Below, one piece after another: positions 1 through 64,000 of a DNA stretch of 64,000 nucleotides (the stretch's first letter is position 1; every line of letters starts with the position of its first letter). Both the position numbers and the translations under genes were made by a program. The stretch is from Nitrospira sp. (GTDB lineage Bacteria > Nitrospirota > Thermodesulfovibrionia > UBA6902), in contig JADHUV010000011.1 in the NCBI GenBank assembly GCA_016784355.1, positions 1 to 64,000 of the forward strand. The letters run 5' to 3'. The notes below the pieces were generated by a model. The model searched no databases. It had not been told where the DNA came from and worked only from the letters and a program-made list of their open reading frames with translations.

Positions 1-1
1 A

Positions 2-193
2 AAAGAGGCGGCGGCAGCGGTTTTGTTTATTCATAATCATCCAAGCGGCGATCCCGATCCTAGTCCTGATGATATTAATATAACAAAAAGGCTCGTAGAG
101 GCCGGCAGAATCGTGGGCATTGATGTCCTGGACCATATTATTGTTGCGGACGGGGCTTATGTCAGTCTTATGGAAAAAGGGCTTGTCAGATAA
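2..193 (+). CDS. radC: RadC/JAB-domain protein, C-terminal fragment
   Basis: The window opens inside a coding frame that ends at TAA 191-193 and encodes the last 63 residues of a RadC-family (UPF0758) protein. The JAMM/MPN+ metal-binding motif H-x-H-x(7)-D is visible as HNHPSGDPDPSPDD, followed by the family tail with LDHIIVAD. RadC proteins carry a JAB/MPN domain; their biochemical role is not settled and the old DNA-repair assignment is doubtful. The N-terminal part lies outside the window, so completeness cannot be judged. The gene reads toward purH, which starts about 200 bases further on. Confidence 0.93.
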   Translation, partial: KEAAAAVLFIHNHPSGDPDPSPDDINITKRLVEAGRIVGIDVLDHIIVADGAYVSLMEKGLVR

Positions 194-395
194 GCGAATT
201 CTATAAGGTTTTGATTAATCAGCTAAAAAAAAGGCCTTGTGATTTTTTTGCGCAAATAGTCTAAAATGTCATACCGGATAAGCTATGTGAGTTATTTCAG
301 GTGCCGGCAAATTGGGCATAGACTCCGGTTTTGATAATAAATTACAGTGTCTCGAATTTCAAAAAAATATAACTCATTTTTATAAGGAGAGTGTG

Positions 396-1955
396 ATGTC
401 AAAAATAAAGCGAGCCCTTATCAGCGTTTCTGACAAAGCTGGAATAGTAGATTTTGCAAAGGAACTGACAAATATGGGAGTAGAGATACTCTCGACAGGC
501 GGTACCTCAAAGGCATTGAAAGAGGGCGGTGTTGCCGTCAAGGACGTATCTGAACACACCGGTTTTCCTGAGATGATGGACGGACGTCTAAAGACCCTTC
601 ATCCTATGGTTCACGGCGGACTTTTGTGGAGACGAGATAATGATAAGGATCGTCAGGAAGTAGAGGCTAATGGCATTAAGTCCATTGATATGGTTGTAGT
701 GAATCTATACCCGTTTGAGAAGACTGTCTCAAATCCTGATGTTGAGTTTGACAATGCCATAGAAAATATAGATATAGGCGGCCCTACCATGTTACGTGCC
801 GCTTCAAAGAATTTTAAGGACGTGACGGTCGTAGTAGATCCTGAGGATTATTCCAAGGTGCTTAAGGAGATGAAGTCCGCCGATGGGCAGACTTCTTATG
901 AAACCAGGTATTATCTTGCACGCAAGGTGTTTTCGCATACAGCACGTTATGACACACTTATATCCAACTACCTTAACCGGGAAGCAGAGCCTGAAAATAT
1001 TTTTCAGCCTACACTTAATCTGAGCTTTCAGAGGATCAGCAGTCTCCGGTACGGCGAAAATCCGCACATGAAGGCGGCAGTATATCGGGACTCTCTTAAC
1101 AGAGGACTTTCTATTGTTGATGCAAAGATCTTACAGGGCAAGGAGATGTCTTTTAATAATTATCTTGATTCAAGCGCAGCTGTTGATCTGATAAAGGAAT
1201 TCAGAGAGCCTGCTGCGGTCATTGTAAAACATAACAATCCCTGTGGTGCTGCGGCCAATGCCAACCTGAGCATTGCCTATAAAAATGCATTTGAGATTGA
1301 CCCGATTTCAGCCTTTGGAGGAGTAATATCCTTTAACAGGATCGTGGATGAGGCGACGGCTAAGGAGATACTGAATCTCTTTTGTGAGATCATCATTGCT
1401 CCCGGATTTGATCAGGCTGCTTTGGAAGTGCTGGGACAGAAGCCTAATATAAGGCTGCTTGAGCTGGATGTCTCAAAGGACATAACTGGTTATGATATGA
1501 GAAAGATACAGGGTGGTCTTCTTGTGCAGGAAAGAGACACCGGGATGATTGAGGACCTGAAGACTTTGAAGGTCGCATCAAAAAGACAGCCTACTGATGA
1601 CGAATATTCTGCCATGGCATTTGCATGGAGGATATGTAAACACATGAAATCCAATGCGATAATATATGCTTCTAAAGATATGGCCCTCGGTATCGGGTGT
1701 GGTCAGACCAGTAGGGTTGATTCCGCAAAACTTGCCGCTGGTAAGGCAGCGAACTGTAATATTTCCTTGAAGGGCTCGGCCGTGGCATCTGATGCCTTTT
1801 TCCCGGCCAGAGACAGTATTGATGTTATAGCTGCAGCTGGTGCGACAGCCATCATACAGCCGGGTGGATCTATCAAAGATAAGGACACTATTGCTGCGTG
1901 TGATGAGCACAATATAGCGATGGTCTTTACTGAGATGAGACACTTCAGACATTAA
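396..1955 (+). CDS. purH: Bifunctional AICAR transformylase / IMP cyclohydrolase
   Basis: PurH catalyses the last two steps of de novo IMP synthesis: formyl transfer from 10-formyl-THF to AICAR, then ring closure. The 519-residue length is normal for the family. The N-terminal MGS-like cyclohydrolase domain starts MSKIKRALISVSDKAG and carries the STGGT motif. The transformylase half holds KHNNPCG, the conserved catalytic Lys-His segment. The frame is open 28 codons further upstream, but ATG 396 is preceded by AAGGAG at 384-389 and gives the standard family N-terminus, so it is chosen. purD follows after 31 bases and purE after that, forming a purine operon. Confidence 0.97.
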   Translation: MSKIKRALISVSDKAGIVDFAKELTNMGVEILSTGGTSKALKEGGVAVKDVSEHTGFPEMMDGRLKTLHPMVHGGLLWRRDNDKDRQEVEANGIKSIDMVVVNLYPFEKTVSNPDVEFDNAIENIDIGGPTMLRAASKNFKDVTVVVDPEDYSKVLKEMKSADGQTSYETRYYLARKVFSHTARYDTLISNYLNREAEPENIFQPTLNLSFQRISSLRYGENPHMKAAVYRDSLNRGLSIVDAKILQGKEMSFNNYLDSSAAVDLIKEFREPAAVIVKHNNPCGAAANANLSIAYKNAFEIDPISAFGGVISFNRIVDEATAKEILNLFCEIIIAPGFDQAALEVLGQKPNIRLLELDVSKDITGYDMRKIQGGLLVQERDTGMIEDLKTLKVASKRQPTDDEYSAMAFAWRICKHMKSNAIIYASKDMALGIGCGQTSRVDSAKLAAGKAANCNISLKGSAVASDAFFPARDSIDVIAAAGATAIIQPGGSIKDKDTIAACDEHNIAMVFTEMRHFRH

Positions 1956-1986
1956 ACGAGATGGGTAGCGGAGGATTATTTATTAG

Positions 1987-3258
1987 ATGAAAGTTCTGGT
2001 CGTAGGTGGTGGGGGCAGAGAGCATGCCCTTGTATGGAAGCTTAAACAAAGTTCAAAGGTCATCAGGGTTTACTGTGCGCCCGGCAATGCCGGTATCTCA
2101 GAGATCGCTGAGTGTATAGATATAAAGGCCGATGATATTGAAGGGTTGCTTGATTTTGTAAAGTATAACTGGATTGACCTTACAGTTGTAGGTCCTGAGG
2201 TCCCTCTTACGGCCGGGATAGTCGATGCCTTTGTTAAGGAGGAGCGGCGTATTTTCGGCCCTGACTCTAAGGGTGCTCAGCTTGAGGGAAGTAAGATATT
2301 TGCAAAGGACTTTATGCAGTTGTACGGTATCCCGACTGCGGAGTATAAGACCTTCACATCTTATATGCATGCGGAGGATTATATACAGCTTAAGGGCGCC
2401 CCGCTTGTCATAAAGGCCGATGGTCTTGCTGCCGGCAAAGGGGTAATAGTTGCTCAGACGGTTGAGGAGGCGATTGCTGCCGTACATTTAATAATGAAAA
2501 AGAAGGCCTTCGGTGCGGCCGGAAACAGGGTTTTGATAGAAAAGTGCCTGGTGGGTGAAGAGGCATCTTATATGATAATAACAGATGGAAAAACGGTTGT
2601 TCCCCTCGCAACATCCCAGGATCACAAACGGATTTATGACAATGATGAAGGTCCTAATACCGGCGGTATGGGTGCATATAGTCCCGCTCCAATAGTAGAT
2701 GAGGCGATGAATGAAGTGGTGATGAAGACCGTGGTCGATCCTATTATAAAGGGCCTTAAACGTGAAAGGATTAACTTTCGGGGAGTTTTATATGTCGGTC
2801 TAATGATCTGTGACGGCATACCCTATGTCCTTGAGTTTAATACCAGATTTGGTGATCCTGAGGCACAGCCGATTCTTATGAGACTTGATTCAGATCTGTT
2901 CGAGCTGCTTAAGGCGACCTCGGAGGGACGTTTGAATGAGGTCGATGTTAGATGGAAAGATGAGGCCGCCGTATGTGTTGTCATGTCTTCAAAAGGATAT
3001 CCTGCATCTTCCAGTAATGGAGATGTAATACATGGTCTGAAGGCCTTAAGAGATGAAAAAGATGTTGTGGTATTTCATGGAGGTACCGGGCTGGAAGATG
3101 ATAAGGTCGTGACTGCAGGCGGAAGAGTACTCGGTGTAACAGCCCTTGGAAGTGATATAAAGACCGCAAAGAGAAACGCCTACAGGGCGGTTGAACAGAT
3201 ACAGTTTGATGGTATGCATTACAGAAAAGATATTGCAGATAAGGCTATTAAGGAGTAA
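1987..3258 (+). CDS. purD: Phosphoribosylamine-glycine ligase (GAR synthetase)
   Basis: PurD is an ATP-grasp ligase that joins phosphoribosylamine and glycine, the second step of purine synthesis. The 423-residue protein begins with the family signature KVLVVGGGGREHA. The ATP-grasp core has KADGLAAGKGV for nucleotide binding, and the metal-site region FNTRFGDPEAQ is intact. GGAGG at 1970-1974 is rather far from the ATG (12 bases). It lies between purH (31-base gap) and purE (6-base gap), so the three are very likely one transcript. Confidence 0.97.
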   Translation: MKVLVVGGGGREHALVWKLKQSSKVIRVYCAPGNAGISEIAECIDIKADDIEGLLDFVKYNWIDLTVVGPEVPLTAGIVDAFVKEERRIFGPDSKGAQLEGSKIFAKDFMQLYGIPTAEYKTFTSYMHAEDYIQLKGAPLVIKADGLAAGKGVIVAQTVEEAIAAVHLIMKKKAFGAAGNRVLIEKCLVGEEASYMIITDGKTVVPLATSQDHKRIYDNDEGPNTGGMGAYSPAPIVDEAMNEVVMKTVVDPIIKGLKRERINFRGVLYVGLMICDGIPYVLEFNTRFGDPEAQPILMRLDSDLFELLKATSEGRLNEVDVRWKDEAAVCVVMSSKGYPASSSNGDVIHGLKALRDEKDVVVFHGGTGLEDDKVVTAGGRVLGVTALGSDIKTAKRNAYRAVEQIQFDGMHYRKDIADKAIKE

Positions 3259-3264
3259 TTATAT

Positions 3265-3753
3265 ATGAAAGTTTTAATACTAATGGGAAGTGATTCTGAT
3301 TTAGGGGTCATGGAAAAAACAGCTGACCAGCTTGATGCATTTGGTATTCCTTATAAAATGACTGTATCATCTGCACATCGGACACCTGAGCGGACGATTA
3401 AGTTGATTCGTGAGGCGGAGAAAAAAGGTGCAAAGGTGATCATTGCCGGAGCAGGCGCCGCCGCTCATCTGGCCGGAGTAGTTGCCGCACATACGATATT
3501 ACCGGTTATAGGGATTCCTATTGATTCATCCCCTTTAAAGGGTGTTGATGCGCTTTATGCAACTGTACAGATGCCGCCCGGCATTCCCGTGGCAACCATG
3601 GCGATAGGTAAGGGCGGGGCAAAAAATGCTGCCATTCTTGCGGCCCAGATTATCGCAACAAGTGATCCTGAAATGCAGAAGACCCTTAAGGCCTATAAAA
3701 AGAACATGGCAGCCGAGGTAGTTAAAAAGGCAGCAAAGGTCGAAAAGCGTTGA
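3265..3753 (+). CDS. purE: N5-carboxyaminoimidazole ribonucleotide mutase (class I PurE)
   Basis: PurE makes 4-carboxy-AIR in de novo purine synthesis. The 162-residue protein has the phosphate loop MGSDSD near the N-terminus, the substrate motif SAHRTP and VQMPPGIPVATMAIG, all typical of the bacterial class I enzyme that uses N5-CAIR made by PurK. No purK lies next to it, so either purK is elsewhere or carboxylation is handled differently; the window cannot decide this. AAGGAG (3250-3255), overlapping the purD stop region, serves as its ribosome site, which indicates tight coupling to purD. Confidence 0.95.
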   Translation: MKVLILMGSDSDLGVMEKTADQLDAFGIPYKMTVSSAHRTPERTIKLIREAEKKGAKVIIAGAGAAAHLAGVVAAHTILPVIGIPIDSSPLKGVDALYATVQMPPGIPVATMAIGKGGAKNAAILAAQIIATSDPEMQKTLKAYKKNMAAEVVKKAAKVEKR

Positions 3754-3794
3754 TCCTGATGGAAATCATCCCGATGGTTACTGTATAATTTTCT

Positions 3795-4268
3795 ATGCAG
3801 GAAAATGATGACATTCTTCTTATAAGCTCCCGCCTGCGGGAGGAATTTAATTTCTTCAAGACACTGACCGCTGAAGAGATGATCTGCTTTCTGAAATACT
3901 GTAACTACAAAGAAGGTTCAGAGGGTGATGATCTCTGGAATGAGGGTGACAGCGATAACTACGCTGCCTTTATCATGTCGGGTAAGCTGGGAATAAAGAA
4001 GAGTACAGAGTTTGAGGGGAAGTATATGATAGTCGGCACCTTTGTAAAAGGAACGGTTGCCGGAGAACTCTGTCTGCTTACAGATCACGTCAGATCTGTG
4101 ACCGCTGTTATTTTAGAGGATGTGAAACTGGTAATTCTTACCAGCAGGGATTTTGAGCGTCTTATAACAGATTATCCGATGCTCGGACTAAAACTCCTGC
4201 GGCATGTATTCGGTGTTATTTCTAAATGCCTTAACAGGTCAACCGACCGTATCGCATCGATTTTTTAA
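3795..4268 (+). CDS. Stand-alone cyclic-nucleotide-binding-domain protein (copy 1)
   Basis: The 157-residue protein is a single CRP-type cNMP-binding beta-barrel with no DNA-binding helix-turn-helix after it. A barrel core is recognisable: NEGDSDNYAAFIMSGKL, then the phosphate-binding-cassette region around VAGELCLLTDHVRS. The family Gly-Glu (GEL) is present, while the usual PBC Arg is in HVRS. It ends with TDRIASIF. A clear paralogue lies at 10721-11191 with the same end (DRLASIF). No Shine-Dalgarno is evident, and a TATAAT at 3784-3789 sits five bases before the ATG, so a near-leaderless transcript is possible. Role unknown; probably a ligand-sensing adaptor. Confidence 0.8.
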   Translation: MQENDDILLISSRLREEFNFFKTLTAEEMICFLKYCNYKEGSEGDDLWNEGDSDNYAAFIMSGKLGIKKSTEFEGKYMIVGTFVKGTVAGELCLLTDHVRSVTAVILEDVKLVILTSRDFERLITDYPMLGLKLLRHVFGVISKCLNRSTDRIASIF

Positions 4269-4371
4269 ACTGATACCATTTATTATTTATAGACGGCCTG
4301 TCAGAAAAGTAATTGTTTTACTCTTCAAAGTACATAAATCCCCCGATTATTAAATATAAGGAGCTGGTGCT

Positions 4372-4929
4372 ATGAAAGTCCTTAGCGAGCAAACCCTCTG
4401 GAGCGGTAAATTTCTAAAGACCACCATGATTACCTATATGGACCGTAATGGAGTCCAGCGGCAGTGGGAAGCAGTGCGCCGCGTCCGTTGTCAGGGGATA
4501 GTTGTGGTTATTCCGGTCACGACAAGTAATGAGGTGATCTTTATCAGGCAATACCGGCCAGCGCTCGATAATTACATAGTAGAGTTTCCAGCCGGATTAA
4601 TCGATGAGGGAGAATCTGCTCTTCAAGCCGCAGCTCGGGAGCTTATTGAGGAGACCGGGTATGTGTCTGATGATCTGCAGTTTATTAAAGAAGGGATCAT
4701 GTCAACAGGGCTTAACTTTGAGGAGTGGAAGATAGTGCTTGCCCGGAATGCTGTGCCTGCAGGGGAGGATATTCTTGCATCGGTAAAGGCGGATGAAAAT
4801 GAGGATATAGAGGTGATCCTTGTTCCTGCTGAAGAAGTGACTGCAAAACTCGATGAATTGGCAGGTTCAGGCAGTGTTGTAGATATGAGACTTGCCGGGC
4901 TTTGGGATATGGTCCGGGGCTATTCCTGA
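4372..4929 (+). CDS. nudF: NUDIX hydrolase, ADP-ribose pyrophosphatase type
   Basis: This 185-residue NUDIX protein most likely hydrolyses ADP-ribose or a related nucleoside diphosphate sugar. The Nudix box is complete: it starts at GLIDEGE and ends at RELIEETGY, matching GX5EX7REUXEEXGU. The upstream proline-rich loop (VEFPAGLID) is the one seen in ADP-ribose pyrophosphatases of the NudF/YqkG type. AAGGAG at 4358-4363 supports the ATG. It stands alone between the cNMP-domain gene and the large secreted protein. Exact substrate cannot be read from sequence. Confidence 0.87.
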   Translation: MKVLSEQTLWSGKFLKTTMITYMDRNGVQRQWEAVRRVRCQGIVVVIPVTTSNEVIFIRQYRPALDNYIVEFPAGLIDEGESALQAAARELIEETGYVSDDLQFIKEGIMSTGLNFEEWKIVLARNAVPAGEDILASVKADENEDIEVILVPAEEVTAKLDELAGSGSVVDMRLAGLWDMVRGYS

Positions 4930-5098
4930 TCTTAGAATTTCATTGATTTAATGTATCTTTAGTGTTAATTTATAGCATCGTAGTAGAAGTTCGCATCTCA
5001 TTTTCTCATAGCAATATATAATTTAAGTCGTTTTAATATATAGATTTTCAAGACAGAAGTTAACTGCTGATTGAATTTTATTCGTATATGGAGGGGAC

Positions 5099-7714
5099 AT
5101 GTCCAGACGAGCCTTATTATCATTTCTAGTAATTTCATTTCTCACATTATTATTTGCAATGCCAATGCATGCTCAGACTCTCGACACTGATGGTGACGGG
5201 ATTTTCAATGATGGTGACGGCAGCGGGATCATTGGTGACAATGCCTGTACAGGCGGTGTAACAGTTAATTGTGATGATAACTGTGTTGGGGTTTATAATC
5301 CGAATCAGACTGATACTGACAGTGATGGTTCTGGTGATGCCTGCGAAGATAATGCATTCGACCTGACGCAGGCGCCAGAGGGAACAATAGGCTATGCAGT
5401 GGTAAACAATGCAACATTGCCTGATATAAGCGGAAGCGAATTTACGGTAGAGGCCTGGGTAAAGAGCGGAAGTACGGATCTGACAGGCGGGATATTTTCA
5501 CGAATGAGTTATCTAAGCGGCGGCGGAGTATCATTGGCAGTTAAAGGCAATGTTCCTCGGATGGAGATACGAAAAGCGACAGAGCAGAGTACAAGCACCG
5601 TGCCGTATAAGGTAATTGCCGAGGATGCAATCACGGCAGGCACTGGCTGGTATCATGTAGCGGGCGTGCTGACAAACGAGGCGCATAATCATCCATTTAC
5701 GACAAGCTGTACGCCAGCGGCAATGCGGCAAACCCCGCATATGGATATATATATGGGTGGAGAGTTCAGCAACTGTGCAACCATAGCAAGCGGTTACACT
5801 GGAAATGCTGGCAGCCTGCTGCTTATAGGAAGGTTAACAGAAAGCATGGATTCATATTATGAGCCAAATACATCTAATCGATTTGAAGGAGTGATAGATG
5901 AGGTGAGGTTCTGGACAGTGGCAAGGAGTCAGTCAGAGCTTCAGCAGTGCATGAATCAGGAACTTGGATCCAGTGCCGAGTGTGCAATAGATCAGACGAA
6001 GTTGAAAGGGTACTGGAGGTTTGATGAAGGAACGGGCGGTTACGTGACAGATTCATCAGGACACGGATATCAGGGGGTGCTGTATCTGTATGATTATACA
6101 TATCCTCGTGATATGACGGGACAGTGGAATGGAGGTTGGGGAATTGGTTACCAGTTTGGCGGTGTAGATATAGATGCAGATGGAGACGGGTATAAAAGTA
6201 GTGAGGGCGATTGCGATGACAGCGATGCCACGGTGTATCCCGGTGCACTGGAGCAGTGTGACGGTAAGGACAATGACTGCAATGCAGTGACCGGAGATGG
6301 AACGTCTGAGGCATGGTTAAACAGTGCCTGTGACGGAGCGGATGCAGATCAGTGCGCAGATGGAGTGTATGTATGTACATCAGGAGTGCAGAGCTGTACT
6401 GATAACACTCAAAGTCATACAGAAAGCTGTAACGGAATAGATGATGATTGTGATGGTACGGTGGATGAAGGATTGCTTCAGACAATTGTATGCGGCCTAG
6501 GTCAGTGTGCCGGTAATATCGGACTCGGAGAATGTCAGAATGGCGACTGGATTCCAATTACGTGTGAGCCCTTTGCCGGAGCAACCGTAGAGGTCTGCGA
6601 CAATGCAGATAACGATTGTGATGGAGATATAGACGATGGTTTGTCTAATACTACAATCTGCGGAGTGGGCGAGTGCGCAGACAATGCAGGAGCAATAACC
6701 TGCATAGCCGGTGCCTGGGTAAATAATACCTGTGATCCATATGCTGGAGCAGTGACAGAAGTACCGGCAAATGCGCTGGACGATGATTGTAATGTTATGA
6801 CCCTGGATACACCAGTGAATGTGGACGGAGACGGAGACGGGTATTCCGAGATGCAGGGCGACTGCAATGACACGAATCCGTTTGTAAGTCCTGCGGCTGC
6901 AGAGGTATTTGGAAACGGAATAGATGATGACTGTAACCTTCTGACATATGACAGCGCTCCGGACACAGATGATGATGGAGACGGCTATGTAGAAGAGCCG
7001 GAAGGCGTTACATCCGGTGCACCCGAAGTCGGAGGTCTTGTACAGGGAGATAATGGCGGAAGCAGTCTTGCAGACTGTGATGATACCAATGCAGCGGTAT
7101 CACCCGGAGCGGTTGAAATAATGCTGAATGGTATTGATGATGACTGTAATCCAGCAACCCTTGACAGTCTGCCCGGTACAGATGATGACGGAGACGGATA
7201 CTCTGAGAATGATGGTGACTGCGATGATATGAATGCCGCGGTGAGTCCCGGATCTGTAGAGGTCCCTAATAACGGTCTTGATGATGATTGTAATGAAGCG
7301 ACCTATGATAACCCGGAAGATATCGATAACGATGGAGTTTTAAATGGCACGGACAACTGCCCTGCCGCGGCAAATTCCGCTCAGAAAGATTCTGATCAGG
7401 ACGGCGTAGGAGATTCATGCGATAACTGCCTCAATACAGCAAACGCAGATCAGAGAGATACCAACAGCGACGAGGATGATAATACCTCGGTTGCTGGTAT
7501 ACAGCATTACGGAAATATCTGCGACGGCGATTTTGACAATAACGGTATTGTCGAGATTAAAGACTTCATATTGTGGAGACCATTTGCCGGGCAGCAGACG
7601 ACTGCGGCAAATGAAGACATGGATATGAACGGTAATGGAGCAGTATGGACGGATGACTTTACCCTGTGGAGAGGTACATACGGAAAAGTTCCTGGACCGG
7701 GCTTAACAGAGTAA
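5099..7714 (+). CDS. Secreted LamG-domain protein with MopE-type acidic metal-binding repeats
   Basis: The 871-residue protein has a clear signal peptide (residues 1-25, cleavage near MHAQ) and is predicted to be exported. In order: a thrombospondin-3-like Asp-rich stretch (about 29-79), a LamG/concanavalin-like domain (about 80-330, with FTVEAWVKSG and GYWRFDEGTG), then from about 355 a series of repeats of the form DGDGY-x-x-x-x-GDCDD-x-N-x-x-V-x-PGA-x-E with NGIDDDCN, the MopE/metal-binding style. A further TSP3 stretch and a dockerin-like EF-hand pair (DFDNNGIVEIKDF, DMNGNGAVWTDDF) close the protein. Cys pairs flank the repeats. GGAGGGG precedes the ATG and a strong terminator follows. 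Likely an extracellular Ca- or metal-binding, possibly adhesive, protein; ligand unknown. Confidence 0.85.
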   Translation: MSRRALLSFLVISFLTLLFAMPMHAQTLDTDGDGIFNDGDGSGIIGDNACTGGVTVNCDDNCVGVYNPNQTDTDSDGSGDACEDNAFDLTQAPEGTIGYAVVNNATLPDISGSEFTVEAWVKSGSTDLTGGIFSRMSYLSGGGVSLAVKGNVPRMEIRKATEQSTSTVPYKVIAEDAITAGTGWYHVAGVLTNEAHNHPFTTSCTPAAMRQTPHMDIYMGGEFSNCATIASGYTGNAGSLLLIGRLTESMDSYYEPNTSNRFEGVIDEVRFWTVARSQSELQQCMNQELGSSAECAIDQTKLKGYWRFDEGTGGYVTDSSGHGYQGVLYLYDYTYPRDMTGQWNGGWGIGYQFGGVDIDADGDGYKSSEGDCDDSDATVYPGALEQCDGKDNDCNAVTGDGTSEAWLNSACDGADADQCADGVYVCTSGVQSCTDNTQSHTESCNGIDDDCDGTVDEGLLQTIVCGLGQCAGNIGLGECQNGDWIPITCEPFAGATVEVCDNADNDCDGDIDDGLSNTTICGVGECADNAGAITCIAGAWVNNTCDPYAGAVTEVPANALDDDCNVMTLDTPVNVDGDGDGYSEMQGDCNDTNPFVSPAAAEVFGNGIDDDCNLLTYDSAPDTDDDGDGYVEEPEGVTSGAPEVGGLVQGDNGGSSLADCDDTNAAVSPGAVEIMLNGIDDDCNPATLDSLPGTDDDGDGYSENDGDCDDMNAAVSPGSVEVPNNGLDDDCNEATYDNPEDIDNDGVLNGTDNCPAAANSAQKDSDQDGVGDSCDNCLNTANADQRDTNSDEDDNTSVAGIQHYGNICDGDFDNNGIVEIKDFILWRPFAGQQTTAANEDMDMNGNGAVWTDDFTLWRGTYGKVPGPGLTE

Positions 7715-7733
7715 TTAATTCTTAACTATAGTG

Positions 7734-7765
7734 AAAAGGAGCACCCGCCAAAGGTGCTCCTTTTT
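7734..7765 (+). terminator. Intrinsic terminator after the LamG/MopE gene
   Basis: GGAGCACC (7738-7745) pairs with GGTGCTCC (7753-7760) around a 7-base loop, followed by TTTTT. The stem is extended by A-U pairs. It ends the transcript of the large secreted protein. Confidence 0.92.
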
Positions 7766-7947
7766 ATTTGGCTGTAATAGAATAAAGATTGTTGATGCTT
7801 ATGTCGATGGTCTATAGGTAAATAGATTCTAAAAGATAAACAGCAATTTAATCGGCACCTTTGCAGGATGCGGTTAACCGTTCTGATTTATCGCAATAAT
7901 ATGTATAATATACGATTAAGTTAATAGTTTATCAGGATAGACTGAAT

Positions 7948-8733
7948 ATGAATGCCATAGAAAATTTCGGGGCCAGGACACTTGACTATGTGAATGAAGC
8001 GGGCAGAATGGGCCTGTTTCTTATAAACACGATCATTAATGTGTTTAAACCTCCTTATAAAATCTATCCAATTATTAAGCAGATACACGTTATAGGCTCG
8101 CTTTCGATCTTTGTAATTATTTTTACCGGGGCCTTTACCGGAATGGTTATGAGTCTGCAGATGTATCATACCCTGAGCAAGTACGGCTCAGTTTCTGTTT
8201 TGGGCTCTGCTGTGGCCTTGAGTCTTATAAAAGAACTGGGACCTGTTCTTGCCGCGCTGATGGTGACGGGCCGTGCGGGATCGGCCATGTGTGCAGAGAT
8301 CGGGGTTATGAGAATTTCAGAGCAGATTGATGCACTTGACTGTATGGCAATAGATCCCCATAAATATATAGTTGCTCCGAAGTTTATAGCGGCGCTTATA
8401 TCTATGCCCCTTCTGACAGCATTATTTGATGTCGTGGGTATTTTTGGCGGTTACATGGTTGGAGTAGGTCTGCTCGGGGCGAATGAAGGCTCTTACTTTG
8501 CAAGTATGCAGGCGGATGTCGAATTTTCAGATATATATATGGGTGTAGTGAAATCCCTTTGCTTTGGACTGATTATTGTAACAATATGTTCGTCTAAGGG
8601 TTACTATGTCCATTTAACCAAGGGCGGCGGCTTCGGCGCTGAGGGTGTCAGCAGTGTTACTACCAGCGCGGTGGTCCTTTCATCGGTCTGTATTCTGGTA
8701 TTTGATTACTTTATTACCTCGGTGCTCCTATGA
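7948..8733 (+). CDS. mlaE: MlaE-type ABC transporter permease
   Basis: This 261-residue permease belongs to the MlaE/YrbE family, the inner-membrane subunit of the phospholipid transporter that maintains outer-membrane lipid asymmetry. Family motifs are clear: TGAFTGMVMSLQ in the first transmembrane region, KELGPVLAALMVTGRAGSAM with the conserved E/GR, and the EQIDALDCMAIDP loop. It is the first gene of the order mlaE-mlaF-mlaD-mlaC; the stop overlaps the mlaF start by four bases (ATGA). No mlaB or mlaA is present in the window. Confidence 0.95.
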   Translation: MNAIENFGARTLDYVNEAGRMGLFLINTIINVFKPPYKIYPIIKQIHVIGSLSIFVIIFTGAFTGMVMSLQMYHTLSKYGSVSVLGSAVALSLIKELGPVLAALMVTGRAGSAMCAEIGVMRISEQIDALDCMAIDPHKYIVAPKFIAALISMPLLTALFDVVGIFGGYMVGVGLLGANEGSYFASMQADVEFSDIYMGVVKSLCFGLIIVTICSSKGYYVHLTKGGGFGAEGVSSVTTSAVVLSSVCILVFDYFITSVLL

Positions 8734-9518
8734 AGGCTAAGATAACCGGAAATCCAATTGTACAGCTTGTAGATGTACATAAATCATATGGGCCTCATCA
8801 TATATTAAAGGGTGTTAATCTTGATATTATGGAAGGTAAGACCACGGTGATTGTCGGGGGCAGCGGACAGGGTAAGAGTCAGGTGCTGAAGCATGTTCTC
8901 GGCCTGACGCAGCCGGACCGTGGCAAGGTGCTTGTCAATGGCCAGGACATTAACCGGATCAAAAAGAAGGATCTGAAAAAGATACGCACAGAGTTCGGAG
9001 TTTTATTTCAGAACTCGGCGCTTTTTGATTCTATGAATGTATTTGATAATGTCGCGTTGCCGCTTAGAGAAAGGACAAGTCATTCCGAAAAGGAGATAAG
9101 GGAGCTTGTTGAGGAAAAGCTTGCGATGATGGATGTCTCCGGCAGTAATGACAAATTTCCAGCCCAGATAAGCGGAGGAATGAAAAAAAGGGTTGGTCTT
9201 GCGAGGGCCCTGGTGCTGAACCCGAAGATAGTCTTTTTTGATGAACCCACAACCGGTCTGGATGTTAAAAAGAGTAATGAAATATACAGAGTGTTCTACA
9301 AAACTCAGACACAGCTGGGCTATACAGCTGTTATTGTCAGTCATGATGTGCCGAAAATCTTTAAACTCGCAGACTATGTAGCTCTTTTGAATAACGGGAT
9401 TGTTCAGGACTGCCTTACTCCTGAAGAGTTTCAGCTTTCAAATGACCCCATCATAAAGCAATATGTAGAAACAGCTATGGGTCCGCTTTACTCGAGTGAA
9501 ATGGAGGATGAATTGTGA
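8730..9518 (+). CDS. mlaF: MlaF-type ABC transporter ATPase
   Basis: The 262-residue ATPase powers the MlaE permease. Walker A is GGSGQGKS (residues 43-50), the signature is ISGGMKKR and Walker B is VFFDEPTTGLD, with SHDVP as the H-loop. The N-terminus starts before the usual MlaF start by about ten residues. It overlaps mlaE and mlaD by four bases each, so translation is coupled along the operon. Confidence 0.95.
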   Translation: MKAKITGNPIVQLVDVHKSYGPHHILKGVNLDIMEGKTTVIVGGSGQGKSQVLKHVLGLTQPDRGKVLVNGQDINRIKKKDLKKIRTEFGVLFQNSALFDSMNVFDNVALPLRERTSHSEKEIRELVEEKLAMMDVSGSNDKFPAQISGGMKKRVGLARALVLNPKIVFFDEPTTGLDVKKSNEIYRVFYKTQTQLGYTAVIVSHDVPKIFKLADYVALLNNGIVQDCLTPEEFQLSNDPIIKQYVETAMGPLYSSEMEDEL

Positions 9519-9955
9519 AAAAGTTCAATATTGAAACAGGTGTCGGAATCTTTATGATTATCGGCTTGTTAAGTCTGGCATATCTGTCTGTCAGGCTTGG
9601 AGATGTCAAGATGTTCGGCAGTGAACAGTACAGGATCAAGGCCCGCTTTGCAAGTGTTACAGGACTTAAGCCGGGTGCTGCCGTGGAGATAGCCGGAGTG
9701 GCGGTGGGAAAGGTTGATCAGATCAGTCTTGATAATTACGAGGCCTTAGTGGTAATGATGATTGATCCTGAGGTAAAGCTGCAGGAGGATGCTATTGCCT
9801 CAATAAGGACTGCGGGTATTATAGGGGATAAGTATATAAAGATAACCACGGGCGGGGCCGATGAGTATATAGCGCACGATGGTGAAATAATTGATACCGA
9901 ATCAGCCCTGGAGCTGGAAGAGTTGATAAGTAAATATATCTTTGACAAAGAATAG
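9515..9955 (+). CDS. mlaD: MlaD/MCE-domain lipid-transfer subunit
   Basis: At 146 residues this is a normal MlaD-length protein: one N-terminal transmembrane helix (about residues 8-27) and one MCE domain starting YRIKARFASVTGLKPGA, with the hydrophobic pore-loop region near RTAGIIGDKYI. MlaD hexamers form the periplasmic lipid channel sitting on MlaE-MlaF. Its ATG overlaps the mlaF stop (ATGTG/TGA arrangement), and mlaC follows after about 60 bases. Confidence 0.94.
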   Translation: MKKFNIETGVGIFMIIGLLSLAYLSVRLGDVKMFGSEQYRIKARFASVTGLKPGAAVEIAGVAVGKVDQISLDNYEALVVMMIDPEVKLQEDAIASIRTAGIIGDKYIKITTGGADEYIAHDGEIIDTESALELEELISKYIFDKE

Positions 9956-10017
9956 TTGCCTGTGTCCCGTATAACCGGGGATAGGGTGATAAATAATTTT
10001 TAAAAAGGTCTGGTGTG

Positions 10018-10635
10018 ATGAAAAAAATATTTTTGGCTGTCATTATATTAATCGTATTTTGTATCGGACAGGCTTCCACTGTGTCTGCTGTGAGTACTCC
10101 TATTGAATCGATAAGGTCTACTGTAGATGGAATTCTAAACACAATGAGAGATCCGGCTTTTTCAGATCCCGCCAGAGTAGAGGAGCGAAGAAATAAAATA
10201 AGCAAGCTTATAAGAGAACGCTTTGATTTTCTCGAGATGTCAAAACGCTCCCTTGCCAAATATTGGAAGCCGCTGGTGCTGGAGGAAAGAAAGGAGTTTG
10301 TACAGTTATTTTCTGATCTTCTGGAGGCCTCTTACATTGGTAAAATTGAGTCATATACGGATGAAAAGATAACGTACGACAGTGAAAGTATAAAGCAAGA
10401 GGACAAATACGGTGTAGTTAATACAACAATCAAGACAGCAAGTGTTGATATACCTATAGAGTATAAGCTGATAAACAGGACTGGTGAGTGGCTTGTCTAT
10501 GATGTAGTGATTGAGGGTGTCAGTTTTATTAGCACGTACAGGAGTCAGTATGCGAAGATTATACGAAAAGAGCAGTTTGCCGGGCTGATCAACAAAATGA
10601 AGGAAAAGCTTTCTGAAGTTAATGCGACGCCGTAA
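10018..10635 (+). CDS. mlaC: MlaC-type periplasmic phospholipid-binding protein
   Basis: This 205-residue protein has a signal peptide (KKIFLAVIILIVFCIG, cleavage near VSA) and the Tgt2/MlaC fold, with ERFDFLEMSKRSLAKYW and the later VVIEGVSFISTYRSQY, both characteristic of the family. MlaC shuttles phospholipids between the outer-membrane MlaA complex and MlaD. A GTG directly upstream (10015) is in frame, but ATG 10018 is preferred. It is the last gene of the mla operon. Confidence 0.92.
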   Translation: MKKIFLAVIILIVFCIGQASTVSAVSTPIESIRSTVDGILNTMRDPAFSDPARVEERRNKISKLIRERFDFLEMSKRSLAKYWKPLVLEERKEFVQLFSDLLEASYIGKIESYTDEKITYDSESIKQEDKYGVVNTTIKTASVDIPIEYKLINRTGEWLVYDVVIEGVSFISTYRSQYAKIIRKEQFAGLINKMKEKLSEVNATP

Positions 10636-10720
10636 ATCTTGATTTTATTTCATGACAATCAGATATAATTAGGAACTGTGCCTGCATAAAACTGCCGTGG
10701 TAAAGAGGGGAATGTAGTTT

Positions 10721-11191
10721 ATGGAAGTGAAGATAAAAGATATTATCAAGAAGTACAAGGATGAGTTCATTCTTTTTAATATGCTGGATGAGAGTGAAAT
10801 TGAGAATATTGTTCCTTATCTGGCAATTGAGGATTATCTGCAAGGTTCGGTCTTATATAATGAGGGAGACGAGGGTAATTATATAGGCTTCATAATACAA
10901 GGGGAACTTGAGGTTAAGAAGGAAACAGAATTTAAGGGCAAACAGATAGTTATAGCTATACTTGGCGAGGGGTCTTTTGTCGGGGAGTTGGCCCTGGTGG
11001 ATGCAAAGCGGAGAAGAAATGCCACGGTAGCGGTAAGGCAGAATGTAGAGCTGGTTACTTTGAATCGCGCTTCCCTTGAGATTATAGTTGAAAAATATCC
11101 TCGCATTGCAATAAAGATTCTTAAGGGTCTTAACCAGATTATGGCAATTCGTATGAGAAAGGCTGTTGACCGGCTGGCATCAATTTTTTAA
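10721..11191 (+). CDS. Stand-alone cyclic-nucleotide-binding-domain protein (copy 2)
   Basis: The 156-residue paralogue of the 3795-4268 gene consists of a cNMP-binding barrel with NEGDEGNYIGFIIQGEL and the phosphate-binding cassette GSFVGELALVDAKRRRNATV, a better match to the consensus (GE-x-A-L plus Arg) than copy 1. There is no helix-turn-helix; the chain ends in a helix with AVDRLASIF. GAGGGG upstream supports the ATG. Following mlaC and preceding a DsbA-like lipoprotein, it may be cotranscribed with either; partner and ligand are unknown. Confidence 0.83.
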   Translation: MEVKIKDIIKKYKDEFILFNMLDESEIENIVPYLAIEDYLQGSVLYNEGDEGNYIGFIIQGELEVKKETEFKGKQIVIAILGEGSFVGELALVDAKRRRNATVAVRQNVELVTLNRASLEIIVEKYPRIAIKILKGLNQIMAIRMRKAVDRLASIF

Positions 11192-11244
11192 TATTTCAGA
11201 TTATCTTAAAGATACGAACCCTAAATTTAATCAGGAGGTTTTAA

Positions 11245-12006
11245 ATGCGTAAAGTGAAGAATTATATATTAATGGTCTTAATGCTATTACCTGTTGTCCT
11301 GACTGGCTGCAGCAGTGCCGATAAAGAGGTAGTGCCTGAGATAAACCAGACTTTGCTTGAAAAGCTTGAGGCCCTTGAGAAGGGACAGCAGGACATACTG
11401 GCGAAGGTTAATGTGCTTGAGACGAATCAGAAGCAGATTATGAAGGGCGCACCGGCAAGTGCTCCGAAGAGACCCTCTGTAGACGTTAATAAAGTGCATG
11501 AACTGACAGTAGGTTCTTCAGCTATTAAGGGCAAAAAGGATGCTGCTGTTACCATTACCGAGTTCTCTGATTTTCAGTGCCCTTACTGTGCAAGACTGCA
11601 GCCTACTTTAAATCAGGTCTTAAATGCCTTTCCGAATGATGTAAGGCTGGTGTTTAAGGATTTCCCCCTATCTTTTCACAAGCAGGCGAAGAATGCAGCC
11701 AAGGCTGCAAGAGCAGCAGGTGAGCAGGATAAGTATTGGGAGATGCATGACCTGATTTTTGCGGACTTCAATAAACTCACTGATGAATCATATAAGGCTT
11801 ATGCAACAAAACTGCAGCTTGATGTGGAGAAGTTTATGGCTTCTTATCAGAGCAATAAATATGATAAGATGATCAATGATGATATCGCTATGGGCCGGAA
11901 TGCAGGTGTCACCGGTACTCCTACGCTTTTTATGAATGGAAAGAGGATGATGCGTCGTTCTTTTGAGGATTTTAAGAGTGAGATTGAGGGGTATCTGAAG
12001 AAGTAA
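11245..12006 (+). CDS. DsbA-like thioredoxin-fold lipoprotein
   Basis: The 253-residue protein begins with a lipoprotein signal whose lipobox is LTGC (Cys about residue 22), then an alpha-helical/coiled segment (about 30-70), then a DsbA/thioredoxin_4 domain with the active site CPYC (in FSDFQCPYCARLQP) and the cis-proline loop VTGTPTLFMNG. It should act in the periplasm in disulphide formation or isomerisation, membrane-anchored. AGGAGG six bases before the ATG is a strong ribosome site, and a terminator follows at 12028. A partner DsbB/VKOR is not seen here. Confidence 0.9.
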   Translation: MRKVKNYILMVLMLLPVVLTGCSSADKEVVPEINQTLLEKLEALEKGQQDILAKVNVLETNQKQIMKGAPASAPKRPSVDVNKVHELTVGSSAIKGKKDAAVTITEFSDFQCPYCARLQPTLNQVLNAFPNDVRLVFKDFPLSFHKQAKNAAKAARAAGEQDKYWEMHDLIFADFNKLTDESYKAYATKLQLDVEKFMASYQSNKYDKMINDDIAMGRNAGVTGTPTLFMNGKRMMRRSFEDFKSEIEGYLKK

Positions 12007-12027
12007 TTAAATAGATTGAAAATATAC

Positions 12028-12055
12028 GGCAGCCTTTCGGGGCTGCCTTTTTTTT
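12028..12055 (+). terminator. Intrinsic terminator after the DsbA-like gene
   Basis: GGCAGCC (12028-12034) and GGCTGCC (12041-12047) form a hairpin followed by eight T. It lies in the gap between this gene and the convergent accA. Confidence 0.92.
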
Positions 12056-12084
12056 AAATATCAGGTATGGTTTTACTATCAGGA

Positions 12085-13068
12085 CTACTGTTCCTGTAGT
12101 TTGCCTATGAGGCGAAATTTATTGTAGCGGCTTTCAAGCAGCTCTTCAGAGGACTTTTCATTCAGCTGATCCATGTGCAGCTTCAGTGCATCAGACAGCG
12201 AACTGGCTGCTGTCTGATGATCTCTATGTGCGCCGCCCAAAGGTTCGGGGATTATCTCATCTATTATGCCAAGGTCCTTCAGATTGCTTGAAGTAATTTT
12301 TAGGGCATCTGCTGCTTTTTCATACTCATTTTGTCCTATAGCTGTCTCGCTTTTATTCCATAATATTGCTGCACACCCCTCAGGTGAAATGACGGAGTAT
12401 ACAGAGTGTTCCATCATCAATACCCTGTCTCCGATAGCCAGTGCAAGTGCGCCGCCGCTGCCTCCCTCCCCAATAATGACTGCTATTATAGGTGTCTTGA
12501 GGGTGAACATCTCCATAAGATTATCTGCTATTGCTCCAGCCTGGCCCCTTTCTTCAGCTTCTATTCCGGGGTAAGCTCCGGGAGTGTCTATCAGGGTAAT
12601 GATAGGCATGCTGAAGCGCTCGGCCAGTTTCATTATACGCAGTGATTTCCGATAGCCTTCCGGGTGCGGCTGGCCAAAGTTGCGCTTTATCCGGTCGCCT
12701 GTGCTCCTTCCCTTTTGGTGACCAATGATCGCGACTGGTATGCCCTGAAGTTTGGCTATGCCAGATACGATTGCAGGGTCATCAGCATAATGCCTGTCTC
12801 CGTGCAGTTCCAGAAAATCCTCCATTATCATGTTTATATAATCAAGGGTATAAGGACGCTCGGGATGTCTGGCTATAAGGGTTTTTTGCCAGGGAGTTAT
12901 CTTTGAAAATATATCCGCCCTAAGCTCATCGGCCTTTTTTTCAAGCTTTGTAATCTCCGATGAGATATTCATATCTTTACCATCGGCGAGGTTCTTCAGG
13001 TCGGCTATCTTACTTTCAAGCTCGGCAACTGGTTTTTCAAAATCAAGGTAGTGGTGCATGTTGTTCAT
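12085..13068 (-). CDS. accA: Acetyl-CoA carboxylase carboxyltransferase, alpha subunit
   Basis: AccA with AccD forms the carboxyltransferase that makes malonyl-CoA for fatty-acid synthesis. The 327-residue protein matches the family throughout: [14 protein letters not shown] at the start, the core [20 protein letters not shown], and [14 protein letters not shown]. Start at ATG 13066-13068 gives [11 protein letters not shown]. It follows dnaE by 49 bases on the same strand and is probably cotranscribed with it. Both face the terminator of the convergent DsbA-like gene. Confidence 0.96.
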
Positions 13069-13117
13069 TTATTCCAATCAGTATTTAATTATTTTTTTAA
13101 GGGACTGCCTTAATGTT

Positions 13118-16100
13118 TTAATGCAGCTTGACTCGTTCTTTGCCCAGAAGAGTCTGTATTGCCAGTATCATCTCATCTGAGGGCAATATATTCTGGTCTG
13201 TCGAGATCAGGGTTTCCCACTGGCCGGGAGAAATTATCTTTAAATATACAGGACAGTTTCCTGAATAGTCTGAAAGTATTGTCTCAATCTTAGGGACAGT
13301 GTCCAGAGTCGTTGTATTATACATTGTCAGAACCAGAGATTTATACATTGGTTCCTCCTGTGCCGGAGGTGCTGACGGGTGAGGGGTACGGCTTTTATAA
13401 TTGCCGCGATTTTTATTTGATTTAGGAACAACTTCGCTGTTTTTAAGAATGGTCAACTGGTACTCGTTATTGATAGAGGCAGCCTTGACAGCTATAATTT
13501 TCAGCCCTTTGTCAGACTTATCAGTGTATCCTGAGATTATTACTGGAGTGTCAGCTGAAAGGATCTCCTGCGCCTCTGCATAGGCCTCGGGAAATACCAC
13601 GACTTCTATAGAAGCATACAGGTCTTCTATAGTGAGATAACACATCGTATCGCCTTTTTTTGTCTGTATCTTCTTGGCTTCCTTTATAAGCCCCCCGATA
13701 ATGACTTCCTTCTTGTCTTTTACTTCCTGCAGATCAGCAATAGATATGACTGAAAGCTCAATGAACTTTTCTTTATAAGTGTTTAAAGGATGTCCGGTTA
13801 TATAAAACCCGAGGGCCTCTTTTTCCATATTAAGCCTGTACATGTCATCCCACTCTGCAACATTGGGCATCTGCTGCTGTGTCGGTTCGTGGATCTCGAA
13901 CATGCTTTCCTGTCCAATAATTTTTTCCTTCTGAAGTTTTACCGCTCCGTCCATTATTGCCGGCAGTGCACTTGTTAACTGGGCCCTGGTTCCCATAGAG
14001 TCCATTGCTCCGGCCTTGATCAGGCTTTCTATGACTTTTTTGTTGACCCGTCTGAGATCGATGTTAGAGCAGAAATCAAAAAATGATTCAAAGTCTTTTT
14101 GCAGTCTTGATTCAATTATTGCGTCTATAGCAGAACTTCCGACACCTTTTACCGCCTCAAGTCCGAATCGTATCGCACCATTAATTACTGTAAACTCACG
14201 CCTGCTTTCATTGATGTCCGGCGGCAGGATCTCGATCTCCATCTCTTTACATTCATTTATAAAACCAACGATCTTCAGGGTGTTGTCCATGTCAGAGCTT
14301 AGTGAGGCTGCCATGAATTCTACGGGATAATGGGCCTTAAGATAAGCTGTTTGATAGGCGATAAGTGCATATGCGGCTGAGTGAGATTTATTGAAGCCGT
14401 ACTGAGCAAACTGCAGGATAAGGTTGAACAGTGTCTCTGATTTTTTCTCTGCTATCTTGTTTGTTTTGGCACCCTCGATAAATTTGCTTTTCAGCTTTTC
14501 CATGACCTCGGGGTCTTTTTTGCCCATAGCTTTTCTGAGAATATCCGCCTCTCCCAGACTGAAGCCGGCTAGTCTGTGCGCTATCTCCATTACCTGTTCC
14601 TGATACAGGATAATTCCGTGTGTTTCTTTGAGCATTTCATCCAGAAGGGGCAGGCCCAGTTTTGCAAGTGAACCTGTTGGTTTAGCCTGCCCGCCAGGTG
14701 ATTTGTCCTCGGCGTGTTTGCTGTCTATATATTCATCTACAAGTCCGCTTCCCAGGGGACCTGGTCTGTAGAGCGCGACCAGTGCTATCATGTCCTCAAA
14801 AACCCCCGGGCGCATGCGCTTCAGCAGGTCTTTCATTCCAGAACTTTCAAGCTGGAATACTCCTGAGGTCCTGCCTTCAGCCAGTAATCTGAATGTTTTA
14901 TCATCCACCAGCGGGACATCTCCAATGGAAAACCGTTCTGCATCTTCCCCGTTTTTTTCCCTGATTGCGCGGTTTATGATCTTTTCTGCCGTATCTATAA
15001 CGGTCAGTGTTTTCAGACCGAGAAAGTCAAATTTCAGCAGGCCCAGATCGTTTATTCCGTCCATATCGCACTGCGTTGTGATTGCGTCATCATTCGGAGC
15101 CTTGTAAAGGGGCAGATATTCTGTCAGAGGTTCCGGAGAAATAACCACACCGGCTGCATGTGTAGATGCGTGGCGTGAAATACCCTCCAGTCTCTGAGCC
15201 ACATTAATCAGCTCTTTGATCTCGGGTCTAGTGTCGTAGAATTCCTTAAGCTGAGGCTCCATTTCCATGGATGACTTAAGGGTGATTTTCGGGACGTTCG
15301 GGATAAGTTTTGCAACCTTATCAACCTCGGAATAGGGTATATCCATTGCACGGCCAACATCCCTTATAACCGCTCGTGCCTGCATAGTTCCAAAAGTGAT
15401 TATCTGGGCAACATGCTCACGGCCATATTTAACCGCTACATAATCAATGACTTCACCACGCCTGTCCATGCAGAAATCCACATCGATATCAGGCATGCTC
15501 ACACGTTCCGGGTTTAAGAATCTTTCAAAGAGCAGCCCGTACATCATGGGGTCAATACCCGTAATATCAAGGCCGTAGGCCACAAGACTTCCTGCTGCCG
15601 AGCCACGACCTGGGCCGACCGGGATATCCTTGCCCTTGGCATAATTTATAAAATCCCACACTATCAAAAAATATGCAGAGAATCCCATTTTGGAGATCAT
15701 TGCAAGCTCAAAGGCCATTCGTTCTTCGTAAGCATCAGGAAAAACCTCTGCTTTAAGTTTTTTCTTTAAGCCTGCGCGGGAGAGCTGTTCAACATAGGAA
15801 TCTGCAGTATACCCCTCAGGGACCTCAAAGGTCGGAAGACAGTACTCATCAAAGGTAAAGTCCAGGTTGCACTTTTCAGCTATCTTTCGAGTGTTCTCTA
15901 TGGCCTCCGGCGTATCAAGAAAGGTCTCCTTCATCTCTGCCGGACTTTTAAAGTAAAAGGCATCGGTTGAGAGTTTCATGCGGTTGGTATCACTGAGGGT
16001 CTTGCCTGTCTGTATGCATAGCAGAACTTCATGAGCCTTGGCATCCTCTCTCGTAAGGTAGTGACAGTCATTGGTAGCTACCAGGCCGATATGCAGATCC

Positions 16101-16693
16101 TTGGAAAGTTCTATAAGCTGTTTGTTAAGATCAGCCTGTTCAGGCATTTCATTGGCCTGTATTTCAAGATAAAAATTATCTGCCCCGAAGATGCGCTGGT
16201 AACTCAGGGCGGATTCCCGTGCCTCGTCGAGATTGCCTGCCATCAGTTTTTGCGGTACCTCTCCCGCCATACAGGCAGAGAGTCCGATAAGGCCGCCGCT
16301 GAATTGTTTAAGGAGTTCCTTGTCTATTCGAGGTTTATAGTAAAAACCATCTATATATGCCTTACTTACAAGTCGGGTCAGGTTTCTGTAACCATCGATG
16401 TTTTTGCATAGAAGTATGAGGTGATAGGGTTTTTCATGCCGGCCGTTGACCGTCCCTCTCTGCGTATGCAAGCCCGGGGCAACATAGACCTCGCAGCCAA
16501 TAATCGGCTTGAGTCCGGCCTTTGAGACTTTCTGGTAAAAGTCCACAGCTCCGAACAGATTTCCATGGTCTGTAATAGCCACGGCAGCCAGATTAAATTC
16601 TTTGGACTTCGCTATAAGATCTTTGATCTTCATAGCGCCATCAAGCAGGCTGTATTCAGTATGGACGTGAAGCGGAATATACTCGGAATGCAT
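13118..16693 (-). CDS. dnaE: DNA polymerase III alpha subunit
   Basis: The 1191-residue replicative polymerase is of the DnaE1 type. It has an N-terminal PHP domain (HVHTEYSLLDGA, residues 9-20, and TDHGN), the C-family palm with GPGRGSAAGS (360-369) and the catalytic PDIDVDF (401-407), then tandem HhH and an OB fold near the C-terminus (IIGGLIKEAKKIQTKKGDTM). The Zn/PHP site looks largely conserved, so residual proofreading cannot be excluded. Gene order is trpD-dnaE-accA on the minus strand, with about 180 bases to trpD. Confidence 0.97.
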   Translation of the reverse strand: MHSEYIPLHVHTEYSLLDGAMKIKDLIAKSKEFNLAAVAITDHGNLFGAVDFYQKVSKAGLKPIIGCEVYVAPGLHTQRGTVNGRHEKPYHLILLCKNIDGYRNLTRLVSKAYIDGFYYKPRIDKELLKQFSGGLIGLSACMAGEVPQKLMAGNLDEARESALSYQRIFGADNFYLEIQANEMPEQADLNKQLIELSKDLHIGLVATNDCHYLTREDAKAHEVLLCIQTGKTLSDTNRMKLSTDAFYFKSPAEMKETFLDTPEAIENTRKIAEKCNLDFTFDEYCLPTFEVPEGYTADSYVEQLSRAGLKKKLKAEVFPDAYEERMAFELAMISKMGFSAYFLIVWDFINYAKGKDIPVGPGRGSAAGSLVAYGLDITGIDPMMYGLLFERFLNPERVSMPDIDVDFCMDRRGEVIDYVAVKYGREHVAQIITFGTMQARAVIRDVGRAMDIPYSEVDKVAKLIPNVPKITLKSSMEMEPQLKEFYDTRPEIKELINVAQRLEGISRHASTHAAGVVISPEPLTEYLPLYKAPNDDAITTQCDMDGINDLGLLKFDFLGLKTLTVIDTAEKIINRAIREKNGEDAERFSIGDVPLVDDKTFRLLAEGRTSGVFQLESSGMKDLLKRMRPGVFEDMIALVALYRPGPLGSGLVDEYIDSKHAEDKSPGGQAKPTGSLAKLGLPLLDEMLKETHGIILYQEQVMEIAHRLAGFSLGEADILRKAMGKKDPEVMEKLKSKFIEGAKTNKIAEKKSETLFNLILQFAQYGFNKSHSAAYALIAYQTAYLKAHYPVEFMAASLSSDMDNTLKIVGFINECKEMEIEILPPDINESRREFTVINGAIRFGLEAVKGVGSSAIDAIIESRLQKDFESFFDFCSNIDLRRVNKKVIESLIKAGAMDSMGTRAQLTSALPAIMDGAVKLQKEKIIGQESMFEIHEPTQQQMPNVAEWDDMYRLNMEKEALGFYITGHPLNTYKEKFIELSVISIADLQEVKDKKEVIIGGLIKEAKKIQTKKGDTMCYLTIEDLYASIEVVVFPEAYAEAQEILSADTPVIISGYTDKSDKGLKIIAVKAASINNEYQLTILKNSEVVPKSNKNRGNYKSRTPHPSAPPAQEEPMYKSLVLTMYNTTTLDTVPKIETILSDYSGNCPVYLKIISPGQWETLISTDQNILPSDEMILAIQTLLGKERVKLH

Positions 16694-16875
16694 GTGAAAT
16701 TTTATACCATCCGCAGGCGGTTAGTCAAACTCAGATATCAGAGGCCTGGGATTAGGGATTAGGGGTTATGGTGGCTATGTTAAACTTGTAAGTTATTGTA
16801 ATATAAGAATATAAGCTTTGCACGTATTTTTGATATGTAGGGACAGAATTTCTGGATTTTATTTAAAACCATGTC

Positions 16876-17886
16876 TTAGAGCCTGTTGCTTATGTCCTTT
16901 ATCTCGTCCAACTTTTTTCTTGCCTTCCCGGAATCTATTGCCTCAGCTGCGATCTTTGCAGCTTCCGGCAGGCTGTCTGACTTGTCTGCCGCCATCAAGG
17001 CCGCAGCGGTATTCATAATGACAATATTTCTTTTTGCACCGGGTGTCCCGTTCAGTATGTCCAGTGTAATTTTGGCATTTTGCTCTTTATCTCCCCCTGC
17101 AAGCTCCTCTTTGGCTGCTATAGTAATATCCATATCTGCTGGAGATATAGTGTAGGTAAGAACATTGCCGTCTTTCAGTTCAGAGATCCTTGTGCTTTCA
17201 GTGCTGGTAATCTCATCAAGACCGTCCTGACCATGCACTACCATTGCATGTACTGAGCCGAGGTTCCCGAGCACCCTGGCCAAAGGTTCTGTCAGTGCGC
17301 CATTAAATACTCCGAGTACCTGCCTTTGAGCTCCTGCAGGGTTTGTAAGCGGGCCGAGTATATTGAAGATTGTCCTTATACCCATTTCCTTTCTTGGACC
17401 TACAGCATGTTTCATTGCCGGATGAAAAAGCGGGGCGAACATAAAGCCGAACCCGGTGCTCTCAAGACAGGCCTGTACCTTTGCGGGCTCCAGGTCGATT
17501 TTTATTCCAAGGGCCTCAAGTACATCCGCACTTCCGCATTTGCTTGAGACAGAGCGGTTACCGTGCTTGGCAACAGGGATTCCACAGGCTGCAACCACTA
17601 TGGCCGTAGTAGTGGATATATTGAAAGTATTGGCCATATCCCCACCTGTTCCGCAGGTATCGACCGTGCCTTCCGGTGCCTGGATTCTGGTTACCTTTTC
17701 CCTCATTACCCTGACCGCGCCGGTGATCTCTTCAACGGTTTCACCCTTGATTCTCAGGGCAGTGAGCAATGAACCTATCTGTGCCCCGGTTGCGTTTCCC
17801 TCCATGATCTCACGCATGGCTCCGCTCATCTGCGCTTCGGAAAGACTTATACCGTCAATGGCAAGGCTGATAGCTTCTTTGATCAT
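16876..17886 (-). CDS. trpD: Anthranilate phosphoribosyltransferase
   Basis: TrpD transfers phosphoribose to anthranilate in tryptophan synthesis. The 336-residue protein has the PRPP loop DTCGTGGD followed by FNIST, and the GPLTNPAG motif. AGGAGGAG on the minus strand just before the ATG is an excellent ribosome site. It is separated from trpE-trpG by 3.4 kb holding a protease and two small membrane proteins, an unusual break in this cluster. Confidence 0.96.
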   Translation of the reverse strand: MIKEAISLAIDGISLSEAQMSGAMREIMEGNATGAQIGSLLTALRIKGETVEEITGAVRVMREKVTRIQAPEGTVDTCGTGGDMANTFNISTTTAIVVAACGIPVAKHGNRSVSSKCGSADVLEALGIKIDLEPAKVQACLESTGFGFMFAPLFHPAMKHAVGPRKEMGIRTIFNILGPLTNPAGAQRQVLGVFNGALTEPLARVLGNLGSVHAMVVHGQDGLDEITSTESTRISELKDGNVLTYTISPADMDITIAAKEELAGGDKEQNAKITLDILNGTPGAKRNIVIMNTAAALMAADKSDSLPEAAKIAAEAIDSGKARKKLDEIKDISNRL

Positions 17887-17964
17887 TACTCCTCCTGTTG
17901 GAATGAATGTGGTTAAAATGATTAAATATCAATCATTTTAGCATAAAGAAATGAAATTTGAGGT

Positions 17965-18432
17965 CTATCTGGTTGTTTGGGAGTTTAAGAATTTAGCATC
18001 AAATTTTTCCACCCTCGGGCCGAAAGATTTCAGGAAATCAAAATCGTTCCTCCAGCGCCAGATAATGGAATAGCCGCGAATGACAGGATCGATATGAAAT
18101 GCGTCCATAAGTAAGTGATGTGTCATTCCTATGAAAATACCTGTCATAACAGGATGCCAGTCTGTAAGCCATGCCGAAAAACCCATAAGCACTATCCATT
18201 CCCAGGCATGCCAGACCAGAATCATTTTTTCAAACTTGTGTTCGTAGCATACACGGAAGAATTTTTTTACATTAAATGGACAGTCGTGCTCTCTGAGGTA
18301 GTCAAGTATGTGGTCTAAGTCAATGAATATCCCGACAAATAATGCAGTTACAGCCATGCTGACGGATCTGAATGAGGTATATAACGCAGCTGATACGATT
18401 AATGATACTGAAATATGATGTGTTAACTTCAT
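17965..18432 (-). CDS. DUF457/YdjM-like membrane protein (copy 1)
   Basis: The 155-residue protein has several hydrophobic stretches and conserved His/Asp motifs: HHISVS near the N-terminus, GIFIDLDHILDY, and GMTHHLLMDAFH. This pattern resembles the YdjM/DUF457 family of putative membrane-bound metal-dependent hydrolases. It is a paralogue of 20800-21264; together they bracket the subtilisin-like protease. The Arg/Trp-rich IIWRWRNDFDF near the C-terminus is shared by both copies. Enzymatic activity is unproven for the family. Confidence 0.7.
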   Translation of the reverse strand: MKLTHHISVSLIVSAALYTSFRSVSMAVTALFVGIFIDLDHILDYLREHDCPFNVKKFFRVCYEHKFEKMILVWHAWEWIVLMGFSAWLTDWHPVMTGIFIGMTHHLLMDAFHIDPVIRGYSIIWRWRNDFDFLKSFGPRVEKFDAKFLNSQTTR

Positions 18433-18551
18433 TGGTGGTTATTCTCCTGTATATGCACAACCTATCTTATACCATTATCGGATAATGGAAGCAATATATT
18501 AAGCAATGAGTCGAATAATAAGATTGGAATATATATGAATGTCGGTTGTGC

Positions 18552-20693
18552 TTATGGAGTAATAATCAGATTTCCCATTACAGCACTGCCTTCAGAGACA
18601 TTGAGAGATCCAGAGATAGAGGTTTTACCGGTTATAGAGTTGAAATTACACTCGTATCCGCCCAGTATTGTTATGGACTTGTTAATGTTGAAATTGACAA
18701 TTTCTGAGATCGTCACATCTCTGCCCTGTATGGTTTCTCCGTCTAAGGCCGCATCGTAGGCTGCCTGAAGGCTTGTATATTCAACGAAAGTACTAAGCAG
18801 TCGAAATGGTTGACTAGCGCAGCCCAGCGAACTTAGGGCTGTCAGTGCATTGAGCCTTCCGCCTGTGACGGTCTTGCCGGAAAGAGAGGCAACTGGATCT
18901 GCATTGTCTAAAATAGCTGCTTTAATCTCTGCGTTGGTCAGCCCTGGACTCATTGCCTTCAGCAATCCTGCGACTCCTGCAACATGAGGTGCAGCCATGG
19001 ATGTTCCCTGAAAGTAAACATAGCTGCTGCCGGTGATTGAGATTGTCTGTCGTGAAAGGGTAACTTCATCAATATATGCGCCGTCCAGATTGACCGTGGC
19101 ATTTGTCTGCATACCAAAGCCAAAATAAAAACTGTCAAATACATCTGCAATAATAGTCAGCTCTTCAGAGGAGTCAGTGTTAAAGATTCCGCCTGTGCTG
19201 CCGGTCCTGTAGTCTATCCAGTCCCATGCGCTGCCGTTCGGGGAATAGGTAATGAGCATGAAGTCGAGGTTGTTTTCTAATTCCCCCTTCCAGGAAAACG
19301 AGAGAGTGTAAAGGTTGTCCCTGACCGTTGTAATCGGTGTCATGTATCCCACCCATGAACTGGTATTGCTCAGGTAATTGCCACCGGGACTGTCATCCAG
19401 ACTCTTGCTCCCGCCGATACCCGTACCGCTTGTCCTTGACCATGAAGAATTAATACCACCCTTGGCCCATCCCATGGAATTAAAAGAGCTGCCGCCGTTA
19501 TCGAAGCTCTGGCTGTGCTCTATGATTGGCGCGCTGTAGGAATACTGAGGGTGGGTGCTGTATATGCTGACACCCGGCGCTCCGATATCTACTGCGGTCG
19601 CGCCATAATTGGAAAACCATGCCCTGGCGTCGTTGCGGTCGGTGGCTGCAACTGAAATAATATTCGCGCTGTCATAGGAGGAGGGATAAGAGGGTGTTGT
19701 ATCATTGTTTTTATTTTCATTGCCCGCGGCACATACAACAACTGCAGGTGAGGCATCAATAGCGTCTTTCAGCGACATACTGTAGGACGTGCCGCTCCAG
19801 CTGTTGTTTATAATATGGGCGCCATTAGCGGTTGCATATATTATTGCAGAGATAGCATCGGATGTAGAGCCGTTACCGCTTACCCCGAGAAATCTAAGCG
19901 GCATTATCCGGGCCTGCCACATCACGCCAGTGGAACCGGTACTGTTGTTTCCGGTTGCAGCAATGGTTCCTGCAACATGGGTTCCGTGACCGTAATAGTC
20001 CATAGGGTCATTATCATTGCCTACAAAGTCCCAGCCTGTACAGTCATCAATATAACCATTACCATCATTATCTACCCCGTCCGTGCAGCTGGTTTCCCCT
20101 GTGTTTGTCCAGATATTGGCAGCGAGGTCAGGATGATTATAATTCACTCCTGAATCGACTACCGCAATCACGACCGTGCTGCTGCCTGTAGTTAACTCCC
20201 AGGCCTCCGGTGCATCGATATCGGCATCTGCAGTGCCCCCGCTCTGGCCTGTATTGTTAAGACCCCAGAGATTCGTATAGCCGCTGTCATTCGGAGTGAG
20301 GGATGCCTTCACTAAATAGTCAGGCTCTGCATATTCGATATCAGGCTCTGTGAGATAATATTGAAGAGCCTCTTCAACTGAAAAATTCTCAGGGATGGTT
20401 ACCAGTTGCAGCCTTTTCATGCCTCGAAAATTTTTCTTTATTTTAGAGTTTATTCCCCTGTGGACTCGGTCTGAGGTATTGGCCAGCATTGCGTTGTTCA
20501 GGGCTGATTCTGATTTAAACTTTACGAGCAGCCTGCCGGTTACGTGATCATGCTCAAGCATGTTGTCGATTGTTTTCTGGGTATTACTGTTGCTTTGGGG
20601 TTTTTGCTGTGAAACAGCGGCATATACTGAGTGACTTGCAGTTATTATAAATACACACACAAAAAGTAGACTGGCTGAAGTAAGTTTCTTCAT
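18552..20693 (-). CDS. Secreted subtilisin-like (S8) serine protease
   Basis: The 713-residue exported protease has a signal peptide (about 1-25), an inhibitor_I9-like propeptide (about 50-130) and an S8 catalytic domain. The triad is visible: Asp in VVDSGVNYNHPDL (D180), His in YGHGTHVAGT (H236) and Ser in GTSMAAPHVAG (S565), with the oxyanion Asn in CAAGNEN. The His-to-Ser distance is about 330 residues, twice the usual, because a beta-rich segment of roughly 165 residues (about 388-552) is inserted before the Ser. An Asp-rich loop (DGVDNDGNGYIDD) probably binds Ca. A short beta-helix-like tail ends the protein. Confidence 0.93.
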   Translation of the reverse strand: MKKLTSASLLFVCVFIITASHSVYAAVSQQKPQSNSNTQKTIDNMLEHDHVTGRLLVKFKSESALNNAMLANTSDRVHRGINSKIKKNFRGMKRLQLVTIPENFSVEEALQYYLTEPDIEYAEPDYLVKASLTPNDSGYTNLWGLNNTGQSGGTADADIDAPEAWELTTGSSTVVIAVVDSGVNYNHPDLAANIWTNTGETSCTDGVDNDGNGYIDDCTGWDFVGNDNDPMDYYGHGTHVAGTIAATGNNSTGSTGVMWQARIMPLRFLGVSGNGSTSDAISAIIYATANGAHIINNSWSGTSYSMSLKDAIDASPAVVVCAAGNENKNNDTTPSYPSSYDSANIISVAATDRNDARAWFSNYGATAVDIGAPGVSIYSTHPQYSYSAPIIEHSQSFDNGGSSFNSMGWAKGGINSSWSRTSGTGIGGSKSLDDSPGGNYLSNTSSWVGYMTPITTVRDNLYTLSFSWKGELENNLDFMLITYSPNGSAWDWIDYRTGSTGGIFNTDSSEELTIIADVFDSFYFGFGMQTNATVNLDGAYIDEVTLSRQTISITGSSYVYFQGTSMAAPHVAGVAGLLKAMSPGLTNAEIKAAILDNADPVASLSGKTVTGGRLNALTALSSLGCASQPFRLLSTFVEYTSLQAAYDAALDGETIQGRDVTISEIVNFNINKSITILGGYECNFNSITGKTSISGSLNVSEGSAVMGNLIITP

Positions 20694-20799
20694 ATGAACC
20701 CCGGCAACTGAATGAAAAGCTGCCCTGCATATTTTTATTTTTTGGAACCCTTATAATTTAGATTAATACTATTATAACACAGTTCAGTGGGATGAAATA

Positions 20800-21264
20800 C
20801 TATACTTTACTCTTGGTGTTATGTTTTCTGGATTTACAGTTGCCCGTATCCCCAAATGCTATTTCCAGGTCAAACCCATGCTTCCAGCGCCATATCAGCC
20901 AGTAACTCCAGATGCTTCTTCCGTTATATAGTGCATCCAGGAGCATGTGGTGCCCATAGCCGATCAGTACTCCAGTAAGTAAAAGGTCTCCGCCTGTCGC
21001 CCAGGTTAGGCAGGCAAGCAGGATAAACCATTCCCATGCGTGCAGGAAAATAAAAAGCCGGTCAAACTGGCAGGTATTACATATATGGACAAATCTTTTT
21101 ACTGTATACGGCTTGCCGTGTTCGCGTATAAAATCAAAAATATGGTCAAGGTCGATAAAAATACCTGCTAAAAAACTGCTGACCATCATTGAGATAGACC
21201 GCGTGTAATAATAGACTGCCGAGGAGACCGCAACAGAGGCCGTGATATGATATGGGAATTTCAT
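20800..21264 (-). CDS. DUF457/YdjM-like membrane protein (copy 2)
   Basis: The 154-residue paralogue of 17965-18432 has the same motifs: YHITAS at the N-terminus, GIFIDLDHIFDF, HAWEWFILL, GYGHHMLLDA and LIWRWKHGFDL. About four hydrophobic segments suggest an inner-membrane protein. It lies between trpG and the S8 protease on the minus strand. Function unknown; a metal-dependent hydrolase role is suggested only by family naming. Confidence 0.7.
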   Translation of the reverse strand: MKFPYHITASVAVSSAVYYYTRSISMMVSSFLAGIFIDLDHIFDFIREHGKPYTVKRFVHICNTCQFDRLFIFLHAWEWFILLACLTWATGGDLLLTGVLIGYGHHMLLDALYNGRSIWSYWLIWRWKHGFDLEIAFGDTGNCKSRKHNTKSKV

Positions 21265-21338
21265 TAGACAACCTTAGAACTAACTGCCGGGATATAATGC
21301 ATAAGGGCAGTTATAAGTCAGGATTTTAATGTTTCAGG

Positions 21339-21905
21339 CTATTTGATTTTTAAAAAGTTTCCAAGCAGGTCTTTGCCCGCCGTAGTCAGTATAGATTCAG
21401 GGTGAAACTGCACACCTTCTATAAGTAGTTTTTTATGCCGGATACCCATGATCTCATCCTGGTCTGTCCAGGCCGTGATCTCAAATTCCTCGGGCAGAGT
21501 GTCATTTTTAATGATAAGCGAGTGGTATCTGGTAGCTTCAAAGGGTTGGGGAAGGCCCTTAAATAATGACTTGCCGTCGTGGTGAATCATGGACGTTTTG
21601 CCATGCATAAGTCTCGGAGCATTTATGATGCTTGCCCCAAAGGCTGCTCCTATGGACTGGTGCCCAAGGCAGACACCCAGCAGAGGCAGCTTGCCAGCAA
21701 AGTGCTTGATAACCTCCACCGAGATCCCGGCTTCTTTAGGAGTACATGGTCCTGGCGATATAACAATTTTTTCGGGCTGCATCTTTTCAATTTCATCAAT
21801 GGTGATTCTGTCATTGCGAAATACCCTGATGTCTGCTCCGAGCTCTCCGAGGTACTGAACAAGATTATAGGTAAAGGAATCATAGTTGTCGATCATTAAA
21901 AGCAT
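21339..21905 (-). CDS. trpG: Anthranilate synthase glutamine amidotransferase component
   Basis: The 188-residue class I glutamine amidotransferase supplies ammonia to TrpE (and possibly PabB). It has DNYDSFTYN at the N-terminus, [11 protein letters not shown], the nucleophile Cys in GVCLGHQ and the His-Glu pair in GVQFHPES. It starts two bases after the trpE stop, so translation is coupled. No separate pabA is visible, so it may serve both pathways, as TrpG/PabA does in some bacteria. Confidence 0.95.
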
Positions 21906-21907
21906 GT

Positions 21908-23389
21908 CTAATTCAGCTCCTGTTCTGCCATCTCAATGGCCTTGAACATGCCCGTGGCCTTGTTTACTGTTTCTTTATATTCCAGTTCAGGATCAGAATC
22001 GGCGACTATCCCGGCCCCTGCCTGTATGTGTGCCTTGCCGTCTTTAAATAGAATGGTTCGTATGGTTATGCACATATCCATATTGCCGGAGAAATCAAAA
22101 TATCCCACTGAACCGGCGTAAGGACCTCGGCGGGTCGGTTCAAGTTCCTCTATTATTTCCATTGCCCTTATCTTGGGCGCACCTGATACGGTTCCGGCTG
22201 GAAAGGAGGCCCTCAGGACATCAAAAGAGTTCATGCCTTTTTTCAGTTTGCCCACGACATTGGAGACAATATGCATAACATGAGAATAGCGTTCAATATT
22301 CATAAGCTCAGTAACCTTGACGCTTCCGGTCTCTGACACTCGTCCTGTATCATTTCTTCCAAGATCAACAAGCATTATATGCTCCGCGATTTCCTTGGGA
22401 TCTGATTTAAGTTCATTCTCCATGAAAAGATCATCTTCAGGAGTTTTTCCTCTTCTGCGCGTTCCTGCGATCGGTCTGAGTTCAATGGTATCGTCTTCAA
22501 GCCTGACCAGTATTTCCGGAGATGAACCCACAAGAGTACACTTGCCTGTCTCAAGATAAAACATATAGGGCGAGGGATTAATTACTCTCAGGGCACGATA
22601 GGCATTGATAGGCGGTATACTGGTTTCTCTCTGGAAATTCTGTGAGATCACGGTCTGGATAACATCTCCGGCCCTTACATAAGCCTTGGTTTTTTCAACC
22701 GCCTTCATAAAACCCTTTTTTGTGAAGTTTGAGGTAAATCCTTTTTTCTTCTTTTCTGTGTCAGGACCCTTTTTTGTTTTGGGAATAGGTGTGCCTGCCT
22801 GTAGTTTTTTTACGATAGTATTAATTTTTTTCAGGGCGTCTTTGTATGCCTGCTCAGGGTTGTCTTCGATAAAGGCATTAGATATAACCTTGATCTTGTG
22901 AGTCAGGTTATCAAACACCACAAGCGTATCTGTAAACATCAGGAAGATATCAGGAAGGTCCATCCCCTCATGTCCGTTATCGGGGAGGCGCTCAAAGTGC
23001 CTTACAGTGTCATAGCCAATGTACCCGACATAACCGCCGAAGAATCTCGGCAACCCGGGCATATGCACGGGTCTGTATTTTTTCAGCTCCCTTTCAATGG
23101 CTTCCAGCGGATCACCTTCAGTACTTAGGAGGGTCTTTTTGCCGCCTTTATTAAGGGTCAATTTATTGCCTTTGCCCTCAATTATCGAGGAAGGATGGCT
23201 GCCGAGAAACGAGTAGCGCGCCCATTTCTCACCGCCCTCCAGGCTTTCAAACAGAAATCCTGCTTTACTCTTGAGTTTTTGGAAGGCAGAGACCGGCGTA
23301 TCCATGTCCGCAAGTATCTCGCGGTATACGGGAATCAGATTGCCTTCTTTTGTTTTTTTCTTAAATTCTTTAATATCCGGATAGAACAT
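21908..23389 (-). CDS. trpE: Anthranilate synthase component I
   Basis: TrpE converts chorismate to anthranilate with TrpG. The protein is about 493 residues from the chosen ATG ([12 protein letters not shown]). Conserved chorismate-binding motifs are present: [53 protein letters not shown] and [11 protein letters not shown]. The frame stays open 17 codons further, but that start would lie upstream of the predicted -10 (23430-23435), so the internal ATG is preferred. trpG follows immediately. No Trp-rich leader peptide was found ahead of it. Confidence 0.95.
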
Positions 23390-23429
23390 TTGACAAAACA
23401 CTCTTTTTTTAATTATTATTTTTGAGTCT

Positions 23430-23458
23430 ATTATAGACAATTAAGTATTTTAAGTTAA
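23430..23458 (-). promoter_or_regulatory. Putative sigma-70 promoter of trpE-trpG
   Basis: On the minus strand TTAACT (23453-23458) and TATAAT (23430-23435) are 17 bases apart. The predicted transcription start, near 23422, leaves about 30 bases of leader before the trpE ATG. Confidence 0.6.
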
Positions 23459-23491
23459 AGACTAGCTGAAATATTTGATTTGGCAGTAAGT

Positions 23492-23566
23492 GCGGGAGTA
23501 GCTCAGTGGTAGAGCTCCACGTTGCCAACGTGGTTGTCGCGGGTTCGAATCCCGTCTCCCGCTCCA
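23492..23566 (+). tRNA. tRNA-Gly (GCC)
   Basis: A complete cloverleaf: acceptor GCGGGAG/CTCCCGC, anticodon arm CCACG-TTGCCAA-CGTGG with anticodon GCC, T-loop GTTCGAATC and an encoded CCA. It lies between divergent trpE and tRNA-Cys. Confidence 0.97.
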
Positions 23567-23654
23567 ATTATCAGCTGTGTGCTATCAGGTCTCAGCTGTC
23601 AGTAATAATAAATGCTGATTGCTGACTGCATAATGCCGGTAGCTTTTTTTTTAT

Positions 23655-23730
23655 GGCGACGTACCCAAGTGGCTAAGGGGGAGGTCTGCAAAACCTTTAT
23701 GCAGCGGTTCGAATCCGCTCGTCGCCTCCA
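23655..23730 (+). tRNA. tRNA-Cys (GCA)
   Basis: Acceptor GGCGACG pairs with CGTCGCC, followed by T and encoded CCA. The anticodon loop reads CTGCAAA, anticodon GCA. T-loop GTTCGAATC. A T-run directly after the gene may aid termination. Confidence 0.95.
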
Positions 23731-23822
23731 TTTTTTCATTTACATCCTGCCTTTTTAAAAATAAAATCCAGCTGTTTTATCAGTCATCTTGCCAGGTCTG
23801 ATGTATTCGGCTAATATAAACA

Positions 23823-25970
23823 ATGGAAAAAATAAGTCGAATATCTAAATATACTTTCAATGTGTTTTTCTGCATGCTTTTTATGTGCGGTTTCGCCCTG
23901 GCTGACCTTTCAGAAGGAGCAAGCGTAAATACTAATGAGATGCCCGGTGCAGGGATGAACCTTCGGGGTGCACTTAATGTAGCAGCAGGTCTTGACGAAC
24001 TGCAGCGTTATACAGAGGCAGCGCAGGTATTAAAGGATTATTTAGATAATAATCCTGAGGATGCAGCCTCTGTTTATCTGCCGCTTGGACTTATGTACAT
24101 GAAGGCCGATTTATCTTCTGATGCTGAACAATATCTCAAAAAAGCTGCCGCCGAGGATCCACTGTTAAAGGATTATGCATTGAAGGCATTGGCCGGAATG
24201 TATATGGATATGAAAGAGTATGTCCAGGCCTCAGAGACTGCCCGCAGGATTACTCTCAAGCTTCTTTTGAAAGAGGCCAGGCAGACAGAGATCCTGGCTC
24301 TATTAGAAACAGGGCCGGAGGTGGAGGCAGAAAAAGCCCTTGCCGGGTATGTTGCGGCCTATGACAAAGATTGGGATTACAGGCTCAGGCTTGCCAAGTT
24401 GTTAAGAAAGAGAGGGCAGAAACAGGAAGCTGTCAGGCATTACCGCGAGTTATATCTGAGTGCTTCACGCCATGCTCAAAAGGCGCGTCGTGAGCTGGAA
24501 TCAATGCAGTCTGCACAATTTAGTGCCGATGATCTTTTCAGGCGTGCAGGTAACCTGTTTGACGCATATCAATATAGTATGGCTGAAAAACTTTATGGCA
24601 AGCTCTTAAGCGATGGGGTGTTTCCTGATAAAATCACGCTGCTTTACAGGAAAGGCAGGAGTCAGTTTCGGCAGAAAAAATATACAGAGTCATCTAAGAC
24701 GTTTGGAAAGGTGGGCGGCCCTAAATCGTTATACTGGCAGGCTAAATCCCTATACAGGCTGGATCGCAGGGCGGATTTTGAAAAGGTTCGAAGCACTTTG
24801 GAAAAACGTTTTCCCGGCCATGAACTTTTAGCAAAGCTGCATATTATGGCTGGGGATGATCACCGCAGGGCGGGAAGGCTTGCGGAGGCAGAGAATGATT
24901 ACCGCAGGGCCCTTAAGTCGTTTCCTGAAAGTACTGAGGATGCATTATGGGGCATTGCCTGGATGAACTATAATGCTGGAAAATATCAGAAGGCGCTGCC
25001 CTTGCTCAGGAGGCTCACCGGATATGAAGCCAGCCGGGATCATCATAAGTACCTGTACTGGATGGCTCGTACAGAGGGCAGGTTGGCGGAAAAATGTATG
25101 AAAATGACAGATAGTGAAAAGGCCAGAATGGGATGCCCTGCCGAGGAGTATAATTATTTTGAGGGCCTTCCGTTTAAGGAGAATTTTTATGGATTCCTGA
25201 TAATGTTTGAGTCTCTCTCGTTTTCTCATGCCGGGGAATATAAGCTTACGAAACCTGAGAAACCGTCTGGTCAGGCCTATGACAGGATAGAGGCGCTTGC
25301 TGCTATCGGACTGAAGGCCGAGGCAGTTCAGGAGATTCGGCATCAGCTTAATAGTAAGGGTAATACTGGCAGCATGCTGTATCTTGGGTATCTGGCTATG
25401 TCCCTGGGTGAGTATAAAAAAGTCATTGAGTTTGCTGAACCTAGAACCGGGCCGAAATACCTGCCTTATTCATATCCCCGAGGGTTCTGGACCGAGATTA
25501 AGGAGGCTGCTGAGGCCAGTAATATAGATAGATATCTTGTTTCCGCCCTGATACGTGAGGAAAGCCGGTATCAGCCTGATGTTCAATCCTGGGCCGGCGC
25601 TATTGGTCTTATGCAGCTTATGCCTGCTACAGCATCCAGGATGAAGCGGGGTGCAGGGGTGATCATTAATGGCAGAGATGATCTGACGATTCCTGCAAAA
25701 AATATAAAGATTGGAACCTATTACCTTGCCGGGCTGATCCGGGAGTTTGATGATATTTCTCTGGCGGTTGCTGCATATAATGCAGGGGAAAACAGAGTGC
25801 GGACATGGGTAAAGACGATTGACTCTGAAGATATCGTTCAGTTTATAGAAAATATTCCCTACAAAGAGACTCGACAGTATGTCCAGAGGGTCATGAAAAG
25901 TTATTGGCAGTATCGCAGGGTTAACGGTTTAACGGCTGTCGGAGCCTGGAATAAAGGTGCCGGCGGCTGA
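23823..25970 (+). CDS. slt: Soluble lytic murein transglycosylase with TPR superhelix
   Basis: The 715-residue periplasmic enzyme cleaves peptidoglycan to anhydromuropeptides. It has an N-terminal signal-like hydrophobic segment (about 8-27), a long run of TPR-like helices (about 45-550), and a C-terminal SLT domain. The catalytic Glu lies in LIREESRYQP (about residue 578), followed by AIGLMQLMPATA and AVAAYNAGENRV. The architecture matches Slt70-type enzymes. It begins the group slt, zapB-like, zapA, lysS; the next gene starts about 90 bases after its stop. Confidence 0.93.
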   Translation: MEKISRISKYTFNVFFCMLFMCGFALADLSEGASVNTNEMPGAGMNLRGALNVAAGLDELQRYTEAAQVLKDYLDNNPEDAASVYLPLGLMYMKADLSSDAEQYLKKAAAEDPLLKDYALKALAGMYMDMKEYVQASETARRITLKLLLKEARQTEILALLETGPEVEAEKALAGYVAAYDKDWDYRLRLAKLLRKRGQKQEAVRHYRELYLSASRHAQKARRELESMQSAQFSADDLFRRAGNLFDAYQYSMAEKLYGKLLSDGVFPDKITLLYRKGRSQFRQKKYTESSKTFGKVGGPKSLYWQAKSLYRLDRRADFEKVRSTLEKRFPGHELLAKLHIMAGDDHRRAGRLAEAENDYRRALKSFPESTEDALWGIAWMNYNAGKYQKALPLLRRLTGYEASRDHHKYLYWMARTEGRLAEKCMKMTDSEKARMGCPAEEYNYFEGLPFKENFYGFLIMFESLSFSHAGEYKLTKPEKPSGQAYDRIEALAAIGLKAEAVQEIRHQLNSKGNTGSMLYLGYLAMSLGEYKKVIEFAEPRTGPKYLPYSYPRGFWTEIKEAAEASNIDRYLVSALIREESRYQPDVQSWAGAIGLMQLMPATASRMKRGAGVIINGRDDLTIPAKNIKIGTYYLAGLIREFDDISLAVAAYNAGENRVRTWVKTIDSEDIVQFIENIPYKETRQYVQRVMKSYWQYRRVNGLTAVGAWNKGAGG

Positions 25971-26058
25971 GTTAAGGACTTTACTTTTTAAAGGTATTTT
26001 GATAAGTTACAACCTGATGCGGCAGGATAGTTTTAACTTTACTGAGGAGGAATCATCT

Positions 26059-26328
26059 GTGGAGAAAATACAGGTACTTGAGGAGAAAATCTCCAGAGTT
26101 ATTGATAAAATCAAGGTGTTAACTGAAGAAAACAGCATGCTCTCTGCCCGTGCAGCCGGTTTGCAGGAAGAGCTTGACAGCAGAAACCTTGAACTTGAGG
26201 TTCTCAGGCAGGATCTCGGGGATCTTAATGGCTTAAAGACTGATGTTGATAAACTCAACAGCGAGCGTGATACTGTAAGGACTCAGGTTGAAAAGCTTCT
26301 GAAAGAGCTGGAATCGGTTGAGTTGTAG
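26059..26328 (+). CDS. zapB: Short coiled-coil protein, ZapB-like
   Basis: The 89-residue protein is almost entirely heptad coiled coil (VEKIQVLEEKISRVIDKIKVLTEEN onward is Leu/Ile and Glu/Lys rich), like the cell-division factor ZapB. The frame is open back into slt, but GTG 26059 has an exact AGGAGG eight bases before it (26045-26050) and starts right at the coiled coil, so that start is chosen. zapA follows after 44 bases. The ZapB call rests on fold, size and the zapA neighbour, not on specific residues. Confidence 0.72.
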   Translation: MEKIQVLEEKISRVIDKIKVLTEENSMLSARAAGLQEELDSRNLELEVLRQDLGDLNGLKTDVDKLNSERDTVRTQVEKLLKELESVEL

Positions 26329-26372
26329 GTTTGATCCCGGCATTATCTTTAAAATTTAGGGGCGGTGAATAA

Positions 26373-26639
26373 ATGGGGTCAGTCGAAGTACATATACTGG
26401 GTCAGGCTTATTCTATTAAAACAGAGGATGACGACGCATACATAAAGTCTCTGGCCCGTTACGTAGATTCCAAGCTCAAAGAAATATATAGTGTCGCTCC
26501 GAATATCACACAGAGTAAGGCAACCGTTATGGCGGCCTTCGGTATAGCGGATGAGCTGTTTAAGCTGAAGATGGAGCAGGATAATCTTGATAAGCTGATT
26601 GAGGAAAAGACAAAAATTCTCTCCGGAATTCTTGACTGA
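26373..26639 (+). CDS. zapA: Cell-division protein ZapA
   Basis: ZapA cross-links FtsZ filaments at the division ring. The 88-residue protein has the family N-terminus VEVHILGQAYSIKTEDDD followed by YVDSKLKEI and the C-terminal coiled coil (AFGIADELFKLKMEQDNL). GGGG upstream is a weak ribosome site. Together with the preceding coiled-coil gene it forms a ZapB-ZapA pair common in proteobacteria. Confidence 0.93.
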   Translation: MGSVEVHILGQAYSIKTEDDDAYIKSLARYVDSKLKEIYSVAPNITQSKATVMAAFGIADELFKLKMEQDNLDKLIEEKTKILSGILD

Positions 26640-26708
26640 CATTACACGGGATTAGGGTTCCGTGTACATTCTAATATAAATATTGACATAGATAAGGGAA
26701 GGTAGATC

Positions 26709-28205
26709 GTGGAAGAAGTTAATGAACTTATGCAGGAGCGTCTTAAGAAACTTCAGCGCCTCCGTGATGAAGGACTTGAGCCGTATGGCGCTCCGTTTGA
26801 AGCTTCGGATAAGGCAACGGATTTATCAGCAAGATATCAGGAGAATGACAAAGAGCAGCTTCAGTCAATGGAAACCTCCTGCTCACTGGCAGGCAGGATT
26901 ATATCTATCAGAAATTTCGGCAAGACCGCCTTTGCGCATATACAGGATGATTCCGGAAAGATACAGGTTTATTTCAGTAAAGAAGTAATAGTCGGGCAGA
27001 GCAATATATTTAAGAATTTAGATATAGGAGATATAATCGGCTTGAAGGGTTCCATGTTCAGGACCCGTACGAATGAACTTACTGTGCATGCCGATACCTT
27101 TGAGATGCTTTGCAAGTCGCTGAGGCCACTGCCAGAAAAATGGCATGGCCTGAAGGATATAGAGACCAGATGCAGGCAGAGATACGTGGATCTTATCGTA
27201 AACCCCCATGTCAAGGAGCTGTTTCTAAAGCGCAGCTCGTTTGTAAAGGCCGTCAGAAATTTTTTTGATGAGCGGGGCTTTATGGAAGTCGAGACCCCTA
27301 TGATGCACCAGATAGCCGGCGGCGCTGCTGCGAAGCCTTTTGTGACCCATCACAATGCACTTGGAATGGATCTTTTTTTGAGAATTGCCCCGGAGCTTTA
27401 TCTGAAAAAGCTGCTCGTGGGCGGCTATGAAAAGGTTTACGAGATCAATAAAAATTTCAGGAATGAGGGTATATCCGCAAAGCACAATCCTGAGTTTACG
27501 ATGCTGGAATTTTATATTTCATATAAAGACTATAATTTTCTGATGGACTTTACGGAAGAGCTGATTCCTCATCTTTGTGAAAAGATTAATGGTACTTTGA
27601 AGGTGCCTTTTGGTGAGCAGGATGAGGAAGGGAACGGGGAGGTCATAGACTTTAAGACCCCATGGACCCGTATGACCATGCTGCAGTCCATGCAGCAGCA
27701 GGGAGTTGATCCCGCTGTTTTTGATGATCTGGAAGTTGCCAGAAAGTATGCCTTTGACAATAAAATTGATGTATCAAAAAAGGCAAATCATGCCAAACTG
27801 CTTGATGAGATTTTCTCGAAAAAAGTGGAGCCGACGCTTATACAGCCCACATTTATAACTGATTACCCGGTTGCTCTTTCTCCGCTGGCAAAAAGAAAGA
27901 AGGACGAGCCTGATTTTGTGGAAAGATTTGAGCTGTTTATAGGCGGCAGGGAAGTGGCCAATGCCTTTTCAGAGCTTAATGATCCTGCTGATCAGAAGGG
28001 CAGGTTTATGGAACAGGTCGAGGCCCGTAAACAGGGTGATGAGGAAGCCACCGAGATGGATGAGGACTACATACGTGCGCTTGAGTATGGTATGCCGCCT
28101 GCCGCAGGAGAGGGGATTGGTATTGACCGCCTGTTTATGATTATGACTAATACGCACTCGATACGGGACGTGATCCTTTTTCCTCATTTGAGGCCGGAGC
28201 AGTAA
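26709..28205 (+). CDS. lysS: Lysyl-tRNA synthetase (class II)
   Basis: The 498-residue class II synthetase charges tRNA-Lys. It has an N-terminal OB fold ([20 protein letters not shown]), motif 2 ([20 protein letters not shown]) and motif 3 ([17 protein letters not shown]). Translation starts at GTG 26709, with GGGAAGG shortly upstream. It leads the cluster lysS-lolC-small gene-lolD. Confidence 0.97.
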
Positions 28206-28274
28206 TCCAAACTTCTTGTAATGAGCTGCGGCTGCAGGGTCGTCATTTCAGTATCTTGATGTTATAACTACAAT

Positions 28275-29534
28275 ATGAAAACTTCGTATCACTTCTTTAT
28301 AGCGCTGCGTTATTTTAAGTCGAAAAAGAAAAACAGCGGTATATCCATTAATACCTTCATCTCCATTGGCGGAGTGATGCTCGGGGTCATGACCCTGATC
28401 ACGGTTCTTTCCGTTATGAGCGGTTTTCACGCAGATCTTCGGGAAAAAATTCTCGGGGTAAATGCCCATATAGTAATGCTCAGTCTGGATGGCAAGATAG
28501 GTGATTATAACGAGGCCTCTGAAAAAATCAGGAAGCTTGAGGGGGTTGAGGGTTCTTCCCCTTTTATATACGGCCAGGTAATATTGCGCTTCCGCGACCG
28601 TGCGCACGGAGTTGTGATACGCGGTATTGATCCTGACAGCGGAAAAGAAACGATAGGGATACTTAATAAACTTGTAGCAGGGAAGGTGCAGGACCTGAAG
28701 AGATCCAGGGTGAAGGAATCAAAATTTGATAATAGTCAGTATGTGCCGGGAATTATACTCGGTCGTGAGCTTATGAAGACCCTTGGCGTTTTTGCGGGAG
28801 ATATTATAGACATGGTCTCGCCTGTAGGGGAGATAGGCCCCCTTGGAATGATGCCTAAGATGAAGAAATACAGGATAGTCGGTTATTTTGATGCCGGCAT
28901 GTATGAGTATGACTCCAGTCTCGGGTTTATCAGCATAGAGGATGCCCAGCAGTTTTTTAATTACGGCGAGAAGGTGTCAGGCATTGAGGTTCGGATCAGT
29001 GATCTCTCAAAGACAAAGGATATTGCCCTGCAGATTCAGTATGAACTCGGCTCACCTTATTATGCCCGCGACTGGATGGAGATGAATAAAAACCTTTTTT
29101 CCGCCCTGAAGCTTGAGAAGATAGCGATGTTTATTATTCTTGCGCTTATTATCCTGGTGGCCTCATTTAATATCATCAGTAATCTTATTATGACGGTCAT
29201 GGAAAAGAGCAGGGAGATAGCTATTATGAAGGCTATGGGAGCAACGAACCGCGGTATAATGACGATCTTTATGCTGCACGGCCTCACAATAGGTCTGATC
29301 GGCACGGTGCTCGGCATGACCGCAGGTTTTCTGCTGTGTCAGCTGCTGAAAAGATATCAGTTTATAAGCTTACCGGGAGATGTGTATTATTTGAGTTATC
29401 TGCCCGTTCAGTTCAATACGATGGACTTCATCCTTGTACCTGCGGCAGCCATACTGATCAGCTTTCTGGCCACCCTTTATCCGTCATGGCAGGCGGCAAA
29501 ACTGGATCCGGTGGAGCCGCTTAGATATGAGTGA
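28275..29534 (+). CDS. lolC: Lipoprotein-releasing ABC transporter permease LolC/LolE
   Basis: The 419-residue inner-membrane permease works with LolD to extract lipoproteins toward the outer membrane. It has a first transmembrane helix (about 27-50, GGVMLGVMTLITVLSVMSGF), a large periplasmic MacB-like domain (about 50-270), and three C-terminal helices with the family segment MEKSREIAIMKAMGAT. It ends WQAAKLDPVEPLRYE, typical of the family. Only one permease gene is present, as in organisms where LolC/E is a homodimer (LolF-like). Confidence 0.94.
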   Translation: MKTSYHFFIALRYFKSKKKNSGISINTFISIGGVMLGVMTLITVLSVMSGFHADLREKILGVNAHIVMLSLDGKIGDYNEASEKIRKLEGVEGSSPFIYGQVILRFRDRAHGVVIRGIDPDSGKETIGILNKLVAGKVQDLKRSRVKESKFDNSQYVPGIILGRELMKTLGVFAGDIIDMVSPVGEIGPLGMMPKMKKYRIVGYFDAGMYEYDSSLGFISIEDAQQFFNYGEKVSGIEVRISDLSKTKDIALQIQYELGSPYYARDWMEMNKNLFSALKLEKIAMFIILALIILVASFNIISNLIMTVMEKSREIAIMKAMGATNRGIMTIFMLHGLTIGLIGTVLGMTAGFLLCQLLKRYQFISLPGDVYYLSYLPVQFNTMDFILVPAAAILISFLATLYPSWQAAKLDPVEPLRYE

Positions 29535-29546
29535 GATGGGGTGATA

Positions 29547-29595
29547 GTGAATAGGGAATAGGGAATAGGGAATAGGGAATAGGGAATAGGGAATG
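29547..29595. repeat. Tandem heptanucleotide repeat GGGAATA
   Basis: Seven consecutive units: GTGAATA, five GGGAATA and GGGAATG. They fill the gap between lolC and the small membrane-protein gene and end about 10 bases before its start. Confidence 0.95.
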
Positions 29596-29605
29596 ACAAA
29601 TATAT

Positions 29606-29851
29606 ATGTTTAAATTGATATTCAGATTTATAAGTCTCACATTATTTATTATTTTTCTTACCATCGGGCTTGCCTTTTGGAAGGGTGGGGAGCCTTTCAG
29701 GGTGCTTGGTGAGGGTACAGTAATTGTAGGTGAGAAGCTTTCCGATTTTGGAGATTTTGTGGATGGGCTGGTCAATGGCGGGAAAGAGGCCAGAAAGACA
29801 TATGACAAGCTCAGAGAAGTTGTTGAGCTTGATAAGACAGAGAAGAAATAA
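29606..29851 (+). CDS. Small single-pass membrane protein between lolC and lolD
   Basis: An 81-residue unrecognised protein: one hydrophobic helix (about residues 3-24, FKLIFRFISLTLFIIFLTIG) followed by a charged, probably helical tail (KEARKTYDKLREVVELDK). Good spacing to both neighbours and the same strand suggest a real gene, though no Shine-Dalgarno is clear. It may associate with the Lol complex or simply ride in the operon. A heptamer repeat lies immediately upstream. Confidence 0.6.
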   Translation: MFKLIFRFISLTLFIIFLTIGLAFWKGGEPFRVLGEGTVIVGEKLSDFGDFVDGLVNGGKEARKTYDKLREVVELDKTEKK

Positions 29852-29856
29852 ACTGT

Positions 29857-30522
29857 ATGACATTGATAAGCGCACATAACCTGAGTAAGAAATTCAGCAC
29901 GCCTGCTCAGGAACTTAACATTCTTAAGGATATATCCCTCGATATTCAGGCGGGAGAGATGACCGCTATGATGGGTCCTTCAGGTGTGGGTAAGAGTACC
30001 CTTCTGCATATACTGGGAACTCTTGACAGGCCTACGTCCGGCGAACTCCTGTACGAAGGGCGTAATGTCCTGCAGATGAAGGATGATGAACTGGCGGCCT
30101 TCAGGAGCAGTTCTGTGGGGTTTGTGTTTCAGTTTCACCACCTGCTGCCGGAATTTGATGCGCTTGAAAATGTGATGATGCCGGCGCTTATTGGCGGAAG
30201 AGACAGGCGGGAGGCCAGGGATAAGGCCCTGGAGTTGATAGCAGATGTCGGTCTTACAAATCGGGCCAACCATAAGCCGGGTCAGTTGTCCGGGGGTGAA
30301 AAACAGCGGATAGCCATAGCAAGGGCCTTGATGCTGGATCCGAAAGTGGTACTGGCCGACGAACCTACCGGAAATCTTGATACGAAGACCGGCGAAGAGA
30401 TTTTCAAACTGATGCTGGCTCTGAACCGCAAGGGCATCACCTTTGTGATGGTCACCCACAATGAAAGTCTTGCCGGCAGTTGCAGCAGGATTGTAAGGAT
30501 CAGGGACGGAATCATAGAGTAA
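29857..30522 (+). CDS. lolD: Lipoprotein-releasing ABC transporter ATPase LolD
   Basis: The 221-residue ATPase has Walker A GPSGVGKS (residues 40-47), signature LSGGEKQR and Walker B VVLADEPTGNLD, with the family-typical QFHHLLPEFDALENV. It energises LolC/E. It starts five bases after the stop of the small membrane protein, so that gene and lolD are likely cotranslated. Confidence 0.95.
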   Translation: MTLISAHNLSKKFSTPAQELNILKDISLDIQAGEMTAMMGPSGVGKSTLLHILGTLDRPTSGELLYEGRNVLQMKDDELAAFRSSSVGFVFQFHHLLPEFDALENVMMPALIGGRDRREARDKALELIADVGLTNRANHKPGQLSGGEKQRIAIARALMLDPKVVLADEPTGNLDTKTGEEIFKLMLALNRKGITFVMVTHNESLAGSCSRIVRIRDGIIE

Positions 30523-30559
30523 ATTCGGTGCCTTGAATTGACAGGAAATTATATTTATG

Positions 30560-30580
30560 TTTCAATTAATGCAATTGAAA
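30560..30580. repeat. Inverted repeat upstream of the small Cys-rich gene
   Basis: TTTCAATT (30560-30567) and AATTGAAA (30573-30580) form a perfect 8-base inverted repeat around a 5-base centre, and a third TTGAAA follows at about 30586. It could be an operator. Confidence 0.55.
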
Positions 30581-30625
30581 TGTTATTGAAACTTGCCTGT
30601 AAACCTTAAAAGTAAAGGAGTTAGG

Positions 30626-30820
30626 ATGGCTTCTTATAAAGATGATACAGGTATTATTGATGAGTATGACTTTGATTTTGAAGGGATACTCAGGGATCAT
30701 GGGTTTGAAGTAACGCCCGTGAGTGATGAATGTGATGGTTTCTGTCCTGATTGCGGACAGTCTGTAAACTGTGCTGAATACTTTGAAGTCATGAATGCCT
30801 GGGACAGTATATACATTTGA
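30626..30820 (+). CDS. Small acidic Cys-rich protein
   Basis: A 64-residue protein starting MASYKDD at ATG 30626, which has AAAGGAG (30614-30620) at good spacing; the longer frame beginning at 30593 lacks one. It contains CDGFCPDCGQSVNC, a likely Zn ribbon or Fe-S knuckle, in an otherwise acidic chain. I do not recognise a family. It stands alone after lolD with an inverted repeat just upstream. Confidence 0.6.
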   Translation: MASYKDDTGIIDEYDFDFEGILRDHGFEVTPVSDECDGFCPDCGQSVNCAEYFEVMNAWDSIYI

Positions 30821-30971
30821 TCAGTTTTTTCTGCGGTTTTTGCCGTAAAAACGGTTGATGAGCAGCTAATGACTTAAAATCCATACTTGATTTGTTCTTG
30901 CAGGCAGTAAAGAGCAGGAGTATGCGCGCCTTTAATTGAGATACTCGGTACACTATAAAAAATCTGATTTG

Positions 30972-30993
30972 CCGGGGCTGCCCCCGGTTTTTT
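30972..30993 (+). terminator. Intrinsic terminator before the DinG-like gene
   Basis: CCGGGG (30972-30977) pairs with CCCCGG (30982-30987) across a short loop, followed by six T. It ends 14 bases before the helicase ATG, so the helicase transcript would begin inside or after it, or read through it. Confidence 0.85.
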
Positions 30994-31006
30994 ATGTTTG
31001 GGCATT

Positions 31007-32857
31007 ATGAGTGATTTAACGGATGCATTTGCATTACTAAAAAAAGAGCTTCCGGGGTTTGAGGACAGGCAGCAGCAGATAGAAATGGCCACTGAGGTCC
31101 TTGAATGCCTGTATAAAAAGGAACGACTGCTGATAGAGGCCGGTACCGGGGTAGGCAAGACCTTTGCGTATCTTATTCCTTCCATCCTGTCTGGAGAAAA
31201 AACCGTAATATCCACAGCCACACTTGCACTTCAGAGCCAGCTTGTTAAAAAGGACCTCATATTTCTCAGGGGTATACTGCCCCGTAAATTTTCTTTTGCA
31301 ATGTTAAAGGGCAAAAACAATTATCTCTGTATTAAGAAGGAGCGCGAGTTTCAGCCTGAGTTTGGCGGTACCCACAGACAGTTTTTAACGTGGGCAACGG
31401 AGACGGATACCGGGGATAGGGACGAGCTGGATTTTGTGCCTGAGTACTGGCATAAGGTAAGCGGTGACTCGGATGACTGCAATGCCGGGATGTGTGCCTT
31501 TTATGATGAGTGTTTTTATTATGCTCACTACAGAGAGGCATGCAAAAAAGATCTTTTGGTCATAAATCACCATCTGCTTGTTTATGACTTTCTTTCTGAT
31601 TTTAATCTGCTTCCATTTCATGCTCAGTTGATTGTTGATGAGGCCCACCAATTGGAAAATATAACTTCTCATGCCTCAGGCAGTCTTCTTAATTACAAGC
31701 GTTTTATGTGGTTGCTCTACAGACTCAAGGGGCTTAAGATAGTGGTTGATCATCTGTTTGAGCCGGTAGAGCATTTCTTTAGAATTAAGGGACGGCTAGC
31801 CTGGAATGCCTGCCCGATACCTGAAGAGATTATAGATTCGCTAAAGAGTCTGCGTGATCAATGCGCACTTGGAAAGCTAATAGATATACTTGATTCTGCA
31901 AGGGACTCCATGGATGAGGAGGAGGCCGCTGATAAGCTTGATACCACAATAAATTTCATAAAGTCTCTTGATGCAGCTATCGAAGATTTTATCGAGCAGG
32001 GGAATGAGGATAAGGTCTACTATGTATCTCAGTCCGCGAAAAAGCTTGAGTTGAGGAGCAGTTTTGTCGATTGCCAATCGCTGTTTAAGACTATGCTTGG
32101 CGCATATGAGAGTGTTGTTATGACCTCTGCAACTCTTGCGGCAGGCGGCAGCTTTGCTTTTATCAAGTCACGTATGGGTATTGAAGGCTGCAATGATAAG
32201 ATAATCGGTTCACCTTTTGATTTTAAAAAGCAGGCACTTTTGTATATCGCAAAGGGTCTGCCTTCCCCCGTCAGGGAGACCAGTGATGAGTTTCAGACTG
32301 AGAGTGTCAGCGTTATCGAAGAGCTGATTAATGCATCAATGGGCAGGGCACTCGTTCTTTTTACTTCATATTCTCATCTGAAATATGCTGCTGAGAATTT
32401 AGATTGTGAATTTCCGGTTAAATCCCAGGGAGATATGCCTCCTTCCAAGCTGATCAAATGGTTTAAAGACACGCCCAATTCTGTGTTGCTCGCAACCGCG
32501 TCCTTCTGGCAGGGTATAGATATAAAGGGTGAGAATCTGAGTATGGTTATTATTGTGAAGCTTCCCTTTGGCACGCCGGGAGATCCGGTATATGATGAAA
32601 GGTGCAGACGTCTTGGTAATAGATGGTTCGGGGAATTGGCGCTTCCTTCTGCGACCCTCACGCTTAAACAGGGTTTTGGGCGTCTGATAAGGGGTAGAGA
32701 TGATTTCGGTGTATGCGCTATCCTGGATTCCAGGGTTGTCAGCAGTTCTTATGGAAAGTCCATAATCGCCTCTTTGCCACCTATGAAACTGGCATACAGT
32801 GCGGAGGATGTGATATCTTTTTTTGAGAGTATTGCTTCTGCTGATGAGTGTGTGTAA
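31007..32857 (+). CDS. dinG: DinG/XPD-type ATP-dependent helicase
   Basis: The 616-residue superfamily 2 helicase unwinds DNA 5'-3' in repair or R-loop removal. Walker A is EAGTGVGKT (about 44-52) and the Walker B box is DEAH in LIVDEAHQLEN. Motif VI includes GRLIRG. Between motifs I and II a cysteine set (NYLC, then CNAGMCAFYDEC) fits the Fe-S cluster domain of DinG/XPD. ATG 31007 (MSDLTDAF) is chosen; the frame extends three codons upstream to a TTG. The true DinG role versus YoaA-like role cannot be separated here. Confidence 0.9.
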   Translation: MSDLTDAFALLKKELPGFEDRQQQIEMATEVLECLYKKERLLIEAGTGVGKTFAYLIPSILSGEKTVISTATLALQSQLVKKDLIFLRGILPRKFSFAMLKGKNNYLCIKKEREFQPEFGGTHRQFLTWATETDTGDRDELDFVPEYWHKVSGDSDDCNAGMCAFYDECFYYAHYREACKKDLLVINHHLLVYDFLSDFNLLPFHAQLIVDEAHQLENITSHASGSLLNYKRFMWLLYRLKGLKIVVDHLFEPVEHFFRIKGRLAWNACPIPEEIIDSLKSLRDQCALGKLIDILDSARDSMDEEEAADKLDTTINFIKSLDAAIEDFIEQGNEDKVYYVSQSAKKLELRSSFVDCQSLFKTMLGAYESVVMTSATLAAGGSFAFIKSRMGIEGCNDKIIGSPFDFKKQALLYIAKGLPSPVRETSDEFQTESVSVIEELINASMGRALVLFTSYSHLKYAAENLDCEFPVKSQGDMPPSKLIKWFKDTPNSVLLATASFWQGIDIKGENLSMVIIVKLPFGTPGDPVYDERCRRLGNRWFGELALPSATLTLKQGFGRLIRGRDDFGVCAILDSRVVSSSYGKSIIASLPPMKLAYSAEDVISFFESIASADECV

Positions 32858-32917
32858 TTTATTCTAGAGGGGGCAGCTGCCTGATTTGCCGGTTAACTAT
32901 AGAAGGGAGGACGTACC

Positions 32918-33382
32918 ATGAGACTTTATCTTGTGCAGCACGCAGCATCACGCTCAAAAGAGATTGATGCTACACAGAGCCTGTCAAACGGAGGCGTGTC
33001 GGATCTGGAAAAAATAGGGGGCTTTCTTAAGGGCCTAAAGATAGAGGTCCGGCAGATTGGCCACAGCGGGAAGATGAGGTCATTGCAGACCGCACAGATG
33101 CTTGCCGAACACATAACCTCGGATATGGGTATACTGGAGGTCGATGGCCTGCTTCCTATGGATGATCCGTGTGTATGGGCGGAAAGGGCATGCAAACTCA
33201 ATCAGGACGAGATGCTTGTTGGTCACCTGCCTCATATGGCAAAGATGGCTGCTTTGCTGGTCAGCGGTAATAAAGAAAAAGATGTAATAGAATTTGCAAA
33301 CGGATGCGTTGTGTGTTTAAAGACAGAAGACCGGATTAACTGGTGCGTGGACTGGATATTGAAACCCTGGATGGTTCAGTAA
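32918..33382 (+). CDS. sixA: SixA-type phosphohistidine phosphatase
   Basis: The 154-residue histidine-phosphatase-superfamily protein begins MRLYLVQHAASR, where the usual RHG is replaced by QHA as in many SixA proteins. The catalytic His is kept, as is the second His in LVGHLPHMAKM and an Arg in GKMRSLQTAQM. SixA dephosphorylates phosphohistidine in HPt domains or the nitrogen PTS. GGGAGG precedes the ATG. Its stop is two bases from the rmuC start. Confidence 0.9.
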   Translation: MRLYLVQHAASRSKEIDATQSLSNGGVSDLEKIGGFLKGLKIEVRQIGHSGKMRSLQTAQMLAEHITSDMGILEVDGLLPMDDPCVWAERACKLNQDEMLVGHLPHMAKMAALLVSGNKEKDVIEFANGCVVCLKTEDRINWCVDWILKPWMVQ

Positions 33383-33384
33383 TT

Positions 33385-34692
33385 ATGGAAACAAATATGC
33401 TTTTTTTAGTGATGGGGGTTCTTATCGGCGGGGCCATTTCATCATTGGTGGTATACATAGTTTTAACAAAAAAAATATCTGTGCAGGAAGGTGAGGTCAA
33501 GAGTTCTGAGGCGGTAAATGCAGAATTAAGAAAGCAGCTGGACAAAATATCGATTGATTATGCAGAGTCTCAGAATGATCTTAGAAATGAGGCCGAGATA
33601 CGATCTGCAAATGAAGCGCGCTTTCATGAGGCTGAAAAGAATTACCAGGCCATGGAGCGAGATCTTTCAGAGAAGTTTGATTCCTTATCATTGAAAGCTC
33701 TTTCAAAAAACTCAGATGAATTTCTGAAACTTGCTGAAGAAAAATTCAGGGCCCATACATCTGAAAACTCAAAGGAGTTGGAGACAAAGAAAGAACTGAT
33801 CGAAAAGAGCCTTCAGGAGATGGACAAAGTTATGACGGATGTCCGGAGCAGGGTTGAGGACGTCAATAAAGGCAATGCACAGGTGAGCACCCTGATTCAA
33901 AAACATGAGGACGTAACCACGAAGCTTAGAGATACGACTGATCAGCTTAAACAGGCACTTGCCAGTTCTAAGAAGAGGGGCGATTGGGGTGAGCGGATGG
34001 CTGAGGATATAATCAATCTTACAGGTCTTATTGAGGGTGTTAATTATGTGAAGCAAAAGACCCTGGAAAGTTCGGCTGGCAGGCCTGACTTTACCTTCTT
34101 TATGCCCAATAATCTGCGTATCAATATGGATGTGAAGTTTCCCCTGGATAACTATATGCATTATCTGAATGCCCATACAGAGCATGACAGAAAGAGGTAC
34201 ACGGAGGAGTTGATTAAAAACGTCAGGACTATGATTAAGCAGGTCACGACCAGAGATTATATAAATCCCTCAGAAAATACCGTTGACTACGTCTTGATGT
34301 TTATTCCTAATGAGCAGGTATACGGTTTTTTAAATGAATCAGATCTTACGTTAATGGACGATTCATTGAAGCAGAAGGTGATACTATGTTCTCCCTTTAC
34401 CCTTTATGCGGTCCTTGCAGTAGTGCGGCAGGCCATAGATAATTTCAACCTTGAACGTACAGCCGGAGAGATGCTGAAACTGTTCGGTGATTTTTCAAAA
34501 CAGTGGCATAGCTATAAAGACAGGTTCAGGGCTATGGGCGAGAAACTTGATGCTGCCAAAAAAGAGTATGATTCACTGGTAACCACCAGGAGCAATATGC
34601 TGGATAAGCCGCTTAAGAAAATAGAGGATCTGAGGCAGCAGGAAATGTTGGATAATGATATTGTTGCGGAACTGGATGAAGGGCAGGAGTAA
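33385..34692 (+). CDS. rmuC: DNA recombination protein RmuC homologue
   Basis: The 435-residue protein has an N-terminal membrane anchor (METNMLFLVMGVLIGGAISS), a coiled coil (about 35-185) and the RmuC nuclease-like domain with KKRGDWGERMAEDI, GRPDFTFFMP and MDVKFPLDNY. RmuC limits DNA inversions and is predicted to be an endonuclease-fold protein. ATG 33385, right after the sixA stop, is chosen over an in-frame start inside sixA. Confidence 0.93.
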   Translation: METNMLFLVMGVLIGGAISSLVVYIVLTKKISVQEGEVKSSEAVNAELRKQLDKISIDYAESQNDLRNEAEIRSANEARFHEAEKNYQAMERDLSEKFDSLSLKALSKNSDEFLKLAEEKFRAHTSENSKELETKKELIEKSLQEMDKVMTDVRSRVEDVNKGNAQVSTLIQKHEDVTTKLRDTTDQLKQALASSKKRGDWGERMAEDIINLTGLIEGVNYVKQKTLESSAGRPDFTFFMPNNLRINMDVKFPLDNYMHYLNAHTEHDRKRYTEELIKNVRTMIKQVTTRDYINPSENTVDYVLMFIPNEQVYGFLNESDLTLMDDSLKQKVILCSPFTLYAVLAVVRQAIDNFNLERTAGEMLKLFGDFSKQWHSYKDRFRAMGEKLDAAKKEYDSLVTTRSNMLDKPLKKIEDLRQQEMLDNDIVAELDEGQE

Positions 34693-34765
34693 AGTGGCAG
34701 ATATGGGGATAGCGGCAGCACAGAGCTTATTATAACGCATAAATAAATATGAATAAAAGGATTGT

Positions 34766-35809
34766 ATGAGCGGTTTATCCGATACGATACGCAGGCAGAC
34801 AGAGGAAATTGAGAGAGCTACACTGCATCCGAGGGCCTGTCTAAGTTCTGAGAGCAAGGGCAGGCAAAGGCAGGAAAAGCAGGAGGACATTCGCACATGT
34901 TTTCAGAGGGACCGGGACAGGATAATTCATTCCAAGGCGTTCAGACGTCTTATGCACAAGACGCAGGTATTTCTTGCTCCCAAGGGAGATCACTATCGTA
35001 CACGCCTTACACACACGCTGGAGGTTTCCCAGATAGCCAGGACTATTGCCAGATCCTTAAGGCTCAATGAAGACCTGACCGAGGCCATAGCACTCGGACA
35101 TGACCTCGGTCACACGCCCTTCGGGCATGCCGGAGAAAATATCCTCAGGGAGATCTATCCTGGCGGTTTTGAACATTACAAGCAAAGTCTCCGGGTCGTG
35201 GACATTCTGGAGCGTGATGGAAAGGGTCTGAATCTGTCACAGGAGGTCCGTGAGGGTATCGTAAAGCATTCAAAGGGCAAAGGCGCTATATTTACCGCAC
35301 TGAAGGGTGAGACACTTGAAGGGCAGATTGTCAGGATATCGGATGTGATTGCATATGTAAATCACGACCTTGATGATGCGGTAAGGGCCGGAATAGTTAA
35401 AAAATCCGGAATACCCGCGAAGTTCTACAAAACAGGCAGCTCGCAGTCCGAAAGGATCGATTCGATGGTCAGAGATCTTATAACTGAGACATCGCAGACT
35501 GGTCTTAGTTGCATTACCATGAGCGCGGAGATGCAGGATTTGACCACCTCGCTCAGAGAGTTTCTTTATGAGCATGTATATGAGGGAGAGACTTCCAAGG
35601 CAGAATTTAAGAAGGCCCGCAAAATCCTGCTCGATCTGTACCATTATTATCTGGATAATACCGGAGATGTCATCAAAGAGTTTCCCAAGGATATGATCCT
35701 GAGTGATAAAAAACAGCTGGTGTGTGATTTCATAGCAGGTATGACCGACCGATTTGCTCTTATGATGTATGAAAAGAATTTTCTTCCGCAGCCGTGGCTG
35801 GTGTATTAA
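34766..35809 (+). CDS. dgt: dGTPase-like HD-domain triphosphohydrolase
   Basis: The 347-residue HD-superfamily enzyme removes triphosphate from dNTPs, usually dGTP. HD residues are seen in [15 protein letters not shown] and [16 protein letters not shown], with [13 protein letters not shown] later. The length and [20 protein letters not shown] segment match the dGTPase type 2 subfamily. It stands between rmuC and ihfA with about 75- and 100-base gaps. Confidence 0.93.
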
Positions 35810-35854
35810 CTGACTGTAAAGTGCGGTGTATAAGTTCTTTTTATTTAATATGCC

Positions 35855-35883
35855 TTGACAATGGCGCTAAGTCATTTTATAAT
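35855..35883 (+). promoter_or_regulatory. Consensus sigma-70 promoter of ihfA
   Basis: TTGACA (35855-35860) and TATAAT (35878-35883) are separated by exactly 17 bases, a perfect consensus. The expected start is near 35890. AGGAGGG precedes the ihfA ATG. Confidence 0.9.
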
Positions 35884-35908
35884 TTATAAAAATTGATAGG
35901 AGGGTACA

Positions 35909-36187
35909 ATGACAAAAGCTGATCTGGCTGACAAACTTTATGAAAAGATCGGTCTTCCTAAGAAAGAAGCAACCGCTATAGTAGAGATGTTGTTCGATAC
36001 CATGAAAAACATTCTTTCTGAAGGGGAATCAATCAAGATTACCGGATTTGGTACCTTCCTTGTCAGGAAAAAAAGCGCTCGTAAAGGCCGGAACCCAAAG
36101 ACCGGCACTGAGTTGGAGATAGAGCAGCGCAGGGTTGTTACCTTTAAGCCTAGTCTTCAGTTTAAAGAAATTGTTGAAAAGGTGTAA
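35909..36187 (+). CDS. ihfA: Integration host factor alpha subunit
   Basis: A 92-residue DNABII protein that bends DNA. It starts MTKADLADKLYEKIGLPKKEA and has the arm-region signature GRNPKTGTELEIEQRRVVTF, matching IhfA better than HU. It is driven by a consensus promoter and followed six bases later by the MerR-type gene. The ihfA-merR-tRNA-Pro block is a recurring arrangement in deltaproteobacteria. Confidence 0.94.
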   Translation: MTKADLADKLYEKIGLPKKEATAIVEMLFDTMKNILSEGESIKITGFGTFLVRKKSARKGRNPKTGTELEIEQRRVVTFKPSLQFKEIVEKV

Positions 36188-36193
36188 GGCCCG

Positions 36194-36598
36194 ATGGGAG
36201 CTTCGCCTGTCAGGAAAATAAGCACTGATAAGCTATTTTATAAAATAGGCGAGATCAGTGAGATTGCCGGTATCGAAACGCATGTGCTGAGATACTGGGA
36301 ATCTGAGTTTATATTTCTGAAACCACGCAAGAACAAGACAGGACAACGGGTATTTACCCGCAAAGATCTTGAGCTTGTACTGCAGATCAAAGACCTCCTT
36401 TACAATGAGAAATACACCATAGCCGGTGTTAAGCGGAAGTTTGGAGACAATACGCTGAAGAAAAATTCTGTTTCTATGCAGACTATTCACAGTGTCAAAA
36501 AAAAGCTGAAAGAAATTCTCGATATACTTAACACTGACAATACCCGTAACGAACCGGAAGCACCTCCGGAAAACGAGCAGACACGGCTTCTCCTGTAA
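36194..36598 (+). CDS. MerR-family transcriptional regulator
   Basis: The 134-residue regulator has an N-terminal winged helix-turn-helix: YKIGEISEIAGIETHVLRYWESEF then RKNKTGQRVFTRKDLELV, the classical MerR DNA-binding pair. The C-terminal part is a short helical dimerisation region without obvious metal-binding cysteines, so the effector is unknown. It is cotranscribed with ihfA. Confidence 0.92.
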   Translation: MGASPVRKISTDKLFYKIGEISEIAGIETHVLRYWESEFIFLKPRKNKTGQRVFTRKDLELVLQIKDLLYNEKYTIAGVKRKFGDNTLKKNSVSMQTIHSVKKKLKEILDILNTDNTRNEPEAPPENEQTRLLL

Positions 36599-36670
36599 AA
36601 AAGGCTTTCGTTTTATCTTGAAATCATATAGAATTACATCCGTTGTATTTAGTCATAAAATGAAAATATT

Positions 36671-36748
<78 letters not shown>

Positions 36749-36775
36749 TTTTTATAAAATACTGTTTCTAATGAA

Positions 36776-36820
36776 AACAGGCAGTTAGCTGAATCAATTA
36801 AGCTGATTGCCTGTTTTTTT
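36776..36820 (+). terminator. Intrinsic terminator after tRNA-Pro
   Basis: AACAGGCA with TTAGCT pairs with AGCT and TGCCTGTT around a short loop, followed by a run of seven T. It lies 28 bases after the tRNA. Confidence 0.85.
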
Positions 36821-36957
36821 GTGCTTAAAAAGTGTTACTGGACTGTTACTGGCCTCATCAAAGCACCTGTTAGTTCTTACAGGTATGCAGACGGAGTAAT
36901 TCAGGGTATAATTTATTATTCGATTTCAATCCAGTTACATTTCTAAAACGGGGAATT

Positions 36958-37323
36958 ATGAAAAAAGGACATCTGTTTTTTGTTGTGCTGATGTTGATGG
37001 CTACAAGTGCGAGTGCGGAGTTGATTGATAGAAGTGGTGGATTAATTTATGACACTGATTTAAATGTAACATGGTTACAAGATGCTAATATGGGTGGCGA
37101 ACGATCATGGCAAGATGCAGGTGACTGGGCAAGCTCATTAGTCTATCAAGGTTATAGCGATTGGAGGCTTCCTGTATCATCTATTTGTCGTGGGCATTCA
37201 TGCTTTGAAAGTGAAATGGGGCAACTTTATTATAACGAGGGAATTACTGCTCAAGCTCCTGTCGATTTCCAGCTTAATTCCCCACCCAGTTTCAGTTTTA
37301 TTCCCCACTTTTTCCGTGGTTAA
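36958..37323 (+). pseudogene. DUF1566-type secreted protein, truncated by an IS-like end
   Basis: A 121-residue frame has a signal peptide (KKGHLFFVVLMLMATSASA) and the beginning of a DUF1566-type domain: GGLIYDTDLNVTWLQDANM, then YQGYSDWRLPV. It resembles the intact protein at 44247, which carries LIYDTDLNVTW. After TAQAP (about residue 100) homology stops abruptly: the last 20 codons are read from a sequence starting TGTCGA at 37260 that looks like an insertion-sequence terminus. The rest of the domain and any sorting signal are lost. Confidence 0.75.
37260..37308. mobile_element. Putative IS21-family end remnant
   Basis: Two imperfect repeats lie in tandem: TTTCCAGCTTAATTCCCCAC (37266-37285) and TTTCAGTTTTATTCCCCAC (37290-37308), starting with TGTCGA at 37260. 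Tandem terminal repeats of this kind are typical of IS21-like ends; no transposase gene accompanies it. Assignment is from memory of the family, not a search. Confidence 0.45.
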
Positions 37324-37651
37324 ATTATAGAACTCATCCGGTAATGATGTTTACCGGAATTGCTCTTATTTACTCTTTTTCCCGGCATTGCCATTTTGTC
37401 CTTTATTTATGTAAGATTCACCGGTCACGATATTTGGGATTTCTTGGTCACTTGCGGTGGGATTATGTATTGCACTTCGATATTTTCTTTTTTTAAAACA
37501 GCCTGAAACAGCGAATATCGAATATCGAACAAGGAATGTCGAATGATGAAGGGAATGTCAGAACCATACTTATTTTTCACGAACAAGATATCTTCACTGT
37601 ATATAAAATGAAGACCTTTCACCACTCATATCACTCACGATATAAAAGGAA
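37324..37651. other. Non-coding stretch with one copy of a 22-base repeat
   Basis: No convincing gene. It holds CCGGTCACGATATTTGGGAT (first 20 bases of the copy at 37421-37442), which recurs at 39120-39141. The rest is AT-rich with short imperfect repeats (GAATATCGAATATCGAA near 37510), likely mobile-element debris. Confidence 0.6.
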
Positions 37652-38320
37652 CTACTCCATTAATTTCTGCGCAAGGCGGTGAAGTTCAGGGTTAGCAAGG
37701 GCAGATACTCTTTTTTTGACGGTGCGTGAGTAGTATTCTCGTTCAGTTTTTGTAAGCGGCAGGCCTTCAAGTTTCTTTTGAAAAAGCTCTTTTTGCTTGG
37801 GTGAAAAGAGCTGTGAAAGGGCAAACTCAAGAGACAGTTCTTCATGTCTTTCTTTTAGCAGGCGCGTTCTTTTGGCATCCTGTTCAAAATAGTTTTGGAA
37901 TGTTGCTTTTACCCGGGAGGAATCAAGTACGGTATTCTCTAAAGGGAGATCTCTGTTACGTGCTAAGAGGCTTTTGAATTTTTGAAGATATGCCCGTTGT
38001 TCCTGAGACATACTTTTCTTCAGGTTGCCTGTCCAGGCAAAGGACAGATTGTAGAATTGATATAGCGCCAGTGAGAGTAAAAATAGTTTATTGAAAGTAA
38101 GCTTATCTTCTTCTTTTTTCAATTTACTTAAAACCTGGGCGTAATCAAAATTGTGCTTCTGTCCGGTATTTGCCAGTAATACCGGAAATCCCTCAAGTAA
38201 ACGACCGTCCCTGCTTTCAACAACTGCCGCCAGTGTGGCGTTAGCATCTAATTCTTCGGTTATCTCCATAAGAGGGTAGCCGAGGCGATTTACATTATTT
38301 AATAGTTTCTTATTTAGCAT
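37652..38320 (-). CDS. Partner protein of the nucleotidyltransferase (putative TA component)
   Basis: The 222-residue helical protein is encoded downstream of, and overlapping by 11 bases, the nucleotidyltransferase gene. Its C-terminus (LTKTEREYYSRTVKKRVSALANPELHRLA) resembles the end of regulator-like proteins found beside DUF6036/AbiEii nucleotidyltransferases. No enzymatic motif is visible. The overlap and conserved pairing suggest a two-gene toxin-antitoxin-like unit; which is toxin is not decided by sequence alone, though NTases are toxins in AbiE systems. Confidence 0.6.
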   Translation of the reverse strand: MLNKKLLNNVNRLGYPLMEITEELDANATLAAVVESRDGRLLEGFPVLLANTGQKHNFDYAQVLSKLKKEEDKLTFNKLFLLSLALYQFYNLSFAWTGNLKKSMSQEQRAYLQKFKSLLARNRDLPLENTVLDSSRVKATFQNYFEQDAKRTRLLKERHEELSLEFALSQLFSPKQKELFQKKLEGLPLTKTEREYYSRTVKKRVSALANPELHRLAQKLME

Positions 38321-38900
38321 AGAGATTATTCTTTCTTAAGAGGTCTAGGAAATGGTCTAGTTGCTTTATGATGCGATCTTCTGAAATATCATAACCAGCC
38401 ATTTCACGAAAATGATTTTGCAGGTGCTCAATATTTATCGTACCCTTTTGAGCCTTTACCAACATCAGGCAATCATCAAAATCCACATTTGTTCCTCGAA
38501 AGAGCTTGCTGGTAATTAAATCGTATTCATTTAACACACCTACATAAATATGGGAAAACTCTTTCAGCAGTATATGCTGACCTTCTTCTAGTGGAGATCT
38601 CAAAAGTTCCGTTGTGTGTATTTTGTTGCCGGAGAATAAGTCATACCTGAACACATGACCCACTCTTTGCCACCCGGACGCCGTTTTTTGCTCATATCCC
38701 AACTTCTTTATAGTCTTAATCAGGTACTTATGCTCGGCCTCCACTGGTACCATAAAATCAACATCTTTAGTCGATGGTTTTATGCCCAGTAATGTTAATG
38801 CAGTTCCTCCGCAGGCTATGAGGTGTACCTTCCTTTTAAGGAAGCTGTTCCATTGCTGAAGCTCATCTAATAAAGTCTGTTTATCTATTCTATCTAACAT
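38310..38900 (-). CDS. AbiEii/DUF6036-like nucleotidyltransferase
   Basis: The 196-residue protein has the minimal nucleotidyltransferase signature: ACGGTALTLLG (the G-G/S motif) followed by STKDVDFMV (D-x-D-like pair). This places it with MNT/AbiEii/DUF6036 enzymes used as type IV or related toxins. It is the first gene of the minus-strand pair. No Shine-Dalgarno precedes the ATG; a TATAAT ends about 11 bases before it on the minus strand, so a near-leaderless mRNA is likely. Confidence 0.7.
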   Translation of the reverse strand: MLDRIDKQTLLDELQQWNSFLKRKVHLIACGGTALTLLGIKPSTKDVDFMVPVEAEHKYLIKTIKKLGYEQKTASGWQRVGHVFRYDLFSGNKIHTTELLRSPLEEGQHILLKEFSHIYVGVLNEYDLITSKLFRGTNVDFDDCLMLVKAQKGTINIEHLQNHFREMAGYDISEDRIIKQLDHFLDLLRKNNLYAK

Positions 38901-38902
38901 AG

Positions 38903-38952
38903 TTGTATCTAATTATACAATAATATGTGCAAATTTATACAATTAATTGTAT
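38903..38952 (-). promoter_or_regulatory. Palindromic operator/promoter of the NTase pair
   Basis: TTGTAT-N6-ATACAA (38903-38920) and the perfect palindrome ATACAATTAATTGTAT (38937-38952) share the same half site. A minus-strand TATAAT overlaps the first palindrome. This layout suits autoregulation by one of the two downstream proteins. Confidence 0.65.
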
Positions 38953-39325
38953 ATAATCCTACAATCCATATTGTTTGGCTATTCTCTGCATGAGTTTCTG
39001 ATAATCCTTCCTCAATTAGTAATTGGAGAGTTACAATAACCCATTAATGTGCATTGAAAATCAGCTCTTCAATGGAAATTCAACCTCTATTAAAAATCGA
39101 TCACTTGCAATGGGATTTGCCGGTCACGATATTTGGGATTTACTGGAATCGAGGATGGTAAGACTGCTTGAAAAAAACTAGACTCCGAAACAAGCCTGTG
39201 TAGGCTTGACCCCGCGGATGACCCCGCGGAGAGATTTGCTACACAGTGCGTAGCATATTGAGTTGGAGTCAATGCGCCTACTGACGACAATTAAAATTCC
39301 AGAAAATTATTAACGGGAAAATACA
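38953..39325. other. Non-coding stretch with second 22-base repeat copy
   Basis: No gene seen. The copy at 39120-39141 matches 37421-37442; the pair brackets the nucleotidyltransferase genes. GACCCCGCGGA occurs twice near 39209-39232, and AGCCTGTGTAGGCT near 39193 forms a small hairpin. Confidence 0.55.
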
Positions 39326-39541
39326 CTATTTACGTCTTAATAAAGGAGGCGTAAATGGTAACAGCTCACCCTGTTTTTTCAGCTTCTTATTTTCATTTAA
39401 CAAATAAGTAAACTTCCTGCTTGATTGATACACGGCAGAGTCACCAATTTTAAAGTACTCTGTTACATCCACTGAAGAATGGAGACCGACACCACCCTTG
39501 ACACCTTCGGATGTCTGTGCCTGTCTTTCTTTCTGAAGCAA
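39326..39541 (-). pseudogene. Fragment resembling the C-terminus of a REP-associated transposase
   Basis: A 71-residue frame includes VDVTEYFKIGDSAVYQSSRK followed by a Lys-rich ENKKLKKQ, a helix-turn-helix tail like those that end REP-associated tyrosine transposases (TnpA_REP/RAYT). The catalytic HUH part is missing and no matching sequence continues upstream, so this is a relic. It may also be chance reading of another HTH protein; confidence is limited. Confidence 0.45.
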
Positions 39542-39635
39542 CCAACACAGAATATGGACAAACGCAAAACAAAACAGATAAAGTACTTGCCACGACTAGT
39601 AATTAGACAGAATAAAAAATATTTCTTATCTTTTC

Positions 39636-41543
39636 ATGGGTTTTCTTTATAAAAAAGCGAAAATAAACGGCGGTGTAACCTCGGGCTCTTCCGTTCACCT
39701 AGAGCGTGAAGGAGAAAACCGTATCAAGAAAATCATTGCGTCAGTTGACCGTCTTCCCTGGACAATTAGTCTTCTTGAGATGGCCTGGGCCGCCGGACCG
39801 GTAACTTTGATCGCCGCAGTTGGAGGATACTATCTGGGATTCGGCAAGCTCCTGCCAAAAGCAAACCTCATTTTTTTTATCGGTTATACTGTTATCGCCG
39901 GTATAATCAGCGTTATCACGAAAATCCTCTACGGCACTTTCAGGAGCCGTCTGAACGAAAAGCGGCAGGCTGATATCAAGACTGTCATGAATCGCCTGCC
40001 AGACCTTATTCTCGCTGTCAGGAACCTCTCGTTTGAGTCTCTCTCGCCAGATATCAGAAGACTTGAGGCAGCATCCCTTGTGCTGAAAAAACGCGATTTC
40101 AGCCTGGAGTCTATCGGTGCGTTGATCGAGGATCTCACAGCTGATACGGTTCTTGCAAAGGCAGCGACACGCGTTGTGCTTTATCGCTAGGCAGGACTTC
40201 ATTACCATGTCAATGATATTCTTGTAGAGAACAGAGAGAGGATTTATGCAGCTGCTTCAGCCTTGCATCAGACGGTACCTGAAGGAGCAAAGGCACTGCA
40301 CAGCTTTTTCAACGGCTCAGCCTCAGTATTTCGTCAGGGTGTACCTCGTGAAAATGAGTTCATAGAACGCATTCTGGCTGCAATAGGTGAGGAAAACGAG
40401 GCTCTCATGACTCTGCAGGATGTAGAGGAAATGATCGTCCTTGCCTTTGAGCTAATGTGTGGACGGGCAATTCCTGCGCTCTACTTCAAATACAAGGGAC
40501 GCTGGCGGATCGCAAATGCGACAGATGCACTTGAAAAAGCCCGAAGCGACTATCGTATTGCCAAGGCCATCGGCAACAGCCGCCTGAAGGCACTGGCAAT
40601 GTTCCTTTCTGAAAATGACATTATTGAGCTGAGCGAAGCGTCAGGAATCAGGTCAACAGTATTACTGAATTCTTCACTGGATGGAATTAATAAACTGACA
40701 AAAAGTGTGATCAAAAACATTCAGGCATTATCAAGAAAACAGTTAAACATTGCCGTGTTGAGAGAAGAAATAGGCATTCTGCATCTGTCTCTGAAACTTT
40801 ACACGTCTGTCAGGGAGGCATATGAACATCTGGGCCGGCAGCATGCAAACCTGATACTTGCAGGGAAAAACTGGGATAAATTGGTATCCATTTATCCCGA
40901 TTCTGTCACAGCACTTCGTACAGGTAGAGGAAAGAGAGGCTTACGCATATTCGAACAGACAATACGCCTGGATGATAAGCAGATACTGGAGGTTGCAAAG
41001 GCCATTGCGCCACACCTGCGCGAAGTACGAATCAGACGCTCCGGGGCACGTGCTGATAATCAAAACACTAAAGAAGATAAAATCTTTACATTTGACTCAG
41101 CAAAACAGCTCGCCATTGAGATTACTCTCGCACTCGAACCCCATATTCATATAAGCCGTGCCAGCATCCAGCGTGCTGTTAATGGCACCAATGCCTCTTA
41201 TCTGGGCAATCTCGTTACGTCAATGAGTGCAACTACCAAGACTGCCCTCGGTACAGCTGCTGTCGAGGAAATACAAAATGATATGGCAAGGCCTGCGGAA
41301 CAACTGGCAATGGCTCTTGTAAGTATTTATCAGATCGATCTGGACGAGCAGGCCATCGGTTTTCTGCATGAAACTTACGGAGTCTGCCGGGAAAGACTTA
41401 AAATCATCTCAGCATCAACAACGCCATCAGCAATCACCTCATTCTGCAGGCTAAACCAGCGGCCTATACTTATTCCCAGACCAAGGCCATCATGGCTGCG
41501 AACTCTAAGACTTGCACGAACTATCCTGGATGAAAATAAATAA
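39636..41543 (+). pseudogene. Unrecognised membrane-anchored protein split by one in-frame TAG
   Basis: Two frames, 39636-40190 and 40191-41543, are in the same phase and are interrupted only by TAG at 40188-40190. Immediately after it the frame continues AGLHYHVNDILVENRERIYA before the first ATG-like codon, so both parts are one ancestral gene of 635 codons. The N-terminal part has two hydrophobic helices (about residues 52-70 and 78-97). The C-terminal part is helical and basic. I do not recognise the family. Either the gene is dead, or the stop is read through; no suppressor context is visible. Confidence 0.7.
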
Positions 41544-41979
41544 AGCAGGAATTATGACACTGCTCATAAATATTAAATTTACGTTTAAGAATTTATTGGC
41601 CCGGCAGTTCACCCTTCCCAGTTGAACGCAACTATCTCCACGGACTGATATACCTTAGCGTCTGTTTCATTGGCTTCAAGCAATTATTCCTCTCCAGAAA
41701 TACAGTTAAATAGTGGGTGGTGTCAGAGCTCCATTCTTCAGTGGAAATAATAATTCTGGAGCCTTGACACCACCTGTAGTTTAAGGTGTAGACACGGCCC
41801 CACGGACGTGCATAAAGTCAGGGCACCCGCTAGGGGCGCCCCTACAATAATATATCGGGCACCTTGTTAAACCATATAGGGGCAGGGCTCGCCGCTGCCC
41901 TGTCTCGCCCTACCGCTAAACCCCGTGGCGCGCCGAAATGTTATAATTTATCATTCTGTTTAAAAGGGGAAAGAATTAA
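41544..41979. other. Non-coding stretch rich in palindromes
   Basis: No gene. A REP-like hairpin occupies 41716-41774 (separate entry). TAGGGGCGCCCCTA (41831-41844) is a perfect palindrome, and GGGGCAGGGCTCGCCGCTGC (from 41880) starts another hairpin. The composition is GC-rich compared with its surroundings and suggests repeat or MITE debris. Confidence 0.6.
41716..41774. repeat. REP-like hairpin with an inverted partner at 39468-39497
   Basis: GGTGGTGTCAGAGCTCC (41716-41732) pairs with GGAGCCTTGACACCACC (41758-41774) with two mismatches around a 25-base loop. The left arm plus the first part of its loop (CTCCATTCTTCAGTGGA, GGGTGGTGTC) recurs on the opposite strand at 39468-39497 inside the transposase-like fragment. 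Confidence 0.7.
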
Positions 41980-42430
41980 TTGGAGAGTCTTTCGGAACTA
42001 TCATGGTATGAAGAGAAAATTAAGAATTTAAAATGATTTCACGCCGTGTACAGTTGATACTGAGGATGAGTTGTTTCCAAATGGCATATTTGAATTTAAT
42101 ATTAGAAAATTAACTGAGTATATTAATTACAACCATGATGACTTCATTATTGAACAAGTCGAAGTAAACGGTTTTTTTAAGGATCATTCAAGCATTAATG
42201 AAGCTCATTTGAAATCTGTAGATATTTCAAAGCCTATAGTATTAGCGGAAATATCTCCCGGTAATTATAACGTGATTGATGGAAACCACAGGTTAGAAAA
42301 GGCAAGAAGGATGGGAGTTGAGAGTGTTAAGGCTTATAGATTAAATGTAGATGTTCACATAAGATTTCTTACAACTCAAAGGGCTTATATGTCTTATATT
42401 AAATATTGGAATAGCAAACTAGAAGATTGA
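41980..42430 (+). pseudogene. ParB/sulfiredoxin-like domain protein, frameshifted near its start
   Basis: The main frame (TTG 42071 to TAG-type end at 42430) encodes a ParB/Srx-like domain: KPIVLAEISPGNYNVIDGNHRLEKARRMG, with the GNHR box typical of ParB-like nuclease/kinase folds. Open reading continues upstream to 42032 (DFTPCTVDTEDELFPNG), and a different phase from TTG 41980 gives ESLSELSWYEEKIKNLK and stops at TGA 42034. One surplus base near AAATGA joins the two into a natural N-terminus. AAGGGG lies upstream of 41980. Probably inactivated by one indel. Confidence 0.62.
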
Positions 42431-42457
42431 ATTTAGCAAAATCATGAGCCAAAACTA

Positions 42458-43432
42458 ATGCCCTATCAGCCACCTTACACAATAACCTCAAAAATCCTGT
42501 CACTGGTTGCACAGATCAGTGAAGCGGTTGCAGGTGTTAATCTTGTTGAGATTCAAAATTCGCCTATGCTTCGCAGGCAAAACCGCATTAAAACTATAAC
42601 CGGTACATTGGCAATTGAGGGCAATACGCTCAATTTAGATCAGGTATCGGCAATTATTGAGGGCAAGCCGGTTCGTGGTTCACAAAAAGAGATTGCCGAG
42701 GTGCGAGGGGCAATTAAAGCTTATGAAGCCTTGGCGCAGTATCAGGCGCATAGCATGGATGACTTACTGGGTGCGCATCAAAAAATGACCGAAGAAATTT
42801 TGCCGGATGCAGGGCGTTTTCGTATTAATAATGTCGGTGTGCATAAGGGAGGTAAGGTGATTCATGTTGCTCCACAGGCAGACCGTGTCAAAGCTTTAAT
42901 GAAAGAATTATTGTGCTGGCTTAAACAGACGGATGATCATCCTTTAATCCGTAGTTGTGTGTTTCATTATGAGTTTGAATTTATTCATCCCTTTAGTGAT
43001 GGTAATGGCAGAATGGGTCGGCTGTGGCAGACATTGATATTAGGGCAATGGCGTGAGCTGTTTTATTCTTTGCCGATCGAAAATACCATCAAAAATAATC
43101 AAAAAGCCTATTACAGTGCACTAGTAAGTGCTGATGATAACGCAGACAGTACTGTGTTTATCGAATTTATGCTTCGTATTATTTTAGCAAGTATCGAGAC
43201 AAGCGACCCAGTAACCGACCCAGTAACCGACCCAGTTGGAAAACTATTATCTGTAATGGGGGATGGTTATTTAAGCAGTGCCCAAATAATGGCGAAAGTC
43301 GGTTTATCTCATAAACCCACATTTAGAAAGAACTACTTGTTACCAGCTTTAAAACAGGGCGTAATCAGTATGAGTTACCCCGACATACCCAATAGCCCAA
43401 AACAAAAATATAAAAAGAAACTCAATACATAA
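42458..43432 (+). CDS. Fic family AMP-transferase with N-terminal inhibitory helix
   Basis: The 324-residue Fic protein should transfer AMP (or another NMP) to a target protein. The Fic motif HPFSDGNGRMGR is complete (residues 177-188). The inhibitory motif T-x3-E-G is present at T50-E54-G55 (TLAIEG), making it a class II enzyme that is self-inhibited. The C-terminal part (about 250-320) looks like a winged helix and is preceded by a DPVT repeat linker (12-base repeat at 43205-43237). It overlaps nothing and has no obvious antitoxin neighbour. Confidence 0.9.
   Translation: MPYQPPYTITSKILSLVAQISEAVAGVNLVEIQNSPMLRRQNRIKTITGTLAIEGNTLNLDQVSAIIEGKPVRGSQKEIAEVRGAIKAYEALAQYQAHSMDDLLGAHQKMTEEILPDAGRFRINNVGVHKGGKVIHVAPQADRVKALMKELLCWLKQTDDHPLIRSCVFHYEFEFIHPFSDGNGRMGRLWQTLILGQWRELFYSLPIENTIKNNQKAYYSALVSADDNADSTVFIEFMLRIILASIETSDPVTDPVTDPVGKLLSVMGDGYLSSAQIMAKVGLSHKPTFRKNYLLPALKQGVISMSYPDIPNSPKQKYKKKLNT
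43205..43237 (+). repeat. 12-base tandem repeat inside the Fic gene
   Basis: GACCCAGTAACC occurs twice, followed by GACCCAGTT, encoding DPVTDPVTDPV in the linker between the Fic domain and the C-terminal winged helix. Copy number may vary without breaking the frame. Confidence 0.9.
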
Positions 43433-43588
43433 TCTCCTCCGTAGGCCTAACCCCATGATTAGTGTCCACTTTTCGTGGCTAATTCCATTGATTCATACAA
43501 CTCTATCTAATGACTACTTTCATTCTAAATGTAGGTATAGTACAATTAAAAAATATACGGTTAACTTACTAAAACAAAGGAGAGATTT

Positions 43589-43693
43589 ATGGCTAAAGGA
43601 ACCGATTCTCAAAAATCAGAGAAGAAAAAACCAGGAAAATCTTTAAAAGAAAAGCGCAATGCGAAAAAAGAGAAGAAATCCACTAAGGGTTAG
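43589..43693 (+). CDS. Very short, highly basic protein
   Basis: A 34-residue frame starting MAKGTDSQKSEKKKPGK and ending KKEKKSTKG, half of it Lys/Arg. AAAGGAGA five bases before the ATG is a strong ribosome site, which is why I call it a gene despite its size. Small MAKGT...KK proteins of this style occur in many proteobacteria without known function; nucleic-acid binding is only suggested by charge. Confidence 0.6.
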   Translation: MAKGTDSQKSEKKKPGKSLKEKRNAKKEKKSTKG

Positions 43694-44050
43694 ATTTAAT
43701 TGTTTAATCAATCGAGATTTAAAACTTGATATCAGACCTCAGAGGGTATCCGCATATGAGTCCGTGGGGGTATCCGTGGGGTCCATCATGTACACTTTAT
43801 AAAAAGTCCGCAAATTAATGATTTGATTTGAATTAATACTTGTATCGCCCCTCCTGAAATGCTCCAGATGAAATATTAGAGTTTAAAATAATCTGGAGGA
43901 GGTGCGCTGTTCAGTAAGTTGCTTCTGCTCATTCTACAAATTCTCCATTTATAATCTGCCAAAATATCTGCATTATCAAATCGATTGATTCGGTCTGAAT
44001 TTAACTCTCTTGTTGAAGTGGACAATAAATTTCAGGCAACACTATTGAGA

Positions 44051-44091
44051 TTGTGACATGGCACAAAAAAGTATTGTATGACACTGTGCAA
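44051..44091 (+). promoter_or_regulatory. Candidate enhancer sites for a sigma-54 activator
   Basis: TTGTG-ACATGG-CACAA (44051-44066) is a clean inverted repeat; TTGTATGACACTGTGCAA (44074-44091) is a looser one. They lie 50-90 bases upstream of the sigma-54 -24 element, the usual place for activator binding. Confidence 0.45.
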
Positions 44092-44140
44092 CCTCTAAAG
44101 TATGAATTTTAGTTCCTCTTTAAATTAAACAGTTAACTCT

Positions 44141-44156
44141 TGGCATCAAAATTGCT
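44141..44156 (+). promoter_or_regulatory. Sigma-54 promoter of the PEP-CTERM gene
   Basis: TGGCAT-CAAAA-TTGCT gives the invariant GG (44142-44143) and GC (44154-44155) with 10 bases between them, and all but one base of the TGGCAC-N5-TTGC consensus. Expected start near 44167, about 80 bases before the ATG. Confidence 0.72.
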
Positions 44157-44246
44157 AAACGTATAATTCTGGTAAGTGGCATAGTGCTACTAATCACTTA
44201 ACTTACAGTCAGATTGTAAGTGCATTTTTTAATTAGAGGAGGGGTA

Positions 44247-44936
44247 ATGAAAAAGGTAGCAATTTTAGCAGGTATGATGGTGATGATTCTGGGGTTTTCT
44301 ATGCAGGCTCATTCTAGTTTAAGTGTAGTTGGACAGGGTACGTCTGCTGATGGCACGTACAGTCTTATCTATGACACAGACCTCAATGTTACATGGTATG
44401 ATTTCACGAGGAATGCCAACAGTTGGCAATCTCAGATGAACTGGGCAGATGCATTGACGGTTACTTTTGGCAACAGTAACTTTGATAACTGGCGCCTGCC
44501 GACAATAATAGACAACGGCGCGCCAGGTACTGCTTATGACGGTTCAAGACCGAAGGGCTACAATGTAACGAACAGTGATATGGGACATTTGTTTTATGAG
44601 GAACTGGGAAATACAGGTAGGTATGACACAAATGCTGTCGTTGAACCGTTTTATGGCTTAAGTAACAAAGGGCCTTTTGGGAGCCTGTTAACTAAACCAT
44701 ACTGGACAAATACATTACTTGCAGCAAATACATCTAATGCCTGGAACTTTACTTTCAGCACTGGCGAACAGTCCTATGCAGGTAAAAGCGGCTCTCGACA
44801 CGCTATAGCACTTCATGAAGGCAATATTGCTTCTGCTATTACTGTTGTCCCGGAACCGATAAGTTCAACTCTTTTTATCGTTGGTGGAGCAATTATGGGG
44901 TTAAGACAGTTTAGGAAAAAAACTAAGAATTATTAA
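44247..44936 (+). CDS. DUF1566-type secreted protein with PEP-CTERM sorting signal
   Basis: The 229-residue exported protein starts at ATG 44247 behind AGGAGGGG; an upstream in-frame start gives nine extra residues without a ribosome site. It has a signal peptide (about 1-22), a DUF1566-like domain (GTYSLIYDTDLNVTWYDF, then FDNWRLPT and RHAIALHEG), and the C-terminal tripartite signal VPEP, hydrophobic helix, RQFRKK. PEP-CTERM tails are cut by exosortase (EpsH) and the protein is placed at the cell surface or in exopolysaccharide. Exosortase is not in the window. A truncated relative is at 36958. Confidence 0.88.
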   Translation: MKKVAILAGMMVMILGFSMQAHSSLSVVGQGTSADGTYSLIYDTDLNVTWYDFTRNANSWQSQMNWADALTVTFGNSNFDNWRLPTIIDNGAPGTAYDGSRPKGYNVTNSDMGHLFYEELGNTGRYDTNAVVEPFYGLSNKGPFGSLLTKPYWTNTLLAANTSNAWNFTFSTGEQSYAGKSGSRHAIALHEGNIASAITVVPEPISSTLFIVGGAIMGLRQFRKKTKNY

Positions 44937-44960
44937 GGAGCATAATAGTTGATTTCTAAA

Positions 44961-44994
44961 GGGGCAGGGTCAGTAATGGCTCTGCCCTCTTTTA
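44961..44994 (+). terminator. Intrinsic terminator after the PEP-CTERM gene
   Basis: GGGGCAG and CTGCCC form a hairpin (about 44961-44987) with an imperfect inner stem, followed by CTCTTTT. Confidence 0.75.
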
Positions 44995-45212
44995 TTTGTT
45001 GAATCTGGCAATCGGCAATCAGGACGGTTAATCGCTAATAGTTTCAGCCTTGACAATCTCCCTTTTTAAGCTAATATTCAATAAAGCGACTGCACTATGT
45101 TTAATGTTGAGATGTGTTGAATTAAAATTAAAGAATATGAACAATAATAAGAGAATGATGTTGAGTGTCTCCGAATATGAGTGATGCATTACGTATGAAA
45201 GTGAGAAATTTT

Positions 45213-45803
45213 ATGAAAAATAAATTGGTATTTTTCCTTTTAATCATTCTACTGTTCCATACCTCTAATGCATCAGCTGAGAAAACCATATTGGCCGGAG
45301 GCTGTTTCTGGTGCATGGAGTCGGATTTTGAGAAACTTCAGGGTGTAACCGATGTGATTTCCGGGTTTACGGGCGGGACTGTAGAAAACCCGACTTATTA
45401 TGGTAATCACAAAGGCCACTATGAGGCGGTTGAAATAACTTATGATCCTTCAAAGGTCAGTTACAAAGAGTTGTTAGAGCATTACTGGGTGAACATTGAT
45501 CCATTTGATGATAGAGGGCAGTTCTGTGATAAAGGCCCAAGTTATTTAAGTGCTATTTTTGTGGCGAATGAACTTGAAAAAAAACTTGCTGAAGAATCCA
45601 GGCATGAGGTTGTTGCGCAGTTCCCTGAGAAAAAAGTCGTAACCCCAATTTTAAATGCTTCAATTTTTTACCCTATTAAGGGCGATGAAATTCATCATCA
45701 GGATTTTTATAAAAAAAGTCCTGTTCGCTACAAAGTATATCGCTGGAACTGCGGCCGTGATAAACGATTAAAAGAGATTTGGGGAGACAGGGCGACGCAC
45801 TAA
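45213..45803 (+). CDS. msrA: Peptide methionine-S-sulfoxide reductase MsrA, exported
   Basis: MsrA repairs the S-form of methionine sulfoxide. The catalytic Cys is in GGCFWCMES, followed by GVTDVISGFTGGTVENPTYY, and the C-terminal part has FYKKSPVRYKVYRWNCGRD. A signal peptide (KNKLVFFLLIILLFHTSNASA) implies a periplasmic enzyme. ATG 45213 puts the signal at the N-terminus; in-frame GTG/ATG codons up to 45165 would add 16 residues and are less likely. Length 196 is normal. Confidence 0.9.
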   Translation: MKNKLVFFLLIILLFHTSNASAEKTILAGGCFWCMESDFEKLQGVTDVISGFTGGTVENPTYYGNHKGHYEAVEITYDPSKVSYKELLEHYWVNIDPFDDRGQFCDKGPSYLSAIFVANELEKKLAEESRHEVVAQFPEKKVVTPILNASIFYPIKGDEIHHQDFYKKSPVRYKVYRWNCGRDKRLKEIWGDRATH

Positions 45804-45852
45804 CCTGTTTTAGTTATTAGATTTAAGGCGTTAGCAGGATTAAATAAAGTTC

Positions 45853-45883
45853 TTGTTACGTTTTTCATCATTAATGGTATAAT
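45853..45883 (+). promoter_or_regulatory. Putative tmRNA promoter
   Basis: TATAAT (45878-45883) lies 18 bases before the mature 5' end of tmRNA, with TTGTTA (45853-45858) as a -35 at a 19-base spacing. Confidence 0.55.
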
Positions 45884-45901
45884 GGACATATAAAACCTGT
45901 A

Positions 45902-46246
<345 letters not shown>

Positions 46247-46460
46247 ATTTTACTCAGGCAAACCGATCCTGTTGCCGAGCCCGGCATGTAGAAGCAGTTT
46301 TATCTAGCAATAAATTAGCAAGTTACAGTGATCCATCCATGCTTTTAGACGAGTAATTCAGCCATATTTGGCTGTATATTGCAATCTCGGCCACTATGCG
46401 GAACGGATCATCTCCAACCAATAACCTAAAAGTGCAGAAATGGCATTTTTGCAAAATAGG

Positions 46461-46489
46461 TTGACAAGTATCTCTCATATTCGTATATT
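46461..46489 (+). promoter_or_regulatory. Promoter of the restriction-modification island
   Basis: TTGACA (46461-46466) and TATATT (46484-46489) with a 17-base spacer. It is the first good promoter after tmRNA and drives the gene at 46529. The remainder of the 46247-46528 gap shows no gene and no copy of the tmRNA 3' end. Confidence 0.82.
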
Positions 46490-46528
46490 ATACAGAAATA
46501 ACATTACAGCATATTGTAAGGTGATTAA

Positions 46529-47113
46529 ATGAAGATGAAAATAAAAAAACTGGCAACCGTGCAGATGGGATATTCGTTCAGGTCACGTCTCGAAGCCTCT
46601 GAAGGTGGCGGAGTTGCAGTTATTCAGATGAAGGATCTTCTGGATGACAACACGGTGGGCTGTGATGGTCTGGTCAGAATCAACATGGAGGCCATGAAAG
46701 ATCACCACCTTGCGCAAAGAGGTGATCTGGTATTCAGGTCTCGCGGGCATGTGACCACGGCAGCGGTTCTTCTTGAGGATCCGGGCAAGGCCGTTGTCGC
46801 CGCTCCTTTATTAAGGATAAGGGTGACCAAGCCGGACAAGGTTTTGCCCGAGTATCTGAACTGGTACATCAGCCAGCGGGATGCGCAGATTTTTTTGACC
46901 AGCCGGGCTAAAGGGACGTTTCAGAAAATGATCAGCAAGCAGGCCATTGAAGATCTGGAGGTGGCACTGCCAAGTCTGGATAAACAGAAAAACATCGTAG
47001 AGCTGGCCACGCTGTCTGCTCGTGAACAAACCCTGCTTCACACGCTGGCTGATAAGCGGGAACAATACATTTCAACAGTACTAATGCAGTTTGCCAGGGG
47101 AGGAAAAGCATGA
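46529..47113 (+). CDS. Half-length HsdS-like protein (single target-recognition domain)
   Basis: The 194-residue protein has the layout of one half of a type I specificity subunit: a target-recognition domain (about 1-150, with VIQMKDLLD and RGDLVFRSRG) followed by one conserved coiled-coil region (LPSLDKQKNIVELATLSAREQTLL). A full HsdS exists at 50545. AAGGTGA precedes the ATG. It ends overlapping the next start by four bases (ATGA). It may dimerise to act as an alternate specificity unit, or belong to a separate module; no methylase of its own is adjacent. Confidence 0.78.
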   Translation: MKMKIKKLATVQMGYSFRSRLEASEGGGVAVIQMKDLLDDNTVGCDGLVRINMEAMKDHHLAQRGDLVFRSRGHVTTAAVLLEDPGKAVVAAPLLRIRVTKPDKVLPEYLNWYISQRDAQIFLTSRAKGTFQKMISKQAIEDLEVALPSLDKQKNIVELATLSAREQTLLHTLADKREQYISTVLMQFARGGKA

Positions 47114-47511
47114 ACCACGAAAAACACGAAAGGCACGAAAAAATACTTTTCAGGGATGAATGTTACCAGATTCAGGGGGCGATTTTTGAAGTGTACCGTG
47201 AAATGGGTTGCGGATTTCTCGAAGCGGTTTATCAGGAATGCCTGGAAAAAGAACTGAAGCGAATTGACATCCCATTTGTTTCTCAGCAAGAATTACAGTT
47301 ACTTTACAAAGGAGATTCCCTAAAACAAACCTACAAACCGGATTTGATTTGTTATGGCAAAATTATCATTGAACTGAAAGCGGTTAAGGAAGTTGCGCCA
47401 GAACACAAAGCGCAGGTGATTAACTATTTGAAAGCAACCGGGATGAAACTTGGATTGCTCGTCAGCTTTGGAACATATCCGAAAGCATCAATCACACGAT
47501 TGGCTCTTTAA
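47110..47511 (+). CDS. GxxExxY protein (PD-(D/E)XK nuclease-like)
   Basis: The 133-residue protein carries the name motif in GCGFLEAVYQECL and a nuclease-like PDLICYGKIIIELKA (Asp, Glu-x-Lys). The family (PDDEXK_3) has no known function. Its first codons, ATGAACCACGAAAAACACG, are part of a short interspersed repeat whose inverted partner lies just after the stop (47514-47541), so the gene looks like a cassette framed by the repeat. It overlaps the preceding stop by four bases. Confidence 0.82.
   Translation: MNHEKHERHEKILFRDECYQIQGAIFEVYREMGCGFLEAVYQECLEKELKRIDIPFVSQQELQLLYKGDSLKQTYKPDLICYGKIIIELKAVKEVAPEHKAQVINYLKATGMKLGLLVSFGTYPKASITRLAL
47113..47140. repeat. CACGAAA-family repeat, left arm at the GxxExxY gene
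   Basis: Begins AACCACGAAAAACACGAAAG, continuing GCACGAAA. It pairs with the inverted arm at 47514-47541 (ends CCTTTCGTGGTTA). Together they flank the GxxExxY gene; related arms sit inside hsdR. Confidence 0.88.
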
Positions 47512-47513
47512 CG

Positions 47514-47541
47514 TTTCGTGTCTTTCGTGCCTTTCGTGGTT
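47514..47541. repeat. CACGAAA-family repeat, right arm after the GxxExxY gene
   Basis: TTTCGTGTCTTTCGTGCC followed by TTTCGTGGTTA, the inverted copy of 47113-47140, starting two bases after the GxxExxY stop and ending 20 bases before hsdM. Confidence 0.88.
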
Positions 47542-47561
47542 AAAAATAATGGAGAATTATT

Positions 47562-49163
47562 ATGAATAAGATTGATCAGAAAGACATCAACAACGCGGCA
47601 TGGGCGGCGTGCGACACCTTCCGGGGCGTTGTTGATCCGGCGCAGTACAAAGACTACATCCTCGTGATGCTGTTTTTGAAATATATCTCTGATGTCTGGC
47701 AGGACCACTACGAAGAGTATCAAAAGCAGTATGGCGATGATGATGTACGTATCCGCCGCAAGCTCGAGCGTGAACGTTTTGTTCTCCCGGTGGTGAAACT
47801 CACCGAAAAGAATGACGAAACTGGTGAAGAAACGGTTCTGGATGAATTCCCCGCCACCTATTACAGCCTCTATGAGCGCCGGTCCGCCGCCAACATCGGT
47901 GAGCTGATCAATATCGTGTTCGAACACATTGAAGAGAGCAACAAGAGCAAACTCGAAGGGGTCTTCCGTAATATCGACTTTAACAGCGAGGCCAACCTCG
48001 GGCGGACGAAGGATCGGAATAAACGCCTCAAAACGTTGCTGGAAGACTTCAACAAGCAACAGCTCAGCATGAAACCCAGCCTCGTTTCCGAGGATGTCAT
48101 CGGGAACACCTACATCTACCTGATTGAGCGCTTCGCCTCAGACTCTGGAAAGAAGGCCGGAGAGTTCTTTACCCCGTTGAAGGTGACCGAGCTGGTGGCC
48201 AAGCTGGCAGGCCCCAAACCGGGCGATCGCATCTGTGACCCGGCCTGCGGATCGGGCGGCCTTTTGGTTCAGGCTGCTGCTGAAGTCGCTAAGCAAGCGG
48301 GGAACGATGTACAGGCAGGTCGCAACTTTGCCCTCTTCGGACAGGAGTCCAACGGTAGCACCTGGGCGCTCTGCCGCATGAACATGTTCCTGCACAGCTT
48401 CGACAGCGCCCGAGTGGAGTGGTGCGACACCTTGAATAGTCCGCTGCTGGTGGAAAATGACCGGCTCATGAAATTCAACTGCGTGGTGGCCAATCCGCCG
48501 TTCTCGCTGGATAAATGGGGTGCGGAAAGCGCTGAGAGCGATCAGTACAACCGCTTCTGGCGCGGGGTGCCGCCCAAGAGCAAAGGCGACTGGGCTTTTA
48601 TTAGCCACATGGTGGAAACCGCCCTTGAAAAGCAGGGCCGTGTCGCCGTGGTGGTGCCTCATGGCGTTCTATTCCGGGGTGCTGCTGAAGGGCGTATCCG
48701 GGAAAAAATGATTGAAGAAAATCTGCTGGATGCTGTCATCGGCCTGCCGGGCAACTTGTTCCCGACCACCAACATACCGGTGGCGATTCTGGTTTTTGAC
48801 CGCTCCCGTGAAAAAGGCGGAGCCCGTGAAGAATGTAAAAACGTCTTCTTTGTCGATGCCAGCCGGGAGTTTGTGTCCGGGAAAAATATGAACACCCTCT
48901 CGGAAGCGCATATCGGCAAGATCATGAAGACCTACGCCGCCCGTGCTGAAGAGGAAAAGTACGCCCATGTGGCCGACCTCAAAGAGATCAAGGAAAACGA
49001 CTTCAACCTCAATATCCCCCGCTATGTGGACACCTTTGAAGAGGAAGAGGAAATCGACATCGATGCGGTGCAGGTGGAAATTGACGATCTGGAAAAAGAG
49101 CTTGTGGAAGTCCGCAAGCAGATGGCGGAAAAGCTTCAACAGATTAATCGGGGGGATGCATAA
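47562..49163 (+). CDS. hsdM: Type I restriction-modification DNA methyltransferase HsdM
   Basis: The 533-residue N6-adenine methyltransferase has an N-terminal HsdM helical domain (DPAQYKDYILVMLFLKYISD), the SAM motif DPACGSGG (residues 226-233) and the catalytic NPPF (311-314, in VVANPPFSLDKWG). A C-terminal coiled coil (VEIDDLEKELVEVRKQMAEKL) contacts HsdS. GGAGAATTATT precedes the ATG. It overlaps dinD by one base (TAATG). Confidence 0.97.
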   Translation: MNKIDQKDINNAAWAACDTFRGVVDPAQYKDYILVMLFLKYISDVWQDHYEEYQKQYGDDDVRIRRKLERERFVLPVVKLTEKNDETGEETVLDEFPATYYSLYERRSAANIGELINIVFEHIEESNKSKLEGVFRNIDFNSEANLGRTKDRNKRLKTLLEDFNKQQLSMKPSLVSEDVIGNTYIYLIERFASDSGKKAGEFFTPLKVTELVAKLAGPKPGDRICDPACGSGGLLVQAAAEVAKQAGNDVQAGRNFALFGQESNGSTWALCRMNMFLHSFDSARVEWCDTLNSPLLVENDRLMKFNCVVANPPFSLDKWGAESAESDQYNRFWRGVPPKSKGDWAFISHMVETALEKQGRVAVVVPHGVLFRGAAEGRIREKMIEENLLDAVIGLPGNLFPTTNIPVAILVFDRSREKGGAREECKNVFFVDASREFVSGKNMNTLSEAHIGKIMKTYAARAEEEKYAHVADLKEIKENDFNLNIPRYVDTFEEEEEIDIDAVQVEIDDLEKELVEVRKQMAEKLQQINRGDA

Positions 49164-50020
49164 TGGATCACAATACAATTACTAAGCTCACGAGTTCATT
49201 TGATGCCCTTGCTCATCAGATTCCTGATGAGGAAACGGAATTTTGGTATGCACGAGAGATTATGGTAGCTCTTGGGTATGACCGCTGGGAAAACTTCAGT
49301 AAAGTCATTCTCAAAGCATCCATTGCTTGTGAGACCGCAGGTGGGGTGGTTGCCAACCATTTTCGTGGCGTCACGAAAATGGTCCAAATTGGCTCCGGGG
49401 CCGAGCGACCTGTTGATGACATCATTCTCACCCGTTACGCCTGTTATCTGATCGCTCAAAACGGTGATCCTCGTAAAGAAGCGATTGCATTCGCTCAGAC
49501 CTATTTCGCGGTACAGACCCGCAAGCAGGAGCTGATTGAGGAGCGACTGCGTCTTCAAGAACGTCTTCAGGCAAGACAAAAACTCACCGAGTCGGAAACC
49601 GAACTCTCCCGCAACATCTACGAGCGTGGCGTGGATGATCAAGGGTTTGGTCGAATCCGTTCCAAAGGAGATGCCGCCCTATTTGGCGGAAACTCCACCG
49701 CTCAGATGAAAAACAAGCTGGCCATGCCGTCAAATCGGCCACTTGCCGACTTTCTGCCGACCGTGACCATTGCCGCCAAAAATCTGGCGGCTGAAATCAC
49801 CAATCACAATGTCCGTCAAAATGACTTGCAGGGCGAGCCTTCTATCACGGGAGAACATGTTCAAAACAACACCAGTGTCCGTAATATGCTGAGAGAACGT
49901 GGCATTAAGCCCGAAGAACTGCCGCCCGAGGAGGACATCAAAAAACTGGAACGGCGGGTGAAATCTGCTGAGAAAAAGCTGATTAAGGGCTCTGAGCTTC
50001 CGAAGGGAGGCAACCAATGA
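49163..50020 (+). CDS. dinD: DinD-like protein
   Basis: The 285-residue protein is a DinD-family (DNA damage-inducible D) homologue: YAREIMVALGYDRWENF forms the Bro-N/ANT-like N-terminal domain, DDIILTRYACYLIAQNGDP and QTYFAVQTRKQELIEE are the conserved core, and the C-terminal part is helical. E. coli DinD binds RecA filaments and limits strand exchange. Its place inside an hsd operon suggests a role in modulating repair of restricted DNA, which is inference. Start overlaps the hsdM stop; its stop overlaps the next ATG. Confidence 0.88.
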   Translation: MDHNTITKLTSSFDALAHQIPDEETEFWYAREIMVALGYDRWENFSKVILKASIACETAGGVVANHFRGVTKMVQIGSGAERPVDDIILTRYACYLIAQNGDPRKEAIAFAQTYFAVQTRKQELIEERLRLQERLQARQKLTESETELSRNIYERGVDDQGFGRIRSKGDAALFGGNSTAQMKNKLAMPSNRPLADFLPTVTIAAKNLAAEITNHNVRQNDLQGEPSITGEHVQNNTSVRNMLRERGIKPEELPPEEDIKKLERRVKSAEKKLIKGSELPKGGNQ

Positions 50021-50053
50021 AGGGTGAAGTTGGAAGTTTGAAGGGTGAAAGGA
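50016..50053. repeat. GAAGTTTGAAG-family repeat at the start of the four-helix gene
   Basis: AATGAAGGGTGAAGTTGGAA followed by GTTTGAAGGGTGAAAGG. The ATGA in it is both the dinD stop and the next start. Related copies lie at 50400, 51813 and 58851. Confidence 0.8.
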
Positions 50054-50403
50054 AAAGTGATTTGCCGGAACGGTCGTTTGAGTTTGCTAAGCGGATTGTT
50101 TTACTGTGTCAGGCTTTGGATGAAAAACCGGGGGTTAGTCGAACTTTGGCAAATCAATTGTTAAGATCAGGGACTTCGGTCGGAGCAAATATTGAAGAAG
50201 GACAGGCCTCGCAAAGTGAAGCCGATTTTGTCTCCAAATACAGCATTGCCTGTAAAGAAGCCCGTGAAACACATTATTGGTTGAGACTTTTATGTGCAAC
50301 CGGAATTGTTGAAGAAAACAAGCTTGCTGAATTAACTGATGAGTGTAATCAAATCATTGCTATTCTGACCACGATTATTAAGAAGATGAAGGAGCGGAAA
50401 TGA
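50017..50403 (+). CDS. Four-helix-bundle protein (23S rRNA IVS family)
   Basis: The 128-residue protein matches the TIGR02436 four-helix-bundle family first seen in 23S rRNA intervening sequences: FEFAKRIVLLCQALDE, LANQLLRSGTSVGANIEEGQA and KYSIACKEARETHYWLRLL. Function is unknown. Its first eleven codons come from the GAAG-family repeat, and its stop falls in the next copy of that repeat. This suggests that the gene travels with the repeats. Confidence 0.88.
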   Translation: MKGEVGSLKGERKSDLPERSFEFAKRIVLLCQALDEKPGVSRTLANQLLRSGTSVGANIEEGQASQSEADFVSKYSIACKEARETHYWLRLLCATGIVEENKLAELTDECNQIIAILTTIIKKMKERK

Positions 50404-50528
50404 AGTTTGAAGTTAGAAATGTGAAGAGTGAAATGAAGTTGAAGAGAGAAGTTCGAAGTTTGAAAATAACGAGATGAAGCCAGACTATATTTCATTTTAC
50501 CCTTCAAACTTCACCATTCACACTTTTT
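50400..50528. repeat. GAAGTTTGAAG-family element with inverted partner
   Basis: The left arm starts at 50400 with ATGAAGTTTGAAGTTAGAAA and runs to 50433; it is 32/33 identical to 51814-51846. The right arm (50495-50528, TTTTACCCTTCAAACTTCAC then CATTCACACTTTTT) is inverted. The left arm also reads as a 25-codon frame (50400-50477) that overlaps the previous stop. No larger gene lies here. Confidence 0.85.
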
Positions 50529-50544
50529 CCCGGGAGATTCAGCG

Positions 50545-51816
50545 ATGAATAAAACACTTCAAGTTCCAAACGGCTGGAAGTCATCCAAAATAAAGGATGC
50601 TGCTCAGGTAAACCCTCGTTCATATTTTGTTGATGATGACACCTTGGTGACATTTCTTCCAATGAATGCTGTATCTGAGTCAGGCATTATTCATGGTGCT
50701 GAGACTCGAAAAGCTGTTGATGTAAAGACGGGGTTTACATCTTTTGAAACCGGCGATGTCTTGGTAGCTAAAATCACTCCATGTTTTGAGAATTATAAAG
50801 GCTGCCTATGCACAGAGCTAAAAAATAATCGTGGATTTGGCAGTACCGAATTTCATGTTCTTCGCCCAAAGAAGAATATAACGGGCGAGTATCTACATAT
50901 CCTCACGAGAACGCACCATTTTAGGGGAACAGGCGAGCTAAACATGACAGGTACAGCTGGCCAGAAACGTGTTCCTACAATTTTTTTGAAGAACTATGAT
51001 TTTCAGCTTCCTACGCTCCCAGAACAAAAGGCCATTGGCGATCTGCTGTCCACCTGGGATGAGGCCATCGAGAAAACCGAACGGCTGATTCAGGCGAAGG
51101 AACGGCAATTAAGGCAGATGTCGAGATGGCTGCTATTTGGTCACAAAAGATTGGGTAATCAAAAAACTGAATCGGCTGATGGTCATTTCTTTAAATACCC
51201 ATCTGACTGGGCGTTGGTCAAAATTGGAAAAGTTGCAAAGGAAGTTTCTGCACGCAACGGGGAGTCCGAAGAGACTGTACTGTCATGCTCAAAATATGAC
51301 GGGTTTGTTAATTCGCTGGACTACTTCGGAAAACAAGTCTTCAGCAGTGATACATCCAACTACAAGGTCGTTAAAAAAGGACAATTCGGCTATCCATCAA
51401 ATCATGTTGAAGAGGGTTCAATAGGCCTTCTTGAACACTGCGAAAAAGGCATTGTCAGTCCGATCTATGTTGTGTTTGAAGCCTCGAGAGAAAAGGTACA
51501 TTCACCTTATTTGTACAAGCTGCTTAAGACGGATATTTATCGACACATTTTCCAAGTCAGCACAAGTTCATCGGTTGACCGCCGAGGCAGTCTTCGCTGG
51601 GGTGACTTTTCTAAAATAAAAGTTCTGATTCCGTCGCTTGAGGAACAACAGGAAATCTCCGAGACACTGGCTTCTGCTCGGCACGAAATCGACCTGCTGA
51701 AGCAGCTCGCAGATAAATACAAAACCCAGAAACGCGGCCTGATGCAGCGCCTCTTAACAGGTGATTGGAGAATCAAGTTCGATGTCATAAAAACCTTTGA
51801 GGAGACCGATAAATGA
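50545..51816 (+). CDS. hsdS: Type I restriction-modification specificity subunit HsdS
   Basis: The 423-residue full-length HsdS contains two target-recognition domains (about 8-150 and 215-360). Each is followed by a conserved helical spacer: LPTLPEQKAIGDLLSTWDEA (about 155-174) and IPSLEEQQEISETLASARHE near residue 370. It ends KRGLMQRLLTGDWRIKFD plus a short tail. It directs HsdM and HsdR to a bipartite site that cannot be read from sequence. GGGAG precedes the ATG. Its stop lies in a repeat element shared with 50400. Confidence 0.95.
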   Translation: MNKTLQVPNGWKSSKIKDAAQVNPRSYFVDDDTLVTFLPMNAVSESGIIHGAETRKAVDVKTGFTSFETGDVLVAKITPCFENYKGCLCTELKNNRGFGSTEFHVLRPKKNITGEYLHILTRTHHFRGTGELNMTGTAGQKRVPTIFLKNYDFQLPTLPEQKAIGDLLSTWDEAIEKTERLIQAKERQLRQMSRWLLFGHKRLGNQKTESADGHFFKYPSDWALVKIGKVAKEVSARNGESEETVLSCSKYDGFVNSLDYFGKQVFSSDTSNYKVVKKGQFGYPSNHVEEGSIGLLEHCEKGIVSPIYVVFEASREKVHSPYLYKLLKTDIYRHIFQVSTSSSVDRRGSLRWGDFSKIKVLIPSLEEQQEISETLASARHEIDLLKQLADKYKTQKRGLMQRLLTGDWRIKFDVIKTFEETDK

Positions 51817-51935
51817 AGTGTGAAGTTAGAAATGTGAAGAGTGAAAATTTTCAAACTTCGAACTTCCTTCTTCACACTTTTTTAGGCGAATGGCGGGTAA
51901 AACCGGAAATCGTTAACCAATACATGGAGGCGTAA
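51813..51935 (+). CDS. Cryptic 40-codon ORF made from a repeat and an HsdS-like tail
   Basis: ATG 51813 overlaps the hsdS stop (ATGA). The frame reads MKCEVRNVKSE from the repeat element and then FLGEWRVKPEIVNQYMEA, which resembles the end of many HsdS proteins (LTGEWRVK-type) and parallels TGDWRIKFD of the present HsdS. It may be the displaced original 3' end of hsdS or a small coupled peptide. It ends two bases before the DUF2188 gene. Expression is unproven. Confidence 0.4.
   Translation: MKCEVRNVKSENFQTSNFLLHTFLGEWRVKPEIVNQYMEA
51814..51879. repeat. GAAGTTTGAAG-family element forming a hairpin after hsdS
   Basis: AAGTGTGAAG (51816-51825) and CTTCACACTT (51870-51879) are the outer arms; the inner parts are imperfectly complementary. 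51814-51846 is nearly identical to 50401-50433. The hsdS stop is the first codon of the element. Confidence 0.85.
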
Positions 51936-51937
51936 TC

Positions 51938-52171
51938 ATGGCTAAAGGTAAAAATCAGCACGTTGTAAAACATCCCGATGGCTGGGCGGTCAAGGGCGCA
52001 GGTAACAGCAAAGCGACCAAAGTTACCCGCACACAGGCACAGGCCATTGATAAGGCGGAGAACATCGCCAGAAACCAGAAGTCGGACACCAAGATTCATG
52101 GCGAGAACGGGAAGATCCGGGCTGGCAACAGCTACGGAAATGACCCGTGCCCTCCTAAGGATAAAAAATAA
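51938..52171 (+). CDS. DUF2188-domain small protein
   Basis: The 77-residue basic protein matches DUF2188: HVVKHPDGWAVKGAGNSKAT, then AIDKAENIARNQ and the ending GNSYGNDPCPPKDKK. Family members are common beside restriction and mobile genes; no function is known. GGAGG in the preceding tail acts as ribosome site. It separates HsdS from the RloC-like gene. Confidence 0.85.
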   Translation: MAKGKNQHVVKHPDGWAVKGAGNSKATKVTRTQAQAIDKAENIARNQKSDTKIHGENGKIRAGNSYGNDPCPPKDKK

Positions 52172-52183
52172 GGAGTGGAATTG

Positions 52184-54280
52184 ATGAATATTGAAATTCA
52201 CAACTGCAACAATATTGACACAGCAACTATTTCGATTGCTGGAAGTAAGCTGAATATCAAGTTTGCGCCGAATGGGACAGGCAAAAGCACCATTGCAAAG
52301 GCGGTGTTGCTCGGAGTGAAAGGAGAACAAAACCTGCTGAACGAAGAACTCATGCCGTTCAAACTCAGAAAAGAAAACCTGGATAATAAGCAGCCGGAGG
52401 TCAAGGGTGCTGAAGCGCTTAAAAGCATCATGTGCTTCGACGAGAAGTATGTCAGTCAATTTGTTTACAAGCCGGACGAACTCCTCAGCAACAGTTTCGA
52501 TATCTTCATCAGAACCGATTCCTACAAACAGCGAGAACAGGAAATAGAGGAGCTGGTCAGCAATATCAAGCAGCTGTTTTCCGTGAATCAGGAACTGGAC
52601 GCGTTGATCAACACGCTCAAGGAAATGGGGAACGCCTTTAAAACAACAAAAACCGGCTTATCCAAATCGTCTGCCGGCATGAAGGGGTTGTCAGCCGGCA
52701 ACAAAATTAAGCATGTTCCCGCTGGGCTGGAATCTTATACACCGTTTATTCAGAGCCAAAACAGTGTGGGCTGGATCGAGTGGCAAACCAAGGGTTGCGA
52801 GTTTGCCGACCTATCGGATAATTGCCCCTTCTGTACCTCACATACAGCCGACAAAAAGGATCAGATCAAAAAGGTCGGTCAGGAATACGACAAGAACACC
52901 ATCAAAAACCTGATTGCCCTAATTGGCATCATCGAAAAATTAGGGGACTATTTCTCTGATAATGCCAAAAATACACTGACAACAATCACAACCTTGAAGG
53001 AGGGGCTTGAAAAAGAGCATGAGTCATTTCTTGCCACGGTAAAAAAACGGATTGATGACTTTACCGAAAAGCTTGAAAAGCTCAAAACGCTTTCCGCGTT
53101 TCAGTTCAAGGACGGGGAAAAAGTCGTCGAGAAACTGCCAGCATACAAGCTGGACTTGCAGTTCTTTCCAGAGCTTGAATCAAAGAATATGCAGGACGCC
53201 ATCGCCCCGATAAATACTTCAATTGATAAGGTAATTGAACAGGCTGGTCAACTGCAAGGGAAGATTAATCAGCAGCGCCGCGAGATGAAGAAAACCATTG
53301 AGCTTCATCAGAAAGACATCAATGAATTTCTAGCCTATGCCGGATACCGCTATGCCGTTGAGATTGCCGGTGATGGCGAACAGGCCCAGTTAAAACTTCG
53401 GCATATCGATCACGAAGAGCACCTCAGCTTCGGGGAACGGAACGCATTTGCGATCGTGCTATTTATGTACGAATGTCTCTCTAAAAAGCCGGATTTAATC
53501 ATTCTGGATGACCCGATTTCTTCATTCGATAAGAATAAAAAATACGCCATTCTTGAGATGTTGTTTCGGCGTGATGCAGAATCATGCCTCAAAAATAAAA
53601 CGGTGCTAATGCTTACCCATGACGTTGAACCCATCATTGATACTGTCAAAGTACTCTATAGAAAGTTCGACAACCAAACCACCTCAGTATCATTTCTCAA
53701 GCTTAATGCGGGCGTCATTGAGGAGTTGCCCATACAAAAAAATGATGTGAAGACCTTTGCGGAGATTTGCAGTAATGCACTTGGGTCAAGCAAGGATGAT
53801 ATCATCAAGTTAATCTATATGCGGCGGCGTTTTGAGATCGCTGATGACAAAGGTGATGCCTATCAGGTGCTTTCTAATCTGCTACACAAGGGTAACGACA
53901 AGGCTCGCGGGATTGACACCCGAGAGCCGAAAGATGCTGCGGGCAATTACCCTGAAATGGATCAGACGAAGTTTGATGATGGGTGTACTGAAATATCCAG
54001 TCACCTTACGGGGTTTTCTTATAGTGAACTTTTAGGCCGCATTTGCAATGTCACTGAGATGAGGACTGTTTATGCGGCATGCACAAATGGGTACGAAAAA
54101 CTCCAAGTATGTCGACTTATTGATCATGAAGAAAATGACGCTGTCATCGAAAAGTTTATTAAACAGACATATCACATTGAAAACGAATTCATCTGCCAGC
54201 TTGATCCCGCTAAATTCGACACCATTCCAGAATACGTTGTTGCCGAGTGCGATAAAATCGTTGCTGGAGTTTCGCCATGA
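52184..54280 (+). CDS. RloC/PrrC-like AAA ATPase with zinc-hook motif
   Basis: The 698-residue ABC-type ATPase has Walker A NGTGKST near residues 30-36, signature LSFGER (about 414-419) and Walker B LIILDDPISSFD (about 438-449), the AAA_13 layout of PrrC and RloC. The two halves are separated by coiled coils carrying CPFC (about 214-217), a Rad50-style zinc hook that distinguishes RloC from PrrC. The C-terminal part has R-x3-E (YMRRRFE, about R547/E551) and SNLLHKG (H568), compatible with the Arg-Glu-His site of anticodon nucleases, but spacing differs from EcoPrrC. ATG 52184 follows AAGGAG by eight bases. It sits between hsdS and hsdR, as prrC does. Nuclease activity is inferred. Confidence 0.8.
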   Translation: MNIEIHNCNNIDTATISIAGSKLNIKFAPNGTGKSTIAKAVLLGVKGEQNLLNEELMPFKLRKENLDNKQPEVKGAEALKSIMCFDEKYVSQFVYKPDELLSNSFDIFIRTDSYKQREQEIEELVSNIKQLFSVNQELDALINTLKEMGNAFKTTKTGLSKSSAGMKGLSAGNKIKHVPAGLESYTPFIQSQNSVGWIEWQTKGCEFADLSDNCPFCTSHTADKKDQIKKVGQEYDKNTIKNLIALIGIIEKLGDYFSDNAKNTLTTITTLKEGLEKEHESFLATVKKRIDDFTEKLEKLKTLSAFQFKDGEKVVEKLPAYKLDLQFFPELESKNMQDAIAPINTSIDKVIEQAGQLQGKINQQRREMKKTIELHQKDINEFLAYAGYRYAVEIAGDGEQAQLKLRHIDHEEHLSFGERNAFAIVLFMYECLSKKPDLIILDDPISSFDKNKKYAILEMLFRRDAESCLKNKTVLMLTHDVEPIIDTVKVLYRKFDNQTTSVSFLKLNAGVIEELPIQKNDVKTFAEICSNALGSSKDDIIKLIYMRRRFEIADDKGDAYQVLSNLLHKGNDKARGIDTREPKDAAGNYPEMDQTKFDDGCTEISSHLTGFSYSELLGRICNVTEMRTVYAACTNGYEKLQVCRLIDHEENDAVIEKFIKQTYHIENEFICQLDPAKFDTIPEYVVAECDKIVAGVSP

Positions 54281-55638
54281 CCGTCGAATCCCAAAACATC
54301 GAATGGAAACAATCCTGGCATGATGACTACCTGAAATGGATCTGCGGTTTTGCCAATGCGCAGGGCGGGCGGATTTTCATCGGCAAGGATGATGTAGGAA
54401 ACGTCACTTGCCTGAAAAACGCCAAGAAGCTGCTGGAAGACCTGCCGAACAAGATCCGCGATCAGTTGGGGCTGATGCCGCATATCAATTTACTCGAAGA
54501 AGACGGTAAAGCCTATCTGGAAATCATCGTCGAGGCTTCGACGGTGCCCATTTCTCTGCGCGGTTCCTACTACTGGCGTTCCGGCTCAGTGAAGCAGGAA
54601 CTGAAAGGCCATGCCCTGACCGAGTATCTATTGAAAAAAATGGGCATGACCTGGGATCAAGTGATTCAGGAAAGAGCCACGCTGGATGACATCGACGACA
54701 CAACCATTGAGCTGTTTAAAAAGGAAGCGGTCACGGCGGGTCGTTTGCCGGATATTTCAGGGCTTTCTACTAAAGAGCTGTTGAGGAAACTGCACCTGTT
54801 GACTGACGAAGGCCTCACAAATGCGGCGGTGGTGCTGTTCGGCAAGGACCCGGGCGCGTTTTATCCCAACCTGTTTGTAAAGATTGGCCGCTTTGGCCTC
54901 AATATGGTGGATATGCGCTTTCAGGAGGTGTGCGAGGGCAATCTTTTCCAACTCCTTCGCAGTGTGATGGAGCAACTGGAACGAAAGTTCTTAATTAAGC
55001 CGATACGCTTTGAAGGGCTGCGCCGCATTGAAGAGCTGGAATATCCGGTTCCCGCATTACGTGAAATGCTGCTCAATGCGCTGGTGCATCGCAATTATAT
55101 GGGAAGCATGACGCAACTCCGCGTCATGGATGACCGGCTTTCTCTTTGGAATGCCGGAACCCTGCCGCTCGAATTAACCGTCGAAAAGCTGTTTCAGACG
55201 CACCGATCCATTCCCCGTAATCCGCTCATTGCAGAGGTCTGTTATCGTGTGGGCTTAATCGACTCTTGGGGACGTGGAATCGAAAAGATCACCGATGCCT
55301 GCAAAGCAGCTAGCTTGCCTGAACCGATCATTGAAGAAAACTCCGGCGGGATTGCGGTTGAGTTGCTGAAAGAACCGGCTTCCGAAAAAGCTGTTTCGGA
55401 AGGCAGTGGGAATGATTTCGGGACGATTTCGGAAAGAATTCGGAAAGAATTCGGAAGCGAACCTGCTAAAGCTTTTGAGATTATCCGTCAGCACCCGGAG
55501 TTCACAGCCGAACAGATTGCTGAAAAGTTAAATAAAACACCAAGAACGATAGAAAACTATATGGCTAAATTGAAGAAGGCTGGCGTCATCATAAGAAGAG
55601 GGCCAAAGCTGGGTGGCTATTGGGAGGTGAAAGAATAA
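54277..55638 (+). CDS. AlbA_2/Schlafen-type ATP-binding protein with winged helix
   Basis: The 453-residue protein starts with an AlbA_2 (Schlafen-like, formerly AAA_4) domain (NIEWKQSWHDDYLKWICGFANAQGG, IFIGKDDVG), followed by a GHKL-like ATP-binding region (ALREMLLNALVHRNY, LSLWNAGTLP, VGLIDSWGRGIEKI). It ends with a winged helix (FTAEQIAEKLNKTPRTIENYMAKLKKAG). Proteins of this type are frequent in hsd loci as putative regulators. It overlaps the RloC-like stop by four bases and hsdR starts two bases after its stop, so it is built into the operon. Confidence 0.85.
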   Translation: MTVESQNIEWKQSWHDDYLKWICGFANAQGGRIFIGKDDVGNVTCLKNAKKLLEDLPNKIRDQLGLMPHINLLEEDGKAYLEIIVEASTVPISLRGSYYWRSGSVKQELKGHALTEYLLKKMGMTWDQVIQERATLDDIDDTTIELFKKEAVTAGRLPDISGLSTKELLRKLHLLTDEGLTNAAVVLFGKDPGAFYPNLFVKIGRFGLNMVDMRFQEVCEGNLFQLLRSVMEQLERKFLIKPIRFEGLRRIEELEYPVPALREMLLNALVHRNYMGSMTQLRVMDDRLSLWNAGTLPLELTVEKLFQTHRSIPRNPLIAEVCYRVGLIDSWGRGIEKITDACKAASLPEPIIEENSGGIAVELLKEPASEKAVSEGSGNDFGTISERIRKEFGSEPAKAFEIIRQHPEFTAEQIAEKLNKTPRTIENYMAKLKKAGVIIRRGPKLGGYWEVKE

Positions 55639-55640
55639 TT

Positions 55641-58600
55641 ATGTGTGAATTTGCAACAAACGAAAAACGGACGTCTCAAATCCCGGCTTTGCAGCTTTTG
55701 ATTGGCTTGGGATTTGAATTTTTGACACCGGCTGAAGCACTCCGCGAAAGGCAGGATCGAACATCCAATGTCTTGTTGGAAAGTATTCTTCGCAACCAGC
55801 TCAAAGAGATAAACCGCATTCGCTACAAAAACAGTGAGTATCTCTTCAGCGAGGAGAATGTGCAGTCAGCCATCCAAAAGCTGAAAAACATCAAATACGA
55901 CGGACTGCTTAAGACCAACGAGGCTATTTACGATCTGATCACTCTCGGTACGGCCATGGAACAGACCATTGAGGGTGACTCAAAAAGCTTCAATATGAAC
56001 TATATCGACTGGCGTAATTCCGGTCGGAACAAGTTTCATGTGACGGTCGAATACACTGTTGAACGTTCACGATCAACGGAAACCGCCCGTCCAGACATCG
56101 TTCTCTTTGTTAATGGTATTCCGTTTTGCGTGATTGAGTGTAAAGCGCTGCAGATTGAAGTTGAACAGGCTGTTTCGCAGTCGATCAGAAATCAGAATGA
56201 TGACTATATCCCGAAGCTCTTCATCTACAGTCAGATGGTGCTGGCTCTGAATAAAAACAGCGCCATGTACGCAACAACGGGAACCGCTGCAAAATTCTGG
56301 GGGGTATGGAAAGAGTCGGGTTTAACAACAGAAGATTTAACCACGAAAGACACGAAAAGCACGAAAGTTAAAGAGCTGGAAAAGCTGGTTCAGGAGTCTT
56401 TGCAGCATGAAGTTAATCCAGAAACATTTTTCGTGTCGTTCGTGCCTTTCGTGGTTGAAAAAAAATCGCGGCTGGTCACCGAACAGGACATCGCGCTGTA
56501 TGCCCTCTGCCGTCCTGAAAGATTATTGGAGCTTGCCTGGAAATTTACGGTATTTGATGGGGGAATCAAAAAGATTGCCCGTTACCAGCAATATTTCGTT
56601 ATCAAGTCTACCCTTCAGCGGGTAAAGCATTTTGACAGCACCGATTCACGTAAAGGCGGTGTGATCTGGCACACTCAGGGTTCTGGAAAATCCCTGACTA
56701 TGGTAATGCTGGCCCGTAACCTGGCCTTAGATCCTGAAATTTTAAATCCTCGAATTGTTCTGGTAACAGACCGCGACGATCTGGATAAGCAGCTGGGGAA
56801 CACCTTCGCCGCCTGTGGCCTTGAGGCGAACCGTGCGACATCGGGGAGAAACCTGCTGGAACTGGTTGCTGAAAAGAAATCGGGGATTATCACAACCCTC
56901 ATTCATAAGTTCGACAAGGCTTACGCGGTAAAAAAATATCAGGATGAATCTCCTGACATTTTCATTCTGGTGGATGAAAGCCACCGTACCCAGTTCGGGT
57001 CCTTTTCCGCTCGGATGAGACAGATGTTTCCCCATGCCTGTTATTTGGGATTTACCGGCACGCCGCTTTTAAAGAAGGAAAAGAACAACTTTACCAAATT
57101 CGGTGAACTGGTGGAACCCCATTATTCCATTACACAGGCCGTTGAAGACGGCGCGGTGGTTCCGCTTCTGTATGAGGGACGGCATGTAGAGATGACCCAA
57201 AACAGAGAAGCAGTTGATCTGTGGTTTGAGAGGCACACACAGGGGTTGACCAGGGAACAGCAGGCAGACCTGAAACGGAAATATGCACGAGCGGAAATGC
57301 TGAACAAAGCCGATCAGGTCATCTACATGAGAGCTTTTGACATCAGCGAGCACTTTCGCTCGAACTGGCAGGGAACGGGATTCAAGGCCCAGCTGGTGGC
57401 CCCGAATAAAGCATCTGCGCTCAAGTATAATGCGTACCTGAATGAGATTGGTATTGTCAGTTCCGAGGTTGTTATCTCGCCGCCGGATATGCGTGAAGGC
57501 TATGAAGAAACCGACGACGAGACAACAGACGAGGTCGTAAAATTTTGGCAGAAAATGATGAAGCGTTATGGTAGTGAAGACGAATATACCAAGCAGCTCA
57601 TCAACCAGTTTAAACACGGCAGCGAACCTGAAATCCTTATTGTCGTTGATAAGCTGCTTACGGGTTTTGACGCCCCGCGCAATGCGGTCCTCTATTTGTG
57701 CCGGATGTTAAGAGAGCACACGCTGCTTCAGGCAATTGCGAGGGTTAATCGTCTTCATGAAGGCAAGGAGTTCGGTTTTATCGTCGACTATGCAAGCGTC
57801 CTCGGTGAGCTGGACAAAGCGCTTACCATGTACAGCGCATTTGAAGGGTTCGATGAATCCGATCTGGTCGGCACTTTGACATCCATTAACAGTGAAATCG
57901 AAAAACTGCCCACCCGGTATTCCGATCTTTGGGATCTATTCAAAACGGTGAAGCATTCTTACGACGAAGAAGCCTATGAAATGCTGCTTGCCGATGACGA
58001 GCTCCGGGAAGAGTTTTACGGCCGCCTTTCGGAATTCGGGAAAACCCTTGGCATCGCACTCTCTTCCGAGAAATTTCTGACCGAAACCGACGAAAAAACG
58101 TTGATCAGATACAAGGCGGACCTCCGGAAGTTCCAGTCGCTTAAAGCATCTGTCAAGCTCCGGTATGCAGAAGCCATTGATTACCGGGATTATGAGCCAA
58201 AAATCAAAAAGTTGCTGGATACTCACATTCAGGCCAACGAAGTTGTTCAGCTGAATGAGCCGGTAAATATCTTTGACGACAAAATGTTTAATCAGGTCAA
58301 AGAGGAGCAAGGCGTCTACCAGACCAAAAAAACAACAGCTTCAAAGGCTGATACGATTGCGCACTCCACGAAGAAAGTCATCACCGAAAAGATGGATGAA
58401 GACCCTGCGTTTTACGAGAAGTTCTCAAAGCTGATCCAGCAGGCGATTGAAGATTTCAGGGCTAAGAGGATATCCGATCTGGATTATTTGAACAAAGTCG
58501 TCGATATCCGCAACAAGGTTGTCGGCAAGGTACATGATGACATACCGGATAAGCTTTCCGGGAATGAAGATGCCATGGCCTATTTCGGGGTGCTTAAGCC

Positions 58601-58874
58601 TTTCCTTGAAAAGCACGAATTAGGTGAAGAAGACCTTGAATCAGCTGCGGCTGATACGGCAATTGCTATTCATGGCATATTGGAAAAACACAAGAAGGTT
58701 CACTTCTGGGATGATGAAGACGCTCAGAAACAGGCGGTTAATGAGATTGACGATTACCTCTATGATGAGCTCAAGACGAATAGAGGGATCGAACTGTCGC
58801 TTGATCAAATGGATGACATCATCGAGAAGGTGTTGCAGGTGGCAAAGTTTAGAAGTTTGAAGGGTAAAGTTTGA
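55641..58874 (+). CDS. hsdR: Type I restriction endonuclease subunit HsdR
   Basis: The 1077-residue motor-nuclease begins with a PD-(D/E)XK domain (PDIVLFVNGIPFCVIECK; PD at 151-152, E-C-K at 166-168), then a SF2 translocase with Walker A HTQGSGKS (about 345-352), the DESH box in LVDESHRTQFG and motif VI in LLQAIARVNR. A C-terminal helical domain follows. Residues about 233-273 (LTTKDTKSTK to FVPFVVEKK) are an in-frame insertion of a repeat element between nuclease and motor. ATG 55641 gives MCEFATNEKR; an in-frame start seven codons upstream is less likely. Confidence 0.95.
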   Translation: MCEFATNEKRTSQIPALQLLIGLGFEFLTPAEALRERQDRTSNVLLESILRNQLKEINRIRYKNSEYLFSEENVQSAIQKLKNIKYDGLLKTNEAIYDLITLGTAMEQTIEGDSKSFNMNYIDWRNSGRNKFHVTVEYTVERSRSTETARPDIVLFVNGIPFCVIECKALQIEVEQAVSQSIRNQNDDYIPKLFIYSQMVLALNKNSAMYATTGTAAKFWGVWKESGLTTEDLTTKDTKSTKVKELEKLVQESLQHEVNPETFFVSFVPFVVEKKSRLVTEQDIALYALCRPERLLELAWKFTVFDGGIKKIARYQQYFVIKSTLQRVKHFDSTDSRKGGVIWHTQGSGKSLTMVMLARNLALDPEILNPRIVLVTDRDDLDKQLGNTFAACGLEANRATSGRNLLELVAEKKSGIITTLIHKFDKAYAVKKYQDESPDIFILVDESHRTQFGSFSARMRQMFPHACYLGFTGTPLLKKEKNNFTKFGELVEPHYSITQAVEDGAVVPLLYEGRHVEMTQNREAVDLWFERHTQGLTREQQADLKRKYARAEMLNKADQVIYMRAFDISEHFRSNWQGTGFKAQLVAPNKASALKYNAYLNEIGIVSSEVVISPPDMREGYEETDDETTDEVVKFWQKMMKRYGSEDEYTKQLINQFKHGSEPEILIVVDKLLTGFDAPRNAVLYLCRMLREHTLLQAIARVNRLHEGKEFGFIVDYASVLGELDKALTMYSAFEGFDESDLVGTLTSINSEIEKLPTRYSDLWDLFKTVKHSYDEEAYEMLLADDELREEFYGRLSEFGKTLGIALSSEKFLTETDEKTLIRYKADLRKFQSLKASVKLRYAEAIDYRDYEPKIKKLLDTHIQANEVVQLNEPVNIFDDKMFNQVKEEQGVYQTKKTTASKADTIAHSTKKVITEKMDEDPAFYEKFSKLIQQAIEDFRAKRISDLDYLNKVVDIRNKVVGKVHDDIPDKLSGNEDAMAYFGVLKPFLEKHELGEEDLESAAADTAIAIHGILEKHKKVHFWDDEDAQKQAVNEIDDYLYDELKTNRGIELSLDQMDDIIEKVLQVAKFRSLKGKV
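56339..56456. repeat. CACGAAA-family repeat inserted in frame in hsdR
   Basis: Left arm 56339-56366 begins AACCACGAAAGACACG; right arm 56427-56456 (TTTTCGTGTCG then TTCGTGCCTTTCGTGGTT) is its inverse, spaced by about 60 bases. The whole segment is open in the hsdR frame and encodes about 40 residues not expected in the family. Confidence 0.85.
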
Positions 58875-58886
58875 AGAGTGAAATGA
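58851..58886. repeat. GAAGTTTGAAG-family repeat at the hsdR stop
   Basis: AGAAGTTTGAAGGGTAAAGT then TTGAAGAGTGAAATGA. The hsdR stop TGA and the next possible starts all lie in this copy. Confidence 0.8.
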
Positions 58887-59650
58887 AAGATATCTGTGTA
58901 AATCCGTGTGTATCTGTGGTTGTCAAAGATATTCGTGATCATTCGTGTCTATTCGTGGTTAAATATGGTTCTAAGCTGATTGTTTGTCAGTTGATTCACT
59001 GTGACAGAAAAACGATGGAAATTGCTGTGCATCCTGACAGCACGGTTATCGTCAAGGCACCCGCGCAGTCCGACATCACATTGATCGAAAAGAAAATAAT
59101 AAAACGGGCTCGTTGGATTCTCAGGCAGCTGAATTATTTCAAGCAGTTTAATCCAAAGACGCCTAATCGCTGTTACGTGAACGGCGAGACCCACTTGTAC
59201 ATTGGAAAGCAATACCGCTTGAAGTTAGCCGAAGGAGCGGAAAACTCAGTGAAATTGTCTCGTGGCTTTTTTCATATCACTTGCCGGAACGAACCGACTC
59301 CAAGTGCTACCAAGAAGCTATTGAACCAATGGTATTCGGAAAAGGCACAACTTCAATTTGCAGAAAGCATGGATCGGTGCTGGCAGAAATTCAATGGCCT
59401 CGGCATTGATCAGCCAAAACTCTCCATCAAGCGAATGCAAAAAAGATGGGGCAGCCTTTCAGATAAAGGCACAGTAACCCTCAATACAGACCTGATAAGA
59501 GCGCCTAAAGAATGCATTGACTATGTTGTTACGCATGAGCTGTGTCACCTGAAATACCATGATCATAGCCCAGAGTTTTATAAGCTGCTCGACTCTGTTA
59601 TCCCGGGCTGGGAAAAGATAAAACACAAACTCGAACTCAGTATGGTGTGA
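58883..59650 (+). CDS. YgjP-like M48-type metallopeptidase
   Basis: The 255-residue protein belongs to the YgjP/DUF45 metallohydrolases commonly found beside type I restriction genes. It has the zinc motif HELCHLKYHDHSPEF (about residue 218) and the family segment KRMQKRWGSLSDKGTVTLN. The first 30 residues (ICVNPCVSVVVKDIRDHS...) are read from two GTGGTT-ending repeats (58891-58961) and are unlike the family, so the functional start may be later, near KLIVCQLIHCDRK. A TTG at 58871 is an alternative start. Substrate unknown. Confidence 0.87.
   Translation: MKDICVNPCVSVVVKDIRDHSCLFVVKYGSKLIVCQLIHCDRKTMEIAVHPDSTVIVKAPAQSDITLIEKKIIKRARWILRQLNYFKQFNPKTPNRCYVNGETHLYIGKQYRLKLAEGAENSVKLSRGFFHITCRNEPTPSATKKLLNQWYSEKAQLQFAESMDRCWQKFNGLGIDQPKLSIKRMQKRWGSLSDKGTVTLNTDLIRAPKECIDYVVTHELCHLKYHDHSPEFYKLLDSVIPGWEKIKHKLELSMV
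58891..58961. repeat. Two CGTGGTT-type repeats in the 5' end of the YgjP-like gene
   Basis: TATCTGTGTAAATCCGTGTG then TATCTGTGGTT (58891-58921) and ATTCGTGATCATTCGTG then TCTATTCGTGGTTA (58931-58961) are degenerate relatives of each other and of the CACGAAA family in inverse sense. Confidence 0.75.
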
Positions 59651-59696
59651 TCATGAAAAGGAATATTTTAATACATGTAGAATGGGGAGCAGCTCT

Positions 59697-60149
59697 ATGA
59701 ACATTCAAGACGCAGCCATAAAGATATTGAAGGACGCTGGAAAGCCTCTCCATGCTAAAGAAATCACCGAGCGGATTATAGAAGCTGGTTTGTGGTCAAG
59801 CGATGGCAAAACGCCGGAGGCCACTGTCAGTGCCCGCCTGTATTCTGACATCGAAAACCAACGGGAGGCAACTGTCAAAAAATACTTGACAGTTCGTCAG
59901 GAAAGGAACCGCAAGGCCAATCGTAACCTGGATTGTCACAGTTCGGATCTAATTATTCCTGATAATATAAAAAACGATGTCGTGAACAGCTTCGGCAATC
60001 TAATCGGAATCATCTCCCGCGTATCTGCACTGAAAGAAAGAATCAGCACCCAGATAAACGTCACACCAGTATCCGGAGGCCGCAGCTCACTGTCCGGCCC
60101 GGGGTGTATAATTGTTGAAGTACGGGTTGGAGGACAGGCAAATGACTGA
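59697..60149 (+). CDS. HARE-HTH domain protein
   Basis: The 150-residue protein begins with a HARE-HTH winged helix (IQDAAIKILKDAGKPLHAKEITERIIEAGLW, then KTPEATVSARLYSDI), a domain seen in restriction enzymes and chromatin proteins and thought to read modified DNA. The remainder is not recognisable. ATG 59697 is preceded by GGGGAG; an earlier ATG adds five residues. Its stop overlaps the next start by eight bases, so it is coupled to the DUF6880 gene. Confidence 0.8.
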   Translation: MNIQDAAIKILKDAGKPLHAKEITERIIEAGLWSSDGKTPEATVSARLYSDIENQREATVKKYLTVRQERNRKANRNLDCHSSDLIIPDNIKNDVVNSFGNLIGIISRVSALKERISTQINVTPVSGGRSSLSGPGCIIVEVRVGGQAND

Positions 60150-61494
60150 TTCCCGCAAACAAAAATTGATTGATCTTGGGCCTGATGCTCTGGCAGATGC
60201 ATTATTGAACTTTGCAGTCCATTCCGCTGAGGCGGATGACCTGATTGAACAAATGATTGCCACCCCAAAGGGAAATGTTCAGCGGTTTAAAAAGAAACTT
60301 TCAGGCCTGAAACGTTCAAGACGCTTTATCGATTGGCGGGGCTCTGCCAGCTTTGCCCGTGAGCTTGAAATGCTGCTGCAGGATTTAAAGTCCGGTGTGG
60401 ATGATCCGCTTACAGGGGTTGAGCTTGTTGCGGCATTTTATGAGGCGGACAGTATCATTTTTGAGATGTGTGACGACTCCAGCGGCAATATTGGTGATGT
60501 ATTCCGTTATGATGCCAAAGAACTGTTTGTGGACTATGCCGCCCGTTGTTCTGACAAGGATAAAATTGCAGACACCATTCTCAAGGTAAATCAAAAAGAC
60601 AGCTACGGCATCCGGGATACCTTGATTAATTGTGCCGGTGAATGCCTGCCCGAATCGGTTATCCGTACCATGATTACGACTCTTCAAAAGTGGGCGGACA
60701 AAGAAAAGGATGAATATGGCAAACGTCATCATCTGATGCTGATCGAATCACTGGCCCGCCAGATCAAGGATGCAAAGCTGTTTGAAGAGACGCGCATCGC
60801 TTCATGGGGCAAACTGTCAACTGCGGCACTGATTGATATTGCCCGGGTCTACCTTGAAAGCGGTGATGTTGAAACAGCACATTCCTGGCTGAAGAAAATT
60901 CCGGAAGGCGAAACCTTTCAGGCATACGAGCGGGATAAGCTGCTGTTGGAAATTTACCATAAGCAGGACGATTCAGGAAAACTGACGGAGCTTTTATATA
61001 AGAAATTCAGATCCTATCATTCCACTGACACCCTGCAGGCGCTTCTGGATCTGATCGGTCATGACAAGCGGGATGAAGTCATTGCTGATGAGGTGGAGCA
61101 AATCCTGAAAACCGACAGTCTCCGGGAATCAGATGCAGAGTTTCTGATTGCAGTCGGGAAGATAGATGAAGCCGAAACCTATCTTCTGAGACGGGCCGAT
61201 CAGCTTGACGGAAACCATTACGGCAGCCTGCTCTCTCTGGCAGAGGCTATGGATTCAGAAAATCGCCACCTTGTCACCAGCATGATCTACCGCAGTCTGC
61301 TTATCTCTATTCTGCAACGCGGGTACACCAAGGCATATCCTCATGGCATCCGCTATTTGAAGAAGCTGGACAAATTGGCAGTGACCATTTCCGACTGGAA
61401 AGAATTTAATCATCACGAAGCTTTCAAAGAGCAGCTCATTCAGGCCCACGGCCGAAAACGAAGCTTCTGGTCAAAATATGAGGTGAAGAAATGA
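60142..61494 (+). CDS. DUF6880-like helical repeat protein
   Basis: The 450-residue protein begins MTDSRKQKLIDLGPDALADA, then EADDLIEQMIATP, features of DUF6880. The rest is alpha-helical with TPR-like pairs (IARVYLESGDVETAHSWLKK, LIAVGKIDEAETYLLRRA). ATG 60142 has GGAGG at proper spacing. It overlaps both neighbours and forms a four-gene unit with the HARE-HTH, pRiA4b-like and RhuM genes. Function unknown; a scaffold is plausible. Confidence 0.75.
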   Translation: MTDSRKQKLIDLGPDALADALLNFAVHSAEADDLIEQMIATPKGNVQRFKKKLSGLKRSRRFIDWRGSASFARELEMLLQDLKSGVDDPLTGVELVAAFYEADSIIFEMCDDSSGNIGDVFRYDAKELFVDYAARCSDKDKIADTILKVNQKDSYGIRDTLINCAGECLPESVIRTMITTLQKWADKEKDEYGKRHHLMLIESLARQIKDAKLFEETRIASWGKLSTAALIDIARVYLESGDVETAHSWLKKIPEGETFQAYERDKLLLEIYHKQDDSGKLTELLYKKFRSYHSTDTLQALLDLIGHDKRDEVIADEVEQILKTDSLRESDAEFLIAVGKIDEAETYLLRRADQLDGNHYGSLLSLAEAMDSENRHLVTSMIYRSLLISILQRGYTKAYPHGIRYLKKLDKLAVTISDWKEFNHHEAFKEQLIQAHGRKRSFWSKYEVKK

Positions 61495-62081
61495 ACGAAA
61501 GATTTTATCTGCTGAAAATACAGCTGCTTGATATCGAACCGGTAATCTGGCGTCGTTTTGTGGTGCCCGCCAGCATCACGCTGGATCGGCTGCACGATGT
61601 TATCCAGATTGTCATGGGCTGGACTGACAGCCATCTGCACGAATTTACCATCGGGAATAAACGCTACACAGAATATCCGGAATCGAAAGAAGACGGACTG
61701 GTCTGCGGCAGATACCGTCTTGGAGACCTGATCAAACAGAAAGGCCGCGCCTTTCGTTATCTCTATGATTTCGGGGACAGCTGGGAGCATGAACTTGTTC
61801 TCGAAGAAAGCCGCTATTTCAATCCGAAACTGAGAACGGAGCTGGCCTGTCTTGAAGGCGAACGGGCCTGCCCGCCTGAAGATGTGGGCGGCGTACGCGG
61901 CTACTTTGAATTCTGCAGCGCACTGAAGGACCCAAATCATGGGGAACACGAAAGCTACATGGAATGGTCCGGTAGCGATTATGACAGTGAGCGGTTTGAT
62001 TCCGAATCGATCAACTGGGAATTGATGAAATACCTCCGCTGGTCCCGGGACAGGTATCAAAACTGGGGAGGGGTTGAATGA
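61491..62081 (+). CDS. pRiA4b ORF-3-like protein
   Basis: The 196-residue protein matches the plasmid pRiA4b ORF-3/IS1096 TnpR-like family: YLLKIQLLDIEPVIWRRFVV, LHDVIQIVMGWTDSHLHEF, YDFGDSWEHELVLE and CLEGERACPPEDVGG. No biochemical role is established. It overlaps the DUF6880 stop and the RhuM start by four bases each. Confidence 0.9.
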   Translation: MNERFYLLKIQLLDIEPVIWRRFVVPASITLDRLHDVIQIVMGWTDSHLHEFTIGNKRYTEYPESKEDGLVCGRYRLGDLIKQKGRAFRYLYDFGDSWEHELVLEESRYFNPKLRTELACLEGERACPPEDVGGVRGYFEFCSALKDPNHGEHESYMEWSGSDYDSERFDSESINWELMKYLRWSRDRYQNWGGVE

Positions 62082-63133
62082 AGAAGGACAAAAAACTTCA
62101 AAAAGCAGGAAAAAAAGAGACATCTATTGTCCGTTCTTCGGCGGCTGAATATCTGACCTTCGTTGCTGCAAGCGGCCAAGGCGGTGTTGAGGCCGTATAC
62201 GCTGACGAGAACATCTGGCTGACCCAGAAAATGATGGGTGTTCTCTACGATGTCGAAACCCACACCGTCAATTACCATCTGAAAAAGGTATTTTCAGACA
62301 GTGAGTTGGAAGAAGATTCAGTTATTCGAAATTTTCGAATAACTGCCGCTGACGACAAAAACTATAACACCAAACACTACAATCTCTCTGCCATCATCGC
62401 CGTTGGTTACAAGGTCAATTCGGAAAGAGCCGTCCAGTTCCGCAAATGGGCAACCACCATCATTAAGGAGTACACCATTAAAGCCTATGTGATGGATGAT
62501 GAACGCATAAAAAGCGGTGGTTCCATTCTTACTGAACAATATTTTGAAGAACAGTTGGAGCGTATTCGGGAAATTCGACTTTCCGAGCGCAAGTTTTACC
62601 AGAAGATCACCGACATCTACGCCACGTCTATTGATTATGATGTGACTGCTCAGGCGACCAAACGCTTTTTTGCCACGGTGCAGAATAAGCTGCACTGGGC
62701 CATTCACGGCCAGACGGCTGCCGAAGTGATTGTCGACCGGGCAGACCATCAGAAACAACTCATGGGTCTGACCACATGGAAAGATGCTCCGAAGGGTAAA
62801 ATCCAGAAGTTTGATGTCAGTGTGGCCAAGAATTACCTGACCGAAAACGAAATGGCACAACTGACCCGGCTGGTGAATGCATACCTGGATGTTGCCGAGG
62901 ACATGGCCCTGCGCAAGATTCCCATGACCATGCAGGATTGGGAAACACGCTTGAATAAATTCATTGAAGCCACCGACCGGAAAATCCTTCAGGACGCTGG
63001 AAGGGTAACGGCGGAAATAGCCAAGGCCCACGCCGAAAGCGAATTTGAGAAATACCGAATTATTCAGGACCGCCTTTTCGAGAGTGATTTCGACCGTTTG
63101 ATGAAGCAAATCGAACACAAAGATGATGAATAG
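62078..63133 (+). CDS. rhuM: RhuM-family protein
   Basis: The 351-residue protein matches the Salmonella RhuM (virulence-associated) family: ENIWLTQKMMGVLYDVETHTVNYHLKKVF, GYKVNSERAVQFRKWATTI and LSERKFYQKITDIYATSIDYD. The N-terminal region resembles Bro-N/KilA-type DNA-binding modules. RhuM genes are frequent in type I restriction and mobile loci. It is the last gene of the island; about 110 bases separate it from the antiporter. Confidence 0.9.
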   Translation: MKKDKKLQKAGKKETSIVRSSAAEYLTFVAASGQGGVEAVYADENIWLTQKMMGVLYDVETHTVNYHLKKVFSDSELEEDSVIRNFRITAADDKNYNTKHYNLSAIIAVGYKVNSERAVQFRKWATTIIKEYTIKAYVMDDERIKSGGSILTEQYFEEQLERIREIRLSERKFYQKITDIYATSIDYDVTAQATKRFFATVQNKLHWAIHGQTAAEVIVDRADHQKQLMGLTTWKDAPKGKIQKFDVSVAKNYLTENEMAQLTRLVNAYLDVAEDMALRKIPMTMQDWETRLNKFIEATDRKILQDAGRVTAEIAKAHAESEFEKYRIIQDRLFESDFDRLMKQIEHKDDE

Positions 63134-63244
63134 TCTGCCTGATTTTTCAATGAAGCGCTGTGACATTACTATGACAACAGCTGTGACAACGTTTTTTTGT
63201 TGAACTTAAAAATTTCACCGGGACACGGTGATGATAGGAATTAG

Positions 63245-64000
63245 ATGATGGGGTTAGCAATATTAGCTTTGATTATTGGTCTGGTGCTTCTGATCTGGAG
63301 CGCGGACCGTTTTGTGGAAGGTTCCGCCTCAACTGCACGTCATTTCGGCATGCCGCCGCTATTGATCGGTATGGTGATCGTTGGTTTTGGAACATCTGCC
63401 CCGGAGATGGTTGTTTCCGCTTTGGCCTCGATCGATGGGAATGCGGGAATTGCCCTTGGTAATGCGTTTGGCTCCAATATCTGCAACATTGCCCTGATCC
63501 TCGGGGTGTCCGCCCTGATCAACCCGATCATGGTTCATTCGACGGTATTGCGCAAAGAGCTGCCTATACTTACGCTGGTGACCATTCTCACAGTGATCCT
63601 TCTCGCAGATCTTGATTTGTCACGGCTCGATGCCGTTATTCTTCTGCTGGTATTTGCTGGCCTGATGGCATGGACCATCTATCAAGGGTTGAAGCAAAAG
63701 GCTGATACGCTAGCCAAAGAGGTTGAGTTTGAAACTGCTGAAAAAGAGATGCCGATTAAGCGGGCCGTTTTCTGGCTTATTGCCGGGTTACTGGTGCTCA
63801 TTGCCAGCTCGCGCATCCTCGTATGGGGAGCGGTTGAAATCGCTCAGATATTCGGTGTCAGCGACATGATCATCGGTTTGACGATTATAGCGGTGGGCAC
63901 CTCATTACCGGAGCTGGCTTCATCGGTCATTGCTGCCCGAAAGGGTGAGCATGATATCGCTCTTGGAAATGTGCTTGGATCAAACCTGTTCAACACGCTG
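63245..64000 (+). CDS. Calcium/sodium antiporter, N-terminal part
   Basis: The gene runs off the window after 252 codons. It encodes a CaCA-superfamily exchanger of the YrbG type: a first alpha repeat with GFGTSAPEMVVSALAS and GNAFGSNICNIALILG, and the start of the second repeat AVGTSLPELASSVIAA and GNVLGSNLFNTL. Multiple membrane helices. ATG 63245 or 63248 are both possible. It probably marks the return to core genome. Confidence 0.93.
   Translation, partial: MMGLAILALIIGLVLLIWSADRFVEGSASTARHFGMPPLLIGMVIVGFGTSAPEMVVSALASIDGNAGIALGNAFGSNICNIALILGVSALINPIMVHSTVLRKELPILTLVTILTVILLADLDLSRLDAVILLLVFAGLMAWTIYQGLKQKADTLAKEVEFETAEKEMPIKRAVFWLIAGLLVLIASSRILVWGAVEIAQIFGVSDMIIGLTIIAVGTSLPELASSVIAARKGEHDIALGNVLGSNLFNTL

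Follow-up and report, generated by a model that had tools for sequence, protein, structure and literature searches.

A zinc-hook ABC ATPase resembling RloC, with a divergent C-terminal domain, in a type I restriction-modification operon and beside other modification-based defences

We analysed a 64,000-nucleotide stretch of a Nitrospira sp. contig (JADHUV010000011.1; hereafter the window), which carries a type I restriction-modification (R-M) operon. In this operon hsdM (47562-49163, + strand) is followed by a DinD-type gene (49163-50020), a four-helix-bundle gene of the 23S IVP type (50017-50403) and hsdS (50545-51816, +). Downstream of hsdS lie a gene for a small DUF2188 protein (51938-52171, +; PADLOC PDC-S16), a resident of this hsd locus type, and the ORF that is the subject of this report (52184-54280, +; 698 amino acids). 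The latter is a real gene that starts with ATG at 52184, has a stop codon ending at 54280 and is preceded by a Shine-Dalgarno-like AGGAG, a good ribosome-binding site. Its stop codon overlaps by 4 bp (ATGA) the start of a gene for a 453 amino acid protein with SLFN_AlbA_2, HATPase_c_4 and winged HTH domains (54277-55638, +; “AlbA-type”), and the same overlap occurs in two other loci (L002 and L019). Next are hsdR (55620-58874, +, with an in-frame ATG at 55641) and a YgjP-type metallopeptidase gene (58871-59650). An earlier note, made from the sequence alone, had set the ORF between hsdS and hsdR with a DUF2188 gene upstream. This order is borne out, but the note overlooked the AlbA-type gene that precedes hsdR.

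RNA folding predicts a hairpin with a U-rich tail after hsdS (51816-51884, +; -25 kcal/mol, z -3.8, equalled by 0 of 200 shuffles), a possible terminator bounding the cargo genes described below on the left. Two identical 25-bp direct repeats (50409-50433 and 51822-51846) lie on either side of hsdS, with no further copy in the genome assembly when two mismatches are allowed, and the second is part of the sequence forming the hairpin. These repeats could mediate the exchange of hsdS. Directly upstream of hsdM (46529-47511) are a 194 amino acid ORF with a single Methylase_S domain, like half of an HsdS, and a PDDEXK_3 nuclease ORF. A Fic-family protein is encoded about 4 kb 5′ of the operon (42458-43432).

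Motif conservation was assessed in 31 aligned sequences, comprising the window protein and 30 relatives, with 39-84% identity and lengths of 685-712 amino acids. All the ABC ATPase motifs recognised earlier are present and conserved, namely Walker A (A28-P-N-G-T-G-K34-S35; 52265-52288, +), the ABC signature (L414-S-F-G-E-R419; 53423-53440, +), Walker B (L438-I-I-L-D-D-P444; 53495-53515, +) and an H-loop THD at residues 478-480. The CPFC zinc-hook motif was also found, at residues 214-217 (52823-52834, +). C214, P215 and C217 are invariant (31/31) and the third position is variable (C-P-x-C); the preceding W197, W200 and G204 are alike in form to those of RloC. The hook would be expected to bind zinc and to mediate dimerisation.

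The window copy lacks seven residues just before HLSFGER that are present in 30 of the 30 other aligned sequences. The loss is an in-frame deletion of 21 bp at about 53419/53420, just 5′ of the ABC signature. The closest copies have two similar 9-bp stretches at this site, which suggests slippage as its cause. AlphaFold2 confidence is below 50 at residues 411-414, and the window copy may be impaired or altered. The deletion, unique among the 31 sequences and adjoining this low-confidence segment, could have disabled the ATPase, leaving the window gene as a decaying passenger of which only the relatives elsewhere work. Against this, the 698-codon frame is otherwise intact and the signature and all other motifs are kept, and we regard decay as plausible without favouring it.

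RloC is a protein thought to stop translation once DNA-based phage defence fails. By its published definition, it is 658-897 amino acids long, with a CxxC hook and an R-x3-E-x36-52-H triad, and it acts as a zinc-responsive, wobble-nucleotide-excising tRNase (PMC2610378). RloC-type references were obtained by applying this definition (PMC2610378), as a CxxC hook together with R-x3-E-x37-43-[ST]H, to AAA_13 matches and plasmids, and PrrC references were collected with the PADLOC model PDLC02360. At full length, hhalign relates the window family to RloC at E 7.9e-21, with the hook included and in register with that of RloC, and to PrrC at E 8.1e-5 (RloC vs PrrC, 7e-16). The window protein matches the PADLOC model PDLC04889 over residues 1-694 (952.6 bits, E 3.5e-287), and three of the four RloC-type references score 39-57 bits on it. 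This model belongs to PDC-S06, a candidate system label with no attached function that covers both the window protein and RloC-type proteins, the latter matching other models under the same label. As for the profiles against which the earlier note proposed to check the protein, RloC is thus matched at full length and AAA_13, the Pfam match, over residues 334-482 only, but the PrrC model PDLC02360 is unmatched at E <= 0.1; RloC proteins match that model at 42-52 bits. The window family and RloC share a split ABC ATPase head, a CxxC hook after a W...G motif, a size class (698 amino acids falls inside the RloC range), a C-terminal invariant R-x3-E with a terminal K/R-F-x5-H, and the ability to reside in R-M loci of type I or type III.

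The C-terminal R-x3-E reported earlier corresponds to R547-R-R-F-E551 (53822-53836, +). R547, R548 and E551 are invariant (31/31), and R547 and E551 are the candidate catalytic Arg and Glu. The N-x2-H proposed alongside it did not hold up: H568 (53885-53887, +), at a spacing of 16 from E551, is K in 3 of the 31 sequences (an alphaproteobacterial branch), and N565 is S in six. H568 is therefore probably not a catalytic residue. The invariant histidine of the domain is H664, within K657-F-I-K-Q-T-Y-H664-I-E-N667 (54152-54184, +), where K657, H664, I665, E666 and N667 are all conserved in 31/31. On this conservation H664 is the likely active-site histidine. An invariant block upstream, Y637-E638-K639...R644 (54092-54115, +), offers an alternative Glu-His pair, E638-x25-29-H664. 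The K657-x6-H664-I-E-N block resembles the end motif of RloC and PrrC, and the full-length profile alignment places K657-FI..TYH664 on the terminal RF....SH of RloC. However, E551 and H664 are 105-112 residues apart, vs 36-52 in RloC, which sets the window family outside the RloC triad; K replaces R in K-x6-H, and Y or F, not S, precedes the His. The invariant K657-x6-H664 also departs from the HEPN RNase motif R-x4-6-H, having K where R is expected.

Compared in isolation, the C-terminal domain is not significantly alignable to that of RloC. Its hhalign match to RloC has E 0.049, vs 0.056 for the reversed-sequence control and 4.5e-5 for the positive control of RloC against PrrC. The score of the last 80 residues against RloC was reached by 2 of 200 column shuffles, and the profile alignment does not place the R-x3-E of RloC on R547/E551. 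A profile test of residues 490-575 was uninformative, because even RloC vs PrrC is non-significant there. Pfam gave weak unrelated matches only, and a search for the domain in other architectures in 247 genomes returned one match, a known family member. Since the match of the domain is close to the reversed control, we describe the protein as RloC-like as a whole, with a nuclease-domain identity suggested at the level of motifs. The RloC-type assignment of the earlier note thus stands for the full-length homology (E 7.9e-21, vs 8e-5 for PrrC) and, for the C-terminus, comes down to motifs. By sequence, the protein appears to be a divergent sister of RloC, and neither RloC nor PrrC proper.

AlphaFold2 models had a pLDDT of 82.5 for the C-domain and 81.9 for the full-length protein. 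Foldseek found no match for the C-domain in the PDB and BFVD at E <= 0.001, a negative that is weak and undecisive with regard to a nuclease because the PDB has no sequence-detectable RloC or PrrC. Taken literally, this is the missing structural match to the anticodon nuclease domain that the earlier note had said would count against its reading. The best fold matches of the full-length model are SMC and Rad50 heads, over the ATPase part only. Rad50, SbcC and SMC proteins share the ATPase head fold, and Rad50 and SbcC the CxxC hook, but their heads have no C-terminal nuclease-like domain. The protein might then be a Rad50/SMC-like DNA-sensing ATPase, with a C-domain of some other activity or serving as a partner- or DNA-binding module, and no anticodon nuclease. 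Such an ATPase would agree with these fold matches, with a C-domain that has neither a significant relation to those of RloC and PrrC nor a fold match, and with the further invariant residues (Y637-E638-K639, R644, H664-I-E-N667), which form a pattern of their own. We consider it rather unlikely, given that Arg, Glu and His are invariant, that the end motif K/R-x6-H aligns in register with that of RloC, and that RloC is the nearest full-length relative found.

The window protein has 18 relatives at 70-83% identity in GTDB genomes belonging to several phyla, and 16 loci in IMG/VR at 39-58% identity, where a second scan for intermediates returned the same 16. Among 72,556 plasmid records, 909 gave a match, nearly all at less than 60% identity (903), and Escherichia accounts for 567 of the 909; phage genome records yielded no relative. 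The family is rare, with 3 of 396 genomes in a phylum sample and 3 of 369 in a gammaproteobacterial sample. Identity is high between phyla, which points to horizontal transfer, and the subfamily is highly mobile. IbfA of IncI1 plasmids was considered as a relative and rejected, as it is an ATPase-TOPRIM protein. In two other genomes the relatives are in pieces (L021-L023 in G137, L066-L067 in G726), suggesting loss or decay. On two enterobacterial plasmids (L043 and L044) a convergent VapBC pair comes after the relative, at about 10300-10944.

We compared the neighbourhoods of 19 loci, the window and 18 from other species. As these were found by similarity to the window protein, the counts are descriptive and do not represent a random sample. 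Ten of the 19 loci lie within or next to defence systems based on DNA modification. Type I R-M genes occur in or near six (the window, L002, L004, L009, L014 and L019), and BREX pglZ-brxL directly precede the family gene in three (L013, L017 and L018). A set of type III-like methylase and helicase genes precedes it in one (L003), and also in a plasmid copy (L040). Other neighbours are a NACHT protein (L015), a DinG-type helicase (L007) and a PDC-S73 candidate, which the family gene precedes (L006); the rest are mostly housekeeping genes. A pair of SbcD/SbcC-like genes (exonuclease and large ATPase) lies directly after the RloC-like gene in L003 (12106-17030) and L018 (8849-13407) and two genes beyond it in L040 (13210-17923).

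The earlier note had regarded a zinc-hook guard in the place of PrrC as a hybrid arrangement. This is not new, as RloC genes were first seen inserted into R-M loci of type I, hence the name restriction-linked ORF (PMC2610378), and RloC genes within R-M loci are already known. What is new is the unusual nuclease-like end of the subfamily and the number of defence systems carrying it; the divergence of that end and the broad association with modification-based defences are the more interesting part.

As in EcoPrrC/EcoprrI, the window gene is inside a type I hsd operon, between hsdS and hsdR, and its product combines an ABC ATPase with a C-terminal domain that has invariant Arg, Glu and His. A true PrrC-type guard, silenced by the surrounding type I complex and freed by anti-restriction proteins, is nonetheless improbable. 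PrrC proteins are 341-416 amino acids long, the window protein being nearly twice that length, and lack the hook (nine PrrC ORFs that we read have 361-411 codons, all without CxxC). Their full-length relation to the window protein is weak (E 8e-5), and the PrrC model fails to match it at E <= 0.1. An extra gene separates the window gene from hsdR, most relatives are outside type I loci, and the AlbA-hsdR core exists without an RloC-like gene.

The interval from hsdS to AlbA/hsdR acts as a slot for exchangeable cargo. In L109 and L111 the AlbA-hsdR-YgjP core comes with just an IVP gene after hsdS, and in L104 with SLATT and DUF87 genes; the RloC-like gene is thus one of several passengers. The IVP-type four-helix-bundle genes of L109 (6660-7022) and L111 (9878-10234), both type I loci without an RloC-like gene, lie between hsdS and AlbA. 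In L019, two CBASS genes (patatin effector and CD-NTase; 6968-9988) are framed by DUF2188 copies within the hsd operon, and the RloC-like gene lies downstream of the second copy.

DUF2188 had been put forward as the immediate partner of the RloC-like protein. It lies directly upstream of the family gene in four closely related hsd loci only (the window, L002, L014 and L019), and no DUF2188 match was found in the other 15 GTDB family loci. Between the hsd loci DUF2188 is 88-95% identical, vs 70-83% for the RloC-like protein, which indicates that it moves along with the hsd genes. That DUF2188 and the RloC-like protein make up a toxin-antitoxin or guard-partner pair is therefore very improbable despite the adjacency in these four loci, the more so as DUF2188 matches 457 plasmid records and three plasmid contexts that we inspected have neither an R-M system nor an RloC-like family gene adjacent.

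The reading that we prefer, with a probability of about 0.6, is that of an RloC-like guard carried as a facultative passenger in the slot between hsdS and AlbA-hsdR. The Rad50-type ATPase with its CxxC hook would sense that DNA-based defence has failed, or that damage has occurred in its course, and would then release the C-terminal nuclease. This putative nuclease would probably cleave tRNA, through the invariant R547/E551 (or E638) and H664, and so stop translation; the neighbouring R-M enzyme may exert control over it. The RloC-like guard is supported by the full-length relation to RloC rather than PrrC, the scores of RloC-type references on PDLC04889, hook cysteines, R547, E551 and H664 that stay invariant over 39-84% identity, a length in the RloC range, and the location of 10 of 19 loci in or by modification defence. 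It is weakened by a C-domain no closer to RloC than the reversed control, with an unaligned R-x3-E and a spacing of 105-112, by the absence of a fold match in the PDB and BFVD, and by K657 in place of the HEPN-type R.

Should members of the subfamily cleave tRNA or another RNA, the guard principle of PrrC would extend past type I systems to BREX and type III, and a function would be at hand for a gene in 909 of 72,556 plasmid records (567 from Escherichia). More tentatively, and with some doubt on our part, the subfamily may consist of highly mobile ABC guards that have a hook and a remodelled C-terminal nuclease, of a fold unlike deposited structures, and that serve as a general back-up for DNA-modification defences (type I, type III and BREX); hundreds of enterobacterial plasmids would carry such guards, and phages may have counter-measures still to be discovered. 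A cargo slot from hsdS to AlbA-hsdR would account for the presence of several back-up systems (CBASS, SLATT/DUF87 and the RloC-like protein) inside related R-M operons.
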